Positions 1 to 64,000 of a stretch of DNA of 64,000 nucleotides are shown in pieces. The position numbers were made by a program, and so were the translations under genes. Source of the DNA: Bacillus gaemokensis (GTDB lineage: Bacteria; Bacillota; Bacilli; Bacillales; Bacillaceae_G); NCBI RefSeq assembly GCF_001590835.1, contig NZ_LTAQ01000002.1, positions 134,497-198,496 of the forward strand, given 5' to 3'. Each line of letters opens with the position of its first letter. Positions within the stretch are counted from its first letter, which is position 1. The notes beneath the pieces were generated by a model that was not told where the DNA came from, did no database searches, and was given only the letters and a program-made list of their open reading frames with translations.

Positions 1-53
1 AGCTCGATTGTTTTCCATTTAATTTCTTCTGAATAAGATTTTCTCGTTCCCAT
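1..53 (-). CDS. IS3-type transposase OrfA, N-terminus only (cut by window edge)
   Basis: An ATG at 53 reads leftward as MGTRKSYSEEIKWKTIEL before the window ends. A strong ribosome binding site (GGAGGTG) lies 8 bases upstream. The opening resembles the start of helix-turn-helix OrfA proteins of IS3-family insertion sequences common in the B. cereus group. That resemblance is recalled, not searched. Only 17 codons are visible, so whether the element is complete cannot be judged. The decayed, repeat-rich DNA to its right fits an insertion hot spot. Confidence 0.5.
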   Translation of the reverse strand, partial: MGTRKSYSEEIKWKTIE

Positions 54-550
54 AAAAGAAACACCTCCGTATATTCGTATTTAAATTAAATACGGTATAA
101 GAGGGGTTTTTTCCTTGTCTTATTTCATTGGGTCACTTCAGAAAACATTAAAGTGCTTTTTTTATTTACTGCTATTTAAAAACCTGAGTGGAATTCTACT
201 ACCTCTTCTGTATCCATCACTTGTCCTATATATCCTTTACTGAAATATAGGCGATTGTGTTATTTGAATTCGCTCCACTTTTAAGCGACTTATTACATCC
301 CTCTAGTAACAACACTAGGAGCAAACATACTAGTTTTTTTATCCTTCATGTTTCTCTCATATACCCATGAAATACCTATTCATTACTTTTAATATTTTCA
401 TATGCATAATTGCATATGTTTTTCTCCTAATTTCTATTTTCTATATTATTAAACGCATATATAATGTTGTTGATGAGATGATTTATTTTGCCTGTTTATA
501 GTGAGAGAAATATCCAACAGAAATACCCCAGAGCGAAAAAAGATTTTTGA
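54..550. other. Non-coding stretch, no gene recognised
   Basis: About 500 bases without a convincing gene on either strand. The only structure seen is a 20-base inverted repeat at 399-418 (CATATGCA, TAAT, TGCATATG), which could be an operator or a decayed element end. The part next to the transposase start should contain the element's terminal repeat and promoter, but I could not identify a matching end. Confidence 0.5.
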
Positions 551-580
551 AAAGGTTCCTAGATAATTAGGAACCTTTTT
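551..580 (+). terminator. Rho-independent terminator-like hairpin
   Basis: AAAGGTTCCTA and its complement TAGGAACCTTT flank a short AT loop and are followed by TTTTGTTTT. No intact gene precedes it on the plus strand, so it may be the leftover end of a lost gene. Confidence 0.55.
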
Positions 581-610
581 GTTTTCTCCACAAAAAAGAT
601 TTTTGACAAC

Positions 611-666
611 TAACTTCTTTCTTTGCTTTCGCTAAATTTTGAGGTACCCGCAAATAGCGGGATAAA
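611..666 (-). repeat. Degenerate bcr1-like repeat
   Basis: Read on the minus strand this begins TTTATCCCGC, then carries CCTCAAAATT.AGCGAAAG.AAAGAA.GTTAG. The element at 28529-28635 has the same order of motifs, but here about 15 bases between them are missing and the far end is lost. The TTTAT border and CCCGC start fit the bcr1 family, mobile intergenic repeats of the B. cereus group (family assignment from memory). Confidence 0.5.
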
Positions 667-684
667 TTACATTGGAGGCTATTT

Positions 685-774
685 ATGAAACTACATGCTC
701 TCTTTGATTTTCTATATTTATTATTTTTAAGTGTGAATGCCCCCTCCTCCTTAACACTCTTACGAGTCGTTTGA
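685..774 (+). CDS. Possible 29-residue peptide
   Basis: A strong Shine-Dalgarno (TTGGAGG) sits 7 bases before an ATG that opens a 29-codon frame, starting MKLHALFDFLYLLFL and ending TLLRVV. The N-terminal half is hydrophobic. The 3' part overlaps an imperfect GCCCC...GGGGC stem. I do not recognise it. It could be a small membrane or leader peptide, or simply the relic of a gene whose body has been lost. It lies in decayed DNA beside a repeat. Confidence 0.28.
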   Translation: MKLHALFDFLYLLFLSVNAPSSLTLLRVV

Positions 775-855
775 AGAAGGGGCTTCCTGTTTCATAGTAG
801 GCTACATCATTATCACTTGTAACAAATCTACAAAAAGAAAATCGCTCCGCACTAG

Positions 856-1033
856 TTAATCATTATTAGTTTTTGCTTCATCCTCTACAGTATGCAAAAG
901 CATATTTCTAACTTCTTCGCTATTTATCGAAGAGTGAATGGCTTGATATAATACTACCTGTTCTCATGTAATCCCTAAGAGGTTTGCGCATTCTGGTCCA
1001 TGCTGTGATATACTATTATACTCTATGGTTCAT
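856..1033 (-). pseudogene. Decayed small gene of unknown function
   Basis: On the minus strand a frame reads HGPECANLLGIT, stop, then EQVVLYQAIHSSINSEEV and on to VEDEAKTNND before a natural stop. The composition is that of a real protein. The TGA sits where TGG (Trp) would fit, and the likely start (MNH, at 1033) is in another frame, so there is at least one nonsense and one frameshift change. Upstream of the frameshift the residues EYNSISQ continue the protein-like frame. I cannot name the family. The intact form would be about 60 residues. Confidence 0.5.
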
Positions 1034-1145
1034 TTTATGAACTAAGGTCAACAAAGTGGCATTCATGGACCAAAATTTTTACTTCAAAGGTGCATTGACT
1101 ACTGCGAAAGCAGATTTACTATATAAAAAGTAACGGAGTGATTAC

Positions 1146-1316
1146 ATGAGTAAAGCTAAAGGTAAAGGCGGAACAGGTAGAGGAACGGGCAGTAAAGGAT
1201 GGACTCGCTGGAAAGCTAGCGCTAAGAAAAAAAAGAACGCCAAACCTTATACGAGTAAAGGTGTAAAAAAAGCAAGTGGCGCAAAAGATACCAGCAGTAA
1301 TCAAGAGAAAAATTAA
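1146..1316 (+). CDS. Small Lys/Gly-rich protein, DUF3934-like
   Basis: A 56-residue basic protein starting MSKAKGKGGTGRGTGSKGW. The ATG follows CGGAGTG at proper spacing. It has a glycine-lysine-rich head, a WTRW centre and a KKKK run, with no membrane segment. It resembles the small basic DUF3934 proteins of Bacillus (recalled); function unknown, possibly nucleic-acid associated given its charge. It is monocistronic and followed by a long perfect terminator hairpin. The lipoprotein gene downstream has its own ribosome binding site 230 bases away. Confidence 0.72.
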   Translation: MSKAKGKGGTGRGTGSKGWTRWKASAKKKKNAKPYTSKGVKKASGAKDTSSNQEKN

Positions 1317-1359
1317 ACGCTTATTCATAAGGCTTACTGCCGGCGAATAACAGGGTAAT

Positions 1360-1403
1360 ATCTAAAATAAACAGCTAGCTCATGCTAGCTGTTTATTTTA
1401 GAT
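1360..1403. terminator. Perfect 20-bp inverted repeat, terminator
   Basis: Two perfectly complementary 20-base arms with a 4-base TCAT loop. The outer part is TAAAATAAA/TTTATTTTA, so it supplies a U-rich tail in either direction. It follows the small basic protein gene. Confidence 0.8.
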
Positions 1404-1558
1404 AGAAGGATTTCTAATACTATATCCCCCCTATCTCTTATACTTTCCATCCATCCCCTTCCAAAAGAAGATTCCCCTCATTTTCTCCAAATGATATGAT
1501 GAACAAGGGTAAATAAACAGTAGTGTTATTACACAATACATAATAGAAGGTGATCGTT

Positions 1559-2644
1559 ATGCGAAAATATGCAGCAATTGCTTTATGTACGTCTGCCATT
1601 CTAGCAGGCTGTAATACTAGCAATGCAAGTAATGAACCTAAAAAAGAGAAAACGGTTCAAGACCAAGCTAAAAAACAAGAAAAAAAGGTAGAATCACAAG
1701 GCAAGATATCTTGGAATCCAATTACACATGAATCTACAAACACGTCTATTCATATGACAGATTTAAAAGACTCTTTAACTGAGGTACAATATGCAATTTG
1801 GCGAACAGCTGATGGAAAAGAAAGTGCGAAATCATTTTCATCCAAAGAAAAAGATAATCAGTTTACAATACCTTTTGATATAAAAGAATTTGAAGGAAAA
1901 CGCGGTGAATATCAAATTGAAACGTCGGGTATAAAAGAAGATGGAAAAAGCATTCCTCTCACAAAATCTACTATCACGTTTCAACAGCATGTTCCTGTCC
2001 TTATGTATCACGCAATTGATGATTATCACGGGCAAGGAATTCAAGATTTATTTGTATCTCCCGCTAACTTTGAATCACAAATGAAGTATTTAAAAGAAAA
2101 CGGCTATACATTGCTAACGTTTGAACGCTGGGGCGATATAAATAAAGTAAATAAACCGATTTTTGTTACGTTTGATGATGGTATGAAAAATAATATGAAT
2201 GCATTTCGTATTTTACAAAAGTTAAAAGATGATACCTTTAAACCAACAGCAACTGAATATATGATTGTCGCTAATGTTGATGTAGAAGGTGCTTTATCAA
2301 CTGTGGAAATAAAAGAAATGGTTGATTCTGGTATCTTCTCCGTGCAATCTCATACTGCAACACATGCTGATTTACCGAAAATCGCAAATTATGAAGAAGA
2401 ATTGAAAGGCTCAAAAGAAAAGCTTGAAAAGATTACAGGAAAACCTGTTATTGCAATCGCATATCCATTCGGTCATGTAGATAATAAAGTCGTAGCTGAG
2501 ACGAAAAAATATTATCAATTTGCAACTACAACAAAGCCAGGACAGTTTATTACAAAGGGAGAACCAGACGAACTGTTAAAAATGAAGCGTGTTCGTATGC
2601 ACAACACAACAACAGTTGAACAGTTCGCTCTTTCTATTAAATAA
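1559..2644 (+). CDS. Lipoprotein polysaccharide deacetylase (NodB/CE4 family)
   Basis: A 361-residue exported lipoprotein. The signal peptide ends in the lipobox LAGC near residue 18 and is followed by a charged linker. The first ~140 residues form an N-terminal domain. A NodB deacetylase domain follows with HVPVLMYH, the metal-site motif VTFDDG, SHTATH and AYPFGH, all in the expected order. Such enzymes remove acetyl groups from peptidoglycan or wall polysaccharide outside the membrane. The ATG at 1559 is preferred over GTG at 1550 because AGAAGG is correctly spaced. It resembles the paired B. anthracis lipoproteins BA0330/BA0331 (recalled); only one copy is seen here, and decayed DNA lies upstream. 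Confidence 0.9.
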   Translation: MRKYAAIALCTSAILAGCNTSNASNEPKKEKTVQDQAKKQEKKVESQGKISWNPITHESTNTSIHMTDLKDSLTEVQYAIWRTADGKESAKSFSSKEKDNQFTIPFDIKEFEGKRGEYQIETSGIKEDGKSIPLTKSTITFQQHVPVLMYHAIDDYHGQGIQDLFVSPANFESQMKYLKENGYTLLTFERWGDINKVNKPIFVTFDDGMKNNMNAFRILQKLKDDTFKPTATEYMIVANVDVEGALSTVEIKEMVDSGIFSVQSHTATHADLPKIANYEEELKGSKEKLEKITGKPVIAIAYPFGHVDNKVVAETKKYYQFATTTKPGQFITKGEPDELLKMKRVRMHNTTTVEQFALSIK

Positions 2645-2651
2645 GTAAAAA

Positions 2652-2679
2652 ATGGAGCTCTGTCGCAAGCGAGCTCTAT
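2652..2679 (+). terminator. Terminator after deacetylase
   Basis: GAGCTC ... GAGCTC stem around TGTCGCAAGC, followed by TATTTATATTTTTT, starting 8 bases after the deacetylase stop codon. Confidence 0.75.
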
Positions 2680-2745
2680 TTATATTTTTTAAATTTTCTT
2701 GTATTATGTATATAAGAAATTTTTCGAATAAAGGAGACTATACAT

Positions 2746-3975
2746 ATGTCATTTGAACAGAACTTAGAAAAGTATGCTGCTCTTGCAGTAAATGTTGGTG
2801 TTAACATTCAGCCCGGCCAAACGTTATCTATCAATGCACCACTTGAAGCTGCTCCATTCGTACGTCTTGTTACAGAAAAAGCCTACAAATCTGGCGCAAA
2901 ACATGTATATGTAGACTGGAATGATGAAATACTAACACGTTTAAAATTTGATTTTGCTCCAGAAGAAGCATTTTCTGAATTTCCTGCTTGGAAGGCACAT
3001 GCACGTGAAGAATTAGCAAAAGAGAGCGCAGCGTTTATATCTATCTATGCAGAAAATCCAGATTTATTAAAAGGCGTAGATTCCAAAAAAATTGCAACTG
3101 CTCATAAAGTTGCTGGCGAAGCGATGAAAGTATATCGTGATTATGTACAAGCGGATAAAGTAAGTTGGTGTGTAATCTCTGTTCCTACAAAAGAATGGGC
3201 TGCGAAAGTATTCCCTGATGTAGCACCAGGAGAGCAGGAAGAAAAGCTATGGGATGCGATTTTCCAAGCAACTCGGGCAAATCTAGAAAACCCTGTTGAA
3301 GCATGGAAAAAACATGATGAAACATTACATAAAAAAGTAGACTACTTAAATGAAAAACATTATAAAGCTCTTCACTATACAGGTCCTGGGACAGATTTAA
3401 CAATTGAACTTCCGGAAAAACATGTATGGGCTGGTGCTGGCAGCTTAAATGAAAAGAATGTACCATTTATGGCTAACATTCCGACAGAAGAAGTCTTTAC
3501 AATGCCATTAAAAACAGGTGTAAACGGGCAAGTTTCAAGTACGAAGCCGTTAGTATTTGCAGGTAACATCATTGATAATTTTACCCTCACATTTGAAAAT
3601 GGACGCATTGTTGACTATAAAGCTGACGTTGGTGAAGAAGCTTTAAAACATTTAGTAGAAACAGATGAGGGGTCACATTTCTTAGGAGAAGTTGCATTGG
3701 TACCTCACGATTCACCAATTTCTAACACAAACATTTTGTTCTATAATACACTATTCGATGAAAATGCTTCTTGCCATTTAGCAATTGGAAATGCTTATGC
3801 ATTTAACTTAGATGGCGGAAAAACAATGACAAAAGAAGAGCTTTCAGAAAACGGAGCAAACTCTAGTATTACACATGAAGACTTTATGATTGGTTCTGCT
3901 GAGCTTGATATTGACGGTATTACAGCTGATGGAACACATGAACCGATTTTCCGCAAAGGTAATTGGGCATTCTAA
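2746..3975 (+). CDS. ampS: Aminopeptidase, M29 family (AmpS-like)
   Basis: A 409-residue cytoplasmic metallopeptidase of the thermophilic aminopeptidase (M29) family, removing N-terminal residues from peptides. Family features visible: N-terminal EQNLEKYAALAVNVGVNIQPG, the LHYTGPGTDLTIELP segment, MANIPTEEVFT carrying a metal-ligand Glu, and the C-terminal LAIGNAY, IHEDF-like (THEDFMIGSAELDIDG) and ITADG.HEPIFRKGNWAF. Length matches the family. The start follows AAGGAGA with good spacing. Flanking terminators on both sides indicate a single-gene unit. Confidence 0.93.
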   Translation: MSFEQNLEKYAALAVNVGVNIQPGQTLSINAPLEAAPFVRLVTEKAYKSGAKHVYVDWNDEILTRLKFDFAPEEAFSEFPAWKAHAREELAKESAAFISIYAENPDLLKGVDSKKIATAHKVAGEAMKVYRDYVQADKVSWCVISVPTKEWAAKVFPDVAPGEQEEKLWDAIFQATRANLENPVEAWKKHDETLHKKVDYLNEKHYKALHYTGPGTDLTIELPEKHVWAGAGSLNEKNVPFMANIPTEEVFTMPLKTGVNGQVSSTKPLVFAGNIIDNFTLTFENGRIVDYKADVGEEALKHLVETDEGSHFLGEVALVPHDSPISNTNILFYNTLFDENASCHLAIGNAYAFNLDGGKTMTKEELSENGANSSITHEDFMIGSAELDIDGITADGTHEPIFRKGNWAF

Positions 3976-3990
3976 GAATATAAATCATTT

Positions 3991-4029
3991 AATGAAAAGA
4001 GCCGTTTTTAGAAAACAGCTCTTTTCATT
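3991..4029 (+). terminator. Terminator after ampS
   Basis: AATGAAAAGAGC and GCTCTTTTCATT arms close a 15-base loop, 15 bases after the ampS stop. Confidence 0.82.
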
Positions 4030-4084
4030 TGTAAACATATATTCCACTCGCCTAAACACATGCAATATTGCATACGAAAAAGCA

Positions 4085-4113
4085 TTGCGAACGTTATGCC
4101 TCCTTACTATAAT
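4085..4113 (+). promoter_or_regulatory. SigA-type promoter of the 26-aa peptide gene
   Basis: TTGCGA, exactly 17 bases, then TATAAT. It lies 52 bases before the peptide's ATG and shortly after the ampS terminator, so the peptide has its own promoter. Confidence 0.7.
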
Positions 4114-4164
4114 CAATGTAACAAAGTTTTTATTATAATATTCAAAACAAGAGGAGGAGTTTTC

Positions 4165-4245
4165 ATGACAACAGCAATTGCAATTTTAACATTCATCGGT
4201 AAAGTGATTCCATTAGTAACGGATTTATTGAAGTCTCTTTCGTAA
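4165..4245 (+). CDS. 26-residue amphipathic peptide (PSM- or bacteriocin-like)
   Basis: A very short gene with strong expression signals: AGGAGGAG Shine-Dalgarno, ATG at 4165, a consensus SigA promoter upstream and a strong terminator downstream. The peptide begins MTTAIAILTFIGK and ends DLLKSLS. Polar residues at about 9, 12/13, 16, 19/20, 23/24 form one face of a helix and the rest is Ile/Leu/Val/Ala/Phe. Net charge is near +1, there is no signal peptide and no cysteine. This is the pattern of phenol-soluble-modulin-type toxins and leaderless bacteriocins. A type I toxin is an alternative. No immunity or transport gene is adjacent. Family unknown. Confidence 0.6.
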   Translation: MTTAIAILTFIGKVIPLVTDLLKSLS

Positions 4246-4279
4246 AATCATTCTGCTATACTAATTTATTATTACATAG

Positions 4280-4320
4280 TAAAAAGGATTGTTTTTCATT
4301 TTGAAAAACAATCCTTTTTT
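4280..4320 (+). terminator. Strong terminator after peptide gene
   Basis: AAAAAGGATTGTTTTTC pairs with GAAAAACAATCCTTTTTT around ATTTT, beginning 35 bases after the peptide stop. Confidence 0.85.
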
Positions 4321-4345
4321 ATCTCACATGAATGAGTAGTAAAAC

Positions 4346-4365
4346 TCCCTCCAACATTGGAGGGA
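4346..4365 (-). terminator. Possible terminator of SMR gene
   Basis: CCCTCCAA/TTGGAGGG stem; on the minus strand it is followed by AGTTTTACT. It lies downstream of the SMR gene. Confidence 0.5.
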
Positions 4366-4397
4366 AAATAAAAAATTAGCGATGGCTAACCATTATT

Positions 4398-4721
4398 TCA
4401 AGATGCCGATGACACTTTCAATCCAATTACACCTAGGACAATAAAAAGGATGCAGAATGCTTGAAATAAGCTAATATGCTCCTTAAAAAAGTATACGCTA
4501 ATAACTGTAATAAATAGTGTCCCTAAACCAGACCAGATTGCATACGCAATGCTCAAATGAATCTTTTTCACAACAATGGCAAATACGCTAAAACAAATAC
4601 CATAAAACACGAAAATTAGTACACTAGGAACAAGTTTTGTTAAACCATTGGATAACTTCATCGCGACAGTTCCAGCAACTTCAAACACAATCGTTACAAG
4701 CAATAATAACCAATATACCAT
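4398..4721 (-). CDS. Small multidrug resistance (SMR) transporter
   Basis: A 107-residue, four-helix membrane protein. The SMR hallmark Glu14 in helix 1 (VFEVAGT), Tyr60 and Trp63 (YAIWSGLGT), and GVIGLK in helix 4 are all present. Such proteins work as dimers exchanging protons for cationic compounds (EmrE type) or guanidinium (Gdx/SugE type). Sequence alone does not decide between the two here. It lies alone between gabD and the peptide gene, both separated by non-coding DNA. There is no partner SMR subunit next to it, so it is presumably a homodimer. Confidence 0.88.
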   Translation of the reverse strand: MVYWLLLLVTIVFEVAGTVAMKLSNGLTKLVPSVLIFVFYGICFSVFAIVVKKIHLSIAYAIWSGLGTLFITVISVYFFKEHISLFQAFCILFIVLGVIGLKVSSAS

Positions 4722-4797
4722 CTAAATCTCCTTATCTTTTAGCTTATAGAGATTTTAGTATACTATTTTTATTTTCTTCTAAACAAGATTCCCTTTA

Positions 4798-6249
4798 TTA
4801 TAATCCTAATGAAATATATTTAATTTCTAAATATTCCTCAATTCCAAAGTGGCCGCCTTCACGGCCAATCCCACTTTCTTTATATCCACCAAATGGCGCT
4901 TGTGCAACTGATGGAAGTCCATCATTTAAGCCAATAATTCCATATTCTAATGCTTCACTAATTTGAAATGCCCGGCTAATGTCTTTTGTAAATACATATG
5001 CCGCTAAACCATATGGTGTATGATTTGCACGTTCAATTACTTCTTCTACAGTTTCAAATTTTGCAACAGGTGCAACTGGCCCGAATGTCTCCTCATTCAT
5101 GCATAACATTGTATCATTTGCTCCTCCAATTACAGTTGGCTCCATAAAATGACCATTTAATTCTGTAATTTTTTGACCTCCGTACAAGACTTCCCCGCCT
5201 TTTTGGATTGCATCTTCAATATGCTCTTGTACTTTCTCTACAGCTACGCTATCAATAAGCGGCCCTACAGTCGTACCTTCTCCAAATCCATCCCCTACCT
5301 TGAGCCCAGCAACTGCTTTTTGAAACTTCTCGACAAACTCTCCATACACCGCCTCTTGTACAAATACTCGATTTGTACATATACATGTTTGACCGGCATT
5401 ACGGAATTTCGAACCAATTACTGCTTCTACAGCTTTTTCTAAATCTGCATCGTTCATCACAATAAATGGAGCATGCCCTCCTAGTTCAAGCGAAACTTTT
5501 TTCATTGTTTGCGCAGCACTGCACATTAATTCTTTTCCAATTTCAGTCGATCCTGTAAATGAAACCTTTCTTACACGCCCATCAGCCATCCACGTGTCAG
5601 CGATTGCCTTTGCACTACCTGTTACAATGTTTAAAACACCTTTTGGAATATCAGCCTCATGTGCTAGCTCAGCTAATTTCAATGCTGTTAGCGGCGTTTG
5701 GCTTGCCGGCTTCACAACTGCTGTACAACCTGCTGCAAGTGCTGGTGCTACTTTTCTTGTAATCATGGCAGCTGGAAAATTCCATGGTGTAATAGCTGCA
5801 ATTACTCCAACTGGCTGTTTCGTCACTAAAATTCGTTTATCTGGGTGAGAAGCTGGAATCATCTCACCATATATTCGCTTTCCTTCTTCCGCATACCATT
5901 CTACAAAACTATTTGCATAGTTTACTTCACCAAGTGCTTCTGCAAATGGCTTTCCTTGTTCTTTTGTCATAATTGCTGCAATCTCTTCTTTATTTTCATC
6001 AATTAATACAAACCACTTTTTCAGCTTTTGTGCACGGTCAGCCGCAGTTAACTTTGACCATGATTTAAAAGCCTCGTGCGCAGCATCTACCGCTTGCTTT
6101 GCCTCAGTAATCCCGCCCTTGGGAACAGTCGCAAATACTTCCTGCGTTGCTGGATTATTAATTTCAATTTTGTCCTGTAGTTGCACCCATTCCCCATTTA
6201 TATACATCGCCTTTTGATTTAAGTTAACATACGTCGCTTTTTTATCCAC
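4798..6249 (-). CDS. gabD: Succinate-semialdehyde dehydrogenase
   Basis: A 483-residue aldehyde dehydrogenase that oxidises succinate semialdehyde to succinate, the last step of the GABA shunt. Visible motifs: PWNFP near 155-159, FTGSTEIGK near 231, catalytic-base segment LELGGHAP near 254-261, and the nucleophile in GQTCICTNR (Cys289), with a second Cys two residues later as in redox-sensitive SSADHs. Translation starts at GTG 6249 behind AAGGAGG and overlaps the end of gabR by 8 bases, implying coupled translation. It forms a gabR-gabD operon. Confidence 0.93.
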   Translation of the reverse strand: MDKKATYVNLNQKAMYINGEWVQLQDKIEINNPATQEVFATVPKGGITEAKQAVDAAHEAFKSWSKLTAADRAQKLKKWFVLIDENKEEIAAIMTKEQGKPFAEALGEVNYANSFVEWYAEEGKRIYGEMIPASHPDKRILVTKQPVGVIAAITPWNFPAAMITRKVAPALAAGCTAVVKPASQTPLTALKLAELAHEADIPKGVLNIVTGSAKAIADTWMADGRVRKVSFTGSTEIGKELMCSAAQTMKKVSLELGGHAPFIVMNDADLEKAVEAVIGSKFRNAGQTCICTNRVFVQEAVYGEFVEKFQKAVAGLKVGDGFGEGTTVGPLIDSVAVEKVQEHIEDAIQKGGEVLYGGQKITELNGHFMEPTVIGGANDTMLCMNEETFGPVAPVAKFETVEEVIERANHTPYGLAAYVFTKDISRAFQISEALEYGIIGLNDGLPSVAQAPFGGYKESGIGREGGHFGIEEYLEIKYISLGL

Positions 6250-7609
6250 TACTTTCTTCCTCCTTTATAAATTTATTAATTTTCCTAGTTGCTGCAGATT
6301 GGCTTATTTTCAAAAACTCTGCTACTTTGTAACTAGATCCATATGTTTTATACGCTTTAAGAATAATATTCTTTTCTACCTCTTCCAGCATTTTGTAGAG
6401 GCTTTGCCCTGATTGTTCAACTGTTGATTTCTGCATAGATAATGGTAAATCTTCTATTGTCACAATATCATCTGCAGTAATTACAATTCTTTCAATCACA
6501 TTTTCTATTTCTCTATTATTCCCTTCCCAAGGATATCCCGTGAACATTTGCAACGTACTAGGAGCCAATTTTACATCTCGCCCATACTTTTCATTAAAGT
6601 GGTGTAAGTAATAATAGACTAAAGGTAAAATATCTTCTGTTCTTTCCCGAAGCGGTGGAATCTGAATAGGAATTACATTTAAACGATAATATAAGTCTTT
6701 TCGGAATGTTCCTTGTTTCACCATTTCAGCTAAATCTCTATTCGTCGCAGCTACAATACGAACATCTACCTTTTTAAGGTCTCTTCCCCCTACTGGGCGA
6801 AATGTTTTTTCCTGTAATACTTGCAGGAGTTTCGCTTGAATTTCAAGTGGCATTTCGCCAATCTCATCTAAGAAAAGAGTACCCTTATGAGCTAGCTCTA
6901 AAATCCCTTTTTTCCCTTCACGATTTGCACCTGTAAATGAACCACCTGAATAGCCAAACAGTTCTGATTCAATTAGATTGGTCGGTAATGCCGCACAATT
7001 AATTTCATAAAACATTTCATTTTTACGATGACTCACTTCATGCAAATGACGTACTAATCTACTTTTCCCAACCCCAGTCTCACCTAAAATAAGAACAGTA
7101 CTATCTACCGCGGAAACTTTTTTGATTGTTACGACTATTTTCTGCATAGCTACACTTTTAAAAATAAGCCCTTCATGTTCATACGTTTCTCTTAACTCTT
7201 TTTTATATGTCTTTAACTGATTATCCATCTCCTCTACCTTTTTTCGTAATTGATAGAGTTCAGTGAGATCACGTGAATAACTTATCACTCTTCGTAAATT
7301 TCCTTGTTCATCAAACACAGGTCTTGTACGAACATGCAAATATTCTCCAGATTTTGTTGTTTGAACAAGTTCTATTGGTTTTTTCTTCTCAATTACTTCC
7401 AGCGTTGCAGACGGATAAAAAACTCCTTCTTTTTGTAACTCTTTTACATGCTTACCAACGAGTTCTTCAGCAGATAACTGATAGTGTCTTTCGCATGTAC
7501 TATTTACACGGACAACCGTCCCTTTCTCATCCGTAACAAAAATCTCATCAAATGCATATTCAAATACATCTTTTAAATCCATGAATGCTCGTTCCTTTTC
7601 TGCAACCAT
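6242..7609 (-). CDS. gabR: Sigma-54-dependent GABA regulator, PAS + AAA+ + Fis HTH
   Basis: A 455-residue bacterial enhancer-binding protein. A PAS sensor (about 10-115) is followed by a short coiled coil, an AAA+ domain with Walker A GETGVGKS (~176-183) and Walker B TLFLDE, and a C-terminal Fis-type helix. The sigma-54 contact loop reads GSFTGA instead of the usual GAFTGA. I chose ATG 7609 because GGGGAG lies 8 bases upstream; GTG 7618 is the alternative. It is cotranscribed with gabD and faces the sigma-54 promoter of gabT. In B. thuringiensis the gab cluster is reported to be sigma-54/GabR dependent (recalled), which this arrangement matches. Confidence 0.9.
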   Translation of the reverse strand: MVAEKERAFMDLKDVFEYAFDEIFVTDEKGTVVRVNSTCERHYQLSAEELVGKHVKELQKEGVFYPSATLEVIEKKKPIELVQTTKSGEYLHVRTRPVFDEQGNLRRVISYSRDLTELYQLRKKVEEMDNQLKTYKKELRETYEHEGLIFKSVAMQKIVVTIKKVSAVDSTVLILGETGVGKSRLVRHLHEVSHRKNEMFYEINCAALPTNLIESELFGYSGGSFTGANREGKKGILELAHKGTLFLDEIGEMPLEIQAKLLQVLQEKTFRPVGGRDLKKVDVRIVAATNRDLAEMVKQGTFRKDLYYRLNVIPIQIPPLRERTEDILPLVYYYLHHFNEKYGRDVKLAPSTLQMFTGYPWEGNNREIENVIERIVITADDIVTIEDLPLSMQKSTVEQSGQSLYKMLEEVEKNIILKAYKTYGSSYKVAEFLKISQSAATRKINKFIKEEESSG

Positions 7610-7925
7610 TTCAGCCACTCCCCAAATTAAACTCCTTTACTTACATTTCATTATAAATTGAAATGATAACTTAAGGGAATTTTCTGTATTTTTAATGAAG
7701 TAAACTAGAATGGTTACAAATATGTTATATATATATCCATTTTTATTTTCCAACATATAAGTCGCTGCTGTGAAGGAGAAAAGGTGACTTGCACTCGTTT
7801 TCTCTCTTTGTTTTAACTTTGCATGGGGCTAAAAAAAGCCCTGACCGCTTCTATCCATGAACGGATTCTCTCTACCACCTAAAAAGCAAGGTTTTATTTT
7901 GGTTTTTCAATTTATATTCTATTAT
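7610..7925. other. gabT-gabR intergenic region
   Basis: About 315 bases containing the end of the gabT transcript and the promoter region of gabR-gabD. A weak GGGCT/AGCCC hairpin at 7826-7841 could end gabT transcription. No gene is seen and I found no convincing -24/-12 element here, which suggests gabRD is read from a different promoter than gabT. Confidence 0.45.
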
Positions 7926-9287
7926 TTACACACGAGCTATATCCGCTTGCTCATAACAAGCTTGCAGAGAATCTTCAATAATCGCAAGTCCCTCCTCTAA
8001 TTGTTCATCCGTAATCACTAGTGGCATTAATACGCGAACTACATTCCCGTATGTTCCCGCAGATAATAAGAGTAATCCACGCTTATTTGCTTCTGCACAT
8101 AAATCTGCTGTTAATGCTTTATCAGGATCTTTTTTTGTACGATCTTTAACAAGTTCAAATGCACACATTGCTCCTAAACCACGCACATCACCAATACAGT
8201 TATATTTGTTTTTCATCTCTTCAAATCGATTCATTACGACTTTTCCTATATGGACAGCTCGATCATTTAATTTTTCTTTTTCTATTACATCAAGAACAGC
8301 TAACGCTGCAGCACATCCTAATGGGCTTCCAGCATATGTTCCACCTAATTCTCCTGGGGCTGATTCATTCATAATTTCTTTTCGGCCAATAACACCGCTA
8401 ATTGGTACTCCTGCTCCTAATGATTTTGAAACAGTAATTAAATCTGGAACTACATCATAATGATCAATTGCAAAATATTTTCCAGTACGGCTAAAGCCAG
8501 TTTGAATTTCGTCAGCTACGAACAAAATGCCATGTTCAGAACAAAGACGGCGTACTTCCTGTACAAATGTTTTGCTTGGAACAATAAAACCACCTTCACC
8601 TTGAACAGGCTCCATGACAACCGCTGCTATGGTTTCCGGGGCAACTTCTGATATTAAAAAGCTCTTAAATTCTTCAATCATAAAGTTATCGTATTGTTCT
8701 TCTGTTAACCCTTCTGGACGACGGTATTCATATGGAAATGGTGCTTTATATACTTCCGAGGCAAATGGACCGAATCCAAATTTATAAGGTTTTACTTTAC
8801 TAGTCATTGTCATAGTCATCAATGTCCGACCATGAAATCCTTTTGAAAATGCAATAATACCAGGTCGTTTCGTATATTTACGGGCAATTTTCACAGCATT
8901 TTCAACTGCTTCAGCACCGCTATTTAAAAATAGTACTTGTTTCTCAAAACTTCCAGGCGCTAACGCAGCAAGCTTCTCTGCTAATTCAATATACGGCTCA
9001 TACATCATGACATTAAAACCAGTATGGATATATTGGTCTACTTGTTTATGAATCGCTTCTTTCACAGCAGGATGACAATGTCCAACGTTAATCGTTCCAA
9101 TTGCTCCTGCAAAATCGATAAATTGATTTCCATCTACATCTGTCACAAGCGCACCATCGGCTGACTGTACGAATGTTGAAATACCATTACTAACGCCCCG
9201 TGGCACAATATTTTGACGGCGTTCTAGCAAAGAAGCTGCTTTTGGCCCTGGAATTTGTTCATTTACTTTAGCAAATTTTGTATTCAT
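7926..9287 (-). CDS. gabT: 4-aminobutyrate aminotransferase
   Basis: A 453-residue class III PLP aminotransferase converting GABA and 2-oxoglutarate to succinate semialdehyde and glutamate. Seen: FIDFAGAIGTINVGHCHP, NSGAEAVENAVKIARKYT, FHGRT, EPVQGEGG, the cofactor Asp in FVADEIQTGFSRTGK, and the Schiff-base Lys in SKSLGAGVP. Start chosen at ATG 9287 (MNTKFAKVNEQ) because GGGAG precedes it; the ATG at 9299 has AAGG with no spacing. It lies alone behind a sigma-54 promoter, with gabR-gabD following in the same direction. Confidence 0.93.
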   Translation of the reverse strand: MNTKFAKVNEQIPGPKAASLLERRQNIVPRGVSNGISTFVQSADGALVTDVDGNQFIDFAGAIGTINVGHCHPAVKEAIHKQVDQYIHTGFNVMMYEPYIELAEKLAALAPGSFEKQVLFLNSGAEAVENAVKIARKYTKRPGIIAFSKGFHGRTLMTMTMTSKVKPYKFGFGPFASEVYKAPFPYEYRRPEGLTEEQYDNFMIEEFKSFLISEVAPETIAAVVMEPVQGEGGFIVPSKTFVQEVRRLCSEHGILFVADEIQTGFSRTGKYFAIDHYDVVPDLITVSKSLGAGVPISGVIGRKEIMNESAPGELGGTYAGSPLGCAAALAVLDVIEKEKLNDRAVHIGKVVMNRFEEMKNKYNCIGDVRGLGAMCAFELVKDRTKKDPDKALTADLCAEANKRGLLLLSAGTYGNVVRVLMPLVITDEQLEEGLAIIEDSLQACYEQADIARV

Positions 9288-9328
9288 CGTTTCTCCCATC
9301 CTTTTTATGCTATTTCTTTTTTCTATAT

Positions 9329-9346
9329 TGCAAGTTGTATGCCAAC
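9329..9346 (-). promoter_or_regulatory. Sigma-54 (-24/-12) promoter of gabT
   Basis: Minus strand reads TTGGCATACAACTTGCA. The invariant GG and GC are exactly 10 bases apart, matching the sigma-54 consensus. It lies about 40-60 bases before the gabT start, and the required activator type (GabR) is encoded next door. Confidence 0.87.
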
Positions 9347-9391
9347 TTATAAATGCGGTGATCTTCTACTCTTCTCAGTATTTTCCCATAA

Positions 9392-9438
9392 AAAATAAGT
9401 CTACGAAGACTCATACCAAGTCTTTATAGACTTATTTT
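9392..9438 (-). terminator. Terminator after HAD phosphatase gene
   Basis: AAAATAAGTCTA and TAGACTTATTTT arms enclose a second small AGACT/AGTCT hairpin. It sits just beyond the stop at 9441 and would also insulate the gabT promoter. Confidence 0.78.
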
Positions 9439-9440
9439 AT

Positions 9441-10187
9441 TTATATATTTGACTTCTCTTGTTCCCAGATAAACTCACCAGAGCTCGAAATAAAATCACC
9501 TACAGAATCTATTACAAGGTCGGCAAGGGGGGCCAATGTTTGACGATCTCCCGTCCCAGAAAGAACTCCAATCGCATAACAATCACCACTATTTTTTGCT
9601 AAATGTAAATCAGTTGGTGTATCTCCAACCACCGCTACTTCCGATGAATCCAAACTAAACTTCTCGCAAAACGCTTCTACAATTTGTTTATCAGGTTTTT
9701 GCGCTGGAAATGTATCTGAAGCTACAATACAGTCAAAAAAACTCTCTAATTGATATTGCTTTAAAAACAATTCTGTTGGTGCAAAATCATCAGCTGTCAC
9801 AACTCCTAAAATGAACCCCTTATCTTTCAATGTTTGTAAAACTTTCGGCAAATCTGCTGTCATTCTCATATGTGAACGATGTTCGTACATAAGAGTAAAT
9901 AACTTCTCACTTACCCAATGATGCATATCAGACTCTTTAACAGATGATATATATTTGCACAAGGCTTGTGCCACATCAAGACTGGTTCCAGACGCTAATG
10001 CACTACGCGGATGAACGAACGTACCCTCAACACCAATTTCTTTCAAAAGAGTTAATTGTAACGATTGTGGTAAATGATATAGTTCTACAAGTTCAGCTAC
10101 AAGCTCTTCCGCTACTTTTATCCAAATTGAATGAAAATCCATTAATGTCCCATCTTTATCAAATAATATCGCTTTTACCTTCTCCAT
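9441..10187 (-). CDS. HAD-family phosphatase (phosphoglycolate phosphatase-like)
   Basis: A 248-residue haloacid-dehalogenase hydrolase. Motif I FDKDGTLMD supplies the nucleophile and acid Asp, motif II is VVTADD (Thr), motif III Lys is near AQKPDKQIV, and motif IV is VVGDTPTDLHLAK. The alpha-helical insert between motifs I and II is the C1 cap of the phosphoglycolate/beta-phosphoglucomutase group. Substrate cannot be read from sequence. It lies downstream of the lipid kinase gene but a terminator separates them, so it is probably its own unit. Confidence 0.85.
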   Translation of the reverse strand: MEKVKAILFDKDGTLMDFHSIWIKVAEELVAELVELYHLPQSLQLTLLKEIGVEGTFVHPRSALASGTSLDVAQALCKYISSVKESDMHHWVSEKLFTLMYEHRSHMRMTADLPKVLQTLKDKGFILGVVTADDFAPTELFLKQYQLESFFDCIVASDTFPAQKPDKQIVEAFCEKFSLDSSEVAVVGDTPTDLHLAKNSGDCYAIGVLSGTGDRQTLAPLADLVIDSVGDFISSSGEFIWEQEKSNI

Positions 10188-10302
10188 AACATCCTACCTT
10201 TCGGTTCTTCTTCCATTCAGTGTAGCAAGAAAATATGGATGTAAGATGAACGAATTGTAAAAATACCATGAAAATCAAACTAACTTCCAATTTACAATTA
10301 GC

Positions 10303-10329
10303 AAAAAAGGATGCCTTATAGGACATCCT
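10303..10329 (-). terminator. Terminator overlapping the dagK stop codon
   Basis: Minus strand GAGGATG ... CATCC followed by TTTTTTGC. The stop codon lies inside the loop of the hairpin. Confidence 0.72.
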
Positions 10330-11218
10330 CTTTATGTTCTGGAACAAATAGTTCCAGACAATGATATATATTTTCAAATTCCATCGGTGCGTCTCCACCA
10401 TATTCACCATCAAGATTAATCATTAGTTTATCAGGTGAATGAACCTTAATACGATTCGCTTGTGTATATAAAACTTTTGGGTTATTAATATGTTCACCGC
10501 GCTGCGCTTGTGTTGCCGCTTTAATTAAATCAGCAATCGAACCTTTTTTCAGCACTAGTAAATCAAATAAACCATCATTAATAGACGCATACGGAGCAAC
10601 CTTCTCAAATCCACCTACAGAGCATGTATTTGTTATTAAAAACATCGTAATCTCTTCTTGCATTAACTTTCCATCATACTCAATTTCAACATACGTTGGA
10701 TGTAATGATGGTAGCATTTCAATACCTTTTAAATAATACGCAAGTTGTCCAAGTACTGTTTTCAGCTTACTTGGCACTTCATATGTTAATTCTGTAATAC
10801 GTCCGCCACCAGCAATGTTAATAAAATATGTATCGTTCGCTCTACCAAGGTCTAGCGGAACAGTCTTACCCTCACAAATAATCTCTGCCGCCTCTTCAAT
10901 AGAACGAGGCACACCGATTGCACGTGCAAAATCATTTGTCGTTCCAACAGGAATGATACCGAACTTCGGACGATGTTCATGTCCTACTAAACCATTTACC
11001 ACTTCATTTAACGTCCCATCGCCACCTGCTGCGATGACAACATCAAACTCACGATCCGCAGCTTGCCTCGCGGCTACAGTCGCATCTCCAGGACCAGTTG
11101 TCGCATGACAAGATGTTTCATATCCAGCTTGTTCTAATTTTTGCAGTACTTCTGGTAAACTCTTTTTAAATAACTCACGACCAGAAGTAGGGTTATAAAT
11201 TATTCTCGCTCGCTTCAT
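10316..11218 (-). CDS. dagK: Diacylglycerol/lipid kinase (DgkB-like)
   Basis: A 300-residue lipid kinase of the DAGK catalytic family, very similar in its opening to B. subtilis DgkB (MKRARIIYNPTSGRE). Motifs: the nucleotide loop AAGGDGTLNEVVNG near 60-75, GIIPVGTTNDFAR, and the C-terminal GEYGGDAP. DgkB phosphorylates diacylglycerol released during lipoteichoic acid synthesis so that it re-enters phospholipid synthesis. The start is taken at ATG 11218 from protein similarity; no good Shine-Dalgarno is visible. As in B. subtilis it follows gatB, but here a 750-base repeat-rich gap intervenes. Confidence 0.9.
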   Translation of the reverse strand: MKRARIIYNPTSGRELFKKSLPEVLQKLEQAGYETSCHATTGPGDATVAARQAADREFDVVIAAGGDGTLNEVVNGLVGHEHRPKFGIIPVGTTNDFARAIGVPRSIEEAAEIICEGKTVPLDLGRANDTYFINIAGGGRITELTYEVPSKLKTVLGQLAYYLKGIEMLPSLHPTYVEIEYDGKLMQEEITMFLITNTCSVGGFEKVAPYASINDGLFDLLVLKKGSIADLIKAATQAQRGEHINNPKVLYTQANRIKVHSPDKLMINLDGEYGGDAPMEFENIYHCLELFVPEHKEDVL

Positions 11219-11612
11219 CATTCATTAGCACAGGAAAATCCTCATTCATCATTCATAGAAAAAGAATATACCGAACCTTTCTTCAGCGTTCCTATGCCTA
11301 CCTCCTCTCATCTCCATATCCTTCTTTTATCCCATCTAAAAGGACAAGTAAGAACCCGGATTCATATAGCTTTCCATCAGCAGAGATATAAGAAAAAATC
11401 CACCAATAAAAGTTTTGCTTTATCCAGCTAAGAAATGTATATCATTTCATTCTTCATATTACTTTCTGTTTCTTTCATAAAAAATAGTAGTTAGCAATTA
11501 TCAATTATTTCACGAGATGAAAAAACTCTCTATGTCTAGATTTATCATTATTCCCACCTTTTTGCAACTATCATACCATAGTTGCTATACAAACATTTTC
11601 TCACATTTGCCA
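11219..11612. other. dagK upstream non-coding region
   Basis: About 390 bases between dagK and the inverted repeat at 11613. It is AT-rich, no gene is seen on either strand, and it presumably holds the dagK promoter, which I could not place with confidence. Confidence 0.4.
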
Positions 11613-11667
11613 GTTAATCAAACGTTTGTTTAAAGAATTCCTCAATTTAAACAAACGTTTGATTAAC
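11613..11667. repeat. Perfect 22-bp inverted repeat with CAAACGTTTG cores
   Basis: Two perfectly complementary 22-base arms (11613-11634 and 11646-11667) around an 11-base spacer. Each arm contains the palindrome CAAACGTTTG. This could be a paired operator for a dimeric regulator, a transcript hairpin, or an element end. It sits between the gatB terminator and the dagK promoter region. Confidence 0.75.
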
Positions 11668-11670
11668 TCA

Positions 11671-11694
11671 GAAAAAACACCCAAATATGGGTGC
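11671..11694 (-). terminator. Terminator of the gatCAB operon
   Basis: On the minus strand CACCC ATATTT GGGTG is followed by TTTTTTCTG, a regular rho-independent terminator. It lies 280 bases beyond gatB, past the two 123-bp repeats, so those repeats would be transcribed as the operon's 3' untranslated region. Confidence 0.7.
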
Positions 11695-11730
11695 TTTCTC
11701 TGTTTAATCTTTATTATTTGATAGCTGTTT

Positions 11731-11853
11731 TATCCAGCTCCAGTGGCTAGAACAGTCAGTCTTTTCGCCTCCTCCGACGAAGCAAAAAGCGCTTCTCTGT
11801 CGAAAGCTCTAACGCCTTCCTGTTCTAATCGAGCCACCTCCGCTTTTCTTTAT
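11731..11853. repeat. Structured intergenic repeat, unit 1 (123 bp)
   Basis: Starts TATCCAGCTCC and ends CCGCTTTTCTTTAT. It carries a central hairpin (CGACGAAGC / GCTTCTCTGTCG) and an outer pairing of GTGGCTAGAACAG with CTGTTCTAATCGAGCCAC. It resembles a repeat seen between genes in many Bacillaceae (opening TCTAGCTCCAGCG, ending GCTTTTCTT), recalled rather than searched. Confidence 0.65.
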
Positions 11854-11976
11854 TATCTAGCTCTACCTCCTAGCCCTTCACGTCTAAGAACCTTCCACAC
11901 AAGAAAGTAAAAATCACTTTCTGTGTGAAAGACCCTTAGCCATCAGGCCTAAACAGTCGGCTTCGCTTTTCTTTAT
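11854..11976. repeat. Structured intergenic repeat, unit 2 (123 bp)
   Basis: Starts TATCTAGCTCT and ends TTCGCTTTTCTTTAT, exactly the length of unit 1. The hairpin at the same offset has different sequence (CACACAAGAAAGT / ACTTTCTGTGTG), so structure is conserved while sequence is not. The right end touches the gatB stop codon. Confidence 0.65.
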
Positions 11977-13406
11977 TATCGCTTGTTGATTTCTTCAAGC
12001 AAGATTTTGTTAACAAGTGGTGGGTTGGCTTGTCCTTTTGTTGCTTTCATAATTTGACCAACTAAGAAGCCAATTGCACGGTCTTTACCGTTTTTAAAGT
12101 CTTCAATAGATTGTTCATTATTATCAAGAATTTCTGTTACGATCTTACGAAGTGTGCCTTCGTCAGAAATTTGAACAAGACCTTTTGCTTTAACGATTTC
12201 TTCTGGGTCTCCACCTTTTTCAATTAATTCGTTAAATACTTTTTTCGCAATCTTAGACGAAATTGTACCTTTTTCAATTAATTGAACCATTTTAGATAGA
12301 CCAGCTGGCGTTAATGCTACGTCTTTTAATTCTTTTTGTTGTTTGTTTAAGTATGCAAGTACTTCACCCATTAACCAGTTTGATGTTAATTTCGCATCTG
12401 CACCGTCTGCAACTGTTGCTTCAAAGAAATCAGACATCTCTTTTGTTAACGTTAATACGTGTGCATCATAAGCTGGTAAGCCAAGCTCTTCAACATAACG
12501 TACTTTACGAGCATCTGGAAGCTCTGGGATAGAAGTACGAATGCGCTCTTTCCACTCATCATCGATGTAAAGTTCAACTAAGTCTGGCTCCGGGAAGTAA
12601 CGGTAGTCGTCAGATCCTTCTTTTACACGCATTAAGATTGTTTTCTTTGTTGCTTCATCATAACGGCGTGTTTCTTGTTGAATGATACCACCAGATAATA
12701 ATTCTTTTTCTTGGCGTACTTGCTCATGCTCAAGACCTTTTTGCACGTAAGCAAATGAGTTTAAGTTTTTCAACTCCGCTTTAGTACCAAATTTCTCTTG
12801 TCCAACTGGACGAAGGGAAATGTTTGCATCACAGCGAAGAGAACCCTCTTCCATCTTACAGTCAGATACGCCTGTATATTGAATGATAGATTTTAATTTT
12901 TCTAAGTATGCATACGCTTCTTCTGGTGTACGCATATCTGGCTCAGATACGATCTCAATTAATGGCATACCTTGACGATTATAGTCCACTAATGAGTAAC
13001 CTTCACTTGTATGCGTTGATTTACCTGCATCTTCTTCTAAGTGAAGACGTGTAATACCGATGCGTTTCTTTTTGCCGTCTACTTCAATTTCAATCCAACC
13101 GTTTTCCCCAATTGGCTTATCATATTGAGAAATTTGGTATGCTTTCGGATTATCTGGATAGAAATAGTTTTTACGGTCAAACTTTGTTTCTGTTGCGATT
13201 TCACAGTTTAATGCCATTGCAGCTTTCATTGCAAAGTTAACTGCTTCTTTATTTAGAGTTGGAAGCACCCCAGGATATCCTAAGTCAATTACACTTGTTT
13301 GTGTATTTGGATCCGCTCCGAATTCTGTTGGACTCGCAGAGAAAATTTTCGAATTTGTTTTTAACTCAACGTGAACCTCTAAACCGATAATTGTTTCTAA
13401 ATTCAT
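11976..13406 (-). CDS. gatB: Asp/Glu-tRNA amidotransferase subunit B
   Basis: A 476-residue kinase/tRNA-binding subunit of GatCAB. The complex converts Glu-tRNA(Gln) and Asp-tRNA(Asn) to the correct amide forms. Signature: [19 protein letters not shown] at the start, the central LEEDAGKS and [18 protein letters not shown], and a C-terminal YqeY-type tail (~330-476) ending ILLEEINKR. Full family length. Last gene of gatC-gatA-gatB, 14 bases after gatA, behind GGAGGCGAGC. The stop codon directly touches a 123-bp repeat. Confidence 0.96.
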
Positions 13407-13420
13407 CTATGCTCGCCTCC

Positions 13421-14878
13421 TTACAGACTTGCTTTTTTTGTATGATAATCTGTTGCTTGCTCAAATGCATGTGCAACGCGGTAAATTGTAGCTTCATCGA
13501 AGTGTTTACCAATAATTTGTAAACCAAGTGGCATGTTGCCTGCACCGAATCCACATGGAATAGAAATTGCTGGAACACCTGCTAAGTTTACTGGAATTGT
13601 TAAAATATCGTTTGCGTACATTGTCATTGGATCGTCTACTTTTTCGCCTACTTTGAATGCTGGAGTTGGCGTTGTTGGTCCAATAATAACATCGTAATTA
13701 GCAAATACATTATCAAAGTCATTTTTAATTAATGTACGTACTTGTTGTGCTTTTTTGTAATATGCGTCATAGTAACCAGAACTAAGCGCAAATGTACCAA
13801 GCATAATACGACGTTTTACTTCATCACCGAAACCTTCGCTACGCGTGTTCTTATAAAGGTCTAATAAGTTATTCACATTGTCAGAGCGAACGCCATAGCG
13901 TACGCCATCAAAGCGTGAAAGGTTAGCAGATGCTTCAGAAGAAGATAATAAGTAATACGTTGCTAGAGCGTATTTAGAGTGTGGAAGAGATACTTCCTCC
14001 CAAGTTGCTCCCATGCCTTCTAATACTTTTAACGCAGCTAGTACTGACTCACGAGCTTCTTCGCCAACACCTTCGCCTAAGTATTCTTTTGGCACAGCAA
14101 TGCGTAAACCTTTTACATCGCCTGTTAAACCAGCTAAGTAATTACCTACTTCAACATTTGCAGAAGTTGTATCCATGCGGTCAACACCTGAAATAGCTTG
14201 TAATAAGTATGCATTGTCTTCTACTGTACGTGTAATCGGTCCGATTTGGTCAAGAGAAGATGCAAATGCAACTAAACCAAAGCGAGATACACGTCCGTAA
14301 GTTGGTTTCAAACCAACAACGCCGCAATATGCAGCTGGTTGACGGATAGAACCACCTGTATCAGATCCTAAAGAGAATAGTACTTCTCCTGCCGCTACTG
14401 CTGCTGCAGAGCCACCACTAGATCCACCCGGAACATAATCTAAATTCCATGGGTTTTTCGTATCATAGAAACCAGAGTTTTCATTGGAAGAACCCATTGC
14501 AAACTCGTCCATGTTTAATTTACCGATTGTAATTGTGTCAGCAGCTTTTAGCTTTTTCACAACTGTCGCATCATAAATTGGATCGAAGTTTGCTAACATC
14601 TTGCTCGCACAAGTTGTACGAAGACCGTTTGTTACAATGTTATCTTTCACACCAATTGGCATACCGAATAGTAAACCGTTATCTTCAGCACCAATCTTCG
14701 CATCTAATTCTTTCGCTTTCGCACGTGCGTTTTCCTCATCTAATGTAAGAAAAGCTTTTACGTTATCTTCAACATCCGCAATACGCTTGTATGACTCTTC
14801 TACTAAATCCGTAACGGAAATTTCTTTGTTGTTTAATTTCTTATGTAACTCTGATACGGAATGATCAAATAATGGCAT
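13421..14878 (-). CDS. gatA: Asp/Glu-tRNA amidotransferase subunit A
   Basis: A 485-residue amidase-signature enzyme that hydrolyses glutamine to supply ammonia to GatB. The Ser-cisSer-Lys triad is visible: Lys in [10 protein letters not shown] (~78), the glycine/serine-rich [15 protein letters not shown] (~150-165) and [12 protein letters not shown]-terminal [11 protein letters not shown] and [14 protein letters not shown] complete the family pattern. Start ATG 14878 has GAGGGGAA upstream. It is 15 bases from gatC, in one operon. Confidence 0.96.
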
Positions 14879-14893
14879 CGAAATTCCCCTCCT

Positions 14894-15184
14894 CTATTCT
14901 AATACTGCTGGAACACGGATTTGATTATCTTTGTGATCCGGTGCATTTTTTAATACTTCTTCAACTGGTAAACCTTTTTCTGGTACATCTTCACGCATAA
15001 TATTTTTCATATCTAATACGTGAGTTGTAGGCTTTACATTTGTTGTATCTAATTCATTTAACTGCTCTGCAAATGTAACAATTGCATCGAGTTGTTTTTG
15101 AAATTTTTCTGCTTCTTGATCTGTAATTGCAAGACGTGCTAAATGCGCTACATGCTTTACATTTTCAACGGAAATTCTTGACAC
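14894..15184 (-). CDS. gatC: Asp/Glu-tRNA amidotransferase subunit C
   Basis: A 96-residue subunit that wraps around GatA and stabilises the complex. Typical features: [16 protein letters not shown] near the start, [16 protein letters not shown] in the middle and [17 protein letters not shown]. First gene of the operon, with AGGTGGCC before ATG 15184. The promoter should lie in 15185-15290 but is not obvious. Confidence 0.95.
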
Positions 15185-15293
15185 GGCTAGGCCACCTCCA
15201 TAATATATCGTTCAATCTACAATACTATTGATGATACCAAATTTTCAGTACTTCAAGCAAGTCAACACACGGCACTTACAGCATTTTTACATA

Positions 15294-15322
15294 AAAAAGA
15301 AAGGCTTCCGCCTTTCTTTTCC
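15294..15322 (-). terminator. Terminator after small membrane protein gene
   Basis: AAAAGAAAGGC TTCC GCCTTTCTTTT hairpin immediately beyond the stop at 15325. Confidence 0.8.
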
Positions 15323-15324
15323 TT

Positions 15325-15561
15325 TTATTGTTTATCAATCGGTTCTTTTTTTGGTAAACGTTCGTTATCTTCTTCATTATCACGAATTGTTTTTTGCAAT
15401 ACAAAACATGACATCGTTAAAAATAATGTACCTATTAAATAGTATCCTTTTACACTAAGCGTTTCATCTAATGTATAAATGCCAATTAACATACCAGAAA
15501 GCGCACAAACAAACGAAGTCCATGCTAAAAATGTGAACGCTTGGGTATTTCTTCTCCTCAT
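15325..15561 (-). CDS. Two-helix membrane protein, YiaA/YiaB-like
   Basis: A 78-residue protein starting MRRRNTQAFTFLAW. Two hydrophobic helices (about 9-30 and 40-58) are joined by a loop ending KGYY and followed by FVLQKTIRDN. This matches the YiaA/B two-helix domain (NTxAF ... KGYY ... LQKxxRD), whose role is unknown. The tail is charged (EEDNERLPKKEPIDKQ). ATG 15561 is preferred over upstream starts because GGGGGAG precedes it. Single gene with its own terminator. Confidence 0.75.
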   Translation of the reverse strand: MRRRNTQAFTFLAWTSFVCALSGMLIGIYTLDETLSVKGYYLIGTLFLTMSCFVLQKTIRDNEEDNERLPKKEPIDKQ

Positions 15562-15913
15562 TGTTCTCCCCCTTGTTAGCTGCACACCTATTATAGATAA
15601 GTATATTACTATTATGGATTTTTATGTAAGATATTCTTATCTATTTATTACTCTATCACACACATTTTCTATTATAAAGCGTATTTTTTGTATAATCCGA
15701 AAAAATAAAAAGATAATTATTTTACATTTATTTCAACTAAACATAGAATAAAAACCAATTTAAAAAAATGCCAAAATACTCGTGGGTTGTTGGAATATTA
15801 ACGTTTTTAAACTTAGCGTTATATAATGCAAAAAAAACTTTCTATCTAGCGGAATAGGAAACTCTCCTTTATCACCTCCTAAAAGGGAGGTATTTTGTAG
15901 CAAAACTCAGACA
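15562..15913. other. Non-coding stretch
   Basis: About 350 AT-rich bases with no gene recognised. The only structure noted is ACCTCC/GGAGGT (15874-15891), which lies just beyond the broken prsA-like gene and may belong to its end, although it lacks a U-tract. Confidence 0.4.
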
Positions 15914-16769
15914 TTATGATTCATCCCCAGATAGTTGTTTCTTTAAATCCTTATCCATTATTTCTATATTTTTACTTTTTTTAAGTTTTTCAATTACATC
16001 ATCAATCGATTTAGCATTAGCACTTAAATAGTCCTTCTTCACTTGTTCTTTGATATCGTTATAGTTCTTTTGTTTGTGTTTAGTAACCTTGATAATATGG
16101 TAACCATAATCCGTTTTCACTGGATTACTGATTGTATCCTCTTGTTGCTTAAATGCAACGTCTGCAAAATCAGCTACCATTTCATCATGCGTAAATTCAC
16201 CAAGGGCACCGCCTTTTTCAGCAGAAGTTGTATCTGTGGATTTTTCCTTTGCCAGCTTAGCAAAATCAGCTCCATCATCCAACTGTTGTTTGATTGCAGT
16301 TGCTTCTTCTTCCGTACTAACCAAAATATGAGATGCTGTCACATATTCATAGTTCGTCTTATTTTCATTATAATAAGCTTTTAGCTTTTTCTCAGACGTC
16401 TTGATTCCTTCCGTAGTAGCCTTTTCTTGAAGCAAGCTTAGCTCCAATTGTTCTTTAAAATCAGCTGTATCAGCATATCCATTACTAGTCAATGCTAATT
16501 CAAATTCATCATCTGACCCATACTGAGATTTTATTTCATTGAACGCTTTATTTAATTCTTCATTGGAAATTTTATATTTTGTACTCAATAATTTTTCTTT
16601 AATTAAACTTTCTAGCACTGTTGCTCCGTTCGATGTTTTTAGCACCTCATATAAGTCATCTTTTGTAATATTCCCAGCATCCGTTTTTACAATTACTTCA
16701 CTACCAGAGGATGAGCCCCCCAGTAGTTAGTGCTAGACTTAAAGATAAAGCTATGATTGTTTTTTTCAT
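15914..16769 (-). pseudogene. prsA: PrsA-like foldase lipoprotein, frameshifted
   Basis: An extracellular parvulin-type peptidyl-prolyl isomerase. The main frame has an N-terminal SurA-like helical region, then the parvulin domain (ASHILVSTEEEA, KGGALGEF, DYGYHIIKV). The natural start is ATG 16769 (MKKTIIALSLSLALTTG, a lipoprotein signal peptide, behind AGGAAAA). Its frame runs through six consecutive G residues (16716-16721 on the plus strand as C) and stops after LILW. Removing one G joins it to GSSSGSEVIVKTDAGNI and the rest. With that repair the lipobox position reads Gly instead of Cys. It is therefore a decayed gene, a slippage-prone phase-variable tract, or a homopolymer sequencing error. 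Confidence 0.75.
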
Positions 16770-17003
16770 TTTTCCTGTTCTCCGTTCTATGGATATATAT
16801 ATAAATTGCTAATGAAATTGTTTTTCACTTGTAAATGTAGTGTACTCTCTTTAATTTGACCTAGAGAAACTTGAATAGCCATTTACGATTTGATGAAAAA
16901 TTGAATGGCAGGTTTATCTATAATTAGCTACATCTCTTTTGGCTACGCTTTTGTCGCTGGCAGAAAACATGTACCTAGCCCGGCTGCCGAAATTACTATT
17001 TTT

Positions 17004-17417
17004 TTAATTTTCATTAGGTTTCACTTCTTTATTGTGGGAAATACGGAATACCCAGTACCGGCTTCCTATGAAATTTATCAAGCTACCAATCAACGTTGCA
17101 GTCACTTTAGAAACAGTCAAAGACTGCTCCCAAAGCTCATGCATTCCATTTAGTATCAGAGATACTAGAACAAGACTTAAAAGATTAACGCACACAAATT
17201 TTATCGGTTCTTTTTCAACTTGTTTTCTTTTTTGCTGGAATGTCCATTGTCTGTTAAGCAAGTAGCTGTTCACTATGCCGCAACTATAGGATATCCACTG
17301 GGCCGGTAAAAGCGGTACCCCTACCATGACCAGCAATGTAAAAATCATTATATCGATACCAGTATTAAGCGAACCCACTGCCAAGAATTTCAAAGCTTGT
17401 ATCCAACTTTTATTCAT
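17004..17417 (-). CDS. GtrA-family membrane protein (lipid-linked sugar flippase)
   Basis: A 137-residue protein with four predicted membrane helices. The GtrA pattern is clear: FLAVGSLNTGIDIMIFTLL at the start, SYSCGIVNSYLLNRQWTF in the middle and NFIGSRYWVF at the end. GtrA/GtcA proteins are thought to move undecaprenyl-phosphate-linked sugars across the membrane. Its start overlaps the GT2 gene by 8 bases, and with the GT-C gene upstream it completes a three-component glycosylation set. Last gene of the operon. Confidence 0.9.
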   Translation of the reverse strand: MNKSWIQALKFLAVGSLNTGIDIMIFTLLVMVGVPLLPAQWISYSCGIVNSYLLNRQWTFQQKRKQVEKEPIKFVCVNLLSLVLVSLILNGMHELWEQSLTVSKVTATLIGSLINFIGSRYWVFRISHNKEVKPNEN

Positions 17418-18390
17418 AAACTACCTCATGATTCGTTGTTGACTTTTCTTTTGCCTGTTCCCCATAGAATTCCCGTATGATATATAAGGGTCTTCCTTTT
17501 GTTTCATCATAGATCCGCCCAATATATTCACCGATAATCCCTAGCATAAATAGCATAAATCCGTTAAAGATTAGCATAATACTAATCATGGAAGGCCAAC
17601 CTTTCATAGTTGCTTCAGTAAAAAGAGTAAGGTACAGAACATACATAAAGTATAGGAAACCTGATCCAGATAGAAGTAACCCGGAATAAATCGCCAACTT
17701 CAAGGGCTTATAAGAGAAAGAAAGAATTCCATCCAAGCATAGCTTTATCATTCGCTTGAGAGGATATTTGGTTTCACCTGCCAGCCTTTCATCTCGAACA
17801 TATTCAACTGATGTTTGACGGAATCCAACCCAGCTGACTAATCCTCGGACAAACCTATTATTCTCGGTTATCCGTTTCATTTCTTTACACACTTTCCGAT
17901 CCATAAGACGAAAATCTCCCGTATCCACCGGTATATCGATATCTGTAGAAGCGCGAAGCACACGGTAAAACATGCTTGCTGACCACTTTTTAAACCATGT
18001 TTCTCCCTTACGCTTTATTCGTTTTGCATAGACTACTTCGTAGCCTTCTTTCCATTTTTCAATCATTTGCAGAATCAATTCAGGTGGATCCTGTAAATCA
18101 GCATCAATGATAATAACCGCATCCCCTTCCGCGTACTCCATGCCAGCTGTGATTGCAATCTGATGACCAAAGTTTCGGGAAAAATCAATGAGCTTCACTG
18201 CTTTATCGCATCTGGCAAAGTCCTTTATAATATCAGCACATTTGTCCTGGCTTCCATCGTTAATGAACAGTAATTCATAAGTATCATTCGTATCCTTCAT
18301 GACCTTTTTCAGTCTCCGGTAGGTTTCTTCAATAACAGCTTCTTCGTTATACATGGGAATTATAATTGAATAACATATATCGTTTCTCAT
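17410..18390 (-). CDS. GT2 polyprenyl-phosphate glycosyltransferase (GtrB/CsbB/YkcC-like)
   Basis: A 326-residue membrane-anchored glycosyltransferase. The GT-A fold shows SIIIPMYNEE, the DxD-like DADLQDPPELI, and the dolichol-phosphate-mannose-synthase-type signature DTGDFRLMDRKV with RFVRGLVSWVGFRQ. Two C-terminal helices (about 228-250 and 265-290) anchor it, then EYIGRIYDETKGRPLYII. Such enzymes load one sugar from a nucleotide donor onto undecaprenyl phosphate on the inner face. It lies between the GT-C gene (15-base gap) and gtrA (overlap). Donor sugar unknown. Confidence 0.92.
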   Translation of the reverse strand: MRNDICYSIIIPMYNEEAVIEETYRRLKKVMKDTNDTYELLFINDGSQDKCADIIKDFARCDKAVKLIDFSRNFGHQIAITAGMEYAEGDAVIIIDADLQDPPELILQMIEKWKEGYEVVYAKRIKRKGETWFKKWSASMFYRVLRASTDIDIPVDTGDFRLMDRKVCKEMKRITENNRFVRGLVSWVGFRQTSVEYVRDERLAGETKYPLKRMIKLCLDGILSFSYKPLKLAIYSGLLLSGSGFLYFMYVLYLTLFTEATMKGWPSMISIMLIFNGFMLFMLGIIGEYIGRIYDETKGRPLYIIREFYGEQAKEKSTTNHEVVYE

Positions 18391-18405
18391 TCTTGCTCCA
18401 CTCCT

Positions 18406-20730
18406 TTACAACGTTACTTTATACAAAGTATTTGAGCGTCCAGGACCACCCATATTAACGCTTTCCTTGTCACTGTTTTGCGTTGTCTGCCATTCTTCAG
18501 ATGGGATTTTCTCACCATTTCCCTGAATCCACTGTGTCACTTCAGAACTTCTGCTTCGAATTCCTTCACCTGAAATGAGGAAGTATTTCACTTTCCCACT
18601 TGATACCAATTCTTTTAATTCCTCAACGGTATAAACCGGATCAGAACCAGAAAATCCACCCATCGTTATCACGGATTCTCCTTTATCTATAATGTAAGGA
18701 GCTGCAGTTTGATAGCTAGTTGTAGCAAATAAATATTGTTCACCAGTATTATTTTTCTCTAAGTATGACAATGTTTTACTATCTAAACTCGCGCTATCCA
18801 TTCCTCCTTGCTTGTTTCTTGGCATTTCCGAAGGTTGCCCACTAGCCACCCGAGCTTTCATACGATCTTCTGATGGAGTATCAGATTCATCATCACGATC
18901 TCTTTCGGTTGGAATTTCACTGCCGCCAGGTCCTCCTTGTCCATTAAATGTAGGCATCGCTCCTCCTGCAAAGCCACCCATGTTACCTTTACCATCTGCC
19001 GAACCCGGTCCCGCCTGCGGAAGCATACTGTTTCCACCATACGTAATCGGCGTGACAGCCCAATACAGAGGTCCAATAAGCAGCATAAGTAATCCTGCAA
19101 CACTTGCCGCAAGAGACAACTTTACCTTCCTATACTTAAATAGAACAAGTATCAGAGCAAATACTACTCCTGCAGACACTATACCAATAGACCAACCAAC
19201 CCCAATTACATCATCATAAGGATGGATAATATACCATTGGAATCCCGCCGTTCCGAAAACTGCTACCGGCAATAGCCAAGATTTCCAACCAGCATTGCTT
19301 TTGTAATCCTCAAAAAGCTGTGTCCAACCGGAACCAAACAGAGCTGCAGCAGGAGCTGCAAGCATAATCAGATAATAATGATGGAAGAAACCTGCAATAC
19401 TGAAGAATGCCATTGCTGGAATTAACCATACGAGCCAGAAGACTGTTTCTTTATGCTTCAACGTTATATTGTTTCTTCGTAAACCAGCCAATAAGCTAAC
19501 ACTAGCGAGAGCAACAAATGGAAGAAGCCAACTAGCCTGCCCAGACAATTCAGACTGGAACAAACGGAGTAGACCTTTCTCACCAGTTCCAAAATTGCCG
19601 CCTGCTCCGCCACCCGGACCACCATTATTACCTTCAGGCGGTCCGTCTCCTTTACCTACTTGAACTCCTTGACTATCATCATTGCCGTTTGTTGAATTAG
19701 CTCCATTTTCGATGTCATCGTTCGTCTTCGCCTCATTGTTATCTTGAGGCGATTGATATTGGTTATTGACACTAGGCGCTCCTCCATCACCTTCTTTTCC
19801 TGTTTGAACTCCTTGGCTACCATCATCACTATTTGTCGAGTCAACTCCATTTTCAGTGCCATCGTTCGTCATTACCCCATTGTTATCTTGAGGTGGTTGC
19901 TGTTGATCATTTGCACTGGGCGCTCTCCCGCTACCTCCTTGATTTCCCGTAAGACGCGAAAGTCCATTGTAACCAAAAGCTAACTCTAGAACCGAATTCG
20001 TCTCACTGCTACCGACATACGGGCGCTTATCTTCAGGAATAGCATCCACAATAACTGCCCATGAAAGAGAAATAGTAAGCATGATAGCTGTTGCTCCAGA
20101 GAGTAAACCAATCTTTTTCTTCCAATTTACTTTCGCAGCCCAAACATAGAAGACATAAAAAGCCGGAAGTACCATATAGGCCTGTAACATCTTCATATTG
20201 AAAGCCAAGCCTATTACCGCAAAAGCACCAAGGAGACTCCAGACGCTACTACGCTTCACGCTTCTAAATAATAGCCAAGTAGCTAGCAAAAGAGTAAATA
20301 CGAGCATACTATCAATATTATTTGTTCGGCTCACTGCCGCTGCAATTGGCGTACATGCAAAAGCTAAAGCCCCAAGTCTTGCAGCTGCTAAGCCGAAAGA
20401 TGGTTTTACCAAAAAATAAATGAGCAGTACTGACCCCACCCCAGCCAATGCCTGCGGAAGAATCACACTCCAACCGTGCAAACCAAAGATATAAGCACTT
20501 ATTGTTTGTATCCAAAATGTAACAGGTGGTTTATCCACTGTTACAGATCCCGCTGAATCGAGAGAACCGAAAAAGAAATTATGGAGGTTTTGCAACATAC
20601 TTGCTACTGTAGTGGTGTAATAAGTATTTGCATACTGATCGGTCCAAATGTTATATCCATTTAAAAAAGCTGCCAATAAGACTATTAATATTAAAGGCAC
20701 ATCTAATCGGTTTTTTAACCTTGAAAACAT
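18406..20730 (-). CDS. Large GT-C (PMT_2/YkcB-like) membrane glycosyltransferase
   Basis: A 774-residue multi-pass protein of the PMT_2/ArnT superfamily, expected to transfer the lipid-linked sugar to a surface acceptor outside the cell. An early acidic residue (WTDQYANTYY, ~30-38), DKPPVTFW (~66-73) and SRTNNIDSML (~134-142) match the catalytic N-terminal region. An unusual extracellular insert (~265-385) is rich in Asn, Asp, Gly and Ser. It contains two imperfect 48-residue repeats (each with APSxNxQ, PQDNN, SQGVQ) and a Gly-Pro tail; a second Gly-rich stretch lies near 580-640. The C-terminal soluble domain (from ~665) holds YLFATTSYQTAAPYI and MGGFSGSDP. Start follows AAGGAG. First gene of the operon, divergent from the two-component system. 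Confidence 0.9.
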   Translation of the reverse strand: MFSRLKNRLDVPLILIVLLAAFLNGYNIWTDQYANTYYTTTVASMLQNLHNFFFGSLDSAGSVTVDKPPVTFWIQTISAYIFGLHGWSVILPQALAGVGSVLLIYFLVKPSFGLAAARLGALAFACTPIAAAVSRTNNIDSMLVFTLLLATWLLFRSVKRSSVWSLLGAFAVIGLAFNMKMLQAYMVLPAFYVFYVWAAKVNWKKKIGLLSGATAIMLTISLSWAVIVDAIPEDKRPYVGSSETNSVLELAFGYNGLSRLTGNQGGSGRAPSANDQQQPPQDNNGVMTNDGTENGVDSTNSDDGSQGVQTGKEGDGGAPSVNNQYQSPQDNNEAKTNDDIENGANSTNGNDDSQGVQVGKGDGPPEGNNGGPGGGAGGNFGTGEKGLLRLFQSELSGQASWLLPFVALASVSLLAGLRRNNITLKHKETVFWLVWLIPAMAFFSIAGFFHHYYLIMLAAPAAALFGSGWTQLFEDYKSNAGWKSWLLPVAVFGTAGFQWYIIHPYDDVIGVGWSIGIVSAGVVFALILVLFKYRKVKLSLAASVAGLLMLLIGPLYWAVTPITYGGNSMLPQAGPGSADGKGNMGGFAGGAMPTFNGQGGPGGSEIPTERDRDDESDTPSEDRMKARVASGQPSEMPRNKQGGMDSASLDSKTLSYLEKNNTGEQYLFATTSYQTAAPYIIDKGESVITMGGFSGSDPVYTVEELKELVSSGKVKYFLISGEGIRSRSSEVTQWIQGNGEKIPSEEWQTTQNSDKESVNMGGPGRSNTLYKVTL
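19642..19926 (-). repeat. Intragenic tandem repeat (2 x ~144 bp)
   Basis: Encodes residues about 269-363 of the GT-C protein as two successive 48-residue units sharing APS.N.Q, PQDNN, TND, ENG, STN and SQGVQ. The repeat is in frame and lies in the predicted extracellular low-complexity insert, so copy number could vary without breaking the gene. Confidence 0.7.
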
Positions 20731-20793
20731 GATATTACAACTCCTTAATCATTTTATATTTTGAACTAGGCCATGACTGTATTATCATCCTTC

Positions 20794-20825
20794 AAGCTGA
20801 AATGAACTTGAATATAAGCTGAAAG
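20794..20825 (-). promoter_or_regulatory. Triple 11-bp-period direct repeat before the glycosylation operon
   Basis: On the minus strand TTTCAGC, ATTCAAG and TTTCAGC start exactly 11 bases apart. Direct repeats with one-turn spacing are typical binding sites of OmpR/PhoB-type regulators. They lie about 65-95 bases before the GT-C start and mirror the set in front of the regulator gene. Confidence 0.6.
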
Positions 20826-20894
20826 TTTACTGAATGCGTAAAATACCTTTACATTAAGGATTAAATAAGAAGAAATGAAAAAATTTCACCACTA

Positions 20895-20923
20895 GTTCAG
20901 ACTGCTTTCAGCAAATTTTCAGC
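20895..20923 (+). promoter_or_regulatory. Triple 11-bp-period direct repeat before the response regulator
   Basis: GTTCAGA, TTTCAGC and TTTCAGC are spaced exactly 11 bases apart and lie just upstream of possible -10 sequences (GATAAT 20933, TAATAA 20941). This suggests autoregulation by the encoded OmpR-type protein. Confidence 0.6.
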
Positions 20924-20971
20924 ATAATCGTAGATAATAGTAATAATTACAGTACAGGAGGTATTAAAAAG

Positions 20972-21658
20972 GTGAGTTCTCTTAAAGGAATTAAAATATT
21001 GTTGGTGGACGACGAACCACACATTTTACAATTTTTAGAGATAGGATTGATGAACGAAGGATATGAGGTAAAAAAAGCTGCTGATGGAATAAGCGCTATT
21101 AACTTGGCACAAGAATTCCAGCCACATGTAGCAATTTTAGATGTAATGATGCCTGGCATCGACGGATTTGAAGTGTGCCGTATGATTAAAAAAAGTGGCT
21201 CTCACACTTCTGTGATCATGCTCACCGCAAAAGATGAAGTGGATGATCGAGTTAAGGGCCTAACGTTAGGAGCAGATGACTATGTCATAAAGCCATTCAG
21301 TTTCGATGAATTACTTGCTCGTATCCATGCTCGTCTTCGCAATCAATTTCCGAATCTATTCGGAGAGGTAATTTACGGTCCATTTAAAGTGGATGATCGT
21401 AGGAAAGAATTACTATTTAACGGTAAAGTTTTAGAACTTTCCCCAACGGAATATGAGCTTCTTAAATATATTGTAATCAACCATGGAATTGTATTGAGCA
21501 AAGGAATGATACTTGATAAGGTATGGGGCTATGATTTTCAAGGAGACGAAAATATTGTGGAAGTATACATCCGCTCACTCCGAGAGAAATTAAAAGATAA
21601 GGAACATCGACTCATTCGTACTATTAGGGGAGCGGGTTACCGTGTGGATCTTCCATGA
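20972..21658 (+). CDS. OmpR-family response regulator
   Basis: A 228-residue two-component regulator. The receiver domain (7-120) has the acidic pair Asp13/Asp14, phospho-acceptor Asp57 (AILDVMMPG), Thr85 (MLTAKD) and Lys107 (VIKPFS). The winged-helix domain (130-228) has ELSPTEYELLKYI and IVEVYIRSLREKL..KEHRLIRTIRGAGYRV. Translation starts at GTG behind AGGAGGT. The sensor kinase gene overlaps by 4 bases. Divergent from the glycosylation operon, and both sides carry the same 11-bp-period sites, so it probably controls that operon and itself. The arrangement recalls B. subtilis ykoGH near sugar-transfer genes (recalled, not proven orthologous). Confidence 0.93.
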   Translation: MSSLKGIKILLVDDEPHILQFLEIGLMNEGYEVKKAADGISAINLAQEFQPHVAILDVMMPGIDGFEVCRMIKKSGSHTSVIMLTAKDEVDDRVKGLTLGADDYVIKPFSFDELLARIHARLRNQFPNLFGEVIYGPFKVDDRRKELLFNGKVLELSPTEYELLKYIVINHGIVLSKGMILDKVWGYDFQGDENIVEVYIRSLREKLKDKEHRLIRTIRGAGYRVDLP

Positions 21659-23157
21659 TTACGCCCATTATTTCTTTTATTAAAAGAGTGTTTTTGCCCC
21701 ACTCTCTGCGTCGTCAACTTTTAACGCGAACACTATTTATTTTATCTCTTATTCTTCTTAGTATTGGTCTTTTACAATATTGGGTGATGAAAGACTTTCT
21801 ATATAACAACGAAGCTGAAACATTAAGAGCAAAGATGATGTCTTTACCGCCAGAAATAGATTTACTTCCCTTTGATTCACAAAATAAAGTAGAAAACCAT
21901 CCTGAACCTAACCGACCAAAATTCTTGTTTTCACAAGATATTTCACTCGCAGTTATCGGGAAAAATGGTAGTTATGAAGATCTAGCAAGGAGCACTGGAA
22001 TGTCCTCTCCAAAGCTGCCAAACGAAGATTATGCAAAAATATTAGAACAATTCTCAAATCACAAGCAAATCAAATATAGAGTAGTACGTAATAAGGAAGG
22101 AACAGAACAGTTAATAGTGTTCAGACCAATTAGAGGTACTCCTGCTGATCCAGATGGCAATTCAAATAAAGTTCCTTATTCGATTCTTCAAATAGGGACC
22201 GACACTGGCCCTTTACATGATGTTCTATTTCAGCAGCTACTCACGTTTATTGTCCTCTCGGGGCTTGCCCTAATTGCCGGCTTAGTACTATATTTACCAG
22301 TTCTGAAAAAAACACTTGTACCCCTTTCTAACATTGTGAACGCAGTGAAGAATACAAATGCAGGTAATCTTGCTGAGCGTTTGCCTACACACCAAGGGCA
22401 AGAGGAAATTGATCGTTTATCAGAAACGTATAACGGTATGCTGGAACGATTGGAGGCATCCTTTGAGTATGAAAGGGAAACAAAAGAACAAATGAGGCGT
22501 TTTATCGCCGACGCTTCTCATGAACTAAGAACACCACTTACATCAATTCATGGTTTCTTAGAAGTGTTATTACGAGGTGCAGCAGATCGTCCTGAACAGC
22601 TCTATAATGCTTTAAATAGTATGCATGGCGAATCGAAGCGCATTATCAAGCTAGTAGAAGATTTATTATTTCTTGCAAAAATGGACCGCGAACCCGGACT
22701 ACATTTATCGGAAACCAATATTACTAAACTTATTCGACAGATGGAGCCGCAATTAAGCGTTTTGGGAGGAAACCGAAAGATAGCATACGATCTAACAGAA
22801 GGTATAAAAGGGGATTATGACACCGATAAAATCAAGCAAGTGATCTTAAACTTATTTCACAATGCAGTTCAACATACTGACCCTGTTAGGGGAAAAATAA
22901 CAATCTCTTTAATGGCCGAGAACAATCAAGTAGAATTTTCAGTTCAGGATAATGGTTCCGGTATAGAAACAGAGAATCTCCCCTATGTATTTAACCGTTT
23001 TTATCGAATAGATAGTTCTCGAGCAAGGCAGTACGGTGGAGCTGGTCTAGGCCTCTCTATTACCCAAACCATTGTTCATGCACATGGTGGAATGGTATCC
23101 GTAAAGAGTAAAGTTGGGGAAGGGACTACATTTTTTGTTTACCTCCCGCTAACATAA
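21655..23157 (+). CDS. Membrane sensor histidine kinase
   Basis: A 500-residue kinase with two membrane helices (about 25-45 and 193-215) enclosing a ~145-residue extracellular sensor domain. A HAMP linker (~215-268) leads to the dimerisation helix with phospho-acceptor His289 (ADASHELRTPLTS), then the ATP-binding lid with NLFHNAVQH, DNGSGIE, FYRIDSSRARQYGGAGLGLSI and GEGTTF. It partners the regulator it overlaps by ATGA. The stimulus is unknown; an envelope signal would fit its genetic link to surface glycosylation. Confidence 0.93.
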   Translation: MITPIISFIKRVFLPHSLRRQLLTRTLFILSLILLSIGLLQYWVMKDFLYNNEAETLRAKMMSLPPEIDLLPFDSQNKVENHPEPNRPKFLFSQDISLAVIGKNGSYEDLARSTGMSSPKLPNEDYAKILEQFSNHKQIKYRVVRNKEGTEQLIVFRPIRGTPADPDGNSNKVPYSILQIGTDTGPLHDVLFQQLLTFIVLSGLALIAGLVLYLPVLKKTLVPLSNIVNAVKNTNAGNLAERLPTHQGQEEIDRLSETYNGMLERLEASFEYERETKEQMRRFIADASHELRTPLTSIHGFLEVLLRGAADRPEQLYNALNSMHGESKRIIKLVEDLLFLAKMDREPGLHLSETNITKLIRQMEPQLSVLGGNRKIAYDLTEGIKGDYDTDKIKQVILNLFHNAVQHTDPVRGKITISLMAENNQVEFSVQDNGSGIETENLPYVFNRFYRIDSSRARQYGGAGLGLSITQTIVHAHGGMVSVKSKVGEGTTFFVYLPLT

Positions 23158-23201
23158 TATATCATCCCCCCTCTTTGAATGTTATATTTCAGTCTGTTAT
23201 T

Positions 23202-23236
23202 AGAAAAAGGAGAGCACCACGGCTCTCTCCTTTTTC
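23202..23236 (+). terminator. Terminator of the two-component operon
   Basis: AGAAAAAGGAGAG and CTCTCTCCTTTTTCT arms around a short loop, 45 bases after the kinase stop. Confidence 0.8.
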
Positions 23237-23492
23237 TTAAACTTATCTTGACTCTTATGAAGAATAAACTTTTCATATTACTTGTACTTCTATTAATTAA
23301 GAACTTTCCATTGAATTGAATCAACTCACTATGAAATGTCATGCAAAATATCCCTTTCTTTTGCATTACTTTAACATATAAAATTCTTTATATAAAGAGA
23401 CAGAAAAACCAAAAACATTTGACATTTATTTCGACCCAACATACAATAAAAATAAATATTACGAACCTCGAAATATACAGGAGTGGAAATAC

Positions 23493-23975
23493 TTGTTGCA
23501 ATATGAACATTTTTTAGACTTACTGCTAGATAACGCCAAGAAGCTTTTCTATCCAGAAGAATGGGTAAGCCTCGATTTATCACTTTCTAAAACTGAAGTA
23601 TTCTGTCTGTTATGGATGGAGCGAAACACAGATATTACGATGACGAAAATCACCGAACTTCTCGATATTCCAATGAGCACAGCGACAGGTGTCGTTAATC
23701 GTCTTGTGAAAAAGGGCTATATCGAGCGCTATCGTAACGAGAGTGATCGACGTATTGTATTAATTCGCTTAACAGAAACAGGAATACTGCTTGTTCAAGA
23801 AGTGAAACAAAATGCTGCTCATTACTTTAGCCTTGTGACGGAAGCATTATCAGAAGAAGAGAAAGCATTTTTACTGCAAATCTTCCAAAAGATTATGAAC
23901 CATATCGCTACGTCACAACAAAAACCTGAAGAAAAGCTTGCTACACCTAAGATGAAAAACATCCCGATTGAATAA
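23493..23975 (+). CDS. MarR-family transcriptional regulator
   Basis: A 160-residue winged-helix regulator. The DNA-binding core reads TEVFCLLWMERN...MTKITELLDIPMSTATGVVNRLVKKGYIER, followed by the wing NESDRRIVLIRLTETG. A helical dimerisation tail and a basic end follow. Translation starts at TTG behind AGGAGTGG. It lies 77 bases before the ArsA-like ATPase gene with a terminator-like hairpin between. It may regulate that gene, but no operator was identified and the ligand is unknown. Confidence 0.88.
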   Translation: MLQYEHFLDLLLDNAKKLFYPEEWVSLDLSLSKTEVFCLLWMERNTDITMTKITELLDIPMSTATGVVNRLVKKGYIERYRNESDRRIVLIRLTETGILLVQEVKQNAAHYFSLVTEALSEEEKAFLLQIFQKIMNHIATSQQKPEEKLATPKMKNIPIE

Positions 23976-23998
23976 AACCCTTTATGGGTTTTTATTCA
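23969..23998 (+). terminator. Terminator-like hairpin after marR
   Basis: GAATAAAACCC TTTAT GGGTTTTTATTC overlaps the regulator's stop codon. Confidence 0.65.
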
Positions 23999-24052
23999 AA
24001 ACATTATTTCGTCACTCGTAATATTCGGCAACCGAAACAAAGGAGGATATAA

Positions 24053-25234
24053 ATGATGAGAATTATTTTGTATACAGGTAAAGGCGGCGTAGGTAAAACT
24101 AGTATTTCAGCAGCAACGGCACTTCAAAGTGCAAAACAAGGGTTAAAAACATTAGTCATGAGCACAGATCCAGCTCATAGCTTAGGGGATTCACTCGGCA
24201 TAAAACTATCTTCTGAACCACAAGAAATCCGCGGAAATTTATGGGCCCAAGAAATCAATACAATTTATGAAATGGAAAAAGGTTGGGACAAATTACAAAA
24301 ATATATTACATTACTGTTCACATCAAAAGCAGCTGACGATATTACAACAGAGGAATTAACAATGTTTCCTGGTATGGAAGACTTAATTAGTTTACTCCGT
24401 GTACTCGATTACTATAAACAAAACACATATGACGTCATTATCATTGACTGTGCACCAACAGGAGAAACACTTGCCATGTTAAGTTTCCCTGATATGCTCG
24501 GCTGGTGGATGGAGAAACTATTTCCTATTAAAAGAAAGATTTTGAAAGTTGTCCGTCCTGTTGCACAACCACTGCTAGGTGTTCCACTTCCTACTGATGA
24601 TATTATGAATGAATTAACAAACACACTTGAACAACTAGGAGAAATGCGTGATATTTTATCAAACCGTGAAGTAACAAGTATTCGCGTTGTTGTAAATCCA
24701 GAAAAAATGGTCATTAAAGAAGCACAGCGCAGTTTTACCTATTTAAATTTATACGATTATAACGTGGATGCCATCATGATTAATCGTGTCATTCCTGATA
24801 CTGTCACAGATTCTTACTTTCAAGCATGGAAAGATGCGCAAAAAAAATATAAAACACTCATCCAAGATAGCTTTCAACCACTCCCTATTTATGAAGCTCC
24901 AATGTTTGAACAAGAAGTAGTCGGTTTACCGATGTTAGAGCGTGTAGGAAATGCTTTATTTAAAGACGATCTAGAACCAACTGCAGTAAAATTTAACGGT
25001 CGTACACAATATGTAACAAAAGATGGCGATGAATATATTTTTGTTCTCTCTATTCCGTTCTCTGATAAAAAAGAGTTATCTCTAAACCAAAAAGGTGATG
25101 AACTTATCATTCGTGCTGGTTCTGTCAAACGGAACATTACGTTACCTAAAACGTTAATGCATTTATCCATTCGGGGGGCAAAATTTGAAGGAGATGTGCT
25201 AAATATTCGATTTGGAGGTGTTGTTCATGCGTGA
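24053..25234 (+). CDS. ArsA/Get3-type ATPase with C-terminal HSP20-like domain
   Basis: A 393-residue P-loop ATPase of the anion-transporting (ArsA/Get3) family. Deviant Walker A GKGGVGKT (~9-16), switch motif STDPAHSLGDSLG (~39-51), DVIIIDCAPTGETL (~130) and NRVIPD (~245) are present. The last ~65 residues (FVLSIPFSDKKELSL ... GDELIIRAGSVKRNITLP) form the small beta-rich ArsA-HSP20 domain found in many bacterial homologues. No arsenic genes (arsB, arsC, arsR) are nearby, so arsenite export is unlikely. A chaperone-like or membrane-protein targeting role is possible but unproven. Start follows AGGAGG. Confidence 0.88.
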   Translation: MMRIILYTGKGGVGKTSISAATALQSAKQGLKTLVMSTDPAHSLGDSLGIKLSSEPQEIRGNLWAQEINTIYEMEKGWDKLQKYITLLFTSKAADDITTEELTMFPGMEDLISLLRVLDYYKQNTYDVIIIDCAPTGETLAMLSFPDMLGWWMEKLFPIKRKILKVVRPVAQPLLGVPLPTDDIMNELTNTLEQLGEMRDILSNREVTSIRVVVNPEKMVIKEAQRSFTYLNLYDYNVDAIMINRVIPDTVTDSYFQAWKDAQKKYKTLIQDSFQPLPIYEAPMFEQEVVGLPMLERVGNALFKDDLEPTAVKFNGRTQYVTKDGDEYIFVLSIPFSDKKELSLNQKGDELIIRAGSVKRNITLPKTLMHLSIRGAKFEGDVLNIRFGGVVHA

Positions 25235-25421
25235 AGATTTGCTAAGAACAGTCATTCAAACAAAATTAAAGGTCGGGATGTATATCATCAATGAACTACC
25301 TACTCCTATGAGGCAGCAAGCTAAAAAGATGATTCATATTTTGCAAGAAGAGCTTTCCGCTTTTATACAAGAAGAAAAACAGCCTACAGAAGTTACCTTA
25401 AAAAGCATTACGATTGAATAA
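25227..25421 (+). CDS. Small helical protein partnered with ArsA-like ATPase
   Basis: A 64-residue protein starting MREDLLRTVIQTKLKVG, predicted mostly helical, with a charged centre (MRQQAKKMIHILQEEL). ATG 25227 sits behind GGAGGTG inside the end of the ATPase gene (8-base overlap), so translation is coupled and the two proteins are probably made in step. I do not recognise a family. It may be a partner or client-binding subunit of the ATPase. It ends 48 bases before a terminator that closes the unit. Confidence 0.75.
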   Translation: MREDLLRTVIQTKLKVGMYIINELPTPMRQQAKKMIHILQEELSAFIQEEKQPTEVTLKSITIE

Positions 25422-25468
25422 CTATAACAATACAATGATTTGAATTCTCTATGTTTCTTAACCAAATA

Positions 25469-25496
25469 AAAAGACCAGGAAACTCCTGGTCTTTTA
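25469..25496 (+). terminator. Terminator of the ArsA-like operon
   Basis: AAAGACCAGGA AAC TCCTGGTCTTT followed by TACTCT. Confidence 0.8.
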
Positions 25497-25502
25497 CTCT
25501 AC

Positions 25503-25616
25503 CTAACAGACATTGAATTTTTATTATACAGAATTGGAAGGTACAAAATTAGGGTATCGTCTGTTAGGTATGATATATGTTGAACGAGCTAACAGCGGAG
25601 GGGTTCCTACTGTTAG
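25503..25616. repeat. Four CTAACAG/CTGTTAG boxes forming two potential hairpins
   Basis: CTAACAG at 25503 and 25589, and its complement CTGTTAG at 25561 and 25610. The outer pair extends to 11 bases (ACCTAACAGAC / GTCTGTTAGGT) and the second pair closes a 14-base loop just beyond metQ. Could form the 3' end of the met transcript or be a decayed element. No U-tract is seen. Confidence 0.5.
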
Positions 25617-25633
25617 TTCATTAAACCCAATTG

Positions 25634-26476
25634 TTATTTTACGATTTTCTCAAGCTCTTCAAGTGAAAGATCTACTGAAATAGCACCATCTTTTGTTTCT
25701 TTCTTAACTGCTTCAATTACTTCTTGAGAATGGTACAATTCAATCACTTTTTTGATTGTTGGATCATTTTTATCTTTCGTACGAGCTGCAAAGATATTAA
25801 TATACGGCTTCGCATTTTCATTTTTTGGATCCTCTAAGAAGATAGGATCCTTCGCTGGATTTAAACCAGCTTGACCCGCAACACCGTTATTAATAACAGA
25901 AGCTGCTACATCTTTTAATACACGCGGCGTTTGCTGTGCAATTACCGGTGTAATTTTTAACTTTTTCGGATTTTCAGCAACACCACTTGGATCACCGAAT
26001 AGACCAAAGTCTTTTTTCAATTTCAATAATCCAGCTGCATCAAGAAGTTTCAATGCACGAGCTTGGTTCGTTGGATCATTAGGAATTGCAATTTCTGAAC
26101 CATCTGGAATATCATTTGGTTTTTTATACTTTTCAGAGAATAATCCCATTGGTGCAATTTGTGTTGTACCAACAGCTGTAATATCTAGTTTATGTTCCTT
26201 TTTAAATTGCTCTAAGAAGGCAATGTGTTGGAAGGAGTTCAATTCTATATCTCCATCAGCTAATGCTTTATTTGGTGTTGTATAATCAGAAAACTCCACA
26301 AGTTTAATCTTAATACCCTCTTTTTCGGCTTTCTTTTGTAAAATTCCCCACGCGTCTCCATCCGTTCCTGTTACACCAACGCGAACTACTTTCTCTTTTG
26401 CTCCTGCATCTGAGCATCCACTTAAAGCCGTAATTCCTACAATCGCCGATAATGCAAACGCTAATATCTTTTTCAT
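25634..26476 (-). CDS. metQ: Methionine ABC transporter substrate-binding lipoprotein
   Basis: A 280-residue lipoprotein of the NlpA/MetQ family that captures methionine outside the membrane. The signal peptide ends in the lipobox LSGC (Cys21). Family segments: VRVGVTGTDGDAWGILQKKAEKEGI, VEFSDYTTPNKALADGDIELNSFQH, and AIPNDPTNQARAL near 130. Last gene of metN-metP-metQ, 21 bases after the permease; the operon is under a SAM riboswitch. Confidence 0.94.
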   Translation of the reverse strand: MKKILAFALSAIVGITALSGCSDAGAKEKVVRVGVTGTDGDAWGILQKKAEKEGIKIKLVEFSDYTTPNKALADGDIELNSFQHIAFLEQFKKEHKLDITAVGTTQIAPMGLFSEKYKKPNDIPDGSEIAIPNDPTNQARALKLLDAAGLLKLKKDFGLFGDPSGVAENPKKLKITPVIAQQTPRVLKDVAASVINNGVAGQAGLNPAKDPIFLEDPKNENAKPYINIFAARTKDKNDPTIKKVIELYHSQEVIEAVKKETKDGAISVDLSLEELEKIVK

Positions 26477-26497
26477 TTTCTTTCCCTCTTTTCCTTT

Positions 26498-27163
26498 TTA
26501 TGATCTACGTAGAAATACTTTAGCAAAATAGTTTCCTAAGTTTTGTGCAATTTGTACAAGAATAATAAGTAATACCACTGTAACGAACATAACGGATGTA
26601 TCAAAACGTTGATAACCATATGTCATTGCTAAATCACCAAGACCGCCACCGCCAACAAGACCAGCAACTGCCGAAAATTCAATTAAACCAACTGTCATAA
26701 ACGTAACCCCTAAAATTAATGGTGCTAGCGCTTCTGGAACGAGAATTTCAAACACAATTCTTAGTGGCGATGCCCCCATCGCTTGTGCTGCTTCAATTAC
26801 TCCCTTTGGCACTGAAACAAGATTCGTTTCAACCATTCTTGCAATTCCAATTGAAGCAACCAGTGTCATTGGGAAGATTGCTGCCGCTGTCCCAATTGTT
26901 GTCCCAATAATCGTACGTGTTAAAGGACTTAAAGCTACTAAAAAGATAATAAATGGAACCGGGCGAATCGTATTAATAATAATATTAAGAATAGAAAAGA
27001 CCAGTTTATTTTCTAAAAAGTTTCCTTTTCTCGTTACATATAGCAGTAAACCTAGAGGTATACCAAGTATTATAGCGAATATAAGGGTTACAATTACCAT
27101 TAAGAGGGTATCCCCTGTTGCATCTAAAATGCGGGGCCAAAATACACTCCAATCAACTCGCAT
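26498..27163 (-). CDS. metP: Methionine ABC transporter permease
   Basis: A 221-residue permease with five predicted helices. The ABC coupling EAA loop (VIEAAQAMGASPLRIVFEILVPEALAPLILG) and the early GIPLGLLLYVT are typical of MetI/MetP. ATG 27163 lies inside the end of metN with AAGGAGG 9 bases upstream; the TTG at 27172 is rejected. It pairs with MetN and MetQ to import methionine. Confidence 0.94.
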   Translation of the reverse strand: MRVDWSVFWPRILDATGDTLLMVIVTLIFAIILGIPLGLLLYVTRKGNFLENKLVFSILNIIINTIRPVPFIIFLVALSPLTRTIIGTTIGTAAAIFPMTLVASIGIARMVETNLVSVPKGVIEAAQAMGASPLRIVFEILVPEALAPLILGVTFMTVGLIEFSAVAGLVGGGGLGDLAMTYGYQRFDTSVMFVTVVLLIILVQIAQNLGNYFAKVFLRRS

Positions 27164-28172
27164 GACCTTCAACCTCCTTCAGTACTACTTGCAGTCTTAG
27201 ATGTTGCAACGCCTTTTGAATTTCTTTCTGCGCACCTTGTAGTTCAACGAGAAGATTTCCAAATAAAACACCTTGCAGCTCAATAATATTTCCATAGAGC
27301 ACATTTACATCTACGTTATAATTTTTAGCGATATACGATAATAACGGCTGACCTGTCTCTTCACCGGTAAAAGTTAAACGGTAAATCTGTCCACCATTTT
27401 GAATTTTCGCTAGAATACTTTCTGGTAAGTGATCGTTAACAACGGAGCGAACAAAATTTTGTGTCGTTTTTGTTTTCGGTTTCGTAAAGACATCAAATAG
27501 TTTTCCTTCTTCAATCACCTTTCCTTTTTCCATAACGGCTACGCGGTGACAAATTTCTTTCACAACCTGCATTTCATGTGTAATGAGAAGGATTGTTAAA
27601 TTATATTCTCGGTTCACCTTTTTTAATAGATTCAAAATTTCTGTTGTTGTTTCAGGATCCAGTGCAGACGTTGCTTCATCACAAATGAGAATATCCGGTG
27701 ATGTAGCAAGTGCTCTTGCAATCCCAACGCGTTGTTTCTGACCACCCGATAATTGCTCTGGATAGTAGTTTGCTTTATCCTCTAATCCAACAAACTTCAA
27801 CAGCTCATTTACTCTTTCTTTTATCTCACCCTTTGGTAATTTTGCTAATTTCAATGGATAAGCAATATTTCCAAACACTGTTCTTGAATTGAATAAATTA
27901 AAGCTTTGAAAAATCATTCCGATTCGTTGTCTTAACTTTCGTAATTCTTTTGTTGTTAACGACGTAATGTCTTTATCATCTATTGAAATCGTTCCTGCTG
28001 TTGGTCGTTCTAACATATTTACTAAACGTAACAGTGTACTTTTTCCAGCTCCACTAAAACCAATGATGCCAAAAATTTCACCCTTTTCAACAGATAATGT
28101 TACGCCCTCAACAGCATGAACTGTTTTCCCACCTGATTCATATACTTTGCTTACATTTTCAAAAGAAATCAT
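27153..28172 (-). CDS. metN: Methionine ABC transporter ATPase
   Basis: A 339-residue ATPase. Walker A GFSGAGKST (~38-46), Q-loop GMIFQSFNLF, signature LSGGQKQRVGIARAL, Walker B ILICDEATSALDP and the switch His (LLITHEM). The C-terminal ~100 residues (IYRLTFTGEETGQPLLSYI ... EIQKALQHL) form the NIL/ACT-like domain that senses methionine and inhibits transport. ATG 28172 follows AGGAGGG; the longer frame upstream runs through the riboswitch and is not used. First gene of the operon. Confidence 0.95.
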   Translation of the reverse strand: MISFENVSKVYESGGKTVHAVEGVTLSVEKGEIFGIIGFSGAGKSTLLRLVNMLERPTAGTISIDDKDITSLTTKELRKLRQRIGMIFQSFNLFNSRTVFGNIAYPLKLAKLPKGEIKERVNELLKFVGLEDKANYYPEQLSGGQKQRVGIARALATSPDILICDEATSALDPETTTEILNLLKKVNREYNLTILLITHEMQVVKEICHRVAVMEKGKVIEEGKLFDVFTKPKTKTTQNFVRSVVNDHLPESILAKIQNGGQIYRLTFTGEETGQPLLSYIAKNYNVDVNVLYGNIIELQGVLFGNLLVELQGAQKEIQKALQHLRLQVVLKEVEGHAS

Positions 28173-28215
28173 TTTTTTCCCTCCTATGTGCTGTAACAAC
28201 TTGAAGCAGAGCCTT

Positions 28216-28402
28216 GAGGTAAAATAAAAAGTGCTCTCCTTCTTATCCGTAATAAAAGATAAGAAGAAGAGCACTTATATACTCATTCACATCTTCTCAT
28301 CTTCCAAGCTTATATATAAGCTTGCTGGAGTTAGCACGGTATTAAAAAACCCGTTGCTGAGGTATCATAGGGCCAGTCCCTCCACCTCTCTGGATAAGAG
28401 TG
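28216..28402 (-). promoter_or_regulatory. SAM-I (S-box) riboswitch with terminator
   Basis: On the minus strand the leader has CTTATC pairing with GATGAG (P1), GAGGTGGAGGGACTGGCCC, then ATGATACCTCAGCAACGGG and CCGTGCTAACTCC, the conserved S-box core. A terminator hairpin (AGTGCTCT..CTTCTTATC, plus strand 28230-28275) with a U-rich tail follows before metN. Binding of S-adenosylmethionine should end transcription early, shutting down methionine import. Confidence 0.95.
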
Positions 28403-28433
28403 TATCGATTTAATTGTCGTTTAATTAAGTCTT

Positions 28434-28462
28434 ATTATAAAACTCCGAAAAGTAAGAGTCAA
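28434..28462 (-). promoter_or_regulatory. SigA promoter of metNPQ
   Basis: Minus strand TTGACT, 17 bases, TATAAT, about 33 bases before the S-box begins. Confidence 0.85.
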
Positions 28463-28528
28463 TACAAATATTCTAAAAAATATTAATTATTTTTCTATTA
28501 AAATTTTCAAATAAAAGATAAGTACTTT

Positions 28529-28635
28529 TTTATCCCGCATTAACGGACAGTAAGACCCTCACCTCAAAATTCAGCGAAAGTAAAGAAGTTAGGCGGGGGA
28601 TGAAGAATCCCCCACTGATTAAAGTTTCACTTTAT
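28529..28635 (+). repeat. bcr1-like mobile repeat flanked by TTTAT
   Basis: A 97-bp body starts CCCGCATTAACGGACAGTAA and ends CACTGATTAAAGTTTCAC, with TTTAT on both sides (28529-28533 and 28631-28635). It contains the hairpin GGGGGAT GAAGA ATCCCCC. The TTTAT duplication and motifs match my recollection of bcr1, a ~155-bp MITE-like repeat unique to the B. cereus group; this copy is short. Confidence 0.68.
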
Positions 28636-28762
28636 TACAAAAGGAAGAATTTTAACTTTATGTAAAATTCTTCTTCACTACTTCTTTCTAAAAGGAAAAT
28701 ATCCACTACTAATTGAATAACATTACATGAATATGAAATAAAAACGGAGGACGATAGATGCT

Positions 28763-29308
28763 ATGAAAACAGCTCTTTTACTCGTTGATATTCAAAATGA
28801 TTATTTTCCAAATGGAAGGATGGAACTACGTAACGCAGTAGAAGCCAGCGAATATGCAGGGCAGCTACTCCAACATTTTCGTGAAACAAACCAACCGATT
28901 TTTCATATCCAACATGTATCTATGAAAGAAAACGCTCCCTTCTTTCAACCTAATACAGAAGGTATCCACATTCATGAAAATGTTCGTCCATTACGAAATG
29001 AAACTGTTATTCTCAAACACTATCCAAATAGTTTTCGTGAAACAGCCCTATTAGAACAATTGCAACACTTAGAAGTTGAGCATGTCATTATATGTGGGAT
29101 GATGACCCACATGTGTATTGATGCTACCGTAAGAGCCGCTTTTGATTTTGGATTTCACTGCACCGTTGTACATGATGCATGTACAACAAAAGATCTTCTA
29201 TTCAAAAACGCTACCATTCCTGCTGTCTATATTCATAATACAATTTTGGCAAGCTTAAACGAAGTATATGCTAATGTTATGAGTACAGAAGAGTTTTTAT
29301 CCACCTAA
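28763..29308 (+). CDS. Isochorismatase-like cysteine hydrolase
   Basis: A 181-residue cytoplasmic hydrolase with the catalytic triad of the family: Asp9 (LLVDIQNDY), Lys85 (ILKHYPNSF) and Cys118 (GMMTHMCIDATVRAA), plus the cis-peptide before it. The family includes nicotinamidases and ureidoacrylate- or carbamoyl-amide hydrolases; substrate not readable. The Shine-Dalgarno CGGAGG is 12 bases from the ATG, long for Bacillus. A two-codon frame ATG CTA TGA at 28758 lies at optimal spacing and its stop overlaps the gene's start, so initiation may be by coupling. Single gene with a shared terminator downstream. Confidence 0.88.
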   Translation: MKTALLLVDIQNDYFPNGRMELRNAVEASEYAGQLLQHFRETNQPIFHIQHVSMKENAPFFQPNTEGIHIHENVRPLRNETVILKHYPNSFRETALLEQLQHLEVEHVIICGMMTHMCIDATVRAAFDFGFHCTVVHDACTTKDLLFKNATIPAVYIHNTILASLNEVYANVMSTEEFLST

Positions 29309-29313
29309 AGTAA

Positions 29314-29350
29314 AAAAATCATGTCTTCCTCAATTGAAGACATGATTTTT
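29314..29350. terminator. Bidirectional terminator between convergent genes
   Basis: AAAAATCATGTCTTC and GAAGACATGATTTTT arms around CTCAATT. It serves the hydrolase (plus) and the DUF4097 gene (minus). Confidence 0.85.
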
Positions 29351-29365
29351 ACTGTTATTCACAAA

Positions 29366-30259
29366 CTATCGTAACTTGAAATCTCCCGAACTTGTTTTTA
29401 CTTTCATTTTATTTTCTCCTGTCCCCTTTACTCCAATCAATTTATTTTTTGATTTCTCTTCATATAAAAGGCCAGCAATATCTAAATCCGCCTTACCTGA
29501 ACCCCCATCAAATTCGACTTTTAAAGATTCAGGAAGGGTATCAATTTTCATCTTAACATCCCCACTTGATGTATGACACTCTATCTCTCCTTGCAAACTA
29601 CGAGTATTATATTCAATATCCCCCGATGATGTTGTAAATGCGGATTCTCTAGCATGCAAACCATCTACTCTAATTTTCCCACTGCTTGTTTCCAAATTTG
29701 CTACTTTCACTTTACTTTTATTTGTCTCAATTGCTCCGCTTGACGTTTTAGCTGTTAATTTTTCATTTATATTAAACTGTAATAATGATATATCCCCAGA
29801 AGAAGTATTTATATTCACTGTTTTTGCTTCAATTTCTTTCGCTACAAAATCTCCTGATGATGTAATTACTTTTACATTTTCATATAGTTGCTTTGGAACT
29901 TTAACTTGTAACTTGACTCCTGCAGTAGTCCCAATTTCCAAATCAACAGAATTCCGATTTTTACTAAATTTAATATTCAATCTATTATTTTCTTCTTTTA
30001 CCTCAAATTTATATTTATCTACTAGCTCTTTGCTTATATCTCCATCCAGTAACACTTCGATATCTTTTGAATCAACTGTAACAATTTCAACATCTGCTGC
30101 CGAAGTCTTTACTTCAATTTCATTAATCTTCTCCCCGGCTAGCGTTTCTTTTTTATGAATTTCAGTTTTATTAAAAGCTAATCCAAAAACAGTCATTGCA
30201 CCAACACCAATCCCTCCAAGAACGAGCAACGATAATGCAATTAGAATAATTTTTTTCAT
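29366..30259 (-). CDS. DUF4097 (LiaG-like) repeat protein, membrane-anchored
   Basis: A 297-residue protein starting MKKIILIALSLLVLGGIGVG, an N-terminal membrane anchor. The rest is built from beta-strand repeats carrying TSSG(D/A/K)(F/I/V) seven times at roughly 20-residue steps, the DUF4097 pattern, expected to fold as a right-handed beta-helix or stacked sheet outside the membrane. Homologues include B. subtilis LiaG-type proteins linked to envelope stress; the function here is unknown. ATG 30259 is preferred (AAAGGATG 10 bases upstream) over the ATG at 30271, which has no spacing. Apparently monocistronic. Confidence 0.82.
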   Translation of the reverse strand: MKKIILIALSLLVLGGIGVGAMTVFGLAFNKTEIHKKETLAGEKINEIEVKTSAADVEIVTVDSKDIEVLLDGDISKELVDKYKFEVKEENNRLNIKFSKNRNSVDLEIGTTAGVKLQVKVPKQLYENVKVITSSGDFVAKEIEAKTVNINTSSGDISLLQFNINEKLTAKTSSGAIETNKSKVKVANLETSSGKIRVDGLHARESAFTTSSGDIEYNTRSLQGEIECHTSSGDVKMKIDTLPESLKVEFDGGSGKADLDIAGLLYEEKSKNKLIGVKGTGENKMKVKTSSGDFKLR

Positions 30260-30717
30260 ACAATAGCACATCCTTTTTCTTATCTTTCTTATACCGTCGA
30301 TACAATTGTTAAAAATTCAATTTTAAAAAATTACTATCCATATAAATTTTATCATTCAGTACTATACATTATTCACTACTATCCGATAATTGTTTTTTTC
30401 AGAATAATCAGCAATTGATTTTATCACTTACCATAATTTGTTACAACTAAAAAAGAAAAACACTCCCTTCAGTGAGCAAAATCGAAAGGAGTGTTCTCTT
30501 GTCTAACCATAGATTTTCTTTCAAATTGTATTATACAGGAAATTCACAAAATTAATATAACAAATATGACGCATGAAGGTAATTTTCTGGTGAATCTGTT
30601 CCTTTTCATACATTCACACTTTATTTACAAAAGATACATTCCTTCTAAATTGAAATGTTTTAGGAAATAAAAAAGACCTTCACCATTCTGGGAAGGTCTT
30701 TCTCACACTTCTTAAAC
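30260..30717. other. Intergenic region with one unassigned hairpin
   Basis: About 460 bases. It contains an AACACTCC / GGAGTGTT stem (30459-30495) closing a ~21-base loop, whose owner is unclear, and the rocA terminator (30670-30702). No gene seen. Confidence 0.5.
30670..30702 (-). terminator. rocA terminator
   Basis: AAAAAGACCTTC / GAAGGTCTTTC arms; minus strand ends in TTTTTTATTTCC. Confidence 0.8.
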
Positions 30718-32265
30718 TTATAATGTTTCAGAAGTAGTTTTTGCCTGCATGTGAAGTGATAAGTAATCAGGTCCACCCGCTTTAGAGTCTGTACCAGACA
30801 TGTTAAAGCCACCGAATGGTTGGTAACCTACGATTGCACCAGTACATCCACGGTTGAAGTATAAGTTACCAACGTGGAAGTCTTCACGTGCTTTTTCGAT
30901 ATGTTCACGGTTATTAGAAACAACAGCTCCTGTTAAACCATATTCTGTATTATTTGCAATTGCAAGCGCATGATCAAAGTCTTTTGCTTTGCAGAATGCT
31001 ACTACTGGTCCGAAGATTTCTTCTTTCATTAAGCGAGCGTCTTCTGCAACGTCAGCAACGATTGTTGGTTGGATGAACCATCCTTTAGAATCATCACCTT
31101 CGCCACCTGCTACAATTTTACCTTCTTCTTTACCAATTGCAACGTAGCTCATTACTTTATCGAATGCAGCTTGGTCATTAACTGGTCCCATATTTAAGCC
31201 TTGCTCAGCTGGGTTACCTACAGTTAATTCTTTTGTTAATTCAACAGCACGGTTTAATACATAATCGTATACATCTTCGTGAATTACAGCACGAGAACAA
31301 GCAGAACATTTTTGTCCTGAGAATCCAAATGCTGATGCAACGATAGATTTTGCTGCTAATTCAAGATCTGCTTCTTTATCAACAACGATTGTATCTTTAC
31401 CACCCATTTCAGCGATAACACGTTTCAACCAAATTTGGCCTGGTTGTACTTTTGCTGCACGTTCGTAAATACGAATACCTACTTCTCTTGATCCAGTGAA
31501 GCTAACAAAACGTGTACGAGGATGATCTACTAAGTAGTCACCAACTTCAGAACCGCTACCAGGGATGAAGTTTACTACACCTGCAGGTAGTCCCGCTTCT
31601 TCTAATACTTCCATAAATTTCGCTGCTACTACAGGTGTTGTACTAGCTGGTTTTAGTAATACTGTGTTACCAGAAACTACAGCAGCTGTTGTCATCCCCG
31701 CCATAATTGCGAATGGGAAGTTCCAAGGAGAAATGATAACACCTACTCCTAATGGAATGTAAGAGAAACGATTATATTCAATTGGACGGCTTTCTACTGG
31801 AATACCGTCTTTTAATTTCAACATTTGACGACCATAATATTCCATAAAGTCGATTGCTTCTGCTGTATCAGCATCTGCTTCATTCCATGGTTTACCTGCT
31901 TCTTTTACAAGAATAGCAGAAAACTCATGTTTTCTACGACGAACAATTGCTGCAGCACGGAATAAAATGTCTGCACGCATTTCTGGTTTTGACTTTCTCC
32001 AAGTTTGGAATGTTTCATCCGCCACTTGCATTGCTTTTTCAGCTAATTCACGGCTTGCTTTGGAAACACGACCAACAACTTCTTCTTTATTTGCAGGGTT
32101 TACAGAAACGATTTTCTCGTCTGTAGTGATCTTTTCTCCCCCGATAAGTAATGGATAGTCTTGTCCAAGATAAGATTCTACTGTCTTTAAACCTTCTTCA
32201 AACGCCAACTTGTTAGCCTCTACTGAAAAATCTGTAAATGGCTCATGTTTGTATGCTACTACCAT
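30718..32265 (-). CDS. rocA: 1-pyrroline-5-carboxylate dehydrogenase
   Basis: A 515-residue aldehyde dehydrogenase that oxidises glutamate semialdehyde to glutamate, the shared last step of arginine and proline breakdown. Motifs: SPWNFPFAI (~179), FTGSREVG (~256), AEMGGKD (Glu286) and nucleophile Cys320 in [12 protein letters not shown]. The N-terminal extension [22 protein letters not shown] and length are typical of the RocA/PutC type rather than general ALDHs. Single gene with a terminator; a near-consensus CcpA site lies just upstream. Confidence 0.94.
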
Positions 32266-32282
32266 TCTTTTTAGCCTCCCCT

Positions 32283-32299
32283 TAGAAAAACGTTTACAT
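32283..32299 (-). promoter_or_regulatory. Possible CcpA (cre) site before rocA
   Basis: Minus strand ATGTAAACGTTTTTCTA resembles the catabolite-responsive consensus with one mismatch in the right half. It lies about 20-35 bases before the rocA start, where bound CcpA would block transcription. Carbon catabolite control of arginine catabolism is known in Bacillus. Confidence 0.45.
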
Positions 32300-32351
32300 T
32301 TTACAACATTATTCTACACGATAATTTAGATTTATTCAAATATTCCTAGAC

Positions 32352-32387
32352 TTATATTTTAAAAATTAATTAATTTTTAAAATATAA
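32352..32387. repeat. 36-bp perfect AT-only palindrome
   Basis: Two 18-base arms (starting TTATATTTTAAAAATTAA) meet at 32369/32370 without a loop. Every base is A or T. It lies between rocA and the TauE gene near a terminator and could act as an extruding cruciform, a transcript end, or a protein site. Confidence 0.7.
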
Positions 32388-32397
32388 TAAAAAAAGA

Positions 32398-32423
32398 AAA
32401 GCTTCATACATACGTATGAAGCT
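32398..32423 (-). terminator. Terminator at the end of the TauE gene
   Basis: AGCTTCATAC ATAC GTATGAAGCT; the minus strand continues TTTTCTTTTTTT. It overlaps the stop codon. Confidence 0.8.
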
Positions 32424-33192
32424 AAAAAATATGAACATATTCTAAGACATTTTTTCCGATTAACAAAATTGTTACCAATAAAAATAACGTACGAACATAT
32501 CCAACACCTTTTTGCACTGCAAACTTTGATCCTAAATAAGCTCCTAAAATCATAGATAACCCCATAATAATACCGTATTCAAAATGAATTACATCTAAAA
32601 ATAGAAATGTAATCAAAGATACAATATTACTAACAAAATTCAAGAGTTTTCCAGATGCAGCCGATTGAATAAAATCCAAACCAATTAATAAAAATGCAAA
32701 AATCAAAAATGATCCTGTCCCTGGACCAAAAAAACCATCATAAAATCCTAAACTTAAAATAACAAAGTAAAACATTAATGCTTTTCTTTTTGTCATCTTT
32801 TTATAAGTGGAGACACTACCCCAATCCTTTTTTACAATAATATAAATCGCAATAAATACCAACATAATAAGTACAAGTGGTCGTAAAATATCTGGTGGAA
32901 TAAATTTCACCACTAGAGCTCCAGCAATCGCGCCAATAATAGTTAACGGGATTAACTTTCCTACAATGCGAAAGTCAACTTTTTTTGAACGAATAAAATA
33001 AATAGCACTTGTGAAAGTCCCCATTGTTGCAGCCAACTTATTCGTTGCAATTGCAGAAGCAGGCGACAAACCTACAAACATAAGAGCAGGAAGTGAAATT
33101 AATCCTCCTCCTCCAACAACAGAATCAATAAAAGATGCTAAAAAACCGAATGCTACTAGTAAAACAATAACCTGTAAACTTAATTCATCCAT
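32422..33192 (-). CDS. TauE/SafE-family membrane permease
   Basis: A 256-residue membrane protein with about eight helices, starting MDELSLQVIVLLVAFG. Family motifs: FIDSVVGGGGLISLPALMFVGLSP..AIATNKLAA in the first repeat and GFYDGFFGPGTGSFL in the second. Such proteins export sulfonates, sulfite or other small organic anions; substrate unknown. ATG 33192 (behind GAGGGG) is chosen over upstream starts, which would add a non-family 25-residue head. Terminators on both sides indicate a single-gene unit. Confidence 0.87.
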   Translation of the reverse strand: MDELSLQVIVLLVAFGFLASFIDSVVGGGGLISLPALMFVGLSPASAIATNKLAATMGTFTSAIYFIRSKKVDFRIVGKLIPLTIIGAIAGALVVKFIPPDILRPLVLIMLVFIAIYIIVKKDWGSVSTYKKMTKRKALMFYFVILSLGFYDGFFGPGTGSFLIFAFLLIGLDFIQSAASGKLLNFVSNIVSLITFLFLDVIHFEYGIIMGLSMILGAYLGSKFAVQKGVGYVRTLFLLVTILLIGKNVLEYVHIF

Positions 33193-33251
33193 ACCTTTTC
33201 CCCTCACCCATTTGTTCATAACATTAAAAATTATAACAAAATTTAAGAATA

Positions 33252-33286
33252 AAAAAAGCTGTTCCAAGAAGGAACAGCTCTTTTTA
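33252..33286 (-). terminator. Terminator after the CamS lipoprotein gene
   Basis: AGCTGTTCC AAGAA GGAACAGCT; minus strand continues TTTTTTTATT. It closes the pcrB-pcrA-ligA-camS run. Confidence 0.85.
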
Positions 33287-34480
33287 TTAATCTAAAATTT
33301 TCACAAATGGTTCATCCTGTTTCGCCTCACGAATGATAACTGCCTCTGGACGTTCAACAGATTTAATGGTCACTTGTACTTTCATATAGTTCGGGAAGTA
33401 TTCCATCACAAGTCCCGCTACATACTGTGTGAACCCAATGACTTCTGCTTTCCCATTAAATTGAACAGGAATTTCAAGCTTCATTTCTTTTAATTGATCA
33501 TCTTTATAAAATCCTGTACCAACAACAGCTGTGTAATCACCTTTAAAGTATTCACCCAGTTTCGTCTTAAAGTTTTCTATCGTTGCATAATCTTCACGTA
33601 CCTCTGATTTTGCTAATTCAGAAGGGAATAAGTAATATTTTTCATTAATTGATTTCCAATCCCCAATTGTTTCGCTACCTTTATCTACTTGCGCGTAAGA
33701 AACAAATTTCCCTGGTACAAGTGTCGATTTTGGTCCTTGGCGATAGATTGCAAACGTAACTGGAACATCTTTCACCTCAGGTTTCTTCTGCTGCATTAGT
33801 TTTAAAATTTCTTGCGCCATCGCTTTTCCTTCTCTTAACATATCAGCTTCTGAAATTACAGCTTCCCGTGGATATCCATGCTCTTCATTGTAATAATGAA
33901 CTGAATTCATTGCTAATCCGATAACGACCCCACCTAATTCAACCTTGTCATCTTTTCGCGAATAATAATCATGCTCTAAAATATTAGAAAGATATATAGG
34001 CGTTTTTTTATTTCTAACCTCTAATGATTCTGATCCTCCCTCTAACGTCGGATTCAGTCCAATATTCGGATATTTCCCAGCATCTTTCTTCCCCAGTTTC
34101 TCTTCCAATTCTTTCTGCTCTGCTTCTGTACGCTTTCTCTTCACCAGCATTTGAACTGTGTCTTTATCTAACTTACTGCCGCCTTTAAAAAGATAATCCT
34201 TCGTACTAAACGATTCTTTCGCGATACGCATTAATCCCGTTTCAAATTCGTCTATATCTAAACGACTATTTAATCCTTGTACAACTAAGCCACGCGCAGA
34301 ACCTGGGTCAAACGGGACAGTCGTTTTATAATAATCATCAGAAATAGAGTATTTCGGAACAATCGCTTGTTCTTTGGATTTCCCTGATTTCTCAACAATT
34401 TTTTCTTCTTTTTTTATTCCTGTGCTACACCCACTTACGAGTAACCCAAGACTTAATACCGCTAACGCTATTTTTTTCAT
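33287..34480 (-). CDS. CamS-family lipoprotein (YerH-like, sex pheromone precursor family)
   Basis: A 397-residue lipoprotein: the signal peptide MKKIALAVLSLGLLVSGC has a VSGC lipobox, followed by a basic linker. The mature part (SARGLVVQGLNSRLDIDEFETGLMRIA ... GGVVIGLAMNSVHYY) matches the CamS family, in enterococci the source of a sex-pheromone peptide cut from the signal sequence; the bacterial role of the mature protein is unclear. It follows ligA by 16 bases, as yerH follows ligA in B. subtilis. Confidence 0.88.
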   Translation of the reverse strand: MKKIALAVLSLGLLVSGCSTGIKKEEKIVEKSGKSKEQAIVPKYSISDDYYKTTVPFDPGSARGLVVQGLNSRLDIDEFETGLMRIAKESFSTKDYLFKGGSKLDKDTVQMLVKRKRTEAEQKELEEKLGKKDAGKYPNIGLNPTLEGGSESLEVRNKKTPIYLSNILEHDYYSRKDDKVELGGVVIGLAMNSVHYYNEEHGYPREAVISEADMLREGKAMAQEILKLMQQKKPEVKDVPVTFAIYRQGPKSTLVPGKFVSYAQVDKGSETIGDWKSINEKYYLFPSELAKSEVREDYATIENFKTKLGEYFKGDYTAVVGTGFYKDDQLKEMKLEIPVQFNGKAEVIGFTQYVAGLVMEYFPNYMKVQVTIKSVERPEAVIIREAKQDEPFVKILD

Positions 34481-34496
34481 GGTAAGTTTTCACCTC

Positions 34497-36521
<2,025 letters not shown>

Positions 36522-38747
36522 CTATTGTTTCGTCACAGGTGCAAATTTTGCTAATAAACGTTTAATGCCAATTGGACTTGGGAATGCAATATCTAATTCT
36601 TTTGCATCTCCTTCGCCTTTCACACTTACAACTGTACCAATGCCCCATTTTTGATGGGACGCTTTGTCACCTACAGCCCAGCCAAATTGCTCTCCTCCCG
36701 TCGTTTTCACTGCCTGCCGCACAAATGCTGAACGAGAACGTGTTGTCGTCCCCGCCGTTCTTGCCTTTGCACCGAACGTTTCACGCTTCGGTGTTGTCTC
36801 ATTTAATGATTCAAGTAATTCTGTAGGAATTTCTGAAATAAATCGAGACGCTGCATTCATGTTTGTTCTACCAAATAAAGTACGCATTTGTGCATTCGAT
36901 AAATATAATTCTTCTTCCGCACGAGTAATGCCGACATACGCAAGGCGACGCTCCTCCTGCATTTCATCTTCTTCCATAAGAGATCGAGTATGCGGGAAAA
37001 CTCCTTCTTCTAAACCAACAATAAAGACAACCGGGAACTCCAATCCTTTTGCAGAGTGCATTGTCATTAAAATAACTTCTTCACCTGCAGTTGGATCCTC
37101 GTCCACACGATCAATATCTGCAACAAGCGCTAAATCTGTTAAGAAAGCAACAAGACTCTTATCTTCACTTTGTGATTCAAATGTTTGTGTAACAGATAGA
37201 AACTCATCTAAGTTTTCAAGACGGCCTTCCGCTTCTAAAGAACGTTCATTCTTTAACATGTCACGGTAGCCTGTTTTTTCAATTACTTCCTCTACTAATT
37301 CTGTAACTGATAAGTATTCCTGCATATTCACCCAATTGTGTAATTGACTTGCAAATTCTTTGACTGCTTTCGTAATTTTTGCACTTACGCCAACATGCTC
37401 TATTTCATCCATCACAGCCGTTAATGAAATACCATTTTGTACGCCATAGTTAATAATTTTATCAATGGACGTGGCACCGATTCCTCTCTTCGGCATGTTA
37501 ATAATACGTGCAAAGCTAATCTCATCGTCTGGGTTTGCAATTAAACGTAAGTATGCCAAGATATCTTTAATCTCTTTCCGATCATAGAACTTAATGCCGC
37601 CGACAATTTTGTATGGAATATTCGATTTCAAGAAAATTTCCTCGACCATACGAGACTGCGCATTTGTACGATATAGTACCGCAAAATCTGTGTATTTTCG
37701 ATTTCCCATTTGAATTTCATCGCGAATTTTTTTCGCAACAAAATATGCTTCATCCTTTTCCGTTGCAGCACGGTAATACGAAAGTTTGCTTCCAACTTGA
37801 TTATCCGTCCATAACTTCTTCGGTTTACGATTTGAATTTTTTTCAATTACAGCATTGGCTGCATTTAAAATATTTTGTGATGAACGGTAGTTTTGCTCTA
37901 ACAAAATAACCTGTGCATTTTCATAGTCTTTTTCAAATGACAAAATATTAGAAATATCTGCTCCGCGCCAACGATAGATCGACTGATCCGAATCACCAAC
38001 AACGCAAAGATTTTTAAACCGAGCCGCTAGTTTATTTACAAGAATGTATTGCGCTCGGTTTGTATCTTGATACTCATCAACGTGAATATACTGGAATTTA
38101 CGCTGGTAGAATTCCAATACTTCTGGAATTCGCTCAAATAAATGAATCGTCGTCATAATTAAATCATCAAAGTCTAATGAATTATTTTTCAAAAGACGCT
38201 TTTGATATTCTGTATATACATCACTTGTTAATTTCTCAAATGGATCTGCAATAGTAATTTGCTTTGCGTACTTATCAGCAGATAACAATTCATTCTTTGC
38301 ATTGCTAATACCAGATAAAATAGAACGTGGATCAAATTTCTTCGGATCAATGTTACGCTCTTTCATGATTTTTTTTACAACAGTAAGTTGATCACTTGCA
38401 TCTAAAATCGTAAAGTTACGATTAATCCCAATGCGGTCAATATCACGTCGTAAAATACGTACGCACATTGAGTGGAATGTAGAAATCCAAATATCTTCTG
38501 CCTCTGGACCAACAAGCGTATCAATACGCTCACGCATTTCACGAGCTGCTTTATTTGTAAAGGTAATTGCTAGTACATTCCAAGGTGCTACACCTTTTTC
38601 ACCAAGTAAATATGCAATTCGATGCGTTAGCACACGCGTCTTACCACTACCTGCACCTGCCATTAATAGAAGTGGCCCACTTGTTGTTCGTACTGCCTTT
38701 TGTTGCTCTGGATTTAAACCATTTAATAATCTATCTGTTATACTCAT
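36522..38747 (-). CDS. pcrA: ATP-dependent 3'-5' DNA helicase
   Basis: A 741-residue superfamily 1A helicase, essential in Bacillus for removing RecA and resolving replication-transcription conflicts. Motif [11 protein letters not shown] and [11 protein letters not shown]; Ia [80 protein letters not shown]. The C-terminal [29 protein letters not shown] is the Tudor-like RNA-polymerase-binding domain. ATG 38747 ([12 protein letters not shown]) is chosen; the GTG at 38759 adds only MKAH. It lies between pcrB (12 bases) and ligA. Confidence 0.97.
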
Positions 38748-38759
38748 ATGTGCCTTCAC

Positions 38760-39449
38760 CTACTCTCCTTTCACAGCTTTTACCGTTTGTAAAGCTGCTT
38801 TTATATCATCATAAATTACATTTCCAACAACGACTGTATCAGCATACTGCGCCATTTCTTTTGCTTCTTTCGCACTTGAAATTCCGCCGCCATAATATAG
38901 CTTCGCTTGTTGTAATTCTGCTTTTACATTCTTAACGAGTTCGATATCTCCATAAGTACCACTATACTCTAAGTAGAAGATTGGCATGTTGAGAAGCTTG
39001 TCTGCCATACGTGCATATGCAATCACATCATCTTCTGTTAAATCACATTTCGCCTCTGTAAGCTGGGCTACTTTCGCTTCTGGGTTTAGAACACAATATC
39101 CTTCCATGAAAATTTCATCCCAGTTCATAATATCCCCAAATTCTTTCAATGCTTCATGGTGAATTCCCGTTACCCATTCCACTTTTCGGCTATTTAAAAC
39201 ACTTGGGATATAATAAAAATCAAATCCTGGTGTAAGTGCTTCAAGATCAGAAACCTCTAACACACAAGGAACTGCATATCTACGAATGCTTACTAGCATG
39301 TGTAATACATTATCAATTGTTACTCCATCACTTCCGCCTACAATTACTGCGTCTGTTCCAGATTCACAAATCATTTCTAAATGTTCATCGCTTAATTCCT
39401 TATTGGGATCAAGCTTAAATACATGTTTCCATCCGGAAATATCGTACAT
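38760..39449 (-). CDS. pcrB: Heptaprenylglyceryl phosphate synthase
   Basis: A 229-residue TIM-barrel prenyltransferase that joins heptaprenyl diphosphate to glycerol-1-phosphate, making an archaeal-type ether lipid in Bacillales. Visible: [29 protein letters not shown], the substrate-binding YLEYSGTYG and the phosphate-binding [12 protein letters not shown] with [10 protein letters not shown]. Start behind AAGGGTG. First gene of the pcrB-pcrA-ligA-camS cluster; tandem repeats lie directly upstream. Confidence 0.95.
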
Positions 39450-39490
39450 GAAAACACCCTTTCTTTTGTCTAATCACCTTTATGTTCTTG

Positions 39491-39636
39491 TTCAAAAAGG
39501 AGGAGCAAAAAAGCCGAGCAGTTCGAAGCGCAGAAGCCAGGAGGATACGAAGTGTAGCTTATACTACATGAATACCGGACTGGCGACGTAACAAAGAAAT
39601 GCGACAGCTTTCTTGACCGGACTTTTTAAACTTCCT
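39491..39636. repeat. Intergenic repeat, copy 1 (~146 bp)
   Basis: Starts TTCAAAAAGGAGGAGC and ends CCGGACTTTTTAAACTTCCT, so the ends are roughly inverted (TTTAAAAAG / CTTTTTAAA). The body contains GCCGAGCAGTTCGA, AGAAGCCAGGAGGATACG and GTGTAGCTTATACTACATGA. It is about 90% identical to copy 2 by eye. It resembles bcr-type repeats of the B. cereus group; the exact family is not assigned. Confidence 0.8.
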
Positions 39637-39648
39637 CTAACAATACAG

Positions 39649-39795
39649 GTTTAAAAAGGAGGAGCAAGAGAACCGAGCAGTTCGAGGCGCAGAAGCCAGG
39701 AGGATACGGAGTGTAGCTTATACTACATGAGTACCGGACTGGCAATGCAACGAAGAAATGTGAAGGTTATCTTGACCGGACTTTTTAAACTTCCT
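39649..39795. repeat. Intergenic repeat, copy 2 (~147 bp)
   Basis: Same orientation as copy 1, separated by 12 bases. Begins GTTTAAAAAGGAGGAGC and ends GGACTTTTTAAACTTCCT. The two copies form a tandem array upstream of pcrB. Confidence 0.8.
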
Positions 39796-39963
39796 TTTAT
39801 GCATTCTTACATTATAACAAAAAAAGACACATACACACACGCCCAATCCAACATCTTTTTCACCGTCAAATGTTGGTTTACATATCGTAAAACTTACATG
39901 GAATAATAATAACTGAAATAGTATTTTCTATTTCTAAACGAGTAAAGAAGGAGTATTTTTCTA

Positions 39964-40338
39964 ATGAAGCAAAATATCAGCATAATCAATGCCCTAATTC
40001 GAATCACACTCGGTTTTGTCCTGGTAAGTTGTAGCACAGCTAAACTTGTACGTAAACCATGGTGCACTTGGTCTACAATTTTGCTGTGGCTTGGCGCAAT
40101 GAGAATTGCAGAGGGAATTGTTCGTTTCTGTCCTATTGTTGAAGCATGTAAATTTGGAAAATATATGAACATCAGTAACTTTAAAATGCCAAGCATGGAT
40201 TTTAATAAAAAAGGATATGCTAAAGAAGAAGTAACTCATAATTCCGATGGCAAATCAGAGTCAACAGGAAGTTATGATACTTCGGACAAAGAGATTGAGT
40301 CAGCGATTGAAGAAGCAATCCTGGCAAAACCGCTTTGA
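39964..40338 (+). CDS. DUF2892 (YgaP-like) membrane protein
   Basis: A 124-residue protein. The first ~65 residues (MKQNISIINALIRITLGFVL..CSTAKLVRKPW...WLGAMRIAEGIVRFCPI) form the two-helix DUF2892 domain, also found as the membrane part of YgaP-type rhodaneses. The remaining tail is soluble and ends in an acidic segment (SDKEIESAIEEAILAKPL). Function unknown. ATG has AAGGAG upstream; its own terminator follows. Confidence 0.82.
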   Translation: MKQNISIINALIRITLGFVLVSCSTAKLVRKPWCTWSTILLWLGAMRIAEGIVRFCPIVEACKFGKYMNISNFKMPSMDFNKKGYAKEEVTHNSDGKSESTGSYDTSDKEIESAIEEAILAKPL

Positions 40339-40370
40339 ATCATTTGTCACGATGCAAGATGCTCTCAAAG

Positions 40371-40402
40371 AGACTTAGCTGCTACAGTGGGCGGCTAAGT
40401 CT
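40371..40402 (+). terminator. Terminator after DUF2892 gene
   Basis: AGACTTAGC / GCTAAGTCT stem followed by TCTTTATTTT. Confidence 0.78.
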
Positions 40403-40536
40403 TCTTTATTTTACCACAAAACAGAACTAACGTTCCTGTTCGATTACACTTTTCCCCTAATATTTTTCGCATAAAATTGATATTTACAATTTTTAATGTT
40501 TTTTCTGAAAATTAGGTATTTTACCCTTGTATAAAG

Positions 40537-40566
40537 TGATATAAAAGTGATATCATTTTTATATCA
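40537..40566 (+). promoter_or_regulatory. 30-bp operator-like palindrome before the SPFH operon
   Basis: TGATATAAAA-GTGATATCAT-TTTTATATCA is symmetric except at one base pair. It also contains AGTGATAT twice, 11 bases apart. It overlaps the likely promoter and touches the Shine-Dalgarno, so a bound protein would block expression. The operon's second gene encodes a ribbon-helix-helix protein, a candidate ligand. Confidence 0.6.
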
Positions 40567-40578
40567 GGAGGCGATCAT

Positions 40579-41424
40579 ATGAAAGAAAAACAAGTATTTT
40601 ATGTAAATGGTTTTCTAGGTATTATTGGTCTTTTAGCTTTAGCGGGTATTGGTGTATTTTTCCTTGTACAAGAAACATTCGTAGTAGCTATCTTGTTTCT
40701 TGTTTTAGCTGGTATCCTTGGCACAGGGATTGGAATTGTTCAGCCTAACCAAGCAAAAGTAATTACGTTTTTTGGTAACTATTTAGGAACAATCCGTAAT
40801 AATGGTTTATTTTTAACAATTCCATTCGCCCTTCGTCAAACCGTTTCTCTACGCGTTGAAAATTTTAATAGTAAAAAATTAAAGGTGAACGATGTCGATG
40901 GGAATCCGATTGAAATTGCAGCTGTTGTTGTGTATAAAGTTGTTGATTCAGCAAAAGCAATCTTCGGTGTTGAGCATTATGATGAATTTGTAGAAATTCA
41001 AAGTGAGACAGCAATTCGTCACGTCGCAACGAAATATCCGTATGATAATTTCCAAGACGAAAATTGCATCACACTACGCGGAAATTCTGAAGAAATTTCT
41101 GAAGAATTACGACGTGAATTAGAGGCTCGTTTAGAAATCGCAGGTGTTGAAGTATTAGAAACACGCTTAACACATTTAGCTTACGCAACAGAAATTGCTC
41201 ATGCAATGCTCCAGCGTCAACAAGCAAAAGCAGTGTTAGCAGCAAGAAAAGAGATTGTCGAAGGTGCTGTGAAAATGGCCAAAGATTCGATTCATATGTT
41301 AGATGAAGAGGGCGTACTTGATTTAGATGACGAGCGTAAAGCAAATATGGTGAACAACTTATTGGTTGCCATCGTTTCAGATAAAGGGGCACAACCAGTT
41401 ATTAATACAGGAAGTCTTTATTAA
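40579..41424 (+). CDS. SPFH/band-7 domain membrane protein
   Basis: A 281-residue protein with two N-terminal membrane helices (about 8-30 and 32-52). A prohibitin/stomatin-type SPFH domain follows ([32 protein letters not shown] ... [30 protein letters not shown] ... [16 protein letters not shown]), then an Ala/Glu-rich helical region ([41 protein letters not shown]). It is of the flotillin-like scaffold type; role unknown. Start follows AGGAGG. Cotranscribed with a ribbon-helix-helix protein 15 bases downstream. Confidence 0.9.
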
Positions 41425-41439
41425 AGGTTGTAGGTAATT

Positions 41440-41604
41440 ATGGCCAAAAAGAAAAGCTTTCCATTACGTATTGATCCTGAATTACACGCAGTCATCGAAA
41501 AATGGGCGAATGATGAATTTCGCAGCGTCAACGCTCACATCGAGTATTTACTTCGAGAAATGGCAAAGCAAAAAGGAAAACTAAAAAAAGAGAATGATTC
41601 TTAA
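41440..41604 (+). CDS. Arc-like ribbon-helix-helix protein
   Basis: A 54-residue basic protein starting MAKKKSFPLRIDPELHAVIEK. A short beta-strand (KSFPLRID) and two helices (PELHAVIEKWANDEF and SVNAHIEYLLREMAKQ) are the Arc/MetJ-type fold, in which dimers insert the strand pair into the DNA major groove. The ATG is preceded by the weak site AGGTAATT. Its conserved pairing with an SPFH gene suggests either autoregulation through the palindrome at 40537 or a role unrelated to DNA. Close homologues are often mislabelled as PTS proteins (recalled). Confidence 0.82.
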   Translation: MAKKKSFPLRIDPELHAVIEKWANDEFRSVNAHIEYLLREMAKQKGKLKKENDS

Positions 41605-41614
41605 ATTGATGTAA

Positions 41615-41652
41615 AAAATCCCTTTAGTAAGTAACATCTAAAGGGATTTTTT
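41615..41652 (+). terminator. Terminator of the SPFH operon
   Basis: AAAAATCCCTTTAG / CTAAAGGGATTTTTT around TAAGTAACAT. Confidence 0.85.
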
Positions 41653-41769
41653 GTTTATTTTAATAAGGTGTTATCCCCTTAAAAAACGGAACAAGGATAA
41701 TAACCAGAGATATAAATAATAACATATATGTTAAAATAGAGAATGAAAACTCTTTTTGACGTATGGATT

Positions 41770-41952
41770 TTAAAATAGTACGGTAAATAAAATAAAAGCC
41801 ACAGCTACGCAAATTACCCATACGTTACCTTGAAACGCCACATCAGCTAAATTGTAAACAGGTTCTAAAATATAGACGGTAACTATAACCCCAAAAACAT
41901 AGAATCCTATAACCTTTATCATTTCTATTAAAGATCTAATAAACTCATTCAA
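41770..41952 (-). CDS. Small two-helix membrane protein
   Basis: A 60-residue protein starting (TTG) NEFIRSLIEMIKVIGFYVFG. Two hydrophobic helices (about 12-30 and 42-60) are joined by a loop containing PVYNLADVAFQGN. AGGAGG lies 7 bases before the TTG, making this start convincing. No family recognised. Isolated between the SPFH operon and the LysR gene. Confidence 0.6.
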   Translation of the reverse strand: MNEFIRSLIEMIKVIGFYVFGVIVTVYILEPVYNLADVAFQGNVWVICVAVAFILFTVLF

Positions 41953-42129
41953 TAGTCATCCTCCTTATCAGATATTTTGTTCACGTAATTTCCTTTGACA
42001 ATAGTTAACTGAAATTCTCTGAAGTCCAAACAGTTATCTCCTCTCTAGGTACAGCAATCAGTAACAGTAACCATTTATATTTTTCTTTTTTCTAATTACT
42101 TTTCATATTAGGTAATCATTTGATATGTT

Positions 42130-43014
42130 TTAGGAATATTTACAATTCCCCTTTTCTTCTATGCTATAAAGCAATTTAATAAACCCACATAATGCTGCTG
42201 TTTTCACACTATCTTTCCGATAAATAAAGTACGTTGGAATAAATCTATTCTCGTTTTGTAAAGGTATACGAAGAAGCTCTTGTTGAAAGTCAAACTGCTC
42301 CGCAACTTCTTTTGGAAGTAGAGCAACCCCAAGCCCAGCTTTGACACAGCCCACAATACCATCCAAAGAGTTTAACTCCATCAATTTTCGCGGAACAACA
42401 CCTTCGGATAATAACCATTCTTCTAATACCTTTCTATAAAAACAACCAGATTGGAAAACAATAAAAGACTGATCCGCCATATACTTATGATCCAATAAAA
42501 AACTTCTCTTCGACATTAACATCATTTCCTCTTGAAATACTTCTATCTTTTCTAATGCCGGATCATCAATGCTATTCGCTACAAAAGCCCCTTCTAATTC
42601 ATGTAAAAGTATTTTTTTTGTTAATTCTCCTGTACTATTCGTTTGTAACATAATCTCGACTTCAGGATATTGTGCATGAAAATTAGAAAGAATAGCTGGC
42701 AATCTAACTGCCGCTGCAGTTTCCATCGCTCCGATCTTGAGCATTCCTCCTGGTAAATTCGTATATTTTATCTCTCTCTTTGACTCATTCAATATTTGAA
42801 TCATTTTCTCAGCGTATGTTAACAGTTTTTCTCCTGCAGGCGTTAATGTCATTCCATTTCTATGGCGATAAAATAACTGTGTTTCGTATTCTGCTTCTAA
42901 CCTTTTTATTTTTGCCGTTATATTGGATTGGACAAAATTAAGCCTAGTTGCTGCTTTCGAAATACTTTTCTCTTGCGCAACCATATAAAATGCGACAAAA
43001 TCTTGTAAATTCAT
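42130..43014 (-). CDS. LysR-family transcriptional regulator
   Basis: A 294-residue LysR-type regulator. The N-terminal helix-turn-helix (FVAFYMVAQEKSISKAATRLNFVQSNITAKIKRLEAEYETQLFYRHRNGMTLTPAGE) is followed by a ligand-binding domain (LKIGAMETAAAVRLPAILSNFHAQYPEVEIML). It is divergent from the MFS gene, the usual arrangement for regulating it. A possible LysR box ATC-N9-GAT (T-N11-A) lies at 43038-43052 between them. Ligand unknown. Confidence 0.9.
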   Translation of the reverse strand: MNLQDFVAFYMVAQEKSISKAATRLNFVQSNITAKIKRLEAEYETQLFYRHRNGMTLTPAGEKLLTYAEKMIQILNESKREIKYTNLPGGMLKIGAMETAAAVRLPAILSNFHAQYPEVEIMLQTNSTGELTKKILLHELEGAFVANSIDDPALEKIEVFQEEMMLMSKRSFLLDHKYMADQSFIVFQSGCFYRKVLEEWLLSEGVVPRKLMELNSLDGIVGCVKAGLGVALLPKEVAEQFDFQQELLRIPLQNENRFIPTYFIYRKDSVKTAALCGFIKLLYSIEEKGNCKYS

Positions 43015-43137
43015 ATTTCTCCTGTCCTTTCATTCGTATCACTATTTTTGATATCACGTATTAAAAAACAGTATTTTACTCCTTCTGTACATTTCCCTAT
43101 CATATGTATTAGAAACTGTTTCAAGAAGGGAGATTAC

Positions 43138-44337
43138 ATGAACGAAACGAAAACGTGGAAAATAATTTCATCTGGTATATTTGCACTAGTAGCCGTAATG
43201 GGAATTAGTCGCTTTGCCTATACACCTATTATCTCTTTTATGGAAAAACAAGCTCATGTTGAAGATGACCTCGCTGGATATTTAGCTTCCAGTAACTACC
43301 TTGGCTATTTACTCGGTGCATTCTTCATCGGGTTTGTTACAATAAAAAATCGTGAAAAATTGTTACATCATTGTTTATTTCTTAATATCCTCTCAACTCT
43401 TTCTATGGGATTTACCTCATATATTTTCTTATGGTTTCCACTTCGATTTATTGGTGGTTTTACAAGTGCCATCGTATTTGTTCTTGCTTCTAGTATTGTT
43501 TTAGATTATTTATTTCATCGGAATAAGGTTGTACTAAGTGGGATGATTTATAGTGGTGTTGGCATCGGAATTATTTTAGCTGGATTATTCGCTCCTTTAT
43601 TAAACTCCATTTGGTATTGGCATGGTGCTTGGATTGGATTAGGCCTTATTAGCTTTAGTTTAGCTATTTTTGTATGGAAATGGTTAAAAGAGGATACTAG
43701 ACATACAATACAAAAATTAAAAGCTACTTCAATAAATACCGCACATAGAAAAAACTATTTATTTTGGCTCATTTTAGCTTATGGATTTGAAGGATTTGGC
43801 TATATTATTACCGGAACCTTTCTTGTCACCATTGTAGAGAGAATTACTCTATCTCCCTTTTATGCATCTTGTAGCTGGATTATTGTTGGTATCGCCGTCA
43901 TTCCATCTAGTTATATTTGGTCAAACATTGCTCAAAAGTATGGAACAACACGAGCTCTTATCTCCGCCTACTTTTTACAAATTATAAGCGTTCTCTCCCC
44001 ACTCCTTATTCCCAACGTAATCGGAGCATTTTTGAGTGCTTTTCTTCTCGGAGCGACATTCGTAGGAATCACCATTTTAACAACGACAGAAGCAAAAAGA
44101 ATCAAACCAAATGAAAGTAATAAAATTATCGGTTATACAACTGGAATTTATGGTATTGGACAAATTATTGGACCAATCTTTACAGGTATCATCGCAAAAC
44201 AAACACAAAACTTCTATCTTCCACTCATTGGCGCTGCACTTACATTGGTTATTTCTATTGTTCTGTTGTTGATTGGCGAATTAAAATGTAGACAGGTTCA
44301 TGGTAAACGAACTTATATAGATACAAACAGATTATAA
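43138..44337 (+). CDS. YbfB/YjiJ-family MFS transporter
   Basis: A 399-residue, 12-helix major facilitator. The opening (ISSGIFALVAVMGISRFAYTPIISFM) and YLASSNYLGYLLGAF match the YbfB/YjiJ subfamily; the GVGIGIILAG and YGIGQIIGPIFTG segments are typical transport helices. ATG 43138 is taken because GGGAG precedes it; the longer upstream frame crosses the LysR promoter. Probably an efflux pump controlled by the divergent LysR protein; substrate unknown. Confidence 0.87.
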   Translation: MNETKTWKIISSGIFALVAVMGISRFAYTPIISFMEKQAHVEDDLAGYLASSNYLGYLLGAFFIGFVTIKNREKLLHHCLFLNILSTLSMGFTSYIFLWFPLRFIGGFTSAIVFVLASSIVLDYLFHRNKVVLSGMIYSGVGIGIILAGLFAPLLNSIWYWHGAWIGLGLISFSLAIFVWKWLKEDTRHTIQKLKATSINTAHRKNYLFWLILAYGFEGFGYIITGTFLVTIVERITLSPFYASCSWIIVGIAVIPSSYIWSNIAQKYGTTRALISAYFLQIISVLSPLLIPNVIGAFLSAFLLGATFVGITILTTTEAKRIKPNESNKIIGYTTGIYGIGQIIGPIFTGIIAKQTQNFYLPLIGAALTLVISIVLLLIGELKCRQVHGKRTYIDTNRL

Positions 44338-44403
44338 CTTCTTGAAACATTCAACGTGAAATACCCTTTCTCCTATCTATGAAGGAAATCCAGCCATACA
44401 AAA

Positions 44404-44428
44404 ATACACCCGCTGACTGCGGGTGTAT
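44404..44428. terminator. Bidirectional terminator, MFS / P-protein operon
   Basis: ATACACCCGC TGACT GCGGGTGTAT between convergent genes, with AT-rich flanks on both sides. Confidence 0.8.
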
Positions 44429-44469
44429 AATAAAAAATGGAGTGTTAATCAATTGTCCCTCTCTTTACT

Positions 44470-46041
44470 TCAAATTAATTCCGGTAACTGCACCTTCTTC
44501 TGATACGCTCTCCATGTAATACACCACTTTTTCGGATTATCGAGAAAATCTTGTTCATCTAATTTATGGATGGTACTATTTTGCGGGGCGTTTTGAATAA
44601 CTTCAGGTTTTTCATAGGCTTCCTTCGAAACTTGCTCAAGAGCTGCAATATACTCATCCAAATCAGCCTTAGAGTAGCTTTCTGTCGGTTCAAGCGTAAA
44701 CGGCTGAGGTACGATATATGGGTGGTGACTGGTCCAATAGTGTAAGCCGAAATCCGCCATTCTTCTTTGGACATCTTCTGTTGTAATACCAGTTTCATTT
44801 TTCATCTCTTCCCAGCTATAACGAACTTGTTCAAGACGCTGTCCTTTCACATATGGAGCACTTGCACCACGAATCTTTTGTACTTTGTGATACATATAGT
44901 TGTTATTTAGCACAGCGGTTTTCGCCACTTCTTTTAATCCATCTGGACCAAGAGCACGAATCCATGCATAAGATCTTAGAATTGTTTGCGCTACCCCATG
45001 AAAAGCGCGTACTTTCCCAATAGAATGTTTCAAGCCATTGTTTAAATAATATTTCCCCTCATCATACTCGACAATTGGTCCTGGTAAATATTCTTTTAAC
45101 TCTTTGCTCACACCAAGTGCACCTGTTGCGGGCCCACCACACATATGCGGAGCAGCAAATGTTTTATGAAGGTTAAAGAAACACATATCAAATCCTGCTT
45201 CTTTTGCTCTAGTAATTCCAAGGAGGCCATTCGCATTTGCCTGATCATAGTAACAAATCCCACCAGCTTCATGTACGACCTTTGTAAATTCTTTAATTTT
45301 CGAATTAAAAATCCCTGTATCTTCAGGATTTGCAACAACGAAACCTGCCGTCCGCTCCGAAACAACTGCCTTTAACTTTTCAAGATCAGGAAATCCATCT
45401 TCATCCGGATGAAGTGTAATGATTTTAAATCCTTTGACGGCTGCTGTGGCTGCTTGCGAAGGATGAGAAAAAATGGTTGTAATAATTTCATTCCGTTTTT
45501 CCCCTTCCCCTCGAGATTCATGATATTTTCTTACAATGGAAGCCATGGCAAATAATGCTTGCGTGCCACCACTCGGCTGAAATGAAAAGTGATCCATACC
45601 AGAGATTTCTCTCATACAAAGATCCAATTTATATATGATTTCTAACATCCCTTGAACCGTACTTTCATCTTGAAGAGGATGCAGTTCCATTATTTTAGGA
45701 CTTCGTACTAACAATTCATTGATTTTTGGGATATATTTCATCGTGCAAGTACCTTGCCCAATCTCAACGTTAAAATCTGATCCTAACGTTTCTTGCGAAA
45801 GCCTGACATAGTGTCTTAGCACACGCGCCTGACCAATTTCCGGAAGTTTCGGTCTTTCTTTTCTATACATAGAACTAGGAATCTTCGAAACTCCATCTCC
45901 AACTTCCTTCACAATTGTTTGATCCACTAATGGAATCTCCACTCCTCTTTCTCCCTGCTGATGAAGCTCAAAAATAATTGGCTCATTCCATTTTGCTTGA
46001 TGAAAGTCACGAACTTGACTATTCCTTTTAATTTTTTTCAT
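44470..46041 (-). CDS. Divergent glycine dehydrogenase P-protein, subunit 2 paralogue (GcvPB-like)
   Basis: A 523-residue PLP enzyme related to the beta half of glycine decarboxylase. The fold and cofactor Lys are kept (NLHKTFAAPH, Lys293; GTCTMKYIPKINEL, ~98-110). However, motifs I recall as near-invariant in true GcvPB are altered: PAAGAHGE reads PSGGTQAL (~157-164), SAHGTNPAS reads FSHPSQAAT (~191-199), and the glycine-rich loop after the Lys reads HMCGGPATGA. ATG 46041 is chosen because AAAGGAG precedes it. Third gene of a sigma-54 operon with a subunit-1 paralogue and an SDR. No GcvH or GcvT gene is near, so the substrate may not be glycine. Confidence 0.85.
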   Translation of the reverse strand: MKKIKRNSQVRDFHQAKWNEPIIFELHQQGERGVEIPLVDQTIVKEVGDGVSKIPSSMYRKERPKLPEIGQARVLRHYVRLSQETLGSDFNVEIGQGTCTMKYIPKINELLVRSPKIMELHPLQDESTVQGMLEIIYKLDLCMREISGMDHFSFQPSGGTQALFAMASIVRKYHESRGEGEKRNEIITTIFSHPSQAATAAVKGFKIITLHPDEDGFPDLEKLKAVVSERTAGFVVANPEDTGIFNSKIKEFTKVVHEAGGICYYDQANANGLLGITRAKEAGFDMCFFNLHKTFAAPHMCGGPATGALGVSKELKEYLPGPIVEYDEGKYYLNNGLKHSIGKVRAFHGVAQTILRSYAWIRALGPDGLKEVAKTAVLNNNYMYHKVQKIRGASAPYVKGQRLEQVRYSWEEMKNETGITTEDVQRRMADFGLHYWTSHHPYIVPQPFTLEPTESYSKADLDEYIAALEQVSKEAYEKPEVIQNAPQNSTIHKLDEQDFLDNPKKWCITWRAYQKKVQLPELI

Positions 46042-46070
46042 GAGTTGGTTCTCCTTTCTGTTCATCTTTT

Positions 46071-47459
46071 TTAATTCGACACAACCTCTTGAAGAGCATC
46101 AATTAACCGATCAAGCTCTTCCTTCGTATGTACTTCCGTAACGCAATATAAAGCACATTGACCAAATATAGGAAATTCTTTTAAAATATCCTTTCCTCCA
46201 AATATTTGTTTTTCTAATAATCTCTTATTTATTATTTCTACTGATAAACCAGTCTCATTAAAATCGACAAGAAATTCTTTAAAGAATGGAGAACTTAATC
46301 TTGAACCTCTCACTCCAGGAGTTTTGTTCAGTTGTTTCACTGCATATTGACTATTTTGCATAATCGTTTGACCTAATTCATACATGCCATTCGGTCCAAG
46401 TAACGATAAATAGACCCCAGCTGTAATACCCCATAACGCTGTTTGTGTACCAACTGATTCTTTTCCTTTTTCACGAAGTGCAAAAGATGTCCTGTCATAA
46501 GCTACATCACCAAAGCCGTACTCTCCTTCTTTTACTGTTGGCATAATTCCAAATAGACGTGAAGGATATTCACTAATAAACTTTTCTTCATCTCTTGTAG
46601 CAATAAATCCCGCTTGCCCTCCGCTATAGTTCATATGCATACCAAGTGGCTGCAAATCACCACAAACAATATCTGCTTGATAGTGACTTGGCGGTGCCAA
46701 TACTCCAAGCGACATAGGATCAACACCAACAACAACTAGTACATCGGACTGATTCGCAATTCCCGCAATTTCCATACCTTGTGATTCAATAAAACCTAAA
46801 TAAGACGGGTTTTCAAAATAAATTGCTGCTGTATCAGAAGATATCTTATTCTTTAAATCTTCTAAATCAAGGAGACCATTGTCAGCGTCATAACCGACAA
46901 AAACAAATTCAAGATCTGGAGACCCATAATTTCGAATAATTTTCATCCTTTCTGGTGATATGGTTTTCGCCACTAATACCTTTGTTCTTTTTGTTATACG
47001 AGCAGCCATTCTAATTGATGTAGCCGCTGCTTGCCCCCAATCAAACGTCGGCACATTTACAACATCCATATCAACAAGTTCAGCTACTAAACTTTGATAT
47101 TCAAATAATGCTTGGAATCTACCATGATCCTCATAAGGTTCACCAGCATATGCCGTTAGAAATTCAGATCGTTGATTTACTTCATCACAAACTGCTGGTA
47201 TAAAATGTTGCCAACAACCTGCTCCTAGAAAATTTAGATATTCATTTGTACTCGTATTTTTACACAATATCCCCTCAATATGGCGACGCAATTCGTATTC
47301 CGTCAGTGCCTTTGGAATGTTCATTTCATCTTTCAACTTTAGTTCATCCGGTATACAGGCGTATAATTCCATCACTGATTCAGCATCTATTTCTTTTAAC
47401 ATCTCTTTCTTTACTTCAGGTACCATATTTGGAATGTAAGGATGTACCTTTTTCGTCAT
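46071..47459 (-). CDS. Divergent glycine dehydrogenase P-protein, subunit 1 paralogue (GcvPA-like)
   Basis: A 462-residue partner of the subunit-2 paralogue, clearly homologous to GcvPA (KALTEYELRRHIEGI, FLGAGCWQHFIPAV, SEFLTAY, QALFEYQSLVAELVDMDVVN). It differs at places that line the active site in canonical enzymes: the TPYQPEISQG segment reads AGEPYEDHGRF, and SMYDGATALAEA reads PTFDWGQAAATS. In the two-subunit enzyme, subunit 1 completes the cofactor pocket. The gene ends 29 bases before the chosen subunit-2 start and lies 30 bases after the SDR. It starts behind AGGGGG. Confidence 0.85.
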   Translation of the reverse strand: MTKKVHPYIPNMVPEVKKEMLKEIDAESVMELYACIPDELKLKDEMNIPKALTEYELRRHIEGILCKNTSTNEYLNFLGAGCWQHFIPAVCDEVNQRSEFLTAYAGEPYEDHGRFQALFEYQSLVAELVDMDVVNVPTFDWGQAAATSIRMAARITKRTKVLVAKTISPERMKIIRNYGSPDLEFVFVGYDADNGLLDLEDLKNKISSDTAAIYFENPSYLGFIESQGMEIAGIANQSDVLVVVGVDPMSLGVLAPPSHYQADIVCGDLQPLGMHMNYSGGQAGFIATRDEEKFISEYPSRLFGIMPTVKEGEYGFGDVAYDRTSFALREKGKESVGTQTALWGITAGVYLSLLGPNGMYELGQTIMQNSQYAVKQLNKTPGVRGSRLSSPFFKEFLVDFNETGLSVEIINKRLLEKQIFGGKDILKEFPIFGQCALYCVTEVHTKEELDRLIDALQEVVSN

Positions 47460-47489
47460 CGTAATACCCCCTTATTAAAATCAATTCAA

Positions 47490-48266
47490 TTATGCTAAAC
47501 CTCCACCATCAACAACAAGTTCCGTTCCTGTCACCCAAGATGACAAATCGCTAGCTAAAAATAAAACACCTTTTGCAATATCACGAGGCGTACCAATTTT
47601 TGATAAAGGTCGATCTGTTGCTGATTCTTTCAAAAATGTACCCTCTTCTACATGTAATTGCTTCGCCTCATCACGTAATAACTGTGTATCTGTATCACCT
47701 GGACATATGCAATTCACTCGAATATTTTGTGGACCATGGTCAATTGCCATTGCTTTCGTTAAATTCACAACACCGGCCTTCGCAGCACAATAAGCCGCGG
47801 CTTTATCTCCTCCTTTTAGTCCCCATCCAGAACCTGTATTAATAATGCTCCCACCTTGCTTTTCAGCCATAATTGGAATGATATATTTAGATAAGAGGTA
47901 CACACCTTTTAATGAAACATTAATAACTGAATCCCATTCTCTTTCCTCTAATTCAACAACTGTTTTTCTTCTAATGATGCCTGCATTATTAAACAGCACA
48001 TCAACGTTTCCATACACTCTTCTAATATGCTCACTAACCTTTTTGCAATCTAGTTCACTTGTTACATCGCATTTCAAAAATTCTGCTTGCCTTCCCTCAT
48101 CTCGTAAACTCTGTGCGGCCTGCATACCTTTTTCTTCATCAATATCTAAAAGAAGGACGGTAGCTCCTACTTCAGCAAAAATAGTTGCGGTCGCATACCC
48201 AATCCCTGATGCCGCTCCAGTCACAACTGCTACTTTATCCTTTAATTGAAAATAATCTCTTTCCAT
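47490..48266 (-). CDS. Short-chain dehydrogenase/reductase
   Basis: A 258-residue SDR. The cofactor site is TGAASGIG (16-23), acidic Asp41 at the end of strand 2 suggests NAD(H) preference, NNAG is at 93-96, and the catalytic Ser-Tyr-Lys set is Ser146, Tyr159, Lys163 (AAYCAAK). C-terminal LASDLSSWVTGTELVVDGG is typical of classical SDRs of the FabG/GDH type. It is the first gene of the sigma-54 operon; the -24/-12 promoter is 37-54 bases upstream. Probably oxidises or reduces a metabolite upstream of the P-protein-like enzyme. Confidence 0.9.
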   Translation of the reverse strand: MERDYFQLKDKVAVVTGAASGIGYATATIFAEVGATVLLLDIDEEKGMQAAQSLRDEGRQAEFLKCDVTSELDCKKVSEHIRRVYGNVDVLFNNAGIIRRKTVVELEEREWDSVINVSLKGVYLLSKYIIPIMAEKQGGSIINTGSGWGLKGGDKAAAYCAAKAGVVNLTKAMAIDHGPQNIRVNCICPGDTDTQLLRDEAKQLHVEEGTFLKESATDRPLSKIGTPRDIAKGVLFLASDLSSWVTGTELVVDGGGLA

Positions 48267-48302
48267 AAAAAAACTCCTTTATTCGCATCTACTATTTATT
48301 AA

Positions 48303-48319
48303 GCAAAAAGCATGCCAAC
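48303..48319 (-). promoter_or_regulatory. Sigma-54 (-24/-12) promoter of the SDR/P-protein operon
   Basis: Minus strand TTGGCATGCTTTTTGCTT, with GG and GC exactly 10 bases apart, a near-perfect sigma-54 element. The divergent gene encodes the activator type needed. Confidence 0.88.
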
Positions 48320-48369
48320 TTCATCACATGATAAACCCTTGCTACAACAAGTACTCTCTCTATGAGCAA

Positions 48370-48403
48370 TTGACACTTTTGACAACCTTTTGACACTTTT
48401 TGA
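48370..48403. promoter_or_regulatory. TGACA repeats, candidate activator binding sites
   Basis: TGACA occurs at 48371, 48380 and 48391 with a further TGA at 48401, each in a TTTTGACA-like context and 9-11 bases apart. They lie 55-85 bases upstream of the sigma-54 promoter, the right distance for enhancer sites, and also overlap the likely -35 region (TTGACA) of the divergent regulator gene, allowing autoregulation. Confidence 0.55.
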
Positions 48404-48453
48404 TTTTTCGGAATTACCATACAATAAAACTATAAAAGAAGGGAGGATTTAAC

Positions 48454-49860
48454 TTGTCCACGATCACAGCAATCACAAAAATTATTCATACATTTGCCGA
48501 GCTGTTACAAATAGAAATCGCCTATTTCAATCATGAAGGACTATTAATTTCTTCAACACAAGAATATAAAAAAAAGAAAGGAGAGCGTGTATACCTCCCC
48601 TTTTTCCAAAAGCTCTATGAACATCCTATTACCTTTGTACATAAACCAGGGCATATGAATATGTGTCATGGTTGTCATTTTCAAAAAAGCTGTCCATCAA
48701 CTGCGGAAATTATACAAAATATGATTCAAAATGAATGCCACTACGGCTATCTTTCATTCGTTAGTTTTTCAAAAGACAAGCAACAGAAATTAATCGATCA
48801 ACAAAAAGAATTTATCTATTGGATGGAAAAATTAAAAGGGATTATTACCGAAATTATTCATGAAACCAATTATTCTACTTCCAAAATAGGAACAAAATTA
48901 AAACAAACTGATTATATCCTTGGAAACAGCTATACATTGCAAAACATAAAAGAAATCTTAAGGAATATGAAAAGTAGTACCTCCTCTATCGTTATTACAG
49001 GGGAAACAGGGACTGGAAAAAGCTTACTGGCAAAACTTATTCATGAACAAAGCATATTTCAAAGGGGCGATTTTGTTGAAATAAATTGTGCTAGTATTCC
49101 TGAATCTTTATTCGAAAGTGAACTCTTTGGTTATGAGGAAGGTGCATTTACGGGAGCAAGAAAAAAGGGAAAGCCAGGTTACTTTGAAATGGCTGATCGA
49201 GGAACACTATTTTTAGACGAAATTGCCGATCTCCCTCTCCATTTACAGCCAAAATTATTGAAAGTACTGCAAGATGGTGTTGTACAAAGAATTGGTGGAA
49301 CACTTCCTAAAAAAGTTAATGTCCGGATTATCACTGCATCCAATCAATCATTACAAAAATTGATGAAAGCTAAACAATTCCGTTCGGACCTTTACTACAG
49401 ACTAAATGTTATTCCTATCCACTTGCCACCATTAAGAGAACGAAAAGAAGACTTTACGAAACTAGTTCCCTTCTTAATTGAAAAATTACAAACAAGAACA
49501 GGAAAATTCATTCAAACTCATACAGATGACTTCTTAGAAAAGTTAAAGCAATATCACTGGCCGGGGAACATTCGTGAATTGGAGAATATTATTGAATACG
49601 GTATGAATATGGAGAAGAGCGGAAAATTAACAAAATCATCATTACCAGAATTTCTACAAAATAATTCAACTTCACTATATGCACCTTCAAAGCAACACGG
49701 TGCATTACAAGAAGCTGAAAAAGAGAGTATTATTCAAAAGCTTCATTATTACGGTTATGATTATGAAGGAAAAAAGCAGGCTGCCGCTGCTTTAGGAGTT
49801 AGTGTGCGAACATTGTATAGAAAGATGGAGAAGCTCGGGATTTCAGGATCAACTAGATAG
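48454..49860 (+). CDS. Sigma-54-dependent regulator with Cys-rich sensor domain
   Basis: A 468-residue enhancer-binding protein. The N-terminal domain (1-140) has cysteines at 71, 74, 80 and 95 in CHGC....SC and NECHYG, suggesting a metal, Fe-S or PocR-like ligand site. The AAA+ domain has Walker A GETGTGKS (183-190), intact GAFTGA (230-235) and Walker B TLFLDE (251-256). A Fis-type HTH ends it (KKQAAAALGVSVRTLYRKMEKLG). Translation starts at TTG behind GGGAGG. Divergent from the SDR/P-protein operon, which carries a sigma-54 promoter, so it almost certainly activates that operon. Confidence 0.9.
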   Translation: MSTITAITKIIHTFAELLQIEIAYFNHEGLLISSTQEYKKKKGERVYLPFFQKLYEHPITFVHKPGHMNMCHGCHFQKSCPSTAEIIQNMIQNECHYGYLSFVSFSKDKQQKLIDQQKEFIYWMEKLKGIITEIIHETNYSTSKIGTKLKQTDYILGNSYTLQNIKEILRNMKSSTSSIVITGETGTGKSLLAKLIHEQSIFQRGDFVEINCASIPESLFESELFGYEEGAFTGARKKGKPGYFEMADRGTLFLDEIADLPLHLQPKLLKVLQDGVVQRIGGTLPKKVNVRIITASNQSLQKLMKAKQFRSDLYYRLNVIPIHLPPLRERKEDFTKLVPFLIEKLQTRTGKFIQTHTDDFLEKLKQYHWPGNIRELENIIEYGMNMEKSGKLTKSSLPEFLQNNSTSLYAPSKQHGALQEAEKESIIQKLHYYGYDYEGKKQAAAALGVSVRTLYRKMEKLGISGSTR

Positions 49861-49992
49861 CGTAAAACTTTAGTTACTAGGGATTACTGCCCGCATAAGA
49901 ATAACTCAAATCGTTTTTTGTATTTTGACCGAAGTTAATGTCCGAAGTCAAGCTTTGAATAAAGAAGAAAAGGAAAAGCTAGTTACTAAAAA

Positions 49993-50019
49993 AGAAGCTA
50001 ACATATTTTATGTTAGCTT

Positions 50020-50021
<2 letters not shown>
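49993..50021 (-). terminator. Terminator of the pur operon
   Basis: AGAAGCTAACATA / TATGTTAGCTTCT hairpin overlapping the purD stop; minus strand continues TTTTTTAGTAAC. Confidence 0.85.
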
Positions 50022-51288
<1,267 letters not shown>

Positions 51289-51313
51289 TCATCCCCCATT
51301 ATTCAAATAAGTA

Positions 51314-51340
51314 CAAAATAGGAGCAATGCCCCTATTTTG
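51314..51340 (-). other. Intercistronic stem-loop, purH-purD
   Basis: CAAAATAGG / CCTATTTTG closing a 9-base loop, between the repeat remnant and purD. No U-run follows, so it is more likely an mRNA-stabilising or processing structure than a terminator. Confidence 0.5.
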
Positions 51341-51354
51341 CTTCTATTCGTTCG

Positions 51355-51417
51355 TGTTCAAAAAGAAGAATAAAGAAATGCGACAGTTATCTTTACCGGA
51401 CTTTTTAAACCTCCTCT
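51355..51417. repeat. Internally deleted copy of the 146-bp repeat
   Basis: GTTCAAAAAGAAGAA is joined directly to AAAGAAATGCGACAG, then CCGGACTTTTTAAAC. The ends match the 39.5 kb repeats while about 85 central bases are missing. It lies inside the pur operon between purH and purD. Confidence 0.7.
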
Positions 51418-51418
51418 A

Positions 51419-52954
51419 TTAATGTTTGAAATGACGTACGCCAGTAAACACCATCGTAATACCAAACTCATCCGCTTTTTTAATAGAGTCTTCATCACGA
51501 ATTGATCCACCTGGTTGGATGATTGCTGTAATACCTGCTTTAGCAGCTTCTTCCACTGTATCTGGCATTGGGAAGAAGGCATCAGATGCAAGTGCGCTAC
51601 CTTGCCCTTTTTCACCAGCTTGTGTGATCGCAATTTTTGCAGAGCCAACGCGGTTCATTTGTCCAGCTCCAACACCAATTGTCATATTATCCTTAGCTAA
51701 AACAATCGCATTTGATTTTACGTGCTTTACAACTTTCCAAGCTAGTTTTAAATCTTTCCATTCTTGCTCTGTTGGTTCACGTTTTGTTGGAATTGTAATT
51801 GCATCTTCTTCTAATGCTAAAGTATCTTCTTCTTGAACAAGAAGCCCACCTTGTACAGAAGTTAACTTTTTACTTGCACTTGCTGCCTTTTCAATATTTA
51901 CAGTTAAAAGACGTAAGTTTTTCTTACTTTGCAGCACTTCTAAAGCTTCTTGTGAGAAAGAAGGTGCGATAATAATTTCTAAGAAAATCTCATGCAATTT
52001 TTCTGCTGTAGATTTATCAATTTCACGATTTGCTGCAATAATGCCTCCAAAGATTGATACTGGATCTGCTTCATAGGCACGTGTATATGCTTCATGAATA
52101 TCAACTCCGGCTCCAACGCCGCACGGATTCATATGTTTTACTGCTACAACTGCTGGCTCTGTAAATTCTTTCACGATGCTAAGTGCTGCATCTGCATCGT
52201 TAATGTTATTGTAAGACAACTCTTTACCATGTAGTTGTTCTGCATATGCAACAGAAGAAGTTGCTGCAAATGGTGCTTTATAGAATGTTGCTTTTTGGTG
52301 TGGATTTTCGCCATAACGTAAATCCTGTTTTTTCTCAAATGTTACTGTTAATGTTTCTGGGCTGTCTTCTCCCATTTGTTCCGTTAAGTAGTTAGAAATT
52401 AATGCATCATATGCCGCTGTATGACGGAATACTTTTGCTGCTAATTTACGTTTTGTTTCATCCGTAACCTCACCGTTTTCTTGTAGCTCCGCTAGTACAA
52501 CATCATAATCTGTTGGGTCAACGATAACTGATACAAACTTATGATTTTTCGCAGCTGAACGAATCATTGTTGGACCACCGATATCAATATTTTCAATTGC
52601 ATCAGCAAACGTTACATCAGGCTTTGCGATTGTTTCTTTGAATGGATATAAGTTTACAACAACAAAGTCGATCGGCTCGATACCTAACTCATTCATCTGC
52701 GTTACATGCGTTTCATTATCACGTACTGCAAGTAAGCCACCGTGGATATTTGGATGTAATGTTTTTACACGACCATCCATAATCTCTGGGAAACCAGTTA
52801 CTTCAGAAATACCAATTACTTGTAAGCCGTTTTCTTCTAATAATTTCTTCGTTCCACCTGTTGAAATAACTTCAATCCCTTGCTCAAGTAGCCCTTTAAC
52901 AAATTCTACAACTCCGGTTTTATTTGAAACACTTACTAATGCACGCTTTTTCAT
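51419..52954 (-). CDS. purH: Bifunctional AICAR transformylase / IMP cyclohydrolase
   Basis: A 511-residue enzyme doing the last two steps to IMP. The N-terminal cyclohydrolase (1-~190) shows [19 protein letters not shown] and [15 protein letters not shown]; the C-terminal transformylase shows [23 protein letters not shown] (catalytic Lys-His) and [12 protein letters not shown] ending [14 protein letters not shown]. Complete length. It follows purN by 24 bases. Confidence 0.97.
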
Positions 52955-52978
52955 TTATCCTTCACCCCTAGTTGAATG

Positions 52979-53566
52979 TTATTTAACAGTTGGTTCTTTC
53001 ATAGATTTAACGATTTCGTTCACCGTATCTACGTACAATCTATGTTCAACACGTTGAATTTTCTTTTGTAAGCTCTCTCTTGTATCCGCTTCAGAAACAG
53101 CTACTGCTTCTTGGGCAATAATTGGTCCTGTATCCATTCCTGCATCTACATAATGGATTGTCACACCAGTTACTTTCACACCCGCTTCTAATGCTTGACC
53201 GACAGCATCTTTCCCTGGAAAACTTGGTAATAATGACGGATGAATGTTAATGATTTTACCACCGTATGCTTCGAGTAATGTCGACCCAATCAAACGCATA
53301 TATCCTGCTAAAATAACACAATCAATCTCGTATTCTCGAAGTTTTTTTAATATCTCATTTTCAAATGCTTCTTTTGATTCATATTTTTTCGCGGAAAAAG
53401 CAAAGCAAGGAACGTGATGATAATGTGCCCGCCCGACAACACGTGCCTCAGGCTGGTCACATACTAATAAGCTAATATCAGCTTGTAATCTTTTTTCTTC
53501 CACTGCATCAATGAGCGCTTGGAAGTTAGATCCGCTTCCAGAGGCAAAGACTGCCAATCTACTCAT
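52979..53566 (-). CDS. purN: Phosphoribosylglycinamide formyltransferase
   Basis: A 195-residue folate-dependent enzyme that formylates GAR (step 3). Motifs: [25 protein letters not shown], the catalytic [13 protein letters not shown] and [17 protein letters not shown]. Its start overlaps the end of purM by 4 bases (ATGA). Confidence 0.96.
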
Positions 53567-54603
53567 AGTCCTGTGCCTCCATTAAAAGTAACACCTGCTC
53601 CTTTTACAGTGCGTCCAATAATATGTGCTTTTTCTCCTTGTTCTGCAAGAAGTTGAATAACAGCTTTTGCATCTTCTTCTTTTACTGCCACTACCATACC
53701 AATACCCATGTTAAAAATATTGAACATCTCTTTTTCTTCTAGTTTTCCAACCTCTTGAAGCAGGCTAAAAATCGGTTGAATTTGCCAAGATCCTAGTTCG
53801 ATTTCTGCACCAATTCCTTCCGGCAACATACGTGGAATATTTTCAATAAAACCTCCGCCTGTAATATGTGCCATGCCATACACTTCATATTTCTTCAATA
53901 GTTCTAAAATAGGTTTGACATAAATTTTCGTTGGTTTTAATAATTCTTCACCAAGAGGTAGCTCTAAACGACCATGTATACGGTCTAAAGATAGCTGTCC
54001 ATCTTCTAATAACACTTTGCGTACTAAAGAATAGCCATTACTATGAATACCGCTAGATGCTAAACCAATTAATACGTGACCATTTTCAATAGAATTACCT
54101 GTTACAATTTTCTTTTTATCAACGATCCCTACTGTAAAACCAGCTAAATCGTACTCTTCAGTGGAATACATACCTGGCATCTCAGCTGTTTCTCCGCCAA
54201 TTAGTGCACATCCAGCTTGACGGCAACCTTCTGATATCCCTTTAACGATGTTTTCAATTTTACTAGGTTCTGCTTTACCACAAGCAATGTAATCAAGGAA
54301 GAAAAGCGGTTCTGCCCCTTGGACAACAATATCATTTACACACATTGCCACTGCATCAATACCAATCGTGTCATGTTTATCCATCATAAAAGCGAGCATC
54401 AATTTTGTACCCACGCCATCTGTTCCAGATACTAATACGGGTTCTTCTAATGCAAATTTTGATAGATCGAACATACCTCCAAAACCGCCTAGACCGCCTA
54501 GTACTTCTTTTCTCATTGTTGTTTGTACGTGTTTTTTCATACGAGATACAGCTTCATATCCAGCTTCAATATCTACTCCTGCTTGCTTATATGCATTCGC
54601 CAT
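53563..54603 (-). CDS. purM: Phosphoribosylformylglycinamidine cyclo-ligase (AIRS)
   Basis: A 346-residue ATP-dependent ring-closing enzyme (step 5). Typical segments: [64 protein letters not shown] and [14 protein letters not shown]. The 118-base gap to purF is large for this operon and contains a hairpin. Confidence 0.97.
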
Positions 54604-54671
54604 CGTTTTTTACACCTCGTCTTTTAATTTCTCCCACCCGAGCGGGCACTCTCTTTATAGAGCATGTTTTA

Positions 54672-54715
54672 GGAAAAAGCTAGCTTCTACTTAATAATGA
54701 AGTAGAAGCTTTTCC
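54672..54715 (-). other. Intercistronic stem-loop, purF-purM
   Basis: AGCTTCTACTT / AAGTAGAAGCT with outer GGAAAA / TTTTCC pairing, starting a few bases beyond purF. On the minus strand it is followed by TTTTTCC, so it may partly terminate or protect the upstream mRNA. Confidence 0.55.
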
Positions 54716-54721
54716 ACTCTC

Positions 54722-56137
54722 TTATTTCATACTTTCTAAAAGTTCTTGCTCATAATCATAAAGAGCTGTTGGGTAATCCCCATTAAAGTAAGCCATACAT
54801 AAGCCGCCGTATTTCCCTTCATATGGGCGTCCAATTGCATCTACTAAGCCATCTTCACTTAAAAATGTTAAAGAATCTGCGCCGATGATTTGACGTATTT
54901 CTTCTACAGAGTTGTTTGCTGCAATTAATTCTTTTCTTGTTTGAATATCAATTCCATAGAAACATGGATACTTAAGTGGTGGAGAAGCGATTCTGACATG
55001 AACTTCTGTCGCTCCTGCCTCACGAAGCATGCGGACAATACGTTTACTAGTTGTTCCTCGCACAATGGAATCATCAATCATTACAACACGTTTTCCTTCA
55101 ACCACGCCTCGCACTGCTGAAAGCTTCATTTTCACCCCTTGCTCACGCAATTCTTGTGAAGGTTGAATAAATGTACGTCCGACGTAGCGGTTTTTAATCA
55201 ATCCTAATTCGTAAGGAATTCCTGTTGCTTCTGCATAACCGATTGCTGCCGAAATACTAGAGTCTGGCACACCCGTTACAACATCTGCTTCAATAGGGGC
55301 TTCCATCGCCAAACGTTTCCCCATATTTTTACGTGCTGCATGAACGTTGATACCAGCAATATTGGAATCTGGACGAGCAAAGTAAATGTATTCCATACTG
55401 CAAATTGCATGATCTACTTCATTTGTAAAACGATCTACATGAATGCCCTCGTCATTAATGATAAGTAGTTCTCCAGGTTCTACATCACGAATGTATGTTG
55501 CACCAACTACATCGAAAGCACATGTTTCAGATGCTACGACGTATGCATCCCCCATTTTCCCGATTGAAAGAGGGCGAAATCCATTTGGATCTAGTGCAAC
55601 AATCATTTCGTTCCCTGTTAGTAAAAGATACGCAAACGCACCTTTTACTTTATTCAGAGCATCTTTCACACTCTCAATTAGTGAACCTTTTGTATTACGC
55701 TTAATTAAATGAAGCAGTACTTCTGTATCTGAACTTGTTTGAAAGATACTTCCTTCTGCCTCTAATTCACGACGAAGCATTTTCGCATTAATTAAGTTCC
55801 CGTTATGAGCTAGTGCCATACTATGATCCGAAAAACGGAATAGAAGTGGTTGAACATTCGCTACTTCACTTCCACCTGCTGTTGCATAGCGTACGTGACC
55901 AATTGCTGACTTCCCGTTTAAACCTTCTAGCTCACCTCTCGAAAATACTTCTGATATTAAACCAAGCCCCTTATGACCAACAATTTTCTCTCCATTATTT
56001 ACAACAATACCTGCGCCTTCTTGCCCACGGTGCTGCAAACTATGCAATCCGTAATACGCAACTTGTGCTGCATTTTCATGCCCCCAAATTCCGAAAACGC
56101 CGCATTCTTCATTTAGCCCCTTTATTTCAGCAAGCAT
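54722..56137 (-). CDS. purF: Amidophosphoribosyltransferase
   Basis: A 471-residue enzyme for the committed first step, making phosphoribosylamine from PRPP and glutamine. ATG 56137 gives [11 protein letters not shown] before Cys12, the same 11-residue propeptide as B. subtilis PurF, whose removal exposes the catalytic Cys. Also [11 protein letters not shown], the PRPP loop [13 protein letters not shown] and cysteines expected for the 4Fe-4S cluster ([32 protein letters not shown] region). It overlaps the 3' end of purL by 16 bases. Confidence 0.97.
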
Positions 56138-58341
56138 GGGATTGCCCCTTTCCAAGCCGTTCTCATTTCATCAACATTTGCTGTAAGTAATACTTCATTT
56201 TCTTCATTATGAATCGTTACTTCATTTGTATTTGTGACTTCCCCGACTTGAATTGCTTCTACTGCTTTCTCAAATGCTTCTTGCTGTTCACATTTTACTG
56301 TTACAACAAAACGGGATTGTGATTCTGCGAATAATGCCGCTGTTGCTTCCCCATCTAATTTTACAGTAGCGCCTAATCCTTTAGCACCAATTGCACTTTC
56401 AGCGATAGCAACTGCTAATCCGCCTTCTGCAACGTCATGTGCAGATTGAATCATTCCCGCTTGAATTGCTTCTAGTAATTGTTTTTGGCGTTTTGATTCT
56501 ACTTCTAGGTCGATACTTGGTGATTGTCCGAAGATTTTACCATATACCATCTTCTGCAATTCACTTCCGCCAAATTCAGCTTTTGTGTCACCAATTACAT
56601 AAACTAGATCGCCAGCTTGCTTGAATTCTTGTGTTGTTACATGTTTTAGGTCATGAATAAGCCCTACCATTCCAACAGTTGGTGTTGGATACACCGCTTC
56701 ACCACTACGTTCATTATACATTGATACGTTTCCGCCAATAACTGGAGTTTGTAGTGTACGGCAAGCTTCACTCATACCATCTACTGATTTCTCAATTTGC
56801 CAGAAAATCTCTGGTTTTTCCGGATTACCAAAGTTCAAGCAATCTGTAATTGCAAGTGGTTCCCCGCCAGAACATACGATATTACGCGCAGCTTCTGCTA
56901 CTGCAATTTTACCGCCCATTTCAGGATCTAAGTAAATGTAGCGAGAGTTACAATCTGTTGTCATCGCTAACGCTTTTTCTGTGCCACGTACACGTACAAC
57001 TGCCGCGTCTGATCCTGGTGTAACAACTGTGCTTGTGCGCACTTGATAATCATATTGATCATATACCCACTCTTTACTTGCAATTGTTGGTTGTTGTAAT
57101 AAAGCTAGTAATGTTTCTTTATAATTATCCACTTTTGGTGTTTCCATCTTCATTTGTTGGAACTCAGCAAAGTATGCCGCTTCTTTTGAAGGTTTATGAT
57201 AAATTGGTGCTTCTTCTGCTAATGCATCCGCTGGCACTTCTGCTACCATTTCACCTTTATGGAATAAGCGAAGCATTTTATCTTCTGTTACTTTTCCCAT
57301 CGTAACTGCCGCAAGTCCGTACTTTTCAAATAAATCTACAATTTCTTGCTCTCTACCTTTTTTTACAACAATTAGCATACGTTCTTGAGATTCAGATAGC
57401 ATCATTTCATATGGTGTCATACCTGTTTCACGCTGCGGTACATCATCTAAGTACATTTCAATACCCATTCCTGCTTTACTTGCCATTTCCGCAGAAGATG
57501 ATGTTAAACCAGCAGCTCCCATATCTTGAATTCCAACAAGAGCATCAGATTGAATCAGCTCTAAGCACGCTTCGATAAGAAGTTTCTCCATAAATGGATC
57601 ACCTACTTGTACTGCTGGACGTTTTGCTTCTGAACTCTCAGATAGTTCTTCAGATGCGAAAGTTGCACCGTGAATACCATCACGCCCTGTGGAAGCACCT
57701 ACGTACATAACCGTATTACCAGTACCGTGCGCTTGCCCTTTTTTAATATCTTCATGATTAATTAAACCAACGCACATCGCATTTACAAGTGGGTTTCCTT
57801 CATAACATGGGTCAAATTGAATTTCCCCGCCCACAGTTGGAATCCCAATACAGTTCCCGTATCCCGCGATTCCTGCTACTACTTCTTCGAATAAATATTT
57901 CACGCGTGGTGTTTTCAATTCACCGAAGCGAAGTGAGTTTAATAGTGCTACTGGACGTGCTCCCATGGAAAACACATCACGAATAATGCCGCCAACACCC
58001 GTTGCTGCACCTTGATATGGCTCAATTGCTGAAGGGTGATTATGACTTTCCATTTTAAATACAACCGCTTGATTATCACCGATATCTACAATCCCTGCAC
58101 CTTCACCAGGTCCTTGTAGTACGCGCTCCCCTGTTGTTGGAAACTTACGAAGAACTGGTTTGGAGTTTTTATAGCTACAATGCTCCGACCACATAACAGA
58201 GAAAAGACCTGTTTCTGTATAGTTTGGCAAACGTCCTAAAATCTTTTCAACCATGGCAAACTCTTTGTCTGTTAGCCCCATTTCCGCATATATACGTTCT
58301 TCTTTAATTTGTGTTGGATTTGGTTCAAGCATTAACGACAT
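56122..58341 (-). CDS. purL: Phosphoribosylformylglycinamidine synthase, large subunit
   Basis: A 739-residue ATP-dependent synthase of the small PurL type that needs PurS and PurQ (step 4). Features: [70 protein letters not shown], and the second half [38 protein letters not shown]. It overlaps purQ by 17 bases. Confidence 0.97.
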
Positions 58342-59008
58342 ATGTTTCCCTCCAATGTTTCAAAATAGATTGAAAGACTTTTAAACCTTCAGCGCCGCCA
58401 AGAAGTTCACTCACAGCACGCTCTGGATGCGGCATCATGCCAAGTACATTTCCTTTTTCATTTACAATACCTGCAATATCTGAAACACTTCCGTTTGGAT
58501 TTTCTACATAACGGAATGCAATTTGATTCTTTTCTTCTAATTCTTTAAGAGTTACTTCATCACAGTAATAATTTCCTTCGCCATGTGCAATCGGAATATT
58601 AATTACTGCACCTTTTTCATACTGAGATGTAAACATCGTTTCATTATTTTCAACACGTAACTGAACAGTTCGGCACATAAACTTTAAGTTTTTATTGCGC
58701 ATTAATGCACCTGGTAACAATCCTGATTCAACTAAAATCTGGAATCCATTACATACGCCTAAAATTGGCTTTCCTTGCTCAGCCGCTTTTTGCACAGCCT
58801 TCATTGCATTTGCAAAACGAGAAATGGCACCACAGCGAAGATAATCACCATAAGAGAAACCACCTGGCAAAAGAATCGCATCATATTCATCTAAATTCTC
58901 TGCATCATGCCAAACATAGTCTACCTCTTCACCAAGCTCATCTTTAATTGCATGAAACATATCGACATCACAGTTCGAACCTGGAAAAACGATCACGGCA
59001 AATTTCAC
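58325..59008 (-). CDS. purQ: FGAM synthase glutaminase subunit
   Basis: A 227-residue class I glutamine amidotransferase supplying ammonia to PurL. The nucleophile elbow is [11 protein letters not shown] (Cys ~86), with [18 protein letters not shown] before it and the His-Glu pair in [11 protein letters not shown]. It overlaps purS by 4 bases. Confidence 0.96.
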
Positions 59009-59259
59009 TGTGCGACAACCTCCTCAACTTCGTAACGATAATCTTCCATTACAACGTTTGCTAATAGTTTTTCACACATTTCTTTTACCTTGCTATCCAG
59101 ATCAGATACTGATTTATCAATTGTTAACTCCATATATTTACCGATGCGAACATCCTGTACGTCTGTAAAGGAAAGGCTGTGAAGAGCACCTTTCACTGCT
59201 GTTCCTTGTGGATCTAATACACTCTCTCTTAATGTTACATATACCTTTACTTTATACAT
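59005..59259 (-). CDS. purS: FGAM synthase subunit PurS
   Basis: An 84-residue protein starting [22 protein letters not shown], with [12 protein letters not shown] and [11 protein letters not shown]-like ending ([13 protein letters not shown]). It bridges PurL and PurQ so ammonia can pass. Overlaps both neighbours by a few bases. Confidence 0.95.
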
Positions 59260-59971
59260 GTGAAGCTCCCCCTAAACGTTTTAAAATTTCTTCATATGCC
59301 TCTGTTAAATTACCAAGATCACGGCGGAATACATCTTTATCAAATTTCTCATTGCTCGCTTCATCCCATAAACGGCAAGTATCTGGTGAAATTTCATCTG
59401 CCAATACAATTTCGCCTGCTTCTGTTACACCAAACTCTAATTTAAAATCTACTAATCTTACACGACAGCTTGCGAAGTGCTCAATCAATACTTGATTGAT
59501 TTGTAGAGCCTTTTCTCTTAATATGCTTACTTGCTCTGGTGTTGCAACGTTTAACACACGAATATGATCTTCTGTTACAAGTGGATCCCCTAACTCATCA
59601 TCTTTGTAGTAAAGTTCTACGATTGGTGCTGCAAGTGCAGTTCCTTCTTCCATTCCTAATCGCTTTGAAAGACTTCCTGCAATTACGTTTCTTGTGACAA
59701 CTTCTAATGGAATAATGCTAACCTTTTTCACAAGTTGCTCTGTGTCTGATAGCTTCTCAACAAAGTGTGTTTTAATTCCTGCTTCTTGTAACTTTCTGAA
59801 TAAAAGAGTTGTAATCTCATTGTTCAGACGACCTTTTCCTGTAATCGTCGCTTTTTTCTCCCCATTGAAAGCAGTAGCACTATCTTTGTACTCTACCCAA
59901 ACCATATCTGCTGCTTCTGTACGATAAATTCTTTTTGCCTTACCCTCATACAGCAATTCTAGCTTTTGCAT
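59252..59971 (-). CDS. purC: SAICAR synthase
   Basis: A 239-residue ATP-dependent ligase adding aspartate to CAIR (step 7). ATG 59971 gives MQKLELLYEGKAKRIYRTE, the family start; a longer upstream frame is rejected. Other motifs: KATITGKGRLNN, VSIIPLEVVTRNVIAGSLSKR, LVDFKLEFG and ADEISPDTCRLWD. A 230-base gap containing a bcr1-like element separates it from purB, unusual for this tightly packed operon. Confidence 0.97.
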   Translation of the reverse strand: MQKLELLYEGKAKRIYRTEAADMVWVEYKDSATAFNGEKKATITGKGRLNNEITTLLFRKLQEAGIKTHFVEKLSDTEQLVKKVSIIPLEVVTRNVIAGSLSKRLGMEEGTALAAPIVELYYKDDELGDPLVTEDHIRVLNVATPEQVSILREKALQINQVLIEHFASCRVRLVDFKLEFGVTEAGEIVLADEISPDTCRLWDEASNEKFDKDVFRRDLGNLTEAYEEILKRLGGASHV

Positions 59972-60021
59972 TTCGCAAGCCCCCTGTAGTTTGAAAAATA
60001 TGAATAATATTTTTATAAAGA

Positions 60022-60051
60022 ATGGCACAGAATGACTCTATTCTGTGCCAT
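60022..60051 (-). other. Stem-loop upstream of purC
   Basis: ATGGCACAGAAT / ATTCTGTGCCAT around 6 bases, a perfect 12-bp stem 50 bases before purC, on the leader side of the bcr1-like element. Confidence 0.55.
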
Positions 60052-60061
60052 ATAAAATTCC

Positions 60062-60197
60062 CCCGCTCTAACGGGCTGTAAATACATACACTACGAAATA
60101 CTTATAAAGACAATGTGTTTTGTATAACAGCCCGTAAGAGCCTGATTGATTCAACTAACCATCAGTGAAACTTCCACTGATGGAAGTTTCACTTTAT
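60062..60197 (+). repeat. bcr1-like repeat between purB and purC
   Basis: Starts CCCGCTCTAACGGGCTGTAA, resembling CCCGCATTAACGGACAGTAA of the 28.5 kb element. Ends CACTGATGGAAGTTTCAC then TTTAT, resembling CACTGATTAAAGTTTCAC then TTTAT there. It has two strong stems: ACGGGCTGT near the left end with ACAGCCCGT near 60130, and GTGAAACTTCCA / TGGAAGTTTCAC at 60165-60192. The right end touches the purB stop codon. Confidence 0.6.
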
Positions 60198-60201
60198 CAG
60201 C

Positions 60202-61503
60202 TTAGTTCAATCCAAGACGTTCGAAGATTGTATCAACGTGTTGTAAGTGATGTTCGTAGTTGAAGCATTCGTTGATTTCTTCTTGTGTTAACTTACTTGT
60301 AATACGCTCATCAGCTTCTACAAGTTCTTTAAATTGTACTTGTGTCTCCCACGCTTCCATCGCTTTAGGCTGTACGATATCATAAGCTTCTTCACGTACC
60401 ATACCTTTATCGATTAGCGTAAGCATTACGCGTTGAGAGTAAATTAAACCGTATGTTCGTGTCATATTACGTTTCATGTTTTCTGGGAATACCGTTAAGT
60501 TTTTCACGATATTACCAAAACGGTTTAACATGTAATTTAATGCAATCGTTGCATCTGGTAAAATAATACGTTCTGCAGATGAATGTGAAATATCACGTTC
60601 ATGCCATAATGGAACATTCTCGTAAGCAGTCATCATGTAACCACGGATAACACGAGCCAAACCAGTCATATTTTCAGATCCAATCGGATTACGTTTATGC
60701 GGCATTGCAGAAGAACCTTTTTGTCCTTTTGCAAAGGCCTCTTCTACTTCACGTGTTTCACTTTTTTGTAAACCACGAATTTCGACTGCCATTTTTTCGA
60801 TAGATGTTGCAATTAGTGCAAGTGTTGACATGTAATGTGCATGACGATCACGTTGCAATGTTTGTGTTGAAATCGGCGCTGCTTCTAATCCTAAATTTTC
60901 ACAAACATATTTTTCTACAAATGGGTTAATATTCGCGTATGTACCAACTGCACCAGATAATTTCCCAACGCGAACTGTATCAGCTGCTTGCTTAAAACGC
61001 TCTAGGTTACGTTTCATTTCTTCATACCAAAGACCAAGCTTTAAACCAAATGTTGTTGGTTCTGCATGAACACCATGTGTTCTTCCCATCATAATTGTGT
61101 ATTTATGTTCTTTTGCTTTGTTAGCTAAAATGTTAGTAAAGCTTTCTAAGTCTTGTAATAAGATTTCATTTGCTTGTTTTAAAATGTAAGATAACGCTGT
61201 ATCTACTACGTCTGTAGATGTTAAACCGTAATGAACCCATTTACGTTCCTCGCCTAATGCTGGTGTTTCTGATACAGCACGAGTGAATGCAACCACATCA
61301 TGACGTGTTTCTTTTTCAATCTCATAAATACGCTCCATATCAAATGATGCATGTTCACGAATTTTTTTCACGTCTTCTTTTGGAATATCACCAAGTTCAG
61401 CCCATGCCTCACAAGCTAAAATCTCAACTTCTAACCATGCTTTAAATTTGTTCTCTTCCGTCCAAATCGCACCCATTTCAGGGCGTGTATAACGATTAAT
61501 CAT
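60202..61503 (-). CDS. purB: Adenylosuccinate lyase
   Basis: A 433-residue lyase acting twice in purine synthesis (SAICAR and adenylosuccinate cleavage). Motifs: [33 protein letters not shown], the catalytic His in [10 protein letters not shown], and the signature [19 protein letters not shown] 61503 behind GGAGGG is chosen; its ATG overlaps the purK stop (ATGA). Confidence 0.97.
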
Positions 61504-62651
61504 TTTTTTCCCTCCAACAGTTGTTCTTGATGGTCCCAAATATGCAAGCTTTGCGCTTTTTCTAAAGCATCTTCAATATTTTCATTCAAAATATTTACAT
61601 GCCCCATTTTACGCTGAGTTTTTGCTTCTTCTTTTCCATACAAGTGTAAATAGCACCCGGTTAATCTATTCACTTGTCCTAGGACCCCTTCTATATGTTC
61701 GCCTAAAATGTTTACCATGACAACTGGTTTTAACAAAATTGTTTCTCCAAGAGGTAAATTACAGATTGCTCGAATATGTTGTCCAAACTGACTCGTTTCA
61801 CATGCATCAAGTGTATAATGTCCAGAATTGTGAGGTCTTGGTGCTAATTCATTAATATAAATCTCACCATCAGCCGCAGCAAACATCTCTACCGCTAGTG
61901 TTCCCACAAGCCCGAGTTCATCCGCGAGCACCTGTGCATATCTAATTCCTTTTTGTGAAAGTGCTTCTGTAATGCGGGCTGGTACGATGGATTCGTGCAA
62001 AATGTTATTAACGTGAATGTTTTCTGCTACTGGAAATACCTTTGTTTCACCACTTACACTACGCGTTACAATAACTGATATTTCTTTTTCAAATGGCACC
62101 CATTTTTCTAAAATACATTCAGCTTGATTAACAAGCTCACTTGCTCTCACAATATCTGTTTCACTTTTTAAAACAACTTGCCCTTTACCGTCATATCCTC
62201 CTGTTGTTGTTTTTAACACACAAGGGAAGGAAAATTCCGTAATTGCTTCTAAAAGTTCTTCCTGCTTCTGAACAAGTCTGTATGGTGCTACTGGTAAACC
62301 AGCATTTACAATCGCATTCTTTTCTGTAAAACGATTTTGCGTTTTGTGTAATAACTGACTACCTTGTGGTAAATACGCATGTTTTTCAAGCCATTGTAAA
62401 CATCTATAATCAATATTCTCAAATTCATATGTGACAACATCGCTTATTTCTGCTAAATGCTGAATCGCTTTCAAATCATCATAAGGTGCAACAATTTCAA
62501 TGTCAGCAACTTGTGCACATGGTGAATGTTTTGTTGGATCTAACACAGCAATTGTATAGCCCATTTCCTTCGCTGCTAGTGCCATCATTCTTCCCAGTTG
62601 GCCACCGCCTATAATTCCAATTGTCTTTCCAGGTAAAATGATTCTTGTCAT
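61500..62651 (-). CDS. purK: N5-carboxyaminoimidazole ribonucleotide synthase
   Basis: A 383-residue ATP-grasp enzyme carboxylating AIR at N5 (bacterial step 6a). [25 protein letters not shown], the [10 protein letters not shown] segment, [23 protein letters not shown] and [15 protein letters not shown] are typical. It overlaps purE by 4 bases and purB by 4. Confidence 0.96.
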
Positions 62652-63133
62652 ATCAGCTCACTACCTTCGCGCACACTTTTTTCAACAGCTTCTCGTCTCA
62701 GTTCTAATGCATCATGTATATCATCATGAAATGATCCAAGTATTTGTGCTGCAAGTAGTCCCGCATTCGTTGAACCAGCCTTACCAATCGCAACAGTTGC
62801 AACTGGAACTCCTCCTGGCATTTGAACGATAGACAGTAACGAATCCAGACCATTTAACGCCTTTGACTGAACAGGAACACCGATCACAGGAAGATTTGTC
62901 TTCGCTGCAACCATGCCTGGTAAATGAGCGGCTCCCCCAGCTCCAGCAATAATAACTTTTAATCCACGTTCACGAGCTGTTTCTGCATATTCAAACATAT
63001 AATCCGGAGTCCGATGAGCGGATACAACTTTCTTCTCATACGGAATGTGTAATTCATCTAAGATGTCACAAGCATATTTCATTGTTTCCCAGTCTGACGT
63101 ACTTCCCATTATGACTCCAACTAGTGATTTCAT
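62648..63133 (-). CDS. purE: N5-CAIR mutase
   Basis: A 161-residue class I PurE moving the carboxyl group to C4 of the imidazole (step 6b). [39 protein letters not shown] and PVIGVPVQ are the family signature. ATG 63133 ([12 protein letters not shown]) is chosen, with GGGGGG upstream. First gene of the 12-gene operon, directly behind the guanine riboswitch. Confidence 0.96.
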
Positions 63134-63163
63134 ATTAGAATCCCCCCGATTCAAATAAAAAAA

Positions 63164-63330
63164 GCCTGAAATAGAACATTTTCTCTTTTACTATGAGAGA
63201 AAGTGCTCTACTCAGGCATACGTATCCCTTGTGAATAGAAAAATACCGAGTGACTTTCCCTCATAGTCTAACGAATAACGGTCGTTAGGTAGAGACTTGC
63301 AGGCCATATCCCCGCGATTATATGAGGTGC
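63164..63330 (-). promoter_or_regulatory. Guanine riboswitch with terminator
   Basis: Minus strand carries CACCTCATATAATCGCGG, GGATATGGCCTGCAAGTCTCTACC and the J3/1 segment GACTATGAGG (aptamer about 63258-63330). The C in GACTATG marks guanine rather than adenine specificity. A long terminator hairpin (GCCTGA...TCAGGC, 63164-63217) with a T-run follows. Guanine or hypoxanthine binding should stop transcription before purE. Confidence 0.95.
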
Positions 63331-63354
63331 GATATAATATTGTTTCTATGGCTA

Positions 63355-63383
63355 TATTAACAATATTCCATAAACAATGTCAA
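63355..63383 (-). promoter_or_regulatory. SigA promoter of the pur operon
   Basis: Minus strand TTGACA, 17 bases, TAATAT, ending 25 bases before the aptamer. Confidence 0.85.
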
Positions 63384-63384
63384 T

Positions 63385-63430
63385 AAATAATCGAATGTTT
63401 TTTTATTACTTATTCATAACGTTCGTGTTT
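63385..63430 (-). promoter_or_regulatory. Probable PurR operator (two PurBoxes)
   Basis: Upstream of the -35, the minus strand has AAACACGAACGTTA and, in the opposite sense, AAACATTCGATTATT, each with the CGAA core and about 16 bases apart. This is the arrangement described for B. subtilis PurR sites, where PRPP prevents binding. Confidence 0.6.
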
Positions 63431-63592
63431 TAGTTATATTCAAAAGAAGAAGTGAAAATATATGCAAGTAGGAAAGGAAATTAAGATAATAATTCAAAAC
63501 ATTGATATACAACAATTTTATACGAGGATTCCCCTTTAAACTACAATGATCCATTAGAGTACTATGTCAATGGGACTAAGGAGGTTGTAAAG

Positions 63593-63868
63593 GTGAACAA
63601 AGCATTGCCTGAAACATATGAATCGTTTACACCTCTTAAGATTCAGCGTATATTAAAGCTCGAAGGTAATGAAGTAATAATTAGTTCAGTTATATTTTAT
63701 AATGAGAGGGAACAGGAATATTATGCTATCGAAGATATGATTAAAGAAATAAAATTACCAATATCGTTAAAAATTAAACTCTCTATTAGAGGTACATATA
63801 AAACATTGCTGTTTTATGCTAACGAGATTGATATTTATAAAAATAATATTAAAACAAATTTGTCATAA
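63593..63868 (+). CDS. Hypothetical protein
   Basis: A 91-residue protein, GTG start behind AAGGAGG, beginning MNKALPETYESFTPLKIQR. Strands and short helices are suggested (VIISSVIFYNEREQEYYAIEDMIKEIK) and the tail is LLFYANEIDIYKNN. I do not recognise it. The same frame stays open for about 27 codons upstream (LNYNDPLEYYVNGTKEVVK) without a usual start codon, so it may be the surviving part of a longer gene. It lies between the pur promoter and the rRNA operon end, on the opposite strand to both. Confidence 0.5.
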   Translation: MNKALPETYESFTPLKIQRILKLEGNEVIISSVIFYNEREQEYYAIEDMIKEIKLPISLKIKLSIRGTYKTLLFYANEIDIYKNNIKTNLS

Positions 63869-63910
63869 ATTAATAAAGTGTTTAGCTTAAAATATACAAT
63901 TTAAAAACAC

Positions 63911-63942
63911 AAAAAACCTAAGTCGAAACGACTTAGGTTTTT
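63911..63942 (-). terminator. rRNA operon terminator
   Basis: AACCTAAGTCG AAA CGACTTAGGTT, with a T-run on the minus strand, directly after the 5S rRNA. Confidence 0.88.
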
Positions 63943-64000
63943 GCTTGGCGACGTCCTACTCTCACAGGGACAAGGTCCCAACTACCATCGGCGCTAGAGA
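63943..64000 (-). rRNA. rrf: 5S ribosomal RNA, 3' end (cut by window edge)
   Basis: The minus strand ends ...GCGCCGATGGTAGTTGGGACC, then CCTGTGAGAGTAGGACG and CGCCAAGC, the conserved 3' half of Bacillus 5S rRNA. Only about 58 bases are inside the window; the rest of the rRNA operon lies beyond. Confidence 0.93.

Follow-up and report, generated by a model that had tools for sequence, protein, structure and literature searches.

The closest described relatives of the enzymes considered here are the GcvPA and GcvPB subunits of the Thermus thermophilus P-protein (1WYT). The two systems share a sequence family, a division into two subunits, the gene order PA-PB and the PLP lysine with its accompanying pocket Asp and His. 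Two other systems offer partial parallels. In Bacillus subtilis, arginine and ornithine catabolism is controlled by SigL and RocR, and an amino-acid catabolic operon is there paired with a sigma-54 activator. In the threonine dehydrogenase/Kbl couple, an amino ketone made by a dehydrogenase is cleaved by a PLP enzyme. The likeness to the latter is one of analogy only, since its PLP enzyme belongs to a different family and is CoA-dependent.

The window, the whole 64-kb stretch of Bacillus gaemokensis DNA that was analysed, carries four open reading frames at the locus as first described (44470-49860). The SDR, GcvPA-like and GcvPB-like genes form a single operon (44470-48266, minus strand) divergent from the activator gene (48454-49860, plus strand):

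44470..46065, minus strand: GcvPB-like subunit with the PLP lysine, 531 aa (NF003346, 580.9 bits against a cut-off of 441; 1wyt_B, E=2e-86)
46071..47459, minus strand: GcvPA-like subunit, 462 aa (NF001696, 487.1 bits against a cut-off of 364; 1wyt_A, E=3e-60)
47490..48266, minus strand: SDR-family oxidoreductase, 258 aa, first gene of the operon (an SDR is found in 75/80 related loci)
48303..48318, minus strand: sigma-54 -24/-12 promoter, TTGGCATGCTTTTTGC (promoter-motif scoring)
48371..48395, minus strand: putative upstream activator site of three TGTCA repeats (repeat count against shuffled regions)
48454..49860, plus strand: divergent sigma-54 activator (AAA+, GAFTGA, HTH_8) with a Cys-rich N-terminal domain (domain search)

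Neighbouring genes are separated by 5 (PB-PA), 30 (PA-SDR) and 187 bases (SDR-activator). Open reading frames, domains and NCBIfam matches agree with the initial annotation, which had read the locus as GcvPA and GcvPB homologues with an SDR in first position and a divergent sigma-54 activator. Its statement that the window lacks gcvH, gcvT and lipoylation genes also holds for GcvT, GcvH and LplA, none of which was matched in the 64 kb (tblastn, seven queries, E 0.01). Sugar genes are likewise absent beside the operon in the window. Both subunits pass the curated NCBIfam equivalog cut-offs and are therefore labelled as genuine GcvPA and GcvPB.

Phylogeny and alignment place them elsewhere. In the tree of each subunit, a 100/100 branch present in 100% of bootstrap trees splits the variant from the canonical P-protein rows (50 variant rows for PA and 54 for PB, against 20 and 23 canonical ones; midpoint-rooted, with some rows flagged as long branches and no AU test). 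Eligible open reading frames measured 400-620 aa and reached a blast score of 130 or more; identical sequences counted once, and each was called variant or canonical by its better blast score against the window or the Thermus protein. Of the variant rows, the trees took in a quarter of those from loci L001-L080, together with those of L081-L088 and L149 onwards; re-fetched copies were left out. Identity to canonical copies is about 30-36% for PA and 36-41% for PB. The motif changes by which the pair had initially been set apart are present in both window proteins, and canonical rows retain the canonical motifs; neither placement within the canonical clade nor sharing of the variant motifs by canonical paralogues was seen.

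The PLP lysine K301 of PB is conserved in 111/111 variants, as are D274 and H201. Other PB positions vary more, from P202 (110/111) and the loop glutamine Q169 (88/111, with His in 14) to M308 (only 61/111). In PA, a clade-specific motif D111-H112-G113-R/K114 is found, with D111 in 113 and H112 in 104 of 114 sequences. Residues Y161, Y164, T894 and W897 of the human enzyme are labelled as active site in a published account (PMC7259800). Placed on the variant by motif spacing, the Y161 site is kept in 107/114 sequences, the Y164 equivalent is deleted in 114/114, and the W897 site is non-aromatic (His in 102 and Glu in 9 of 111). T. thermophilus Y405/F406 are replaced by H447 (111/111) and H448 (102/111), and the canonical active-site set of a Tyr pair with Trp/Phe is not found in the variant. 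AlphaFold models of the single subunits had low confidence (mean pLDDT 52.0 and 64.4, built on alignments of 19 rows) and play no part in this reading. Trees and alignments together show that this predicted split heterodimer, descended from P-protein, forms a group apart in which the PLP residues are kept and active-site positions are rebuilt. It is a separate, widely misannotated variant of the GcvPA/GcvPB enzymes.

The variant also differs from GcvPA/GcvPB of the 1WYT type in its genomic company. GcvH was not found at cut-off in 9/45 variant-carrying genomes, GcvT was not found in 9/43, and canonical GcvPA was not found either; the nine genomes are the same in each case. The lipoate/octanoate ligase family was missing in 5/29 genomes, all five among these nine. 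The remaining genomes carry both GcvH (at cut-off in 36/45) and GcvT. Most of the genomes surveyed are drafts of untold completeness; ribosomal protein L10, used as a control, was found in 9/9 of the negative genomes, and one of them (G011, with locus L040) comes from a record titled complete genome. In these nine genomes the variant thus cannot feed the usual glycine cleavage system (GCS). Independence from the H- and T-proteins, initially read from the window alone, now has support at the genome level and is very likely.

Where a locus encodes the activator, control by sigma-54 has good support. The activator has Sigma54_activat, AAA lid and HTH_8 domains and the GAFTGA motif; its N-terminal 149 residues have no Pfam match, which along with the enzymes distinguishes the system from that of SigL/RocR. 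A co-directional SDR gene lies just before PA in 73/80 loci. Among these 73, a -24/-12 site scoring at least 8/10 is found in 24/24 activator-carrying loci versus 3/49 without an activator, the chance expectation in shuffled regions being a mean of 0.015. TGTCA/TGACA occurs 70 times in 26 upstream regions versus a shuffled mean of 6.7 (maximum 13 of 300), and is absent from one locus (L078). Both a -24/-12 promoter and an AAA+ activator with GAFTGA are therefore present, as in a sigma-54-dependent operon. The expected co-occurrence of all four genes stands for the SDR; the activator is present in only 26/80 loci, so the four-gene set is specific to part of the clade.

The neighbouring genes point to sugars and amino acids. 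LacZ is found in 48/80 loci, a GH63-like protein in 20/80, and galK and galT in 3/80 each. In a matched control of 15 genomes, the variant loci hold LacZ (5), GH63-like (3), LysP-like (2) and SDR (15) genes; none of the four is found in any of the 15 windows around the canonical GCS, of which one has galT. Two of the loci examined carry close relatives of YgjK: L155, where a YgjK-type GH63 (E 6e-120) stands alongside galK, a LacZ fragment and SDR-PA-PB, and L061, where a second stands with LacZ. The neighbouring glycosidase of Bacilli (c10) matches YgjK only at a distance (E 2e-11), with comparable scores against TTHA0978 (1.6e-12) and against a mycobacterial hydrolase (2e-9); a YgjK-like specificity would be putative. 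The permease adjoining the pair in L001 matches a PDB entry named Lysine-specific permease (E=5e-188), a family found in only 3/80 loci. Adjoining carriers are diverse (APC, polar-amino-acid ABC, CUT1, oligopeptide ABC, TTT, TRAP and SSS, several named by eye), and this variety means that there may be no single substrate; all NCBIfam matches of the polar-amino-acid binding protein fell below cut-off and assign it no ligand. An M20 peptidase-domain protein, which we take to be RocB-like, occurs in 11/80 loci. An AcoX-like ATP-NAD kinase is found in 32/50 mixed loci versus only 6/80 of the closest, mostly Bacilli, loci; one of the 50 (L176) dropped out because no core gene lay within range. The reading of this kinase as dedicated to the substrate was set aside. 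Genes for methylamine or glycine handling are not a regular neighbour of the pair. Glc-alpha1,2-Gal on hydroxylysine is described as a collagen unit in one paper (PMC8626586), and glycosidases of predicted specificity and galK/galT adjoin the pair in some loci. These partners suggest that the compound handled is a hydroxy-amino acid bearing sugars, for example the hydroxylysine of collagen.

Glycine riboswitches are found upstream of the variant PA in 6/34 loci scanned (L160, L161, L162, L163, L166 and L175). The remaining 28 showed none before PA, and the window has none at gathering score. In the upstream aptamer pair of L160, and in L161, the 3' GGACAGAG end of the aptamer itself doubles as the 5' arm of the terminator, an architecture shared with three canonical gcv leaders (L184, L185 and L188). 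Such a leader is described as an ON switch in B. subtilis (PMC5666159), and at least two riboswitch loci have this architecture. No GCS was found in two of the riboswitch-locus genomes (G303, G086), and canonical GCS genes adjoin the pair in L161, L163, L166 and L173. In the six loci, glycine is therefore substrate, product or signal, and it has not been left behind everywhere in the clade.

The pair, judged from its sequence and surroundings, probably performs a different, candidate reaction on an amino acid, and PLP-dependent C-C cleavage is likely. That pair and SDR act together in hydroxy-amino-acid breakdown without lipoyl-H is a tenable proposal, if somewhat short of probable. In the window and its Bacilli relatives, the pair would serve a catabolic operon, under a sigma-54 switch in the activator-carrying loci. 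The imported compound would be a hydroxy-amino acid, free or glycosylated, with 5-hydroxylysine from collagen as the best guess, and any attached sugars would be removed by GH63-type and LacZ-type hydrolases. Oxidation by the SDR of the hydroxyl adjoining the terminal amine may then yield H2N-CH2-C(=O)-R, which mimics glycine. The PLP pair would cut this compound next to its aminomethyl group and set free R-COO- (glutamate in the case of hydroxylysine) through the same aminomethyl-PLP carbanion as in P-protein, here not destined for lipoyl-H. The aminomethyl unit could leave as methylamine or be carboxylated to glycine. Hydroxylysine itself as the Bacilli substrate is a tentative and rather unlikely identification. 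The LysP-like permease and galK/galT are rare, the window has no adjoining sugar genes, and hydroxylysine alone does not explain the riboswitches. Galactosyl-hydroxyproline, sphingosine and amino-sugar acids were set aside as substrates by reasoning.

A clade-wide enzyme dedicated to glycine would account for the riboswitches, for the ON-type leaders shared with canonical gcv operons, for the riboswitch-locus genomes in which no GCS was found and for the GCS genes adjoining four loci. It might decarboxylate glycine to methylamine without H-protein, or join the aminomethyl carbanion to an acceptor (aldehyde or acyl), the resulting amino alcohol or amino ketone being handled by the SDR and the AcoX-like kinase. 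It is nevertheless unlikely, because the window and 28 scanned loci lack the riboswitch, canonical active-site positions are changed, and LacZ, GH63, galK, the LysP-like permease and sigma-54 control in Bacilli are left unexplained. A plain alpha-decarboxylase of a hydroxy-amino acid, turning hydroxylysine into 1,5-diamino-2-pentanol for the SDR to oxidise, draws on the ancestral chemistry of P-protein and on the adjoining SDR and amino-acid carriers, and its SGGTQ loop resembles the PLP-phosphate loop that we take to be typical of fold-type-I decarboxylases. Such a reaction would bring a catabolic operon little in the way of carbon or energy and offers no account of the glycine riboswitches, and we consider it improbable.

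Least probable is an ordinary extra P-protein that uses the host GcvH when present. The equivalog scores, GcvH in 36/45 genomes and the second gcvH downstream of the variant operon in G116 and G230 agree with it, and the GcvH and gcvH observations also speak against an H-independent proposal. It is opposed by the nine genomes in which GcvH at cut-off, GcvT and canonical GcvPA were not found, five of them without the ligase family that attaches lipoate, and by active-site residues replaced throughout the clade. The proposed breakdown of a hydroxy-amino acid can also be widened into a free-standing PLP aminomethyl carboligase derived from P-protein, in which the carbanion is exchanged with a carbon partner (aldehyde or acyl) and CO2 (glycine + R-CHO or R-COOH <-> amino alcohol or amino ketone + CO2). 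In Bacilli the exchange would start from hydroxylysine and lead to glutamate and glycine, and in the riboswitch-bearing clostridia it would start from glycine. This is a long shot, only slightly less doubtful than the extra P-protein; if true, this one scheme would cover the SDR, the sugar genes, the LysP-like permease, the glycine riboswitches and the missing H-protein.

Among the matches listed from the open-licence PubMed Central literature, none dealt with the variant clade or linked it to the breakdown of hydroxylysine. In one study, gcvPA and gcvPB are listed as reductive-glycine genes in Atribacterota (PMC11227167). Automatic annotation of the variant as GcvPA/GcvPB means that a GCS or reductive glycine pathway claimed from a genome can be mistaken where only the variant pair is present. 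Beyond annotation, the clade is a natural P-protein apparently freed from lipoyl-H and useful for studying acceptor choice, and the riboswitch-fronted pairs in genomes in which no GCS was found offer a direct experimental handle. The pair is also a candidate for a step still lacking in the route by which hydroxylysine of collagen, or some other hydroxy-amino acid, is broken down.

The operon and its activator were delimited by ORF and domain searches (window coordinates; PA and PB denote the two P-protein-like subunits).

47490-48266, minus strand: SDR, first gene of the operon
46071-47459, minus strand: GcvPA-like protein (PA)
44470-46065, minus strand: GcvPB-like protein (PB)
48454-49860, plus strand: sigma-54 activator, divergent from the operon

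Gaps of 30 and 5 bases separate the three operon genes. No relative of GcvH, GcvT or LplA was found in the window by tblastn (seven queries, E 0.01), and no sugar genes adjoin the operon there. The motif changes listed for PA and PB in the initial annotation are present in the window proteins. At 42130-44337, a LysR regulator gene (PtrR-like at 230 bits, below the cut-off of 400) is divergent from a gene for a YbfB-type MFS transporter, which is convergent with the operon.

By curated NCBIfam models, both subunits score above the equivalog cut-offs, and plasmid relatives have been annotated as gcvPA and gcvPB. Phylogeny places the window pair in a group apart from canonical P-protein. In midpoint-rooted trees computed without an AU test, and with long-branch rows flagged (including L177, L178, L179 and Thermus, among others), canonical and variant sequences fell on either side of a 100/100 branch present in 100% of bootstrap trees, both for PA (20 canonical and 50 variant rows) and for PB (23 and 54). 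Identity to the window proteins is about 30-36% (PA) and 36-41% (PB) for canonical copies, and about 40-49% for variant relatives on plasmids of Rhodococcus, Sphingomonas, Rhodobacterales and one haloarchaeon. The Deinococcus plasmid locus L177 carries canonical-group gcvPA and gcvPB with genes for a MOSC protein and a class-III aminotransferase after them (3555-8347), and neither gcvH nor gcvT is annotated within the 8-kb stretch shown.

Numerous substitutions are specific to the variant alignments. The PLP lysine, D274 and H201 are invariant (111/111), the latter two being presumably pocket residues near the lysine. A loop His had been proposed to be replaced by Gln; this holds for 88 of 111 variants, and 14 still have His. 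In human GLDC, Y161, Y164 and W897 are labelled as active-site residues (PMC7259800). With these positions placed on the variant by motif spacing, the Y164 site is deleted in all 114 variants, the W897 site is His in 102/111 and Glu in 9/111, and Tyr is kept at the Y161 site in 107/114. Gained residues are D111-H112-G-R/K114 in PA and S446-H447-H448 in PB.

The gene company of the variant also sets it apart. Among the 80 closest of 131 confirmed loci, in which the ORF caller recovered 78 PB-like and 79 PA-like genes, the neighbours were SDR (75), LacZ-type beta-galactosidase (48), GH63/MGH1-like glycosidase (20), amino-acid ABC binding protein (11), M20 peptidase-domain protein (11), AcoX-like kinase (6), LysP-like permease (3), galK (3) and galT (3). 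Fifteen control windows of 17-19.5 kb around the canonical glycine cleavage system (GCS) contained LacZ, GH63, LysP, SDR, AcoX or the activator in 0/15 cases and galT in one; in these 15 genomes, the variant loci had SDR in 15, activator in 9, LacZ in 5, GH63-like, galK, galT and AcoX in 3 each, and LysP in 2. Among 50 more diverse loci, of which 49 have core genes, 32 carry the AcoX-like ATP-NAD kinase and 30 a member of the SDR family. This kinase gene lies directly 5' of PA-PB on plasmids of Rhodococcus, Sphingomonas and four Rhodobacterales, and not so in the haloarchaeon. In clostridial relatives the neighbours also include APC-type permeases (8), DUF436 proteins (7) and response regulators (7), as well as four histidine kinases, of which the single one scanned has a PocR domain. 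One variant-cluster locus (L159, 13045-13144) has an Rfam match to PYLIS_2, the pyrrolysine insertion element of mtbB (50.9 bits). DUF436/TIGR01440 (YwlG-type) genes, whose function is described as unsettled (PMC9522360, PMC6522883), lie beside the pair in 7 of the 50 diverse loci, with the family confirmed in L170. Examples are:

L170, 14741-15304: DUF436/TIGR01440 gene
L164, 4450-5010: DUF436/TIGR01440 gene
L161, 2333-2890: DUF436/TIGR01440 gene

Sigma-54 control had been guessed from the activator and is well supported for the activator-bearing branch by its promoter sites and TGTCA/TGACA boxes. In the window, 36 bases separate the end of a TTGGCATGCTTTTTGC site (GG-N10-GC) from the SDR start codon. 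The activator family occurs in only 26 of the 80 closest loci, and its N-terminal part has no Pfam match. Across the 73 of 80 loci with a co-directional SDR directly before PA, a -24/-12-type site scoring at least 8/10 was found in the region searched in 24/24 loci with the activator, compared with 3/49 without it; the mean probability of such a site in letter-shuffled regions was 0.015. The site lies 225 bases 5' of the called SDR start in L078 and inside the called ORF in six loci, taken here as over-long ORF calls. TGTCA/TGACA boxes numbered 70 across 26 upstream regions (25 loci and the window), against a mean of 6.7 and a maximum of 13 in 300 shuffles. The low cases were L078 (0) and L022, L069 and L072 (1 each), and 164 other upstream regions of the same loci averaged 0.28.

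Elsewhere in the window, consecutive ORFs at 4798-9299 look by eye like genes for a GABA-type aminotransferase, a regulator of PAS type and a semialdehyde dehydrogenase; they may form another regulated operon for amino-acid catabolism. The ORF at 30718-32265 is RocA-like (L-glutamate gamma-semialdehyde dehydrogenase) by eye, and a relative confirmed by TIGR01237 (731 bits) lies near a variant cluster in L174. An Rfam scan found two riboswitches:

28294-28400: SAM riboswitch, upstream of an ABC transporter ATPase ORF (27153-28274)
63244-63345: purine riboswitch, upstream of purine-type genes (by eye)

The variant pair can occur where no GCS is detectable. Among 19 genomes reached via the loci, GcvH, GcvT and canonical GcvPA were all present in 16 (counting G012, whose canonical GcvPA is broken in two); none of the three was found in G011, G015 and G018. 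The variant was found in 27 of 398 genomes scanned from the phylum of G018; these 27 with G011 and G015 form a second set of 29, three of them common to the first. In this set GcvH was not found in G011, G015, G018, G043, G262, G303, G338 and G339, matched at just 20 bits, below the cut-off, in G086, and was present in the other 20. GcvT scans, which leave out G085 and G213, did not find it in 7 of 25 genomes (G018, G043, G086, G262, G303, G338, G339) and found it in 18; it was likewise not found in G011 and G015 in the first-set scan. In the seven GcvT-negative genomes all GcvPA were variant-scoring (at most 499.3 bits, vs 637-692 for intact canonical copies), as were those of G011 and G015 (at most 499.8). 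Altogether, 9 of 45 genomes carry the pair without a detectable GCS, and the scans for GcvH (at cut-off), GcvT and canonical GcvPA agree in all nine; the genomes are of unstated completeness, and several may be metagenome bins. Each of the nine has ribosomal protein L10, and the record of one, G011 (locus L040), is titled a complete genome. The lipoate/octanoate ligase family was not found in 5 of the 29 (G018, G043, G086, G303, G339).

For Bacilli, the neighbours suggest an amino acid that bears Gal or Glc-Gal and is taken up by a lysine-type carrier, which would make 5-hydroxylysine a candidate substrate. The G338 locus L155 has one run of YgjK-type GH63 (E 6e-120), galactokinase, PB, PA, SDR and a LacZ fragment; L061 has a YgjK relative (52% identical) and LacZ, and galK and galT lie directly 5' of SDR-PA-PB in L021 and L024. 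The permease beside the pair in L001 has a lysine-specific permease as its sole PDB match at 1e-15 (E 5e-188). These most telling neighbours occur in only a minority of loci. YgjK favours Glc-alpha1,2-Gal. It has been crystallised with glucose and lactose (PMC7263609), and the collagen unit is described as Glc-alpha1,2-Gal on hydroxylysine (PMC8626586).

Riboswitches, adjoining GCS genes and a second gcvH downstream of the variant operon (G116, G230) show that part of the clade has glycine as its substrate, product or signal, which counts against a pure hydroxylysine reading. An Rfam scan of 34 variant loci (8 + 7 + 9 + 10) placed a glycine riboswitch 5' of variant PA on the same strand in six (L160, L161, L162, L163, L166, L175), with no intervening ORF of at least 120 aa. 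Two further loci carry a glycine riboswitch elsewhere: in L173 it precedes transporter-like genes, from which a transposase-like ORF separates it, and in L078 it precedes a gene that looks GrdX-type and lies some 4 kb away from the variant cluster. Six of seven canonical loci have a glycine riboswitch. In L161 and in L160 (upstream aptamer pair), the aptamer 3' GGACAGAG doubles as the 5' arm of a strong terminator hairpin, an arrangement shared with the canonical leaders L184, L185 and L188; in B. subtilis such an arrangement is reported as an ON switch (PMC5666159). L166 has a weaker version of this overlap, and the expression platforms of L162, L163 and L175 were not clearly readable. GCS was not found in the genomes of two riboswitch loci, G303 (L160) and G086 (L175). 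Canonical GCS and lipoate-type genes adjoin the variant in L161 (10431-14482), L163, L166 and L173; two radical-SAM genes (lipoyl-synthase-like by eye), an LplA-like gene and a dihydrolipoyl dehydrogenase-like gene are seen there. Several stacked glycine aptamers precede one operon, between the canonical GCS and variant operons, in L166 (6585-7421) and L161 (9685-10185).

As the common denominator of variant chemistry we favour, and infer together with the SDR step and the products, an aminomethyl-PLP carbanion. The SDR would make an amino ketone, H2N-CH2-CO-R, and glycine and this ketone would offer the same end to PLP. The changed active-site residues and the gained Asp, His and Arg/Lys would fit a change of leaving group or acceptor. 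The core proposal of the initial annotation, that this is not an ordinary P-protein, stands on tree position, residues, gene company and the nine genomes without detectable H- or T-protein. The variant PA/PB clade is real, widespread and misannotated, and it is a new version of a known kind of enzyme.
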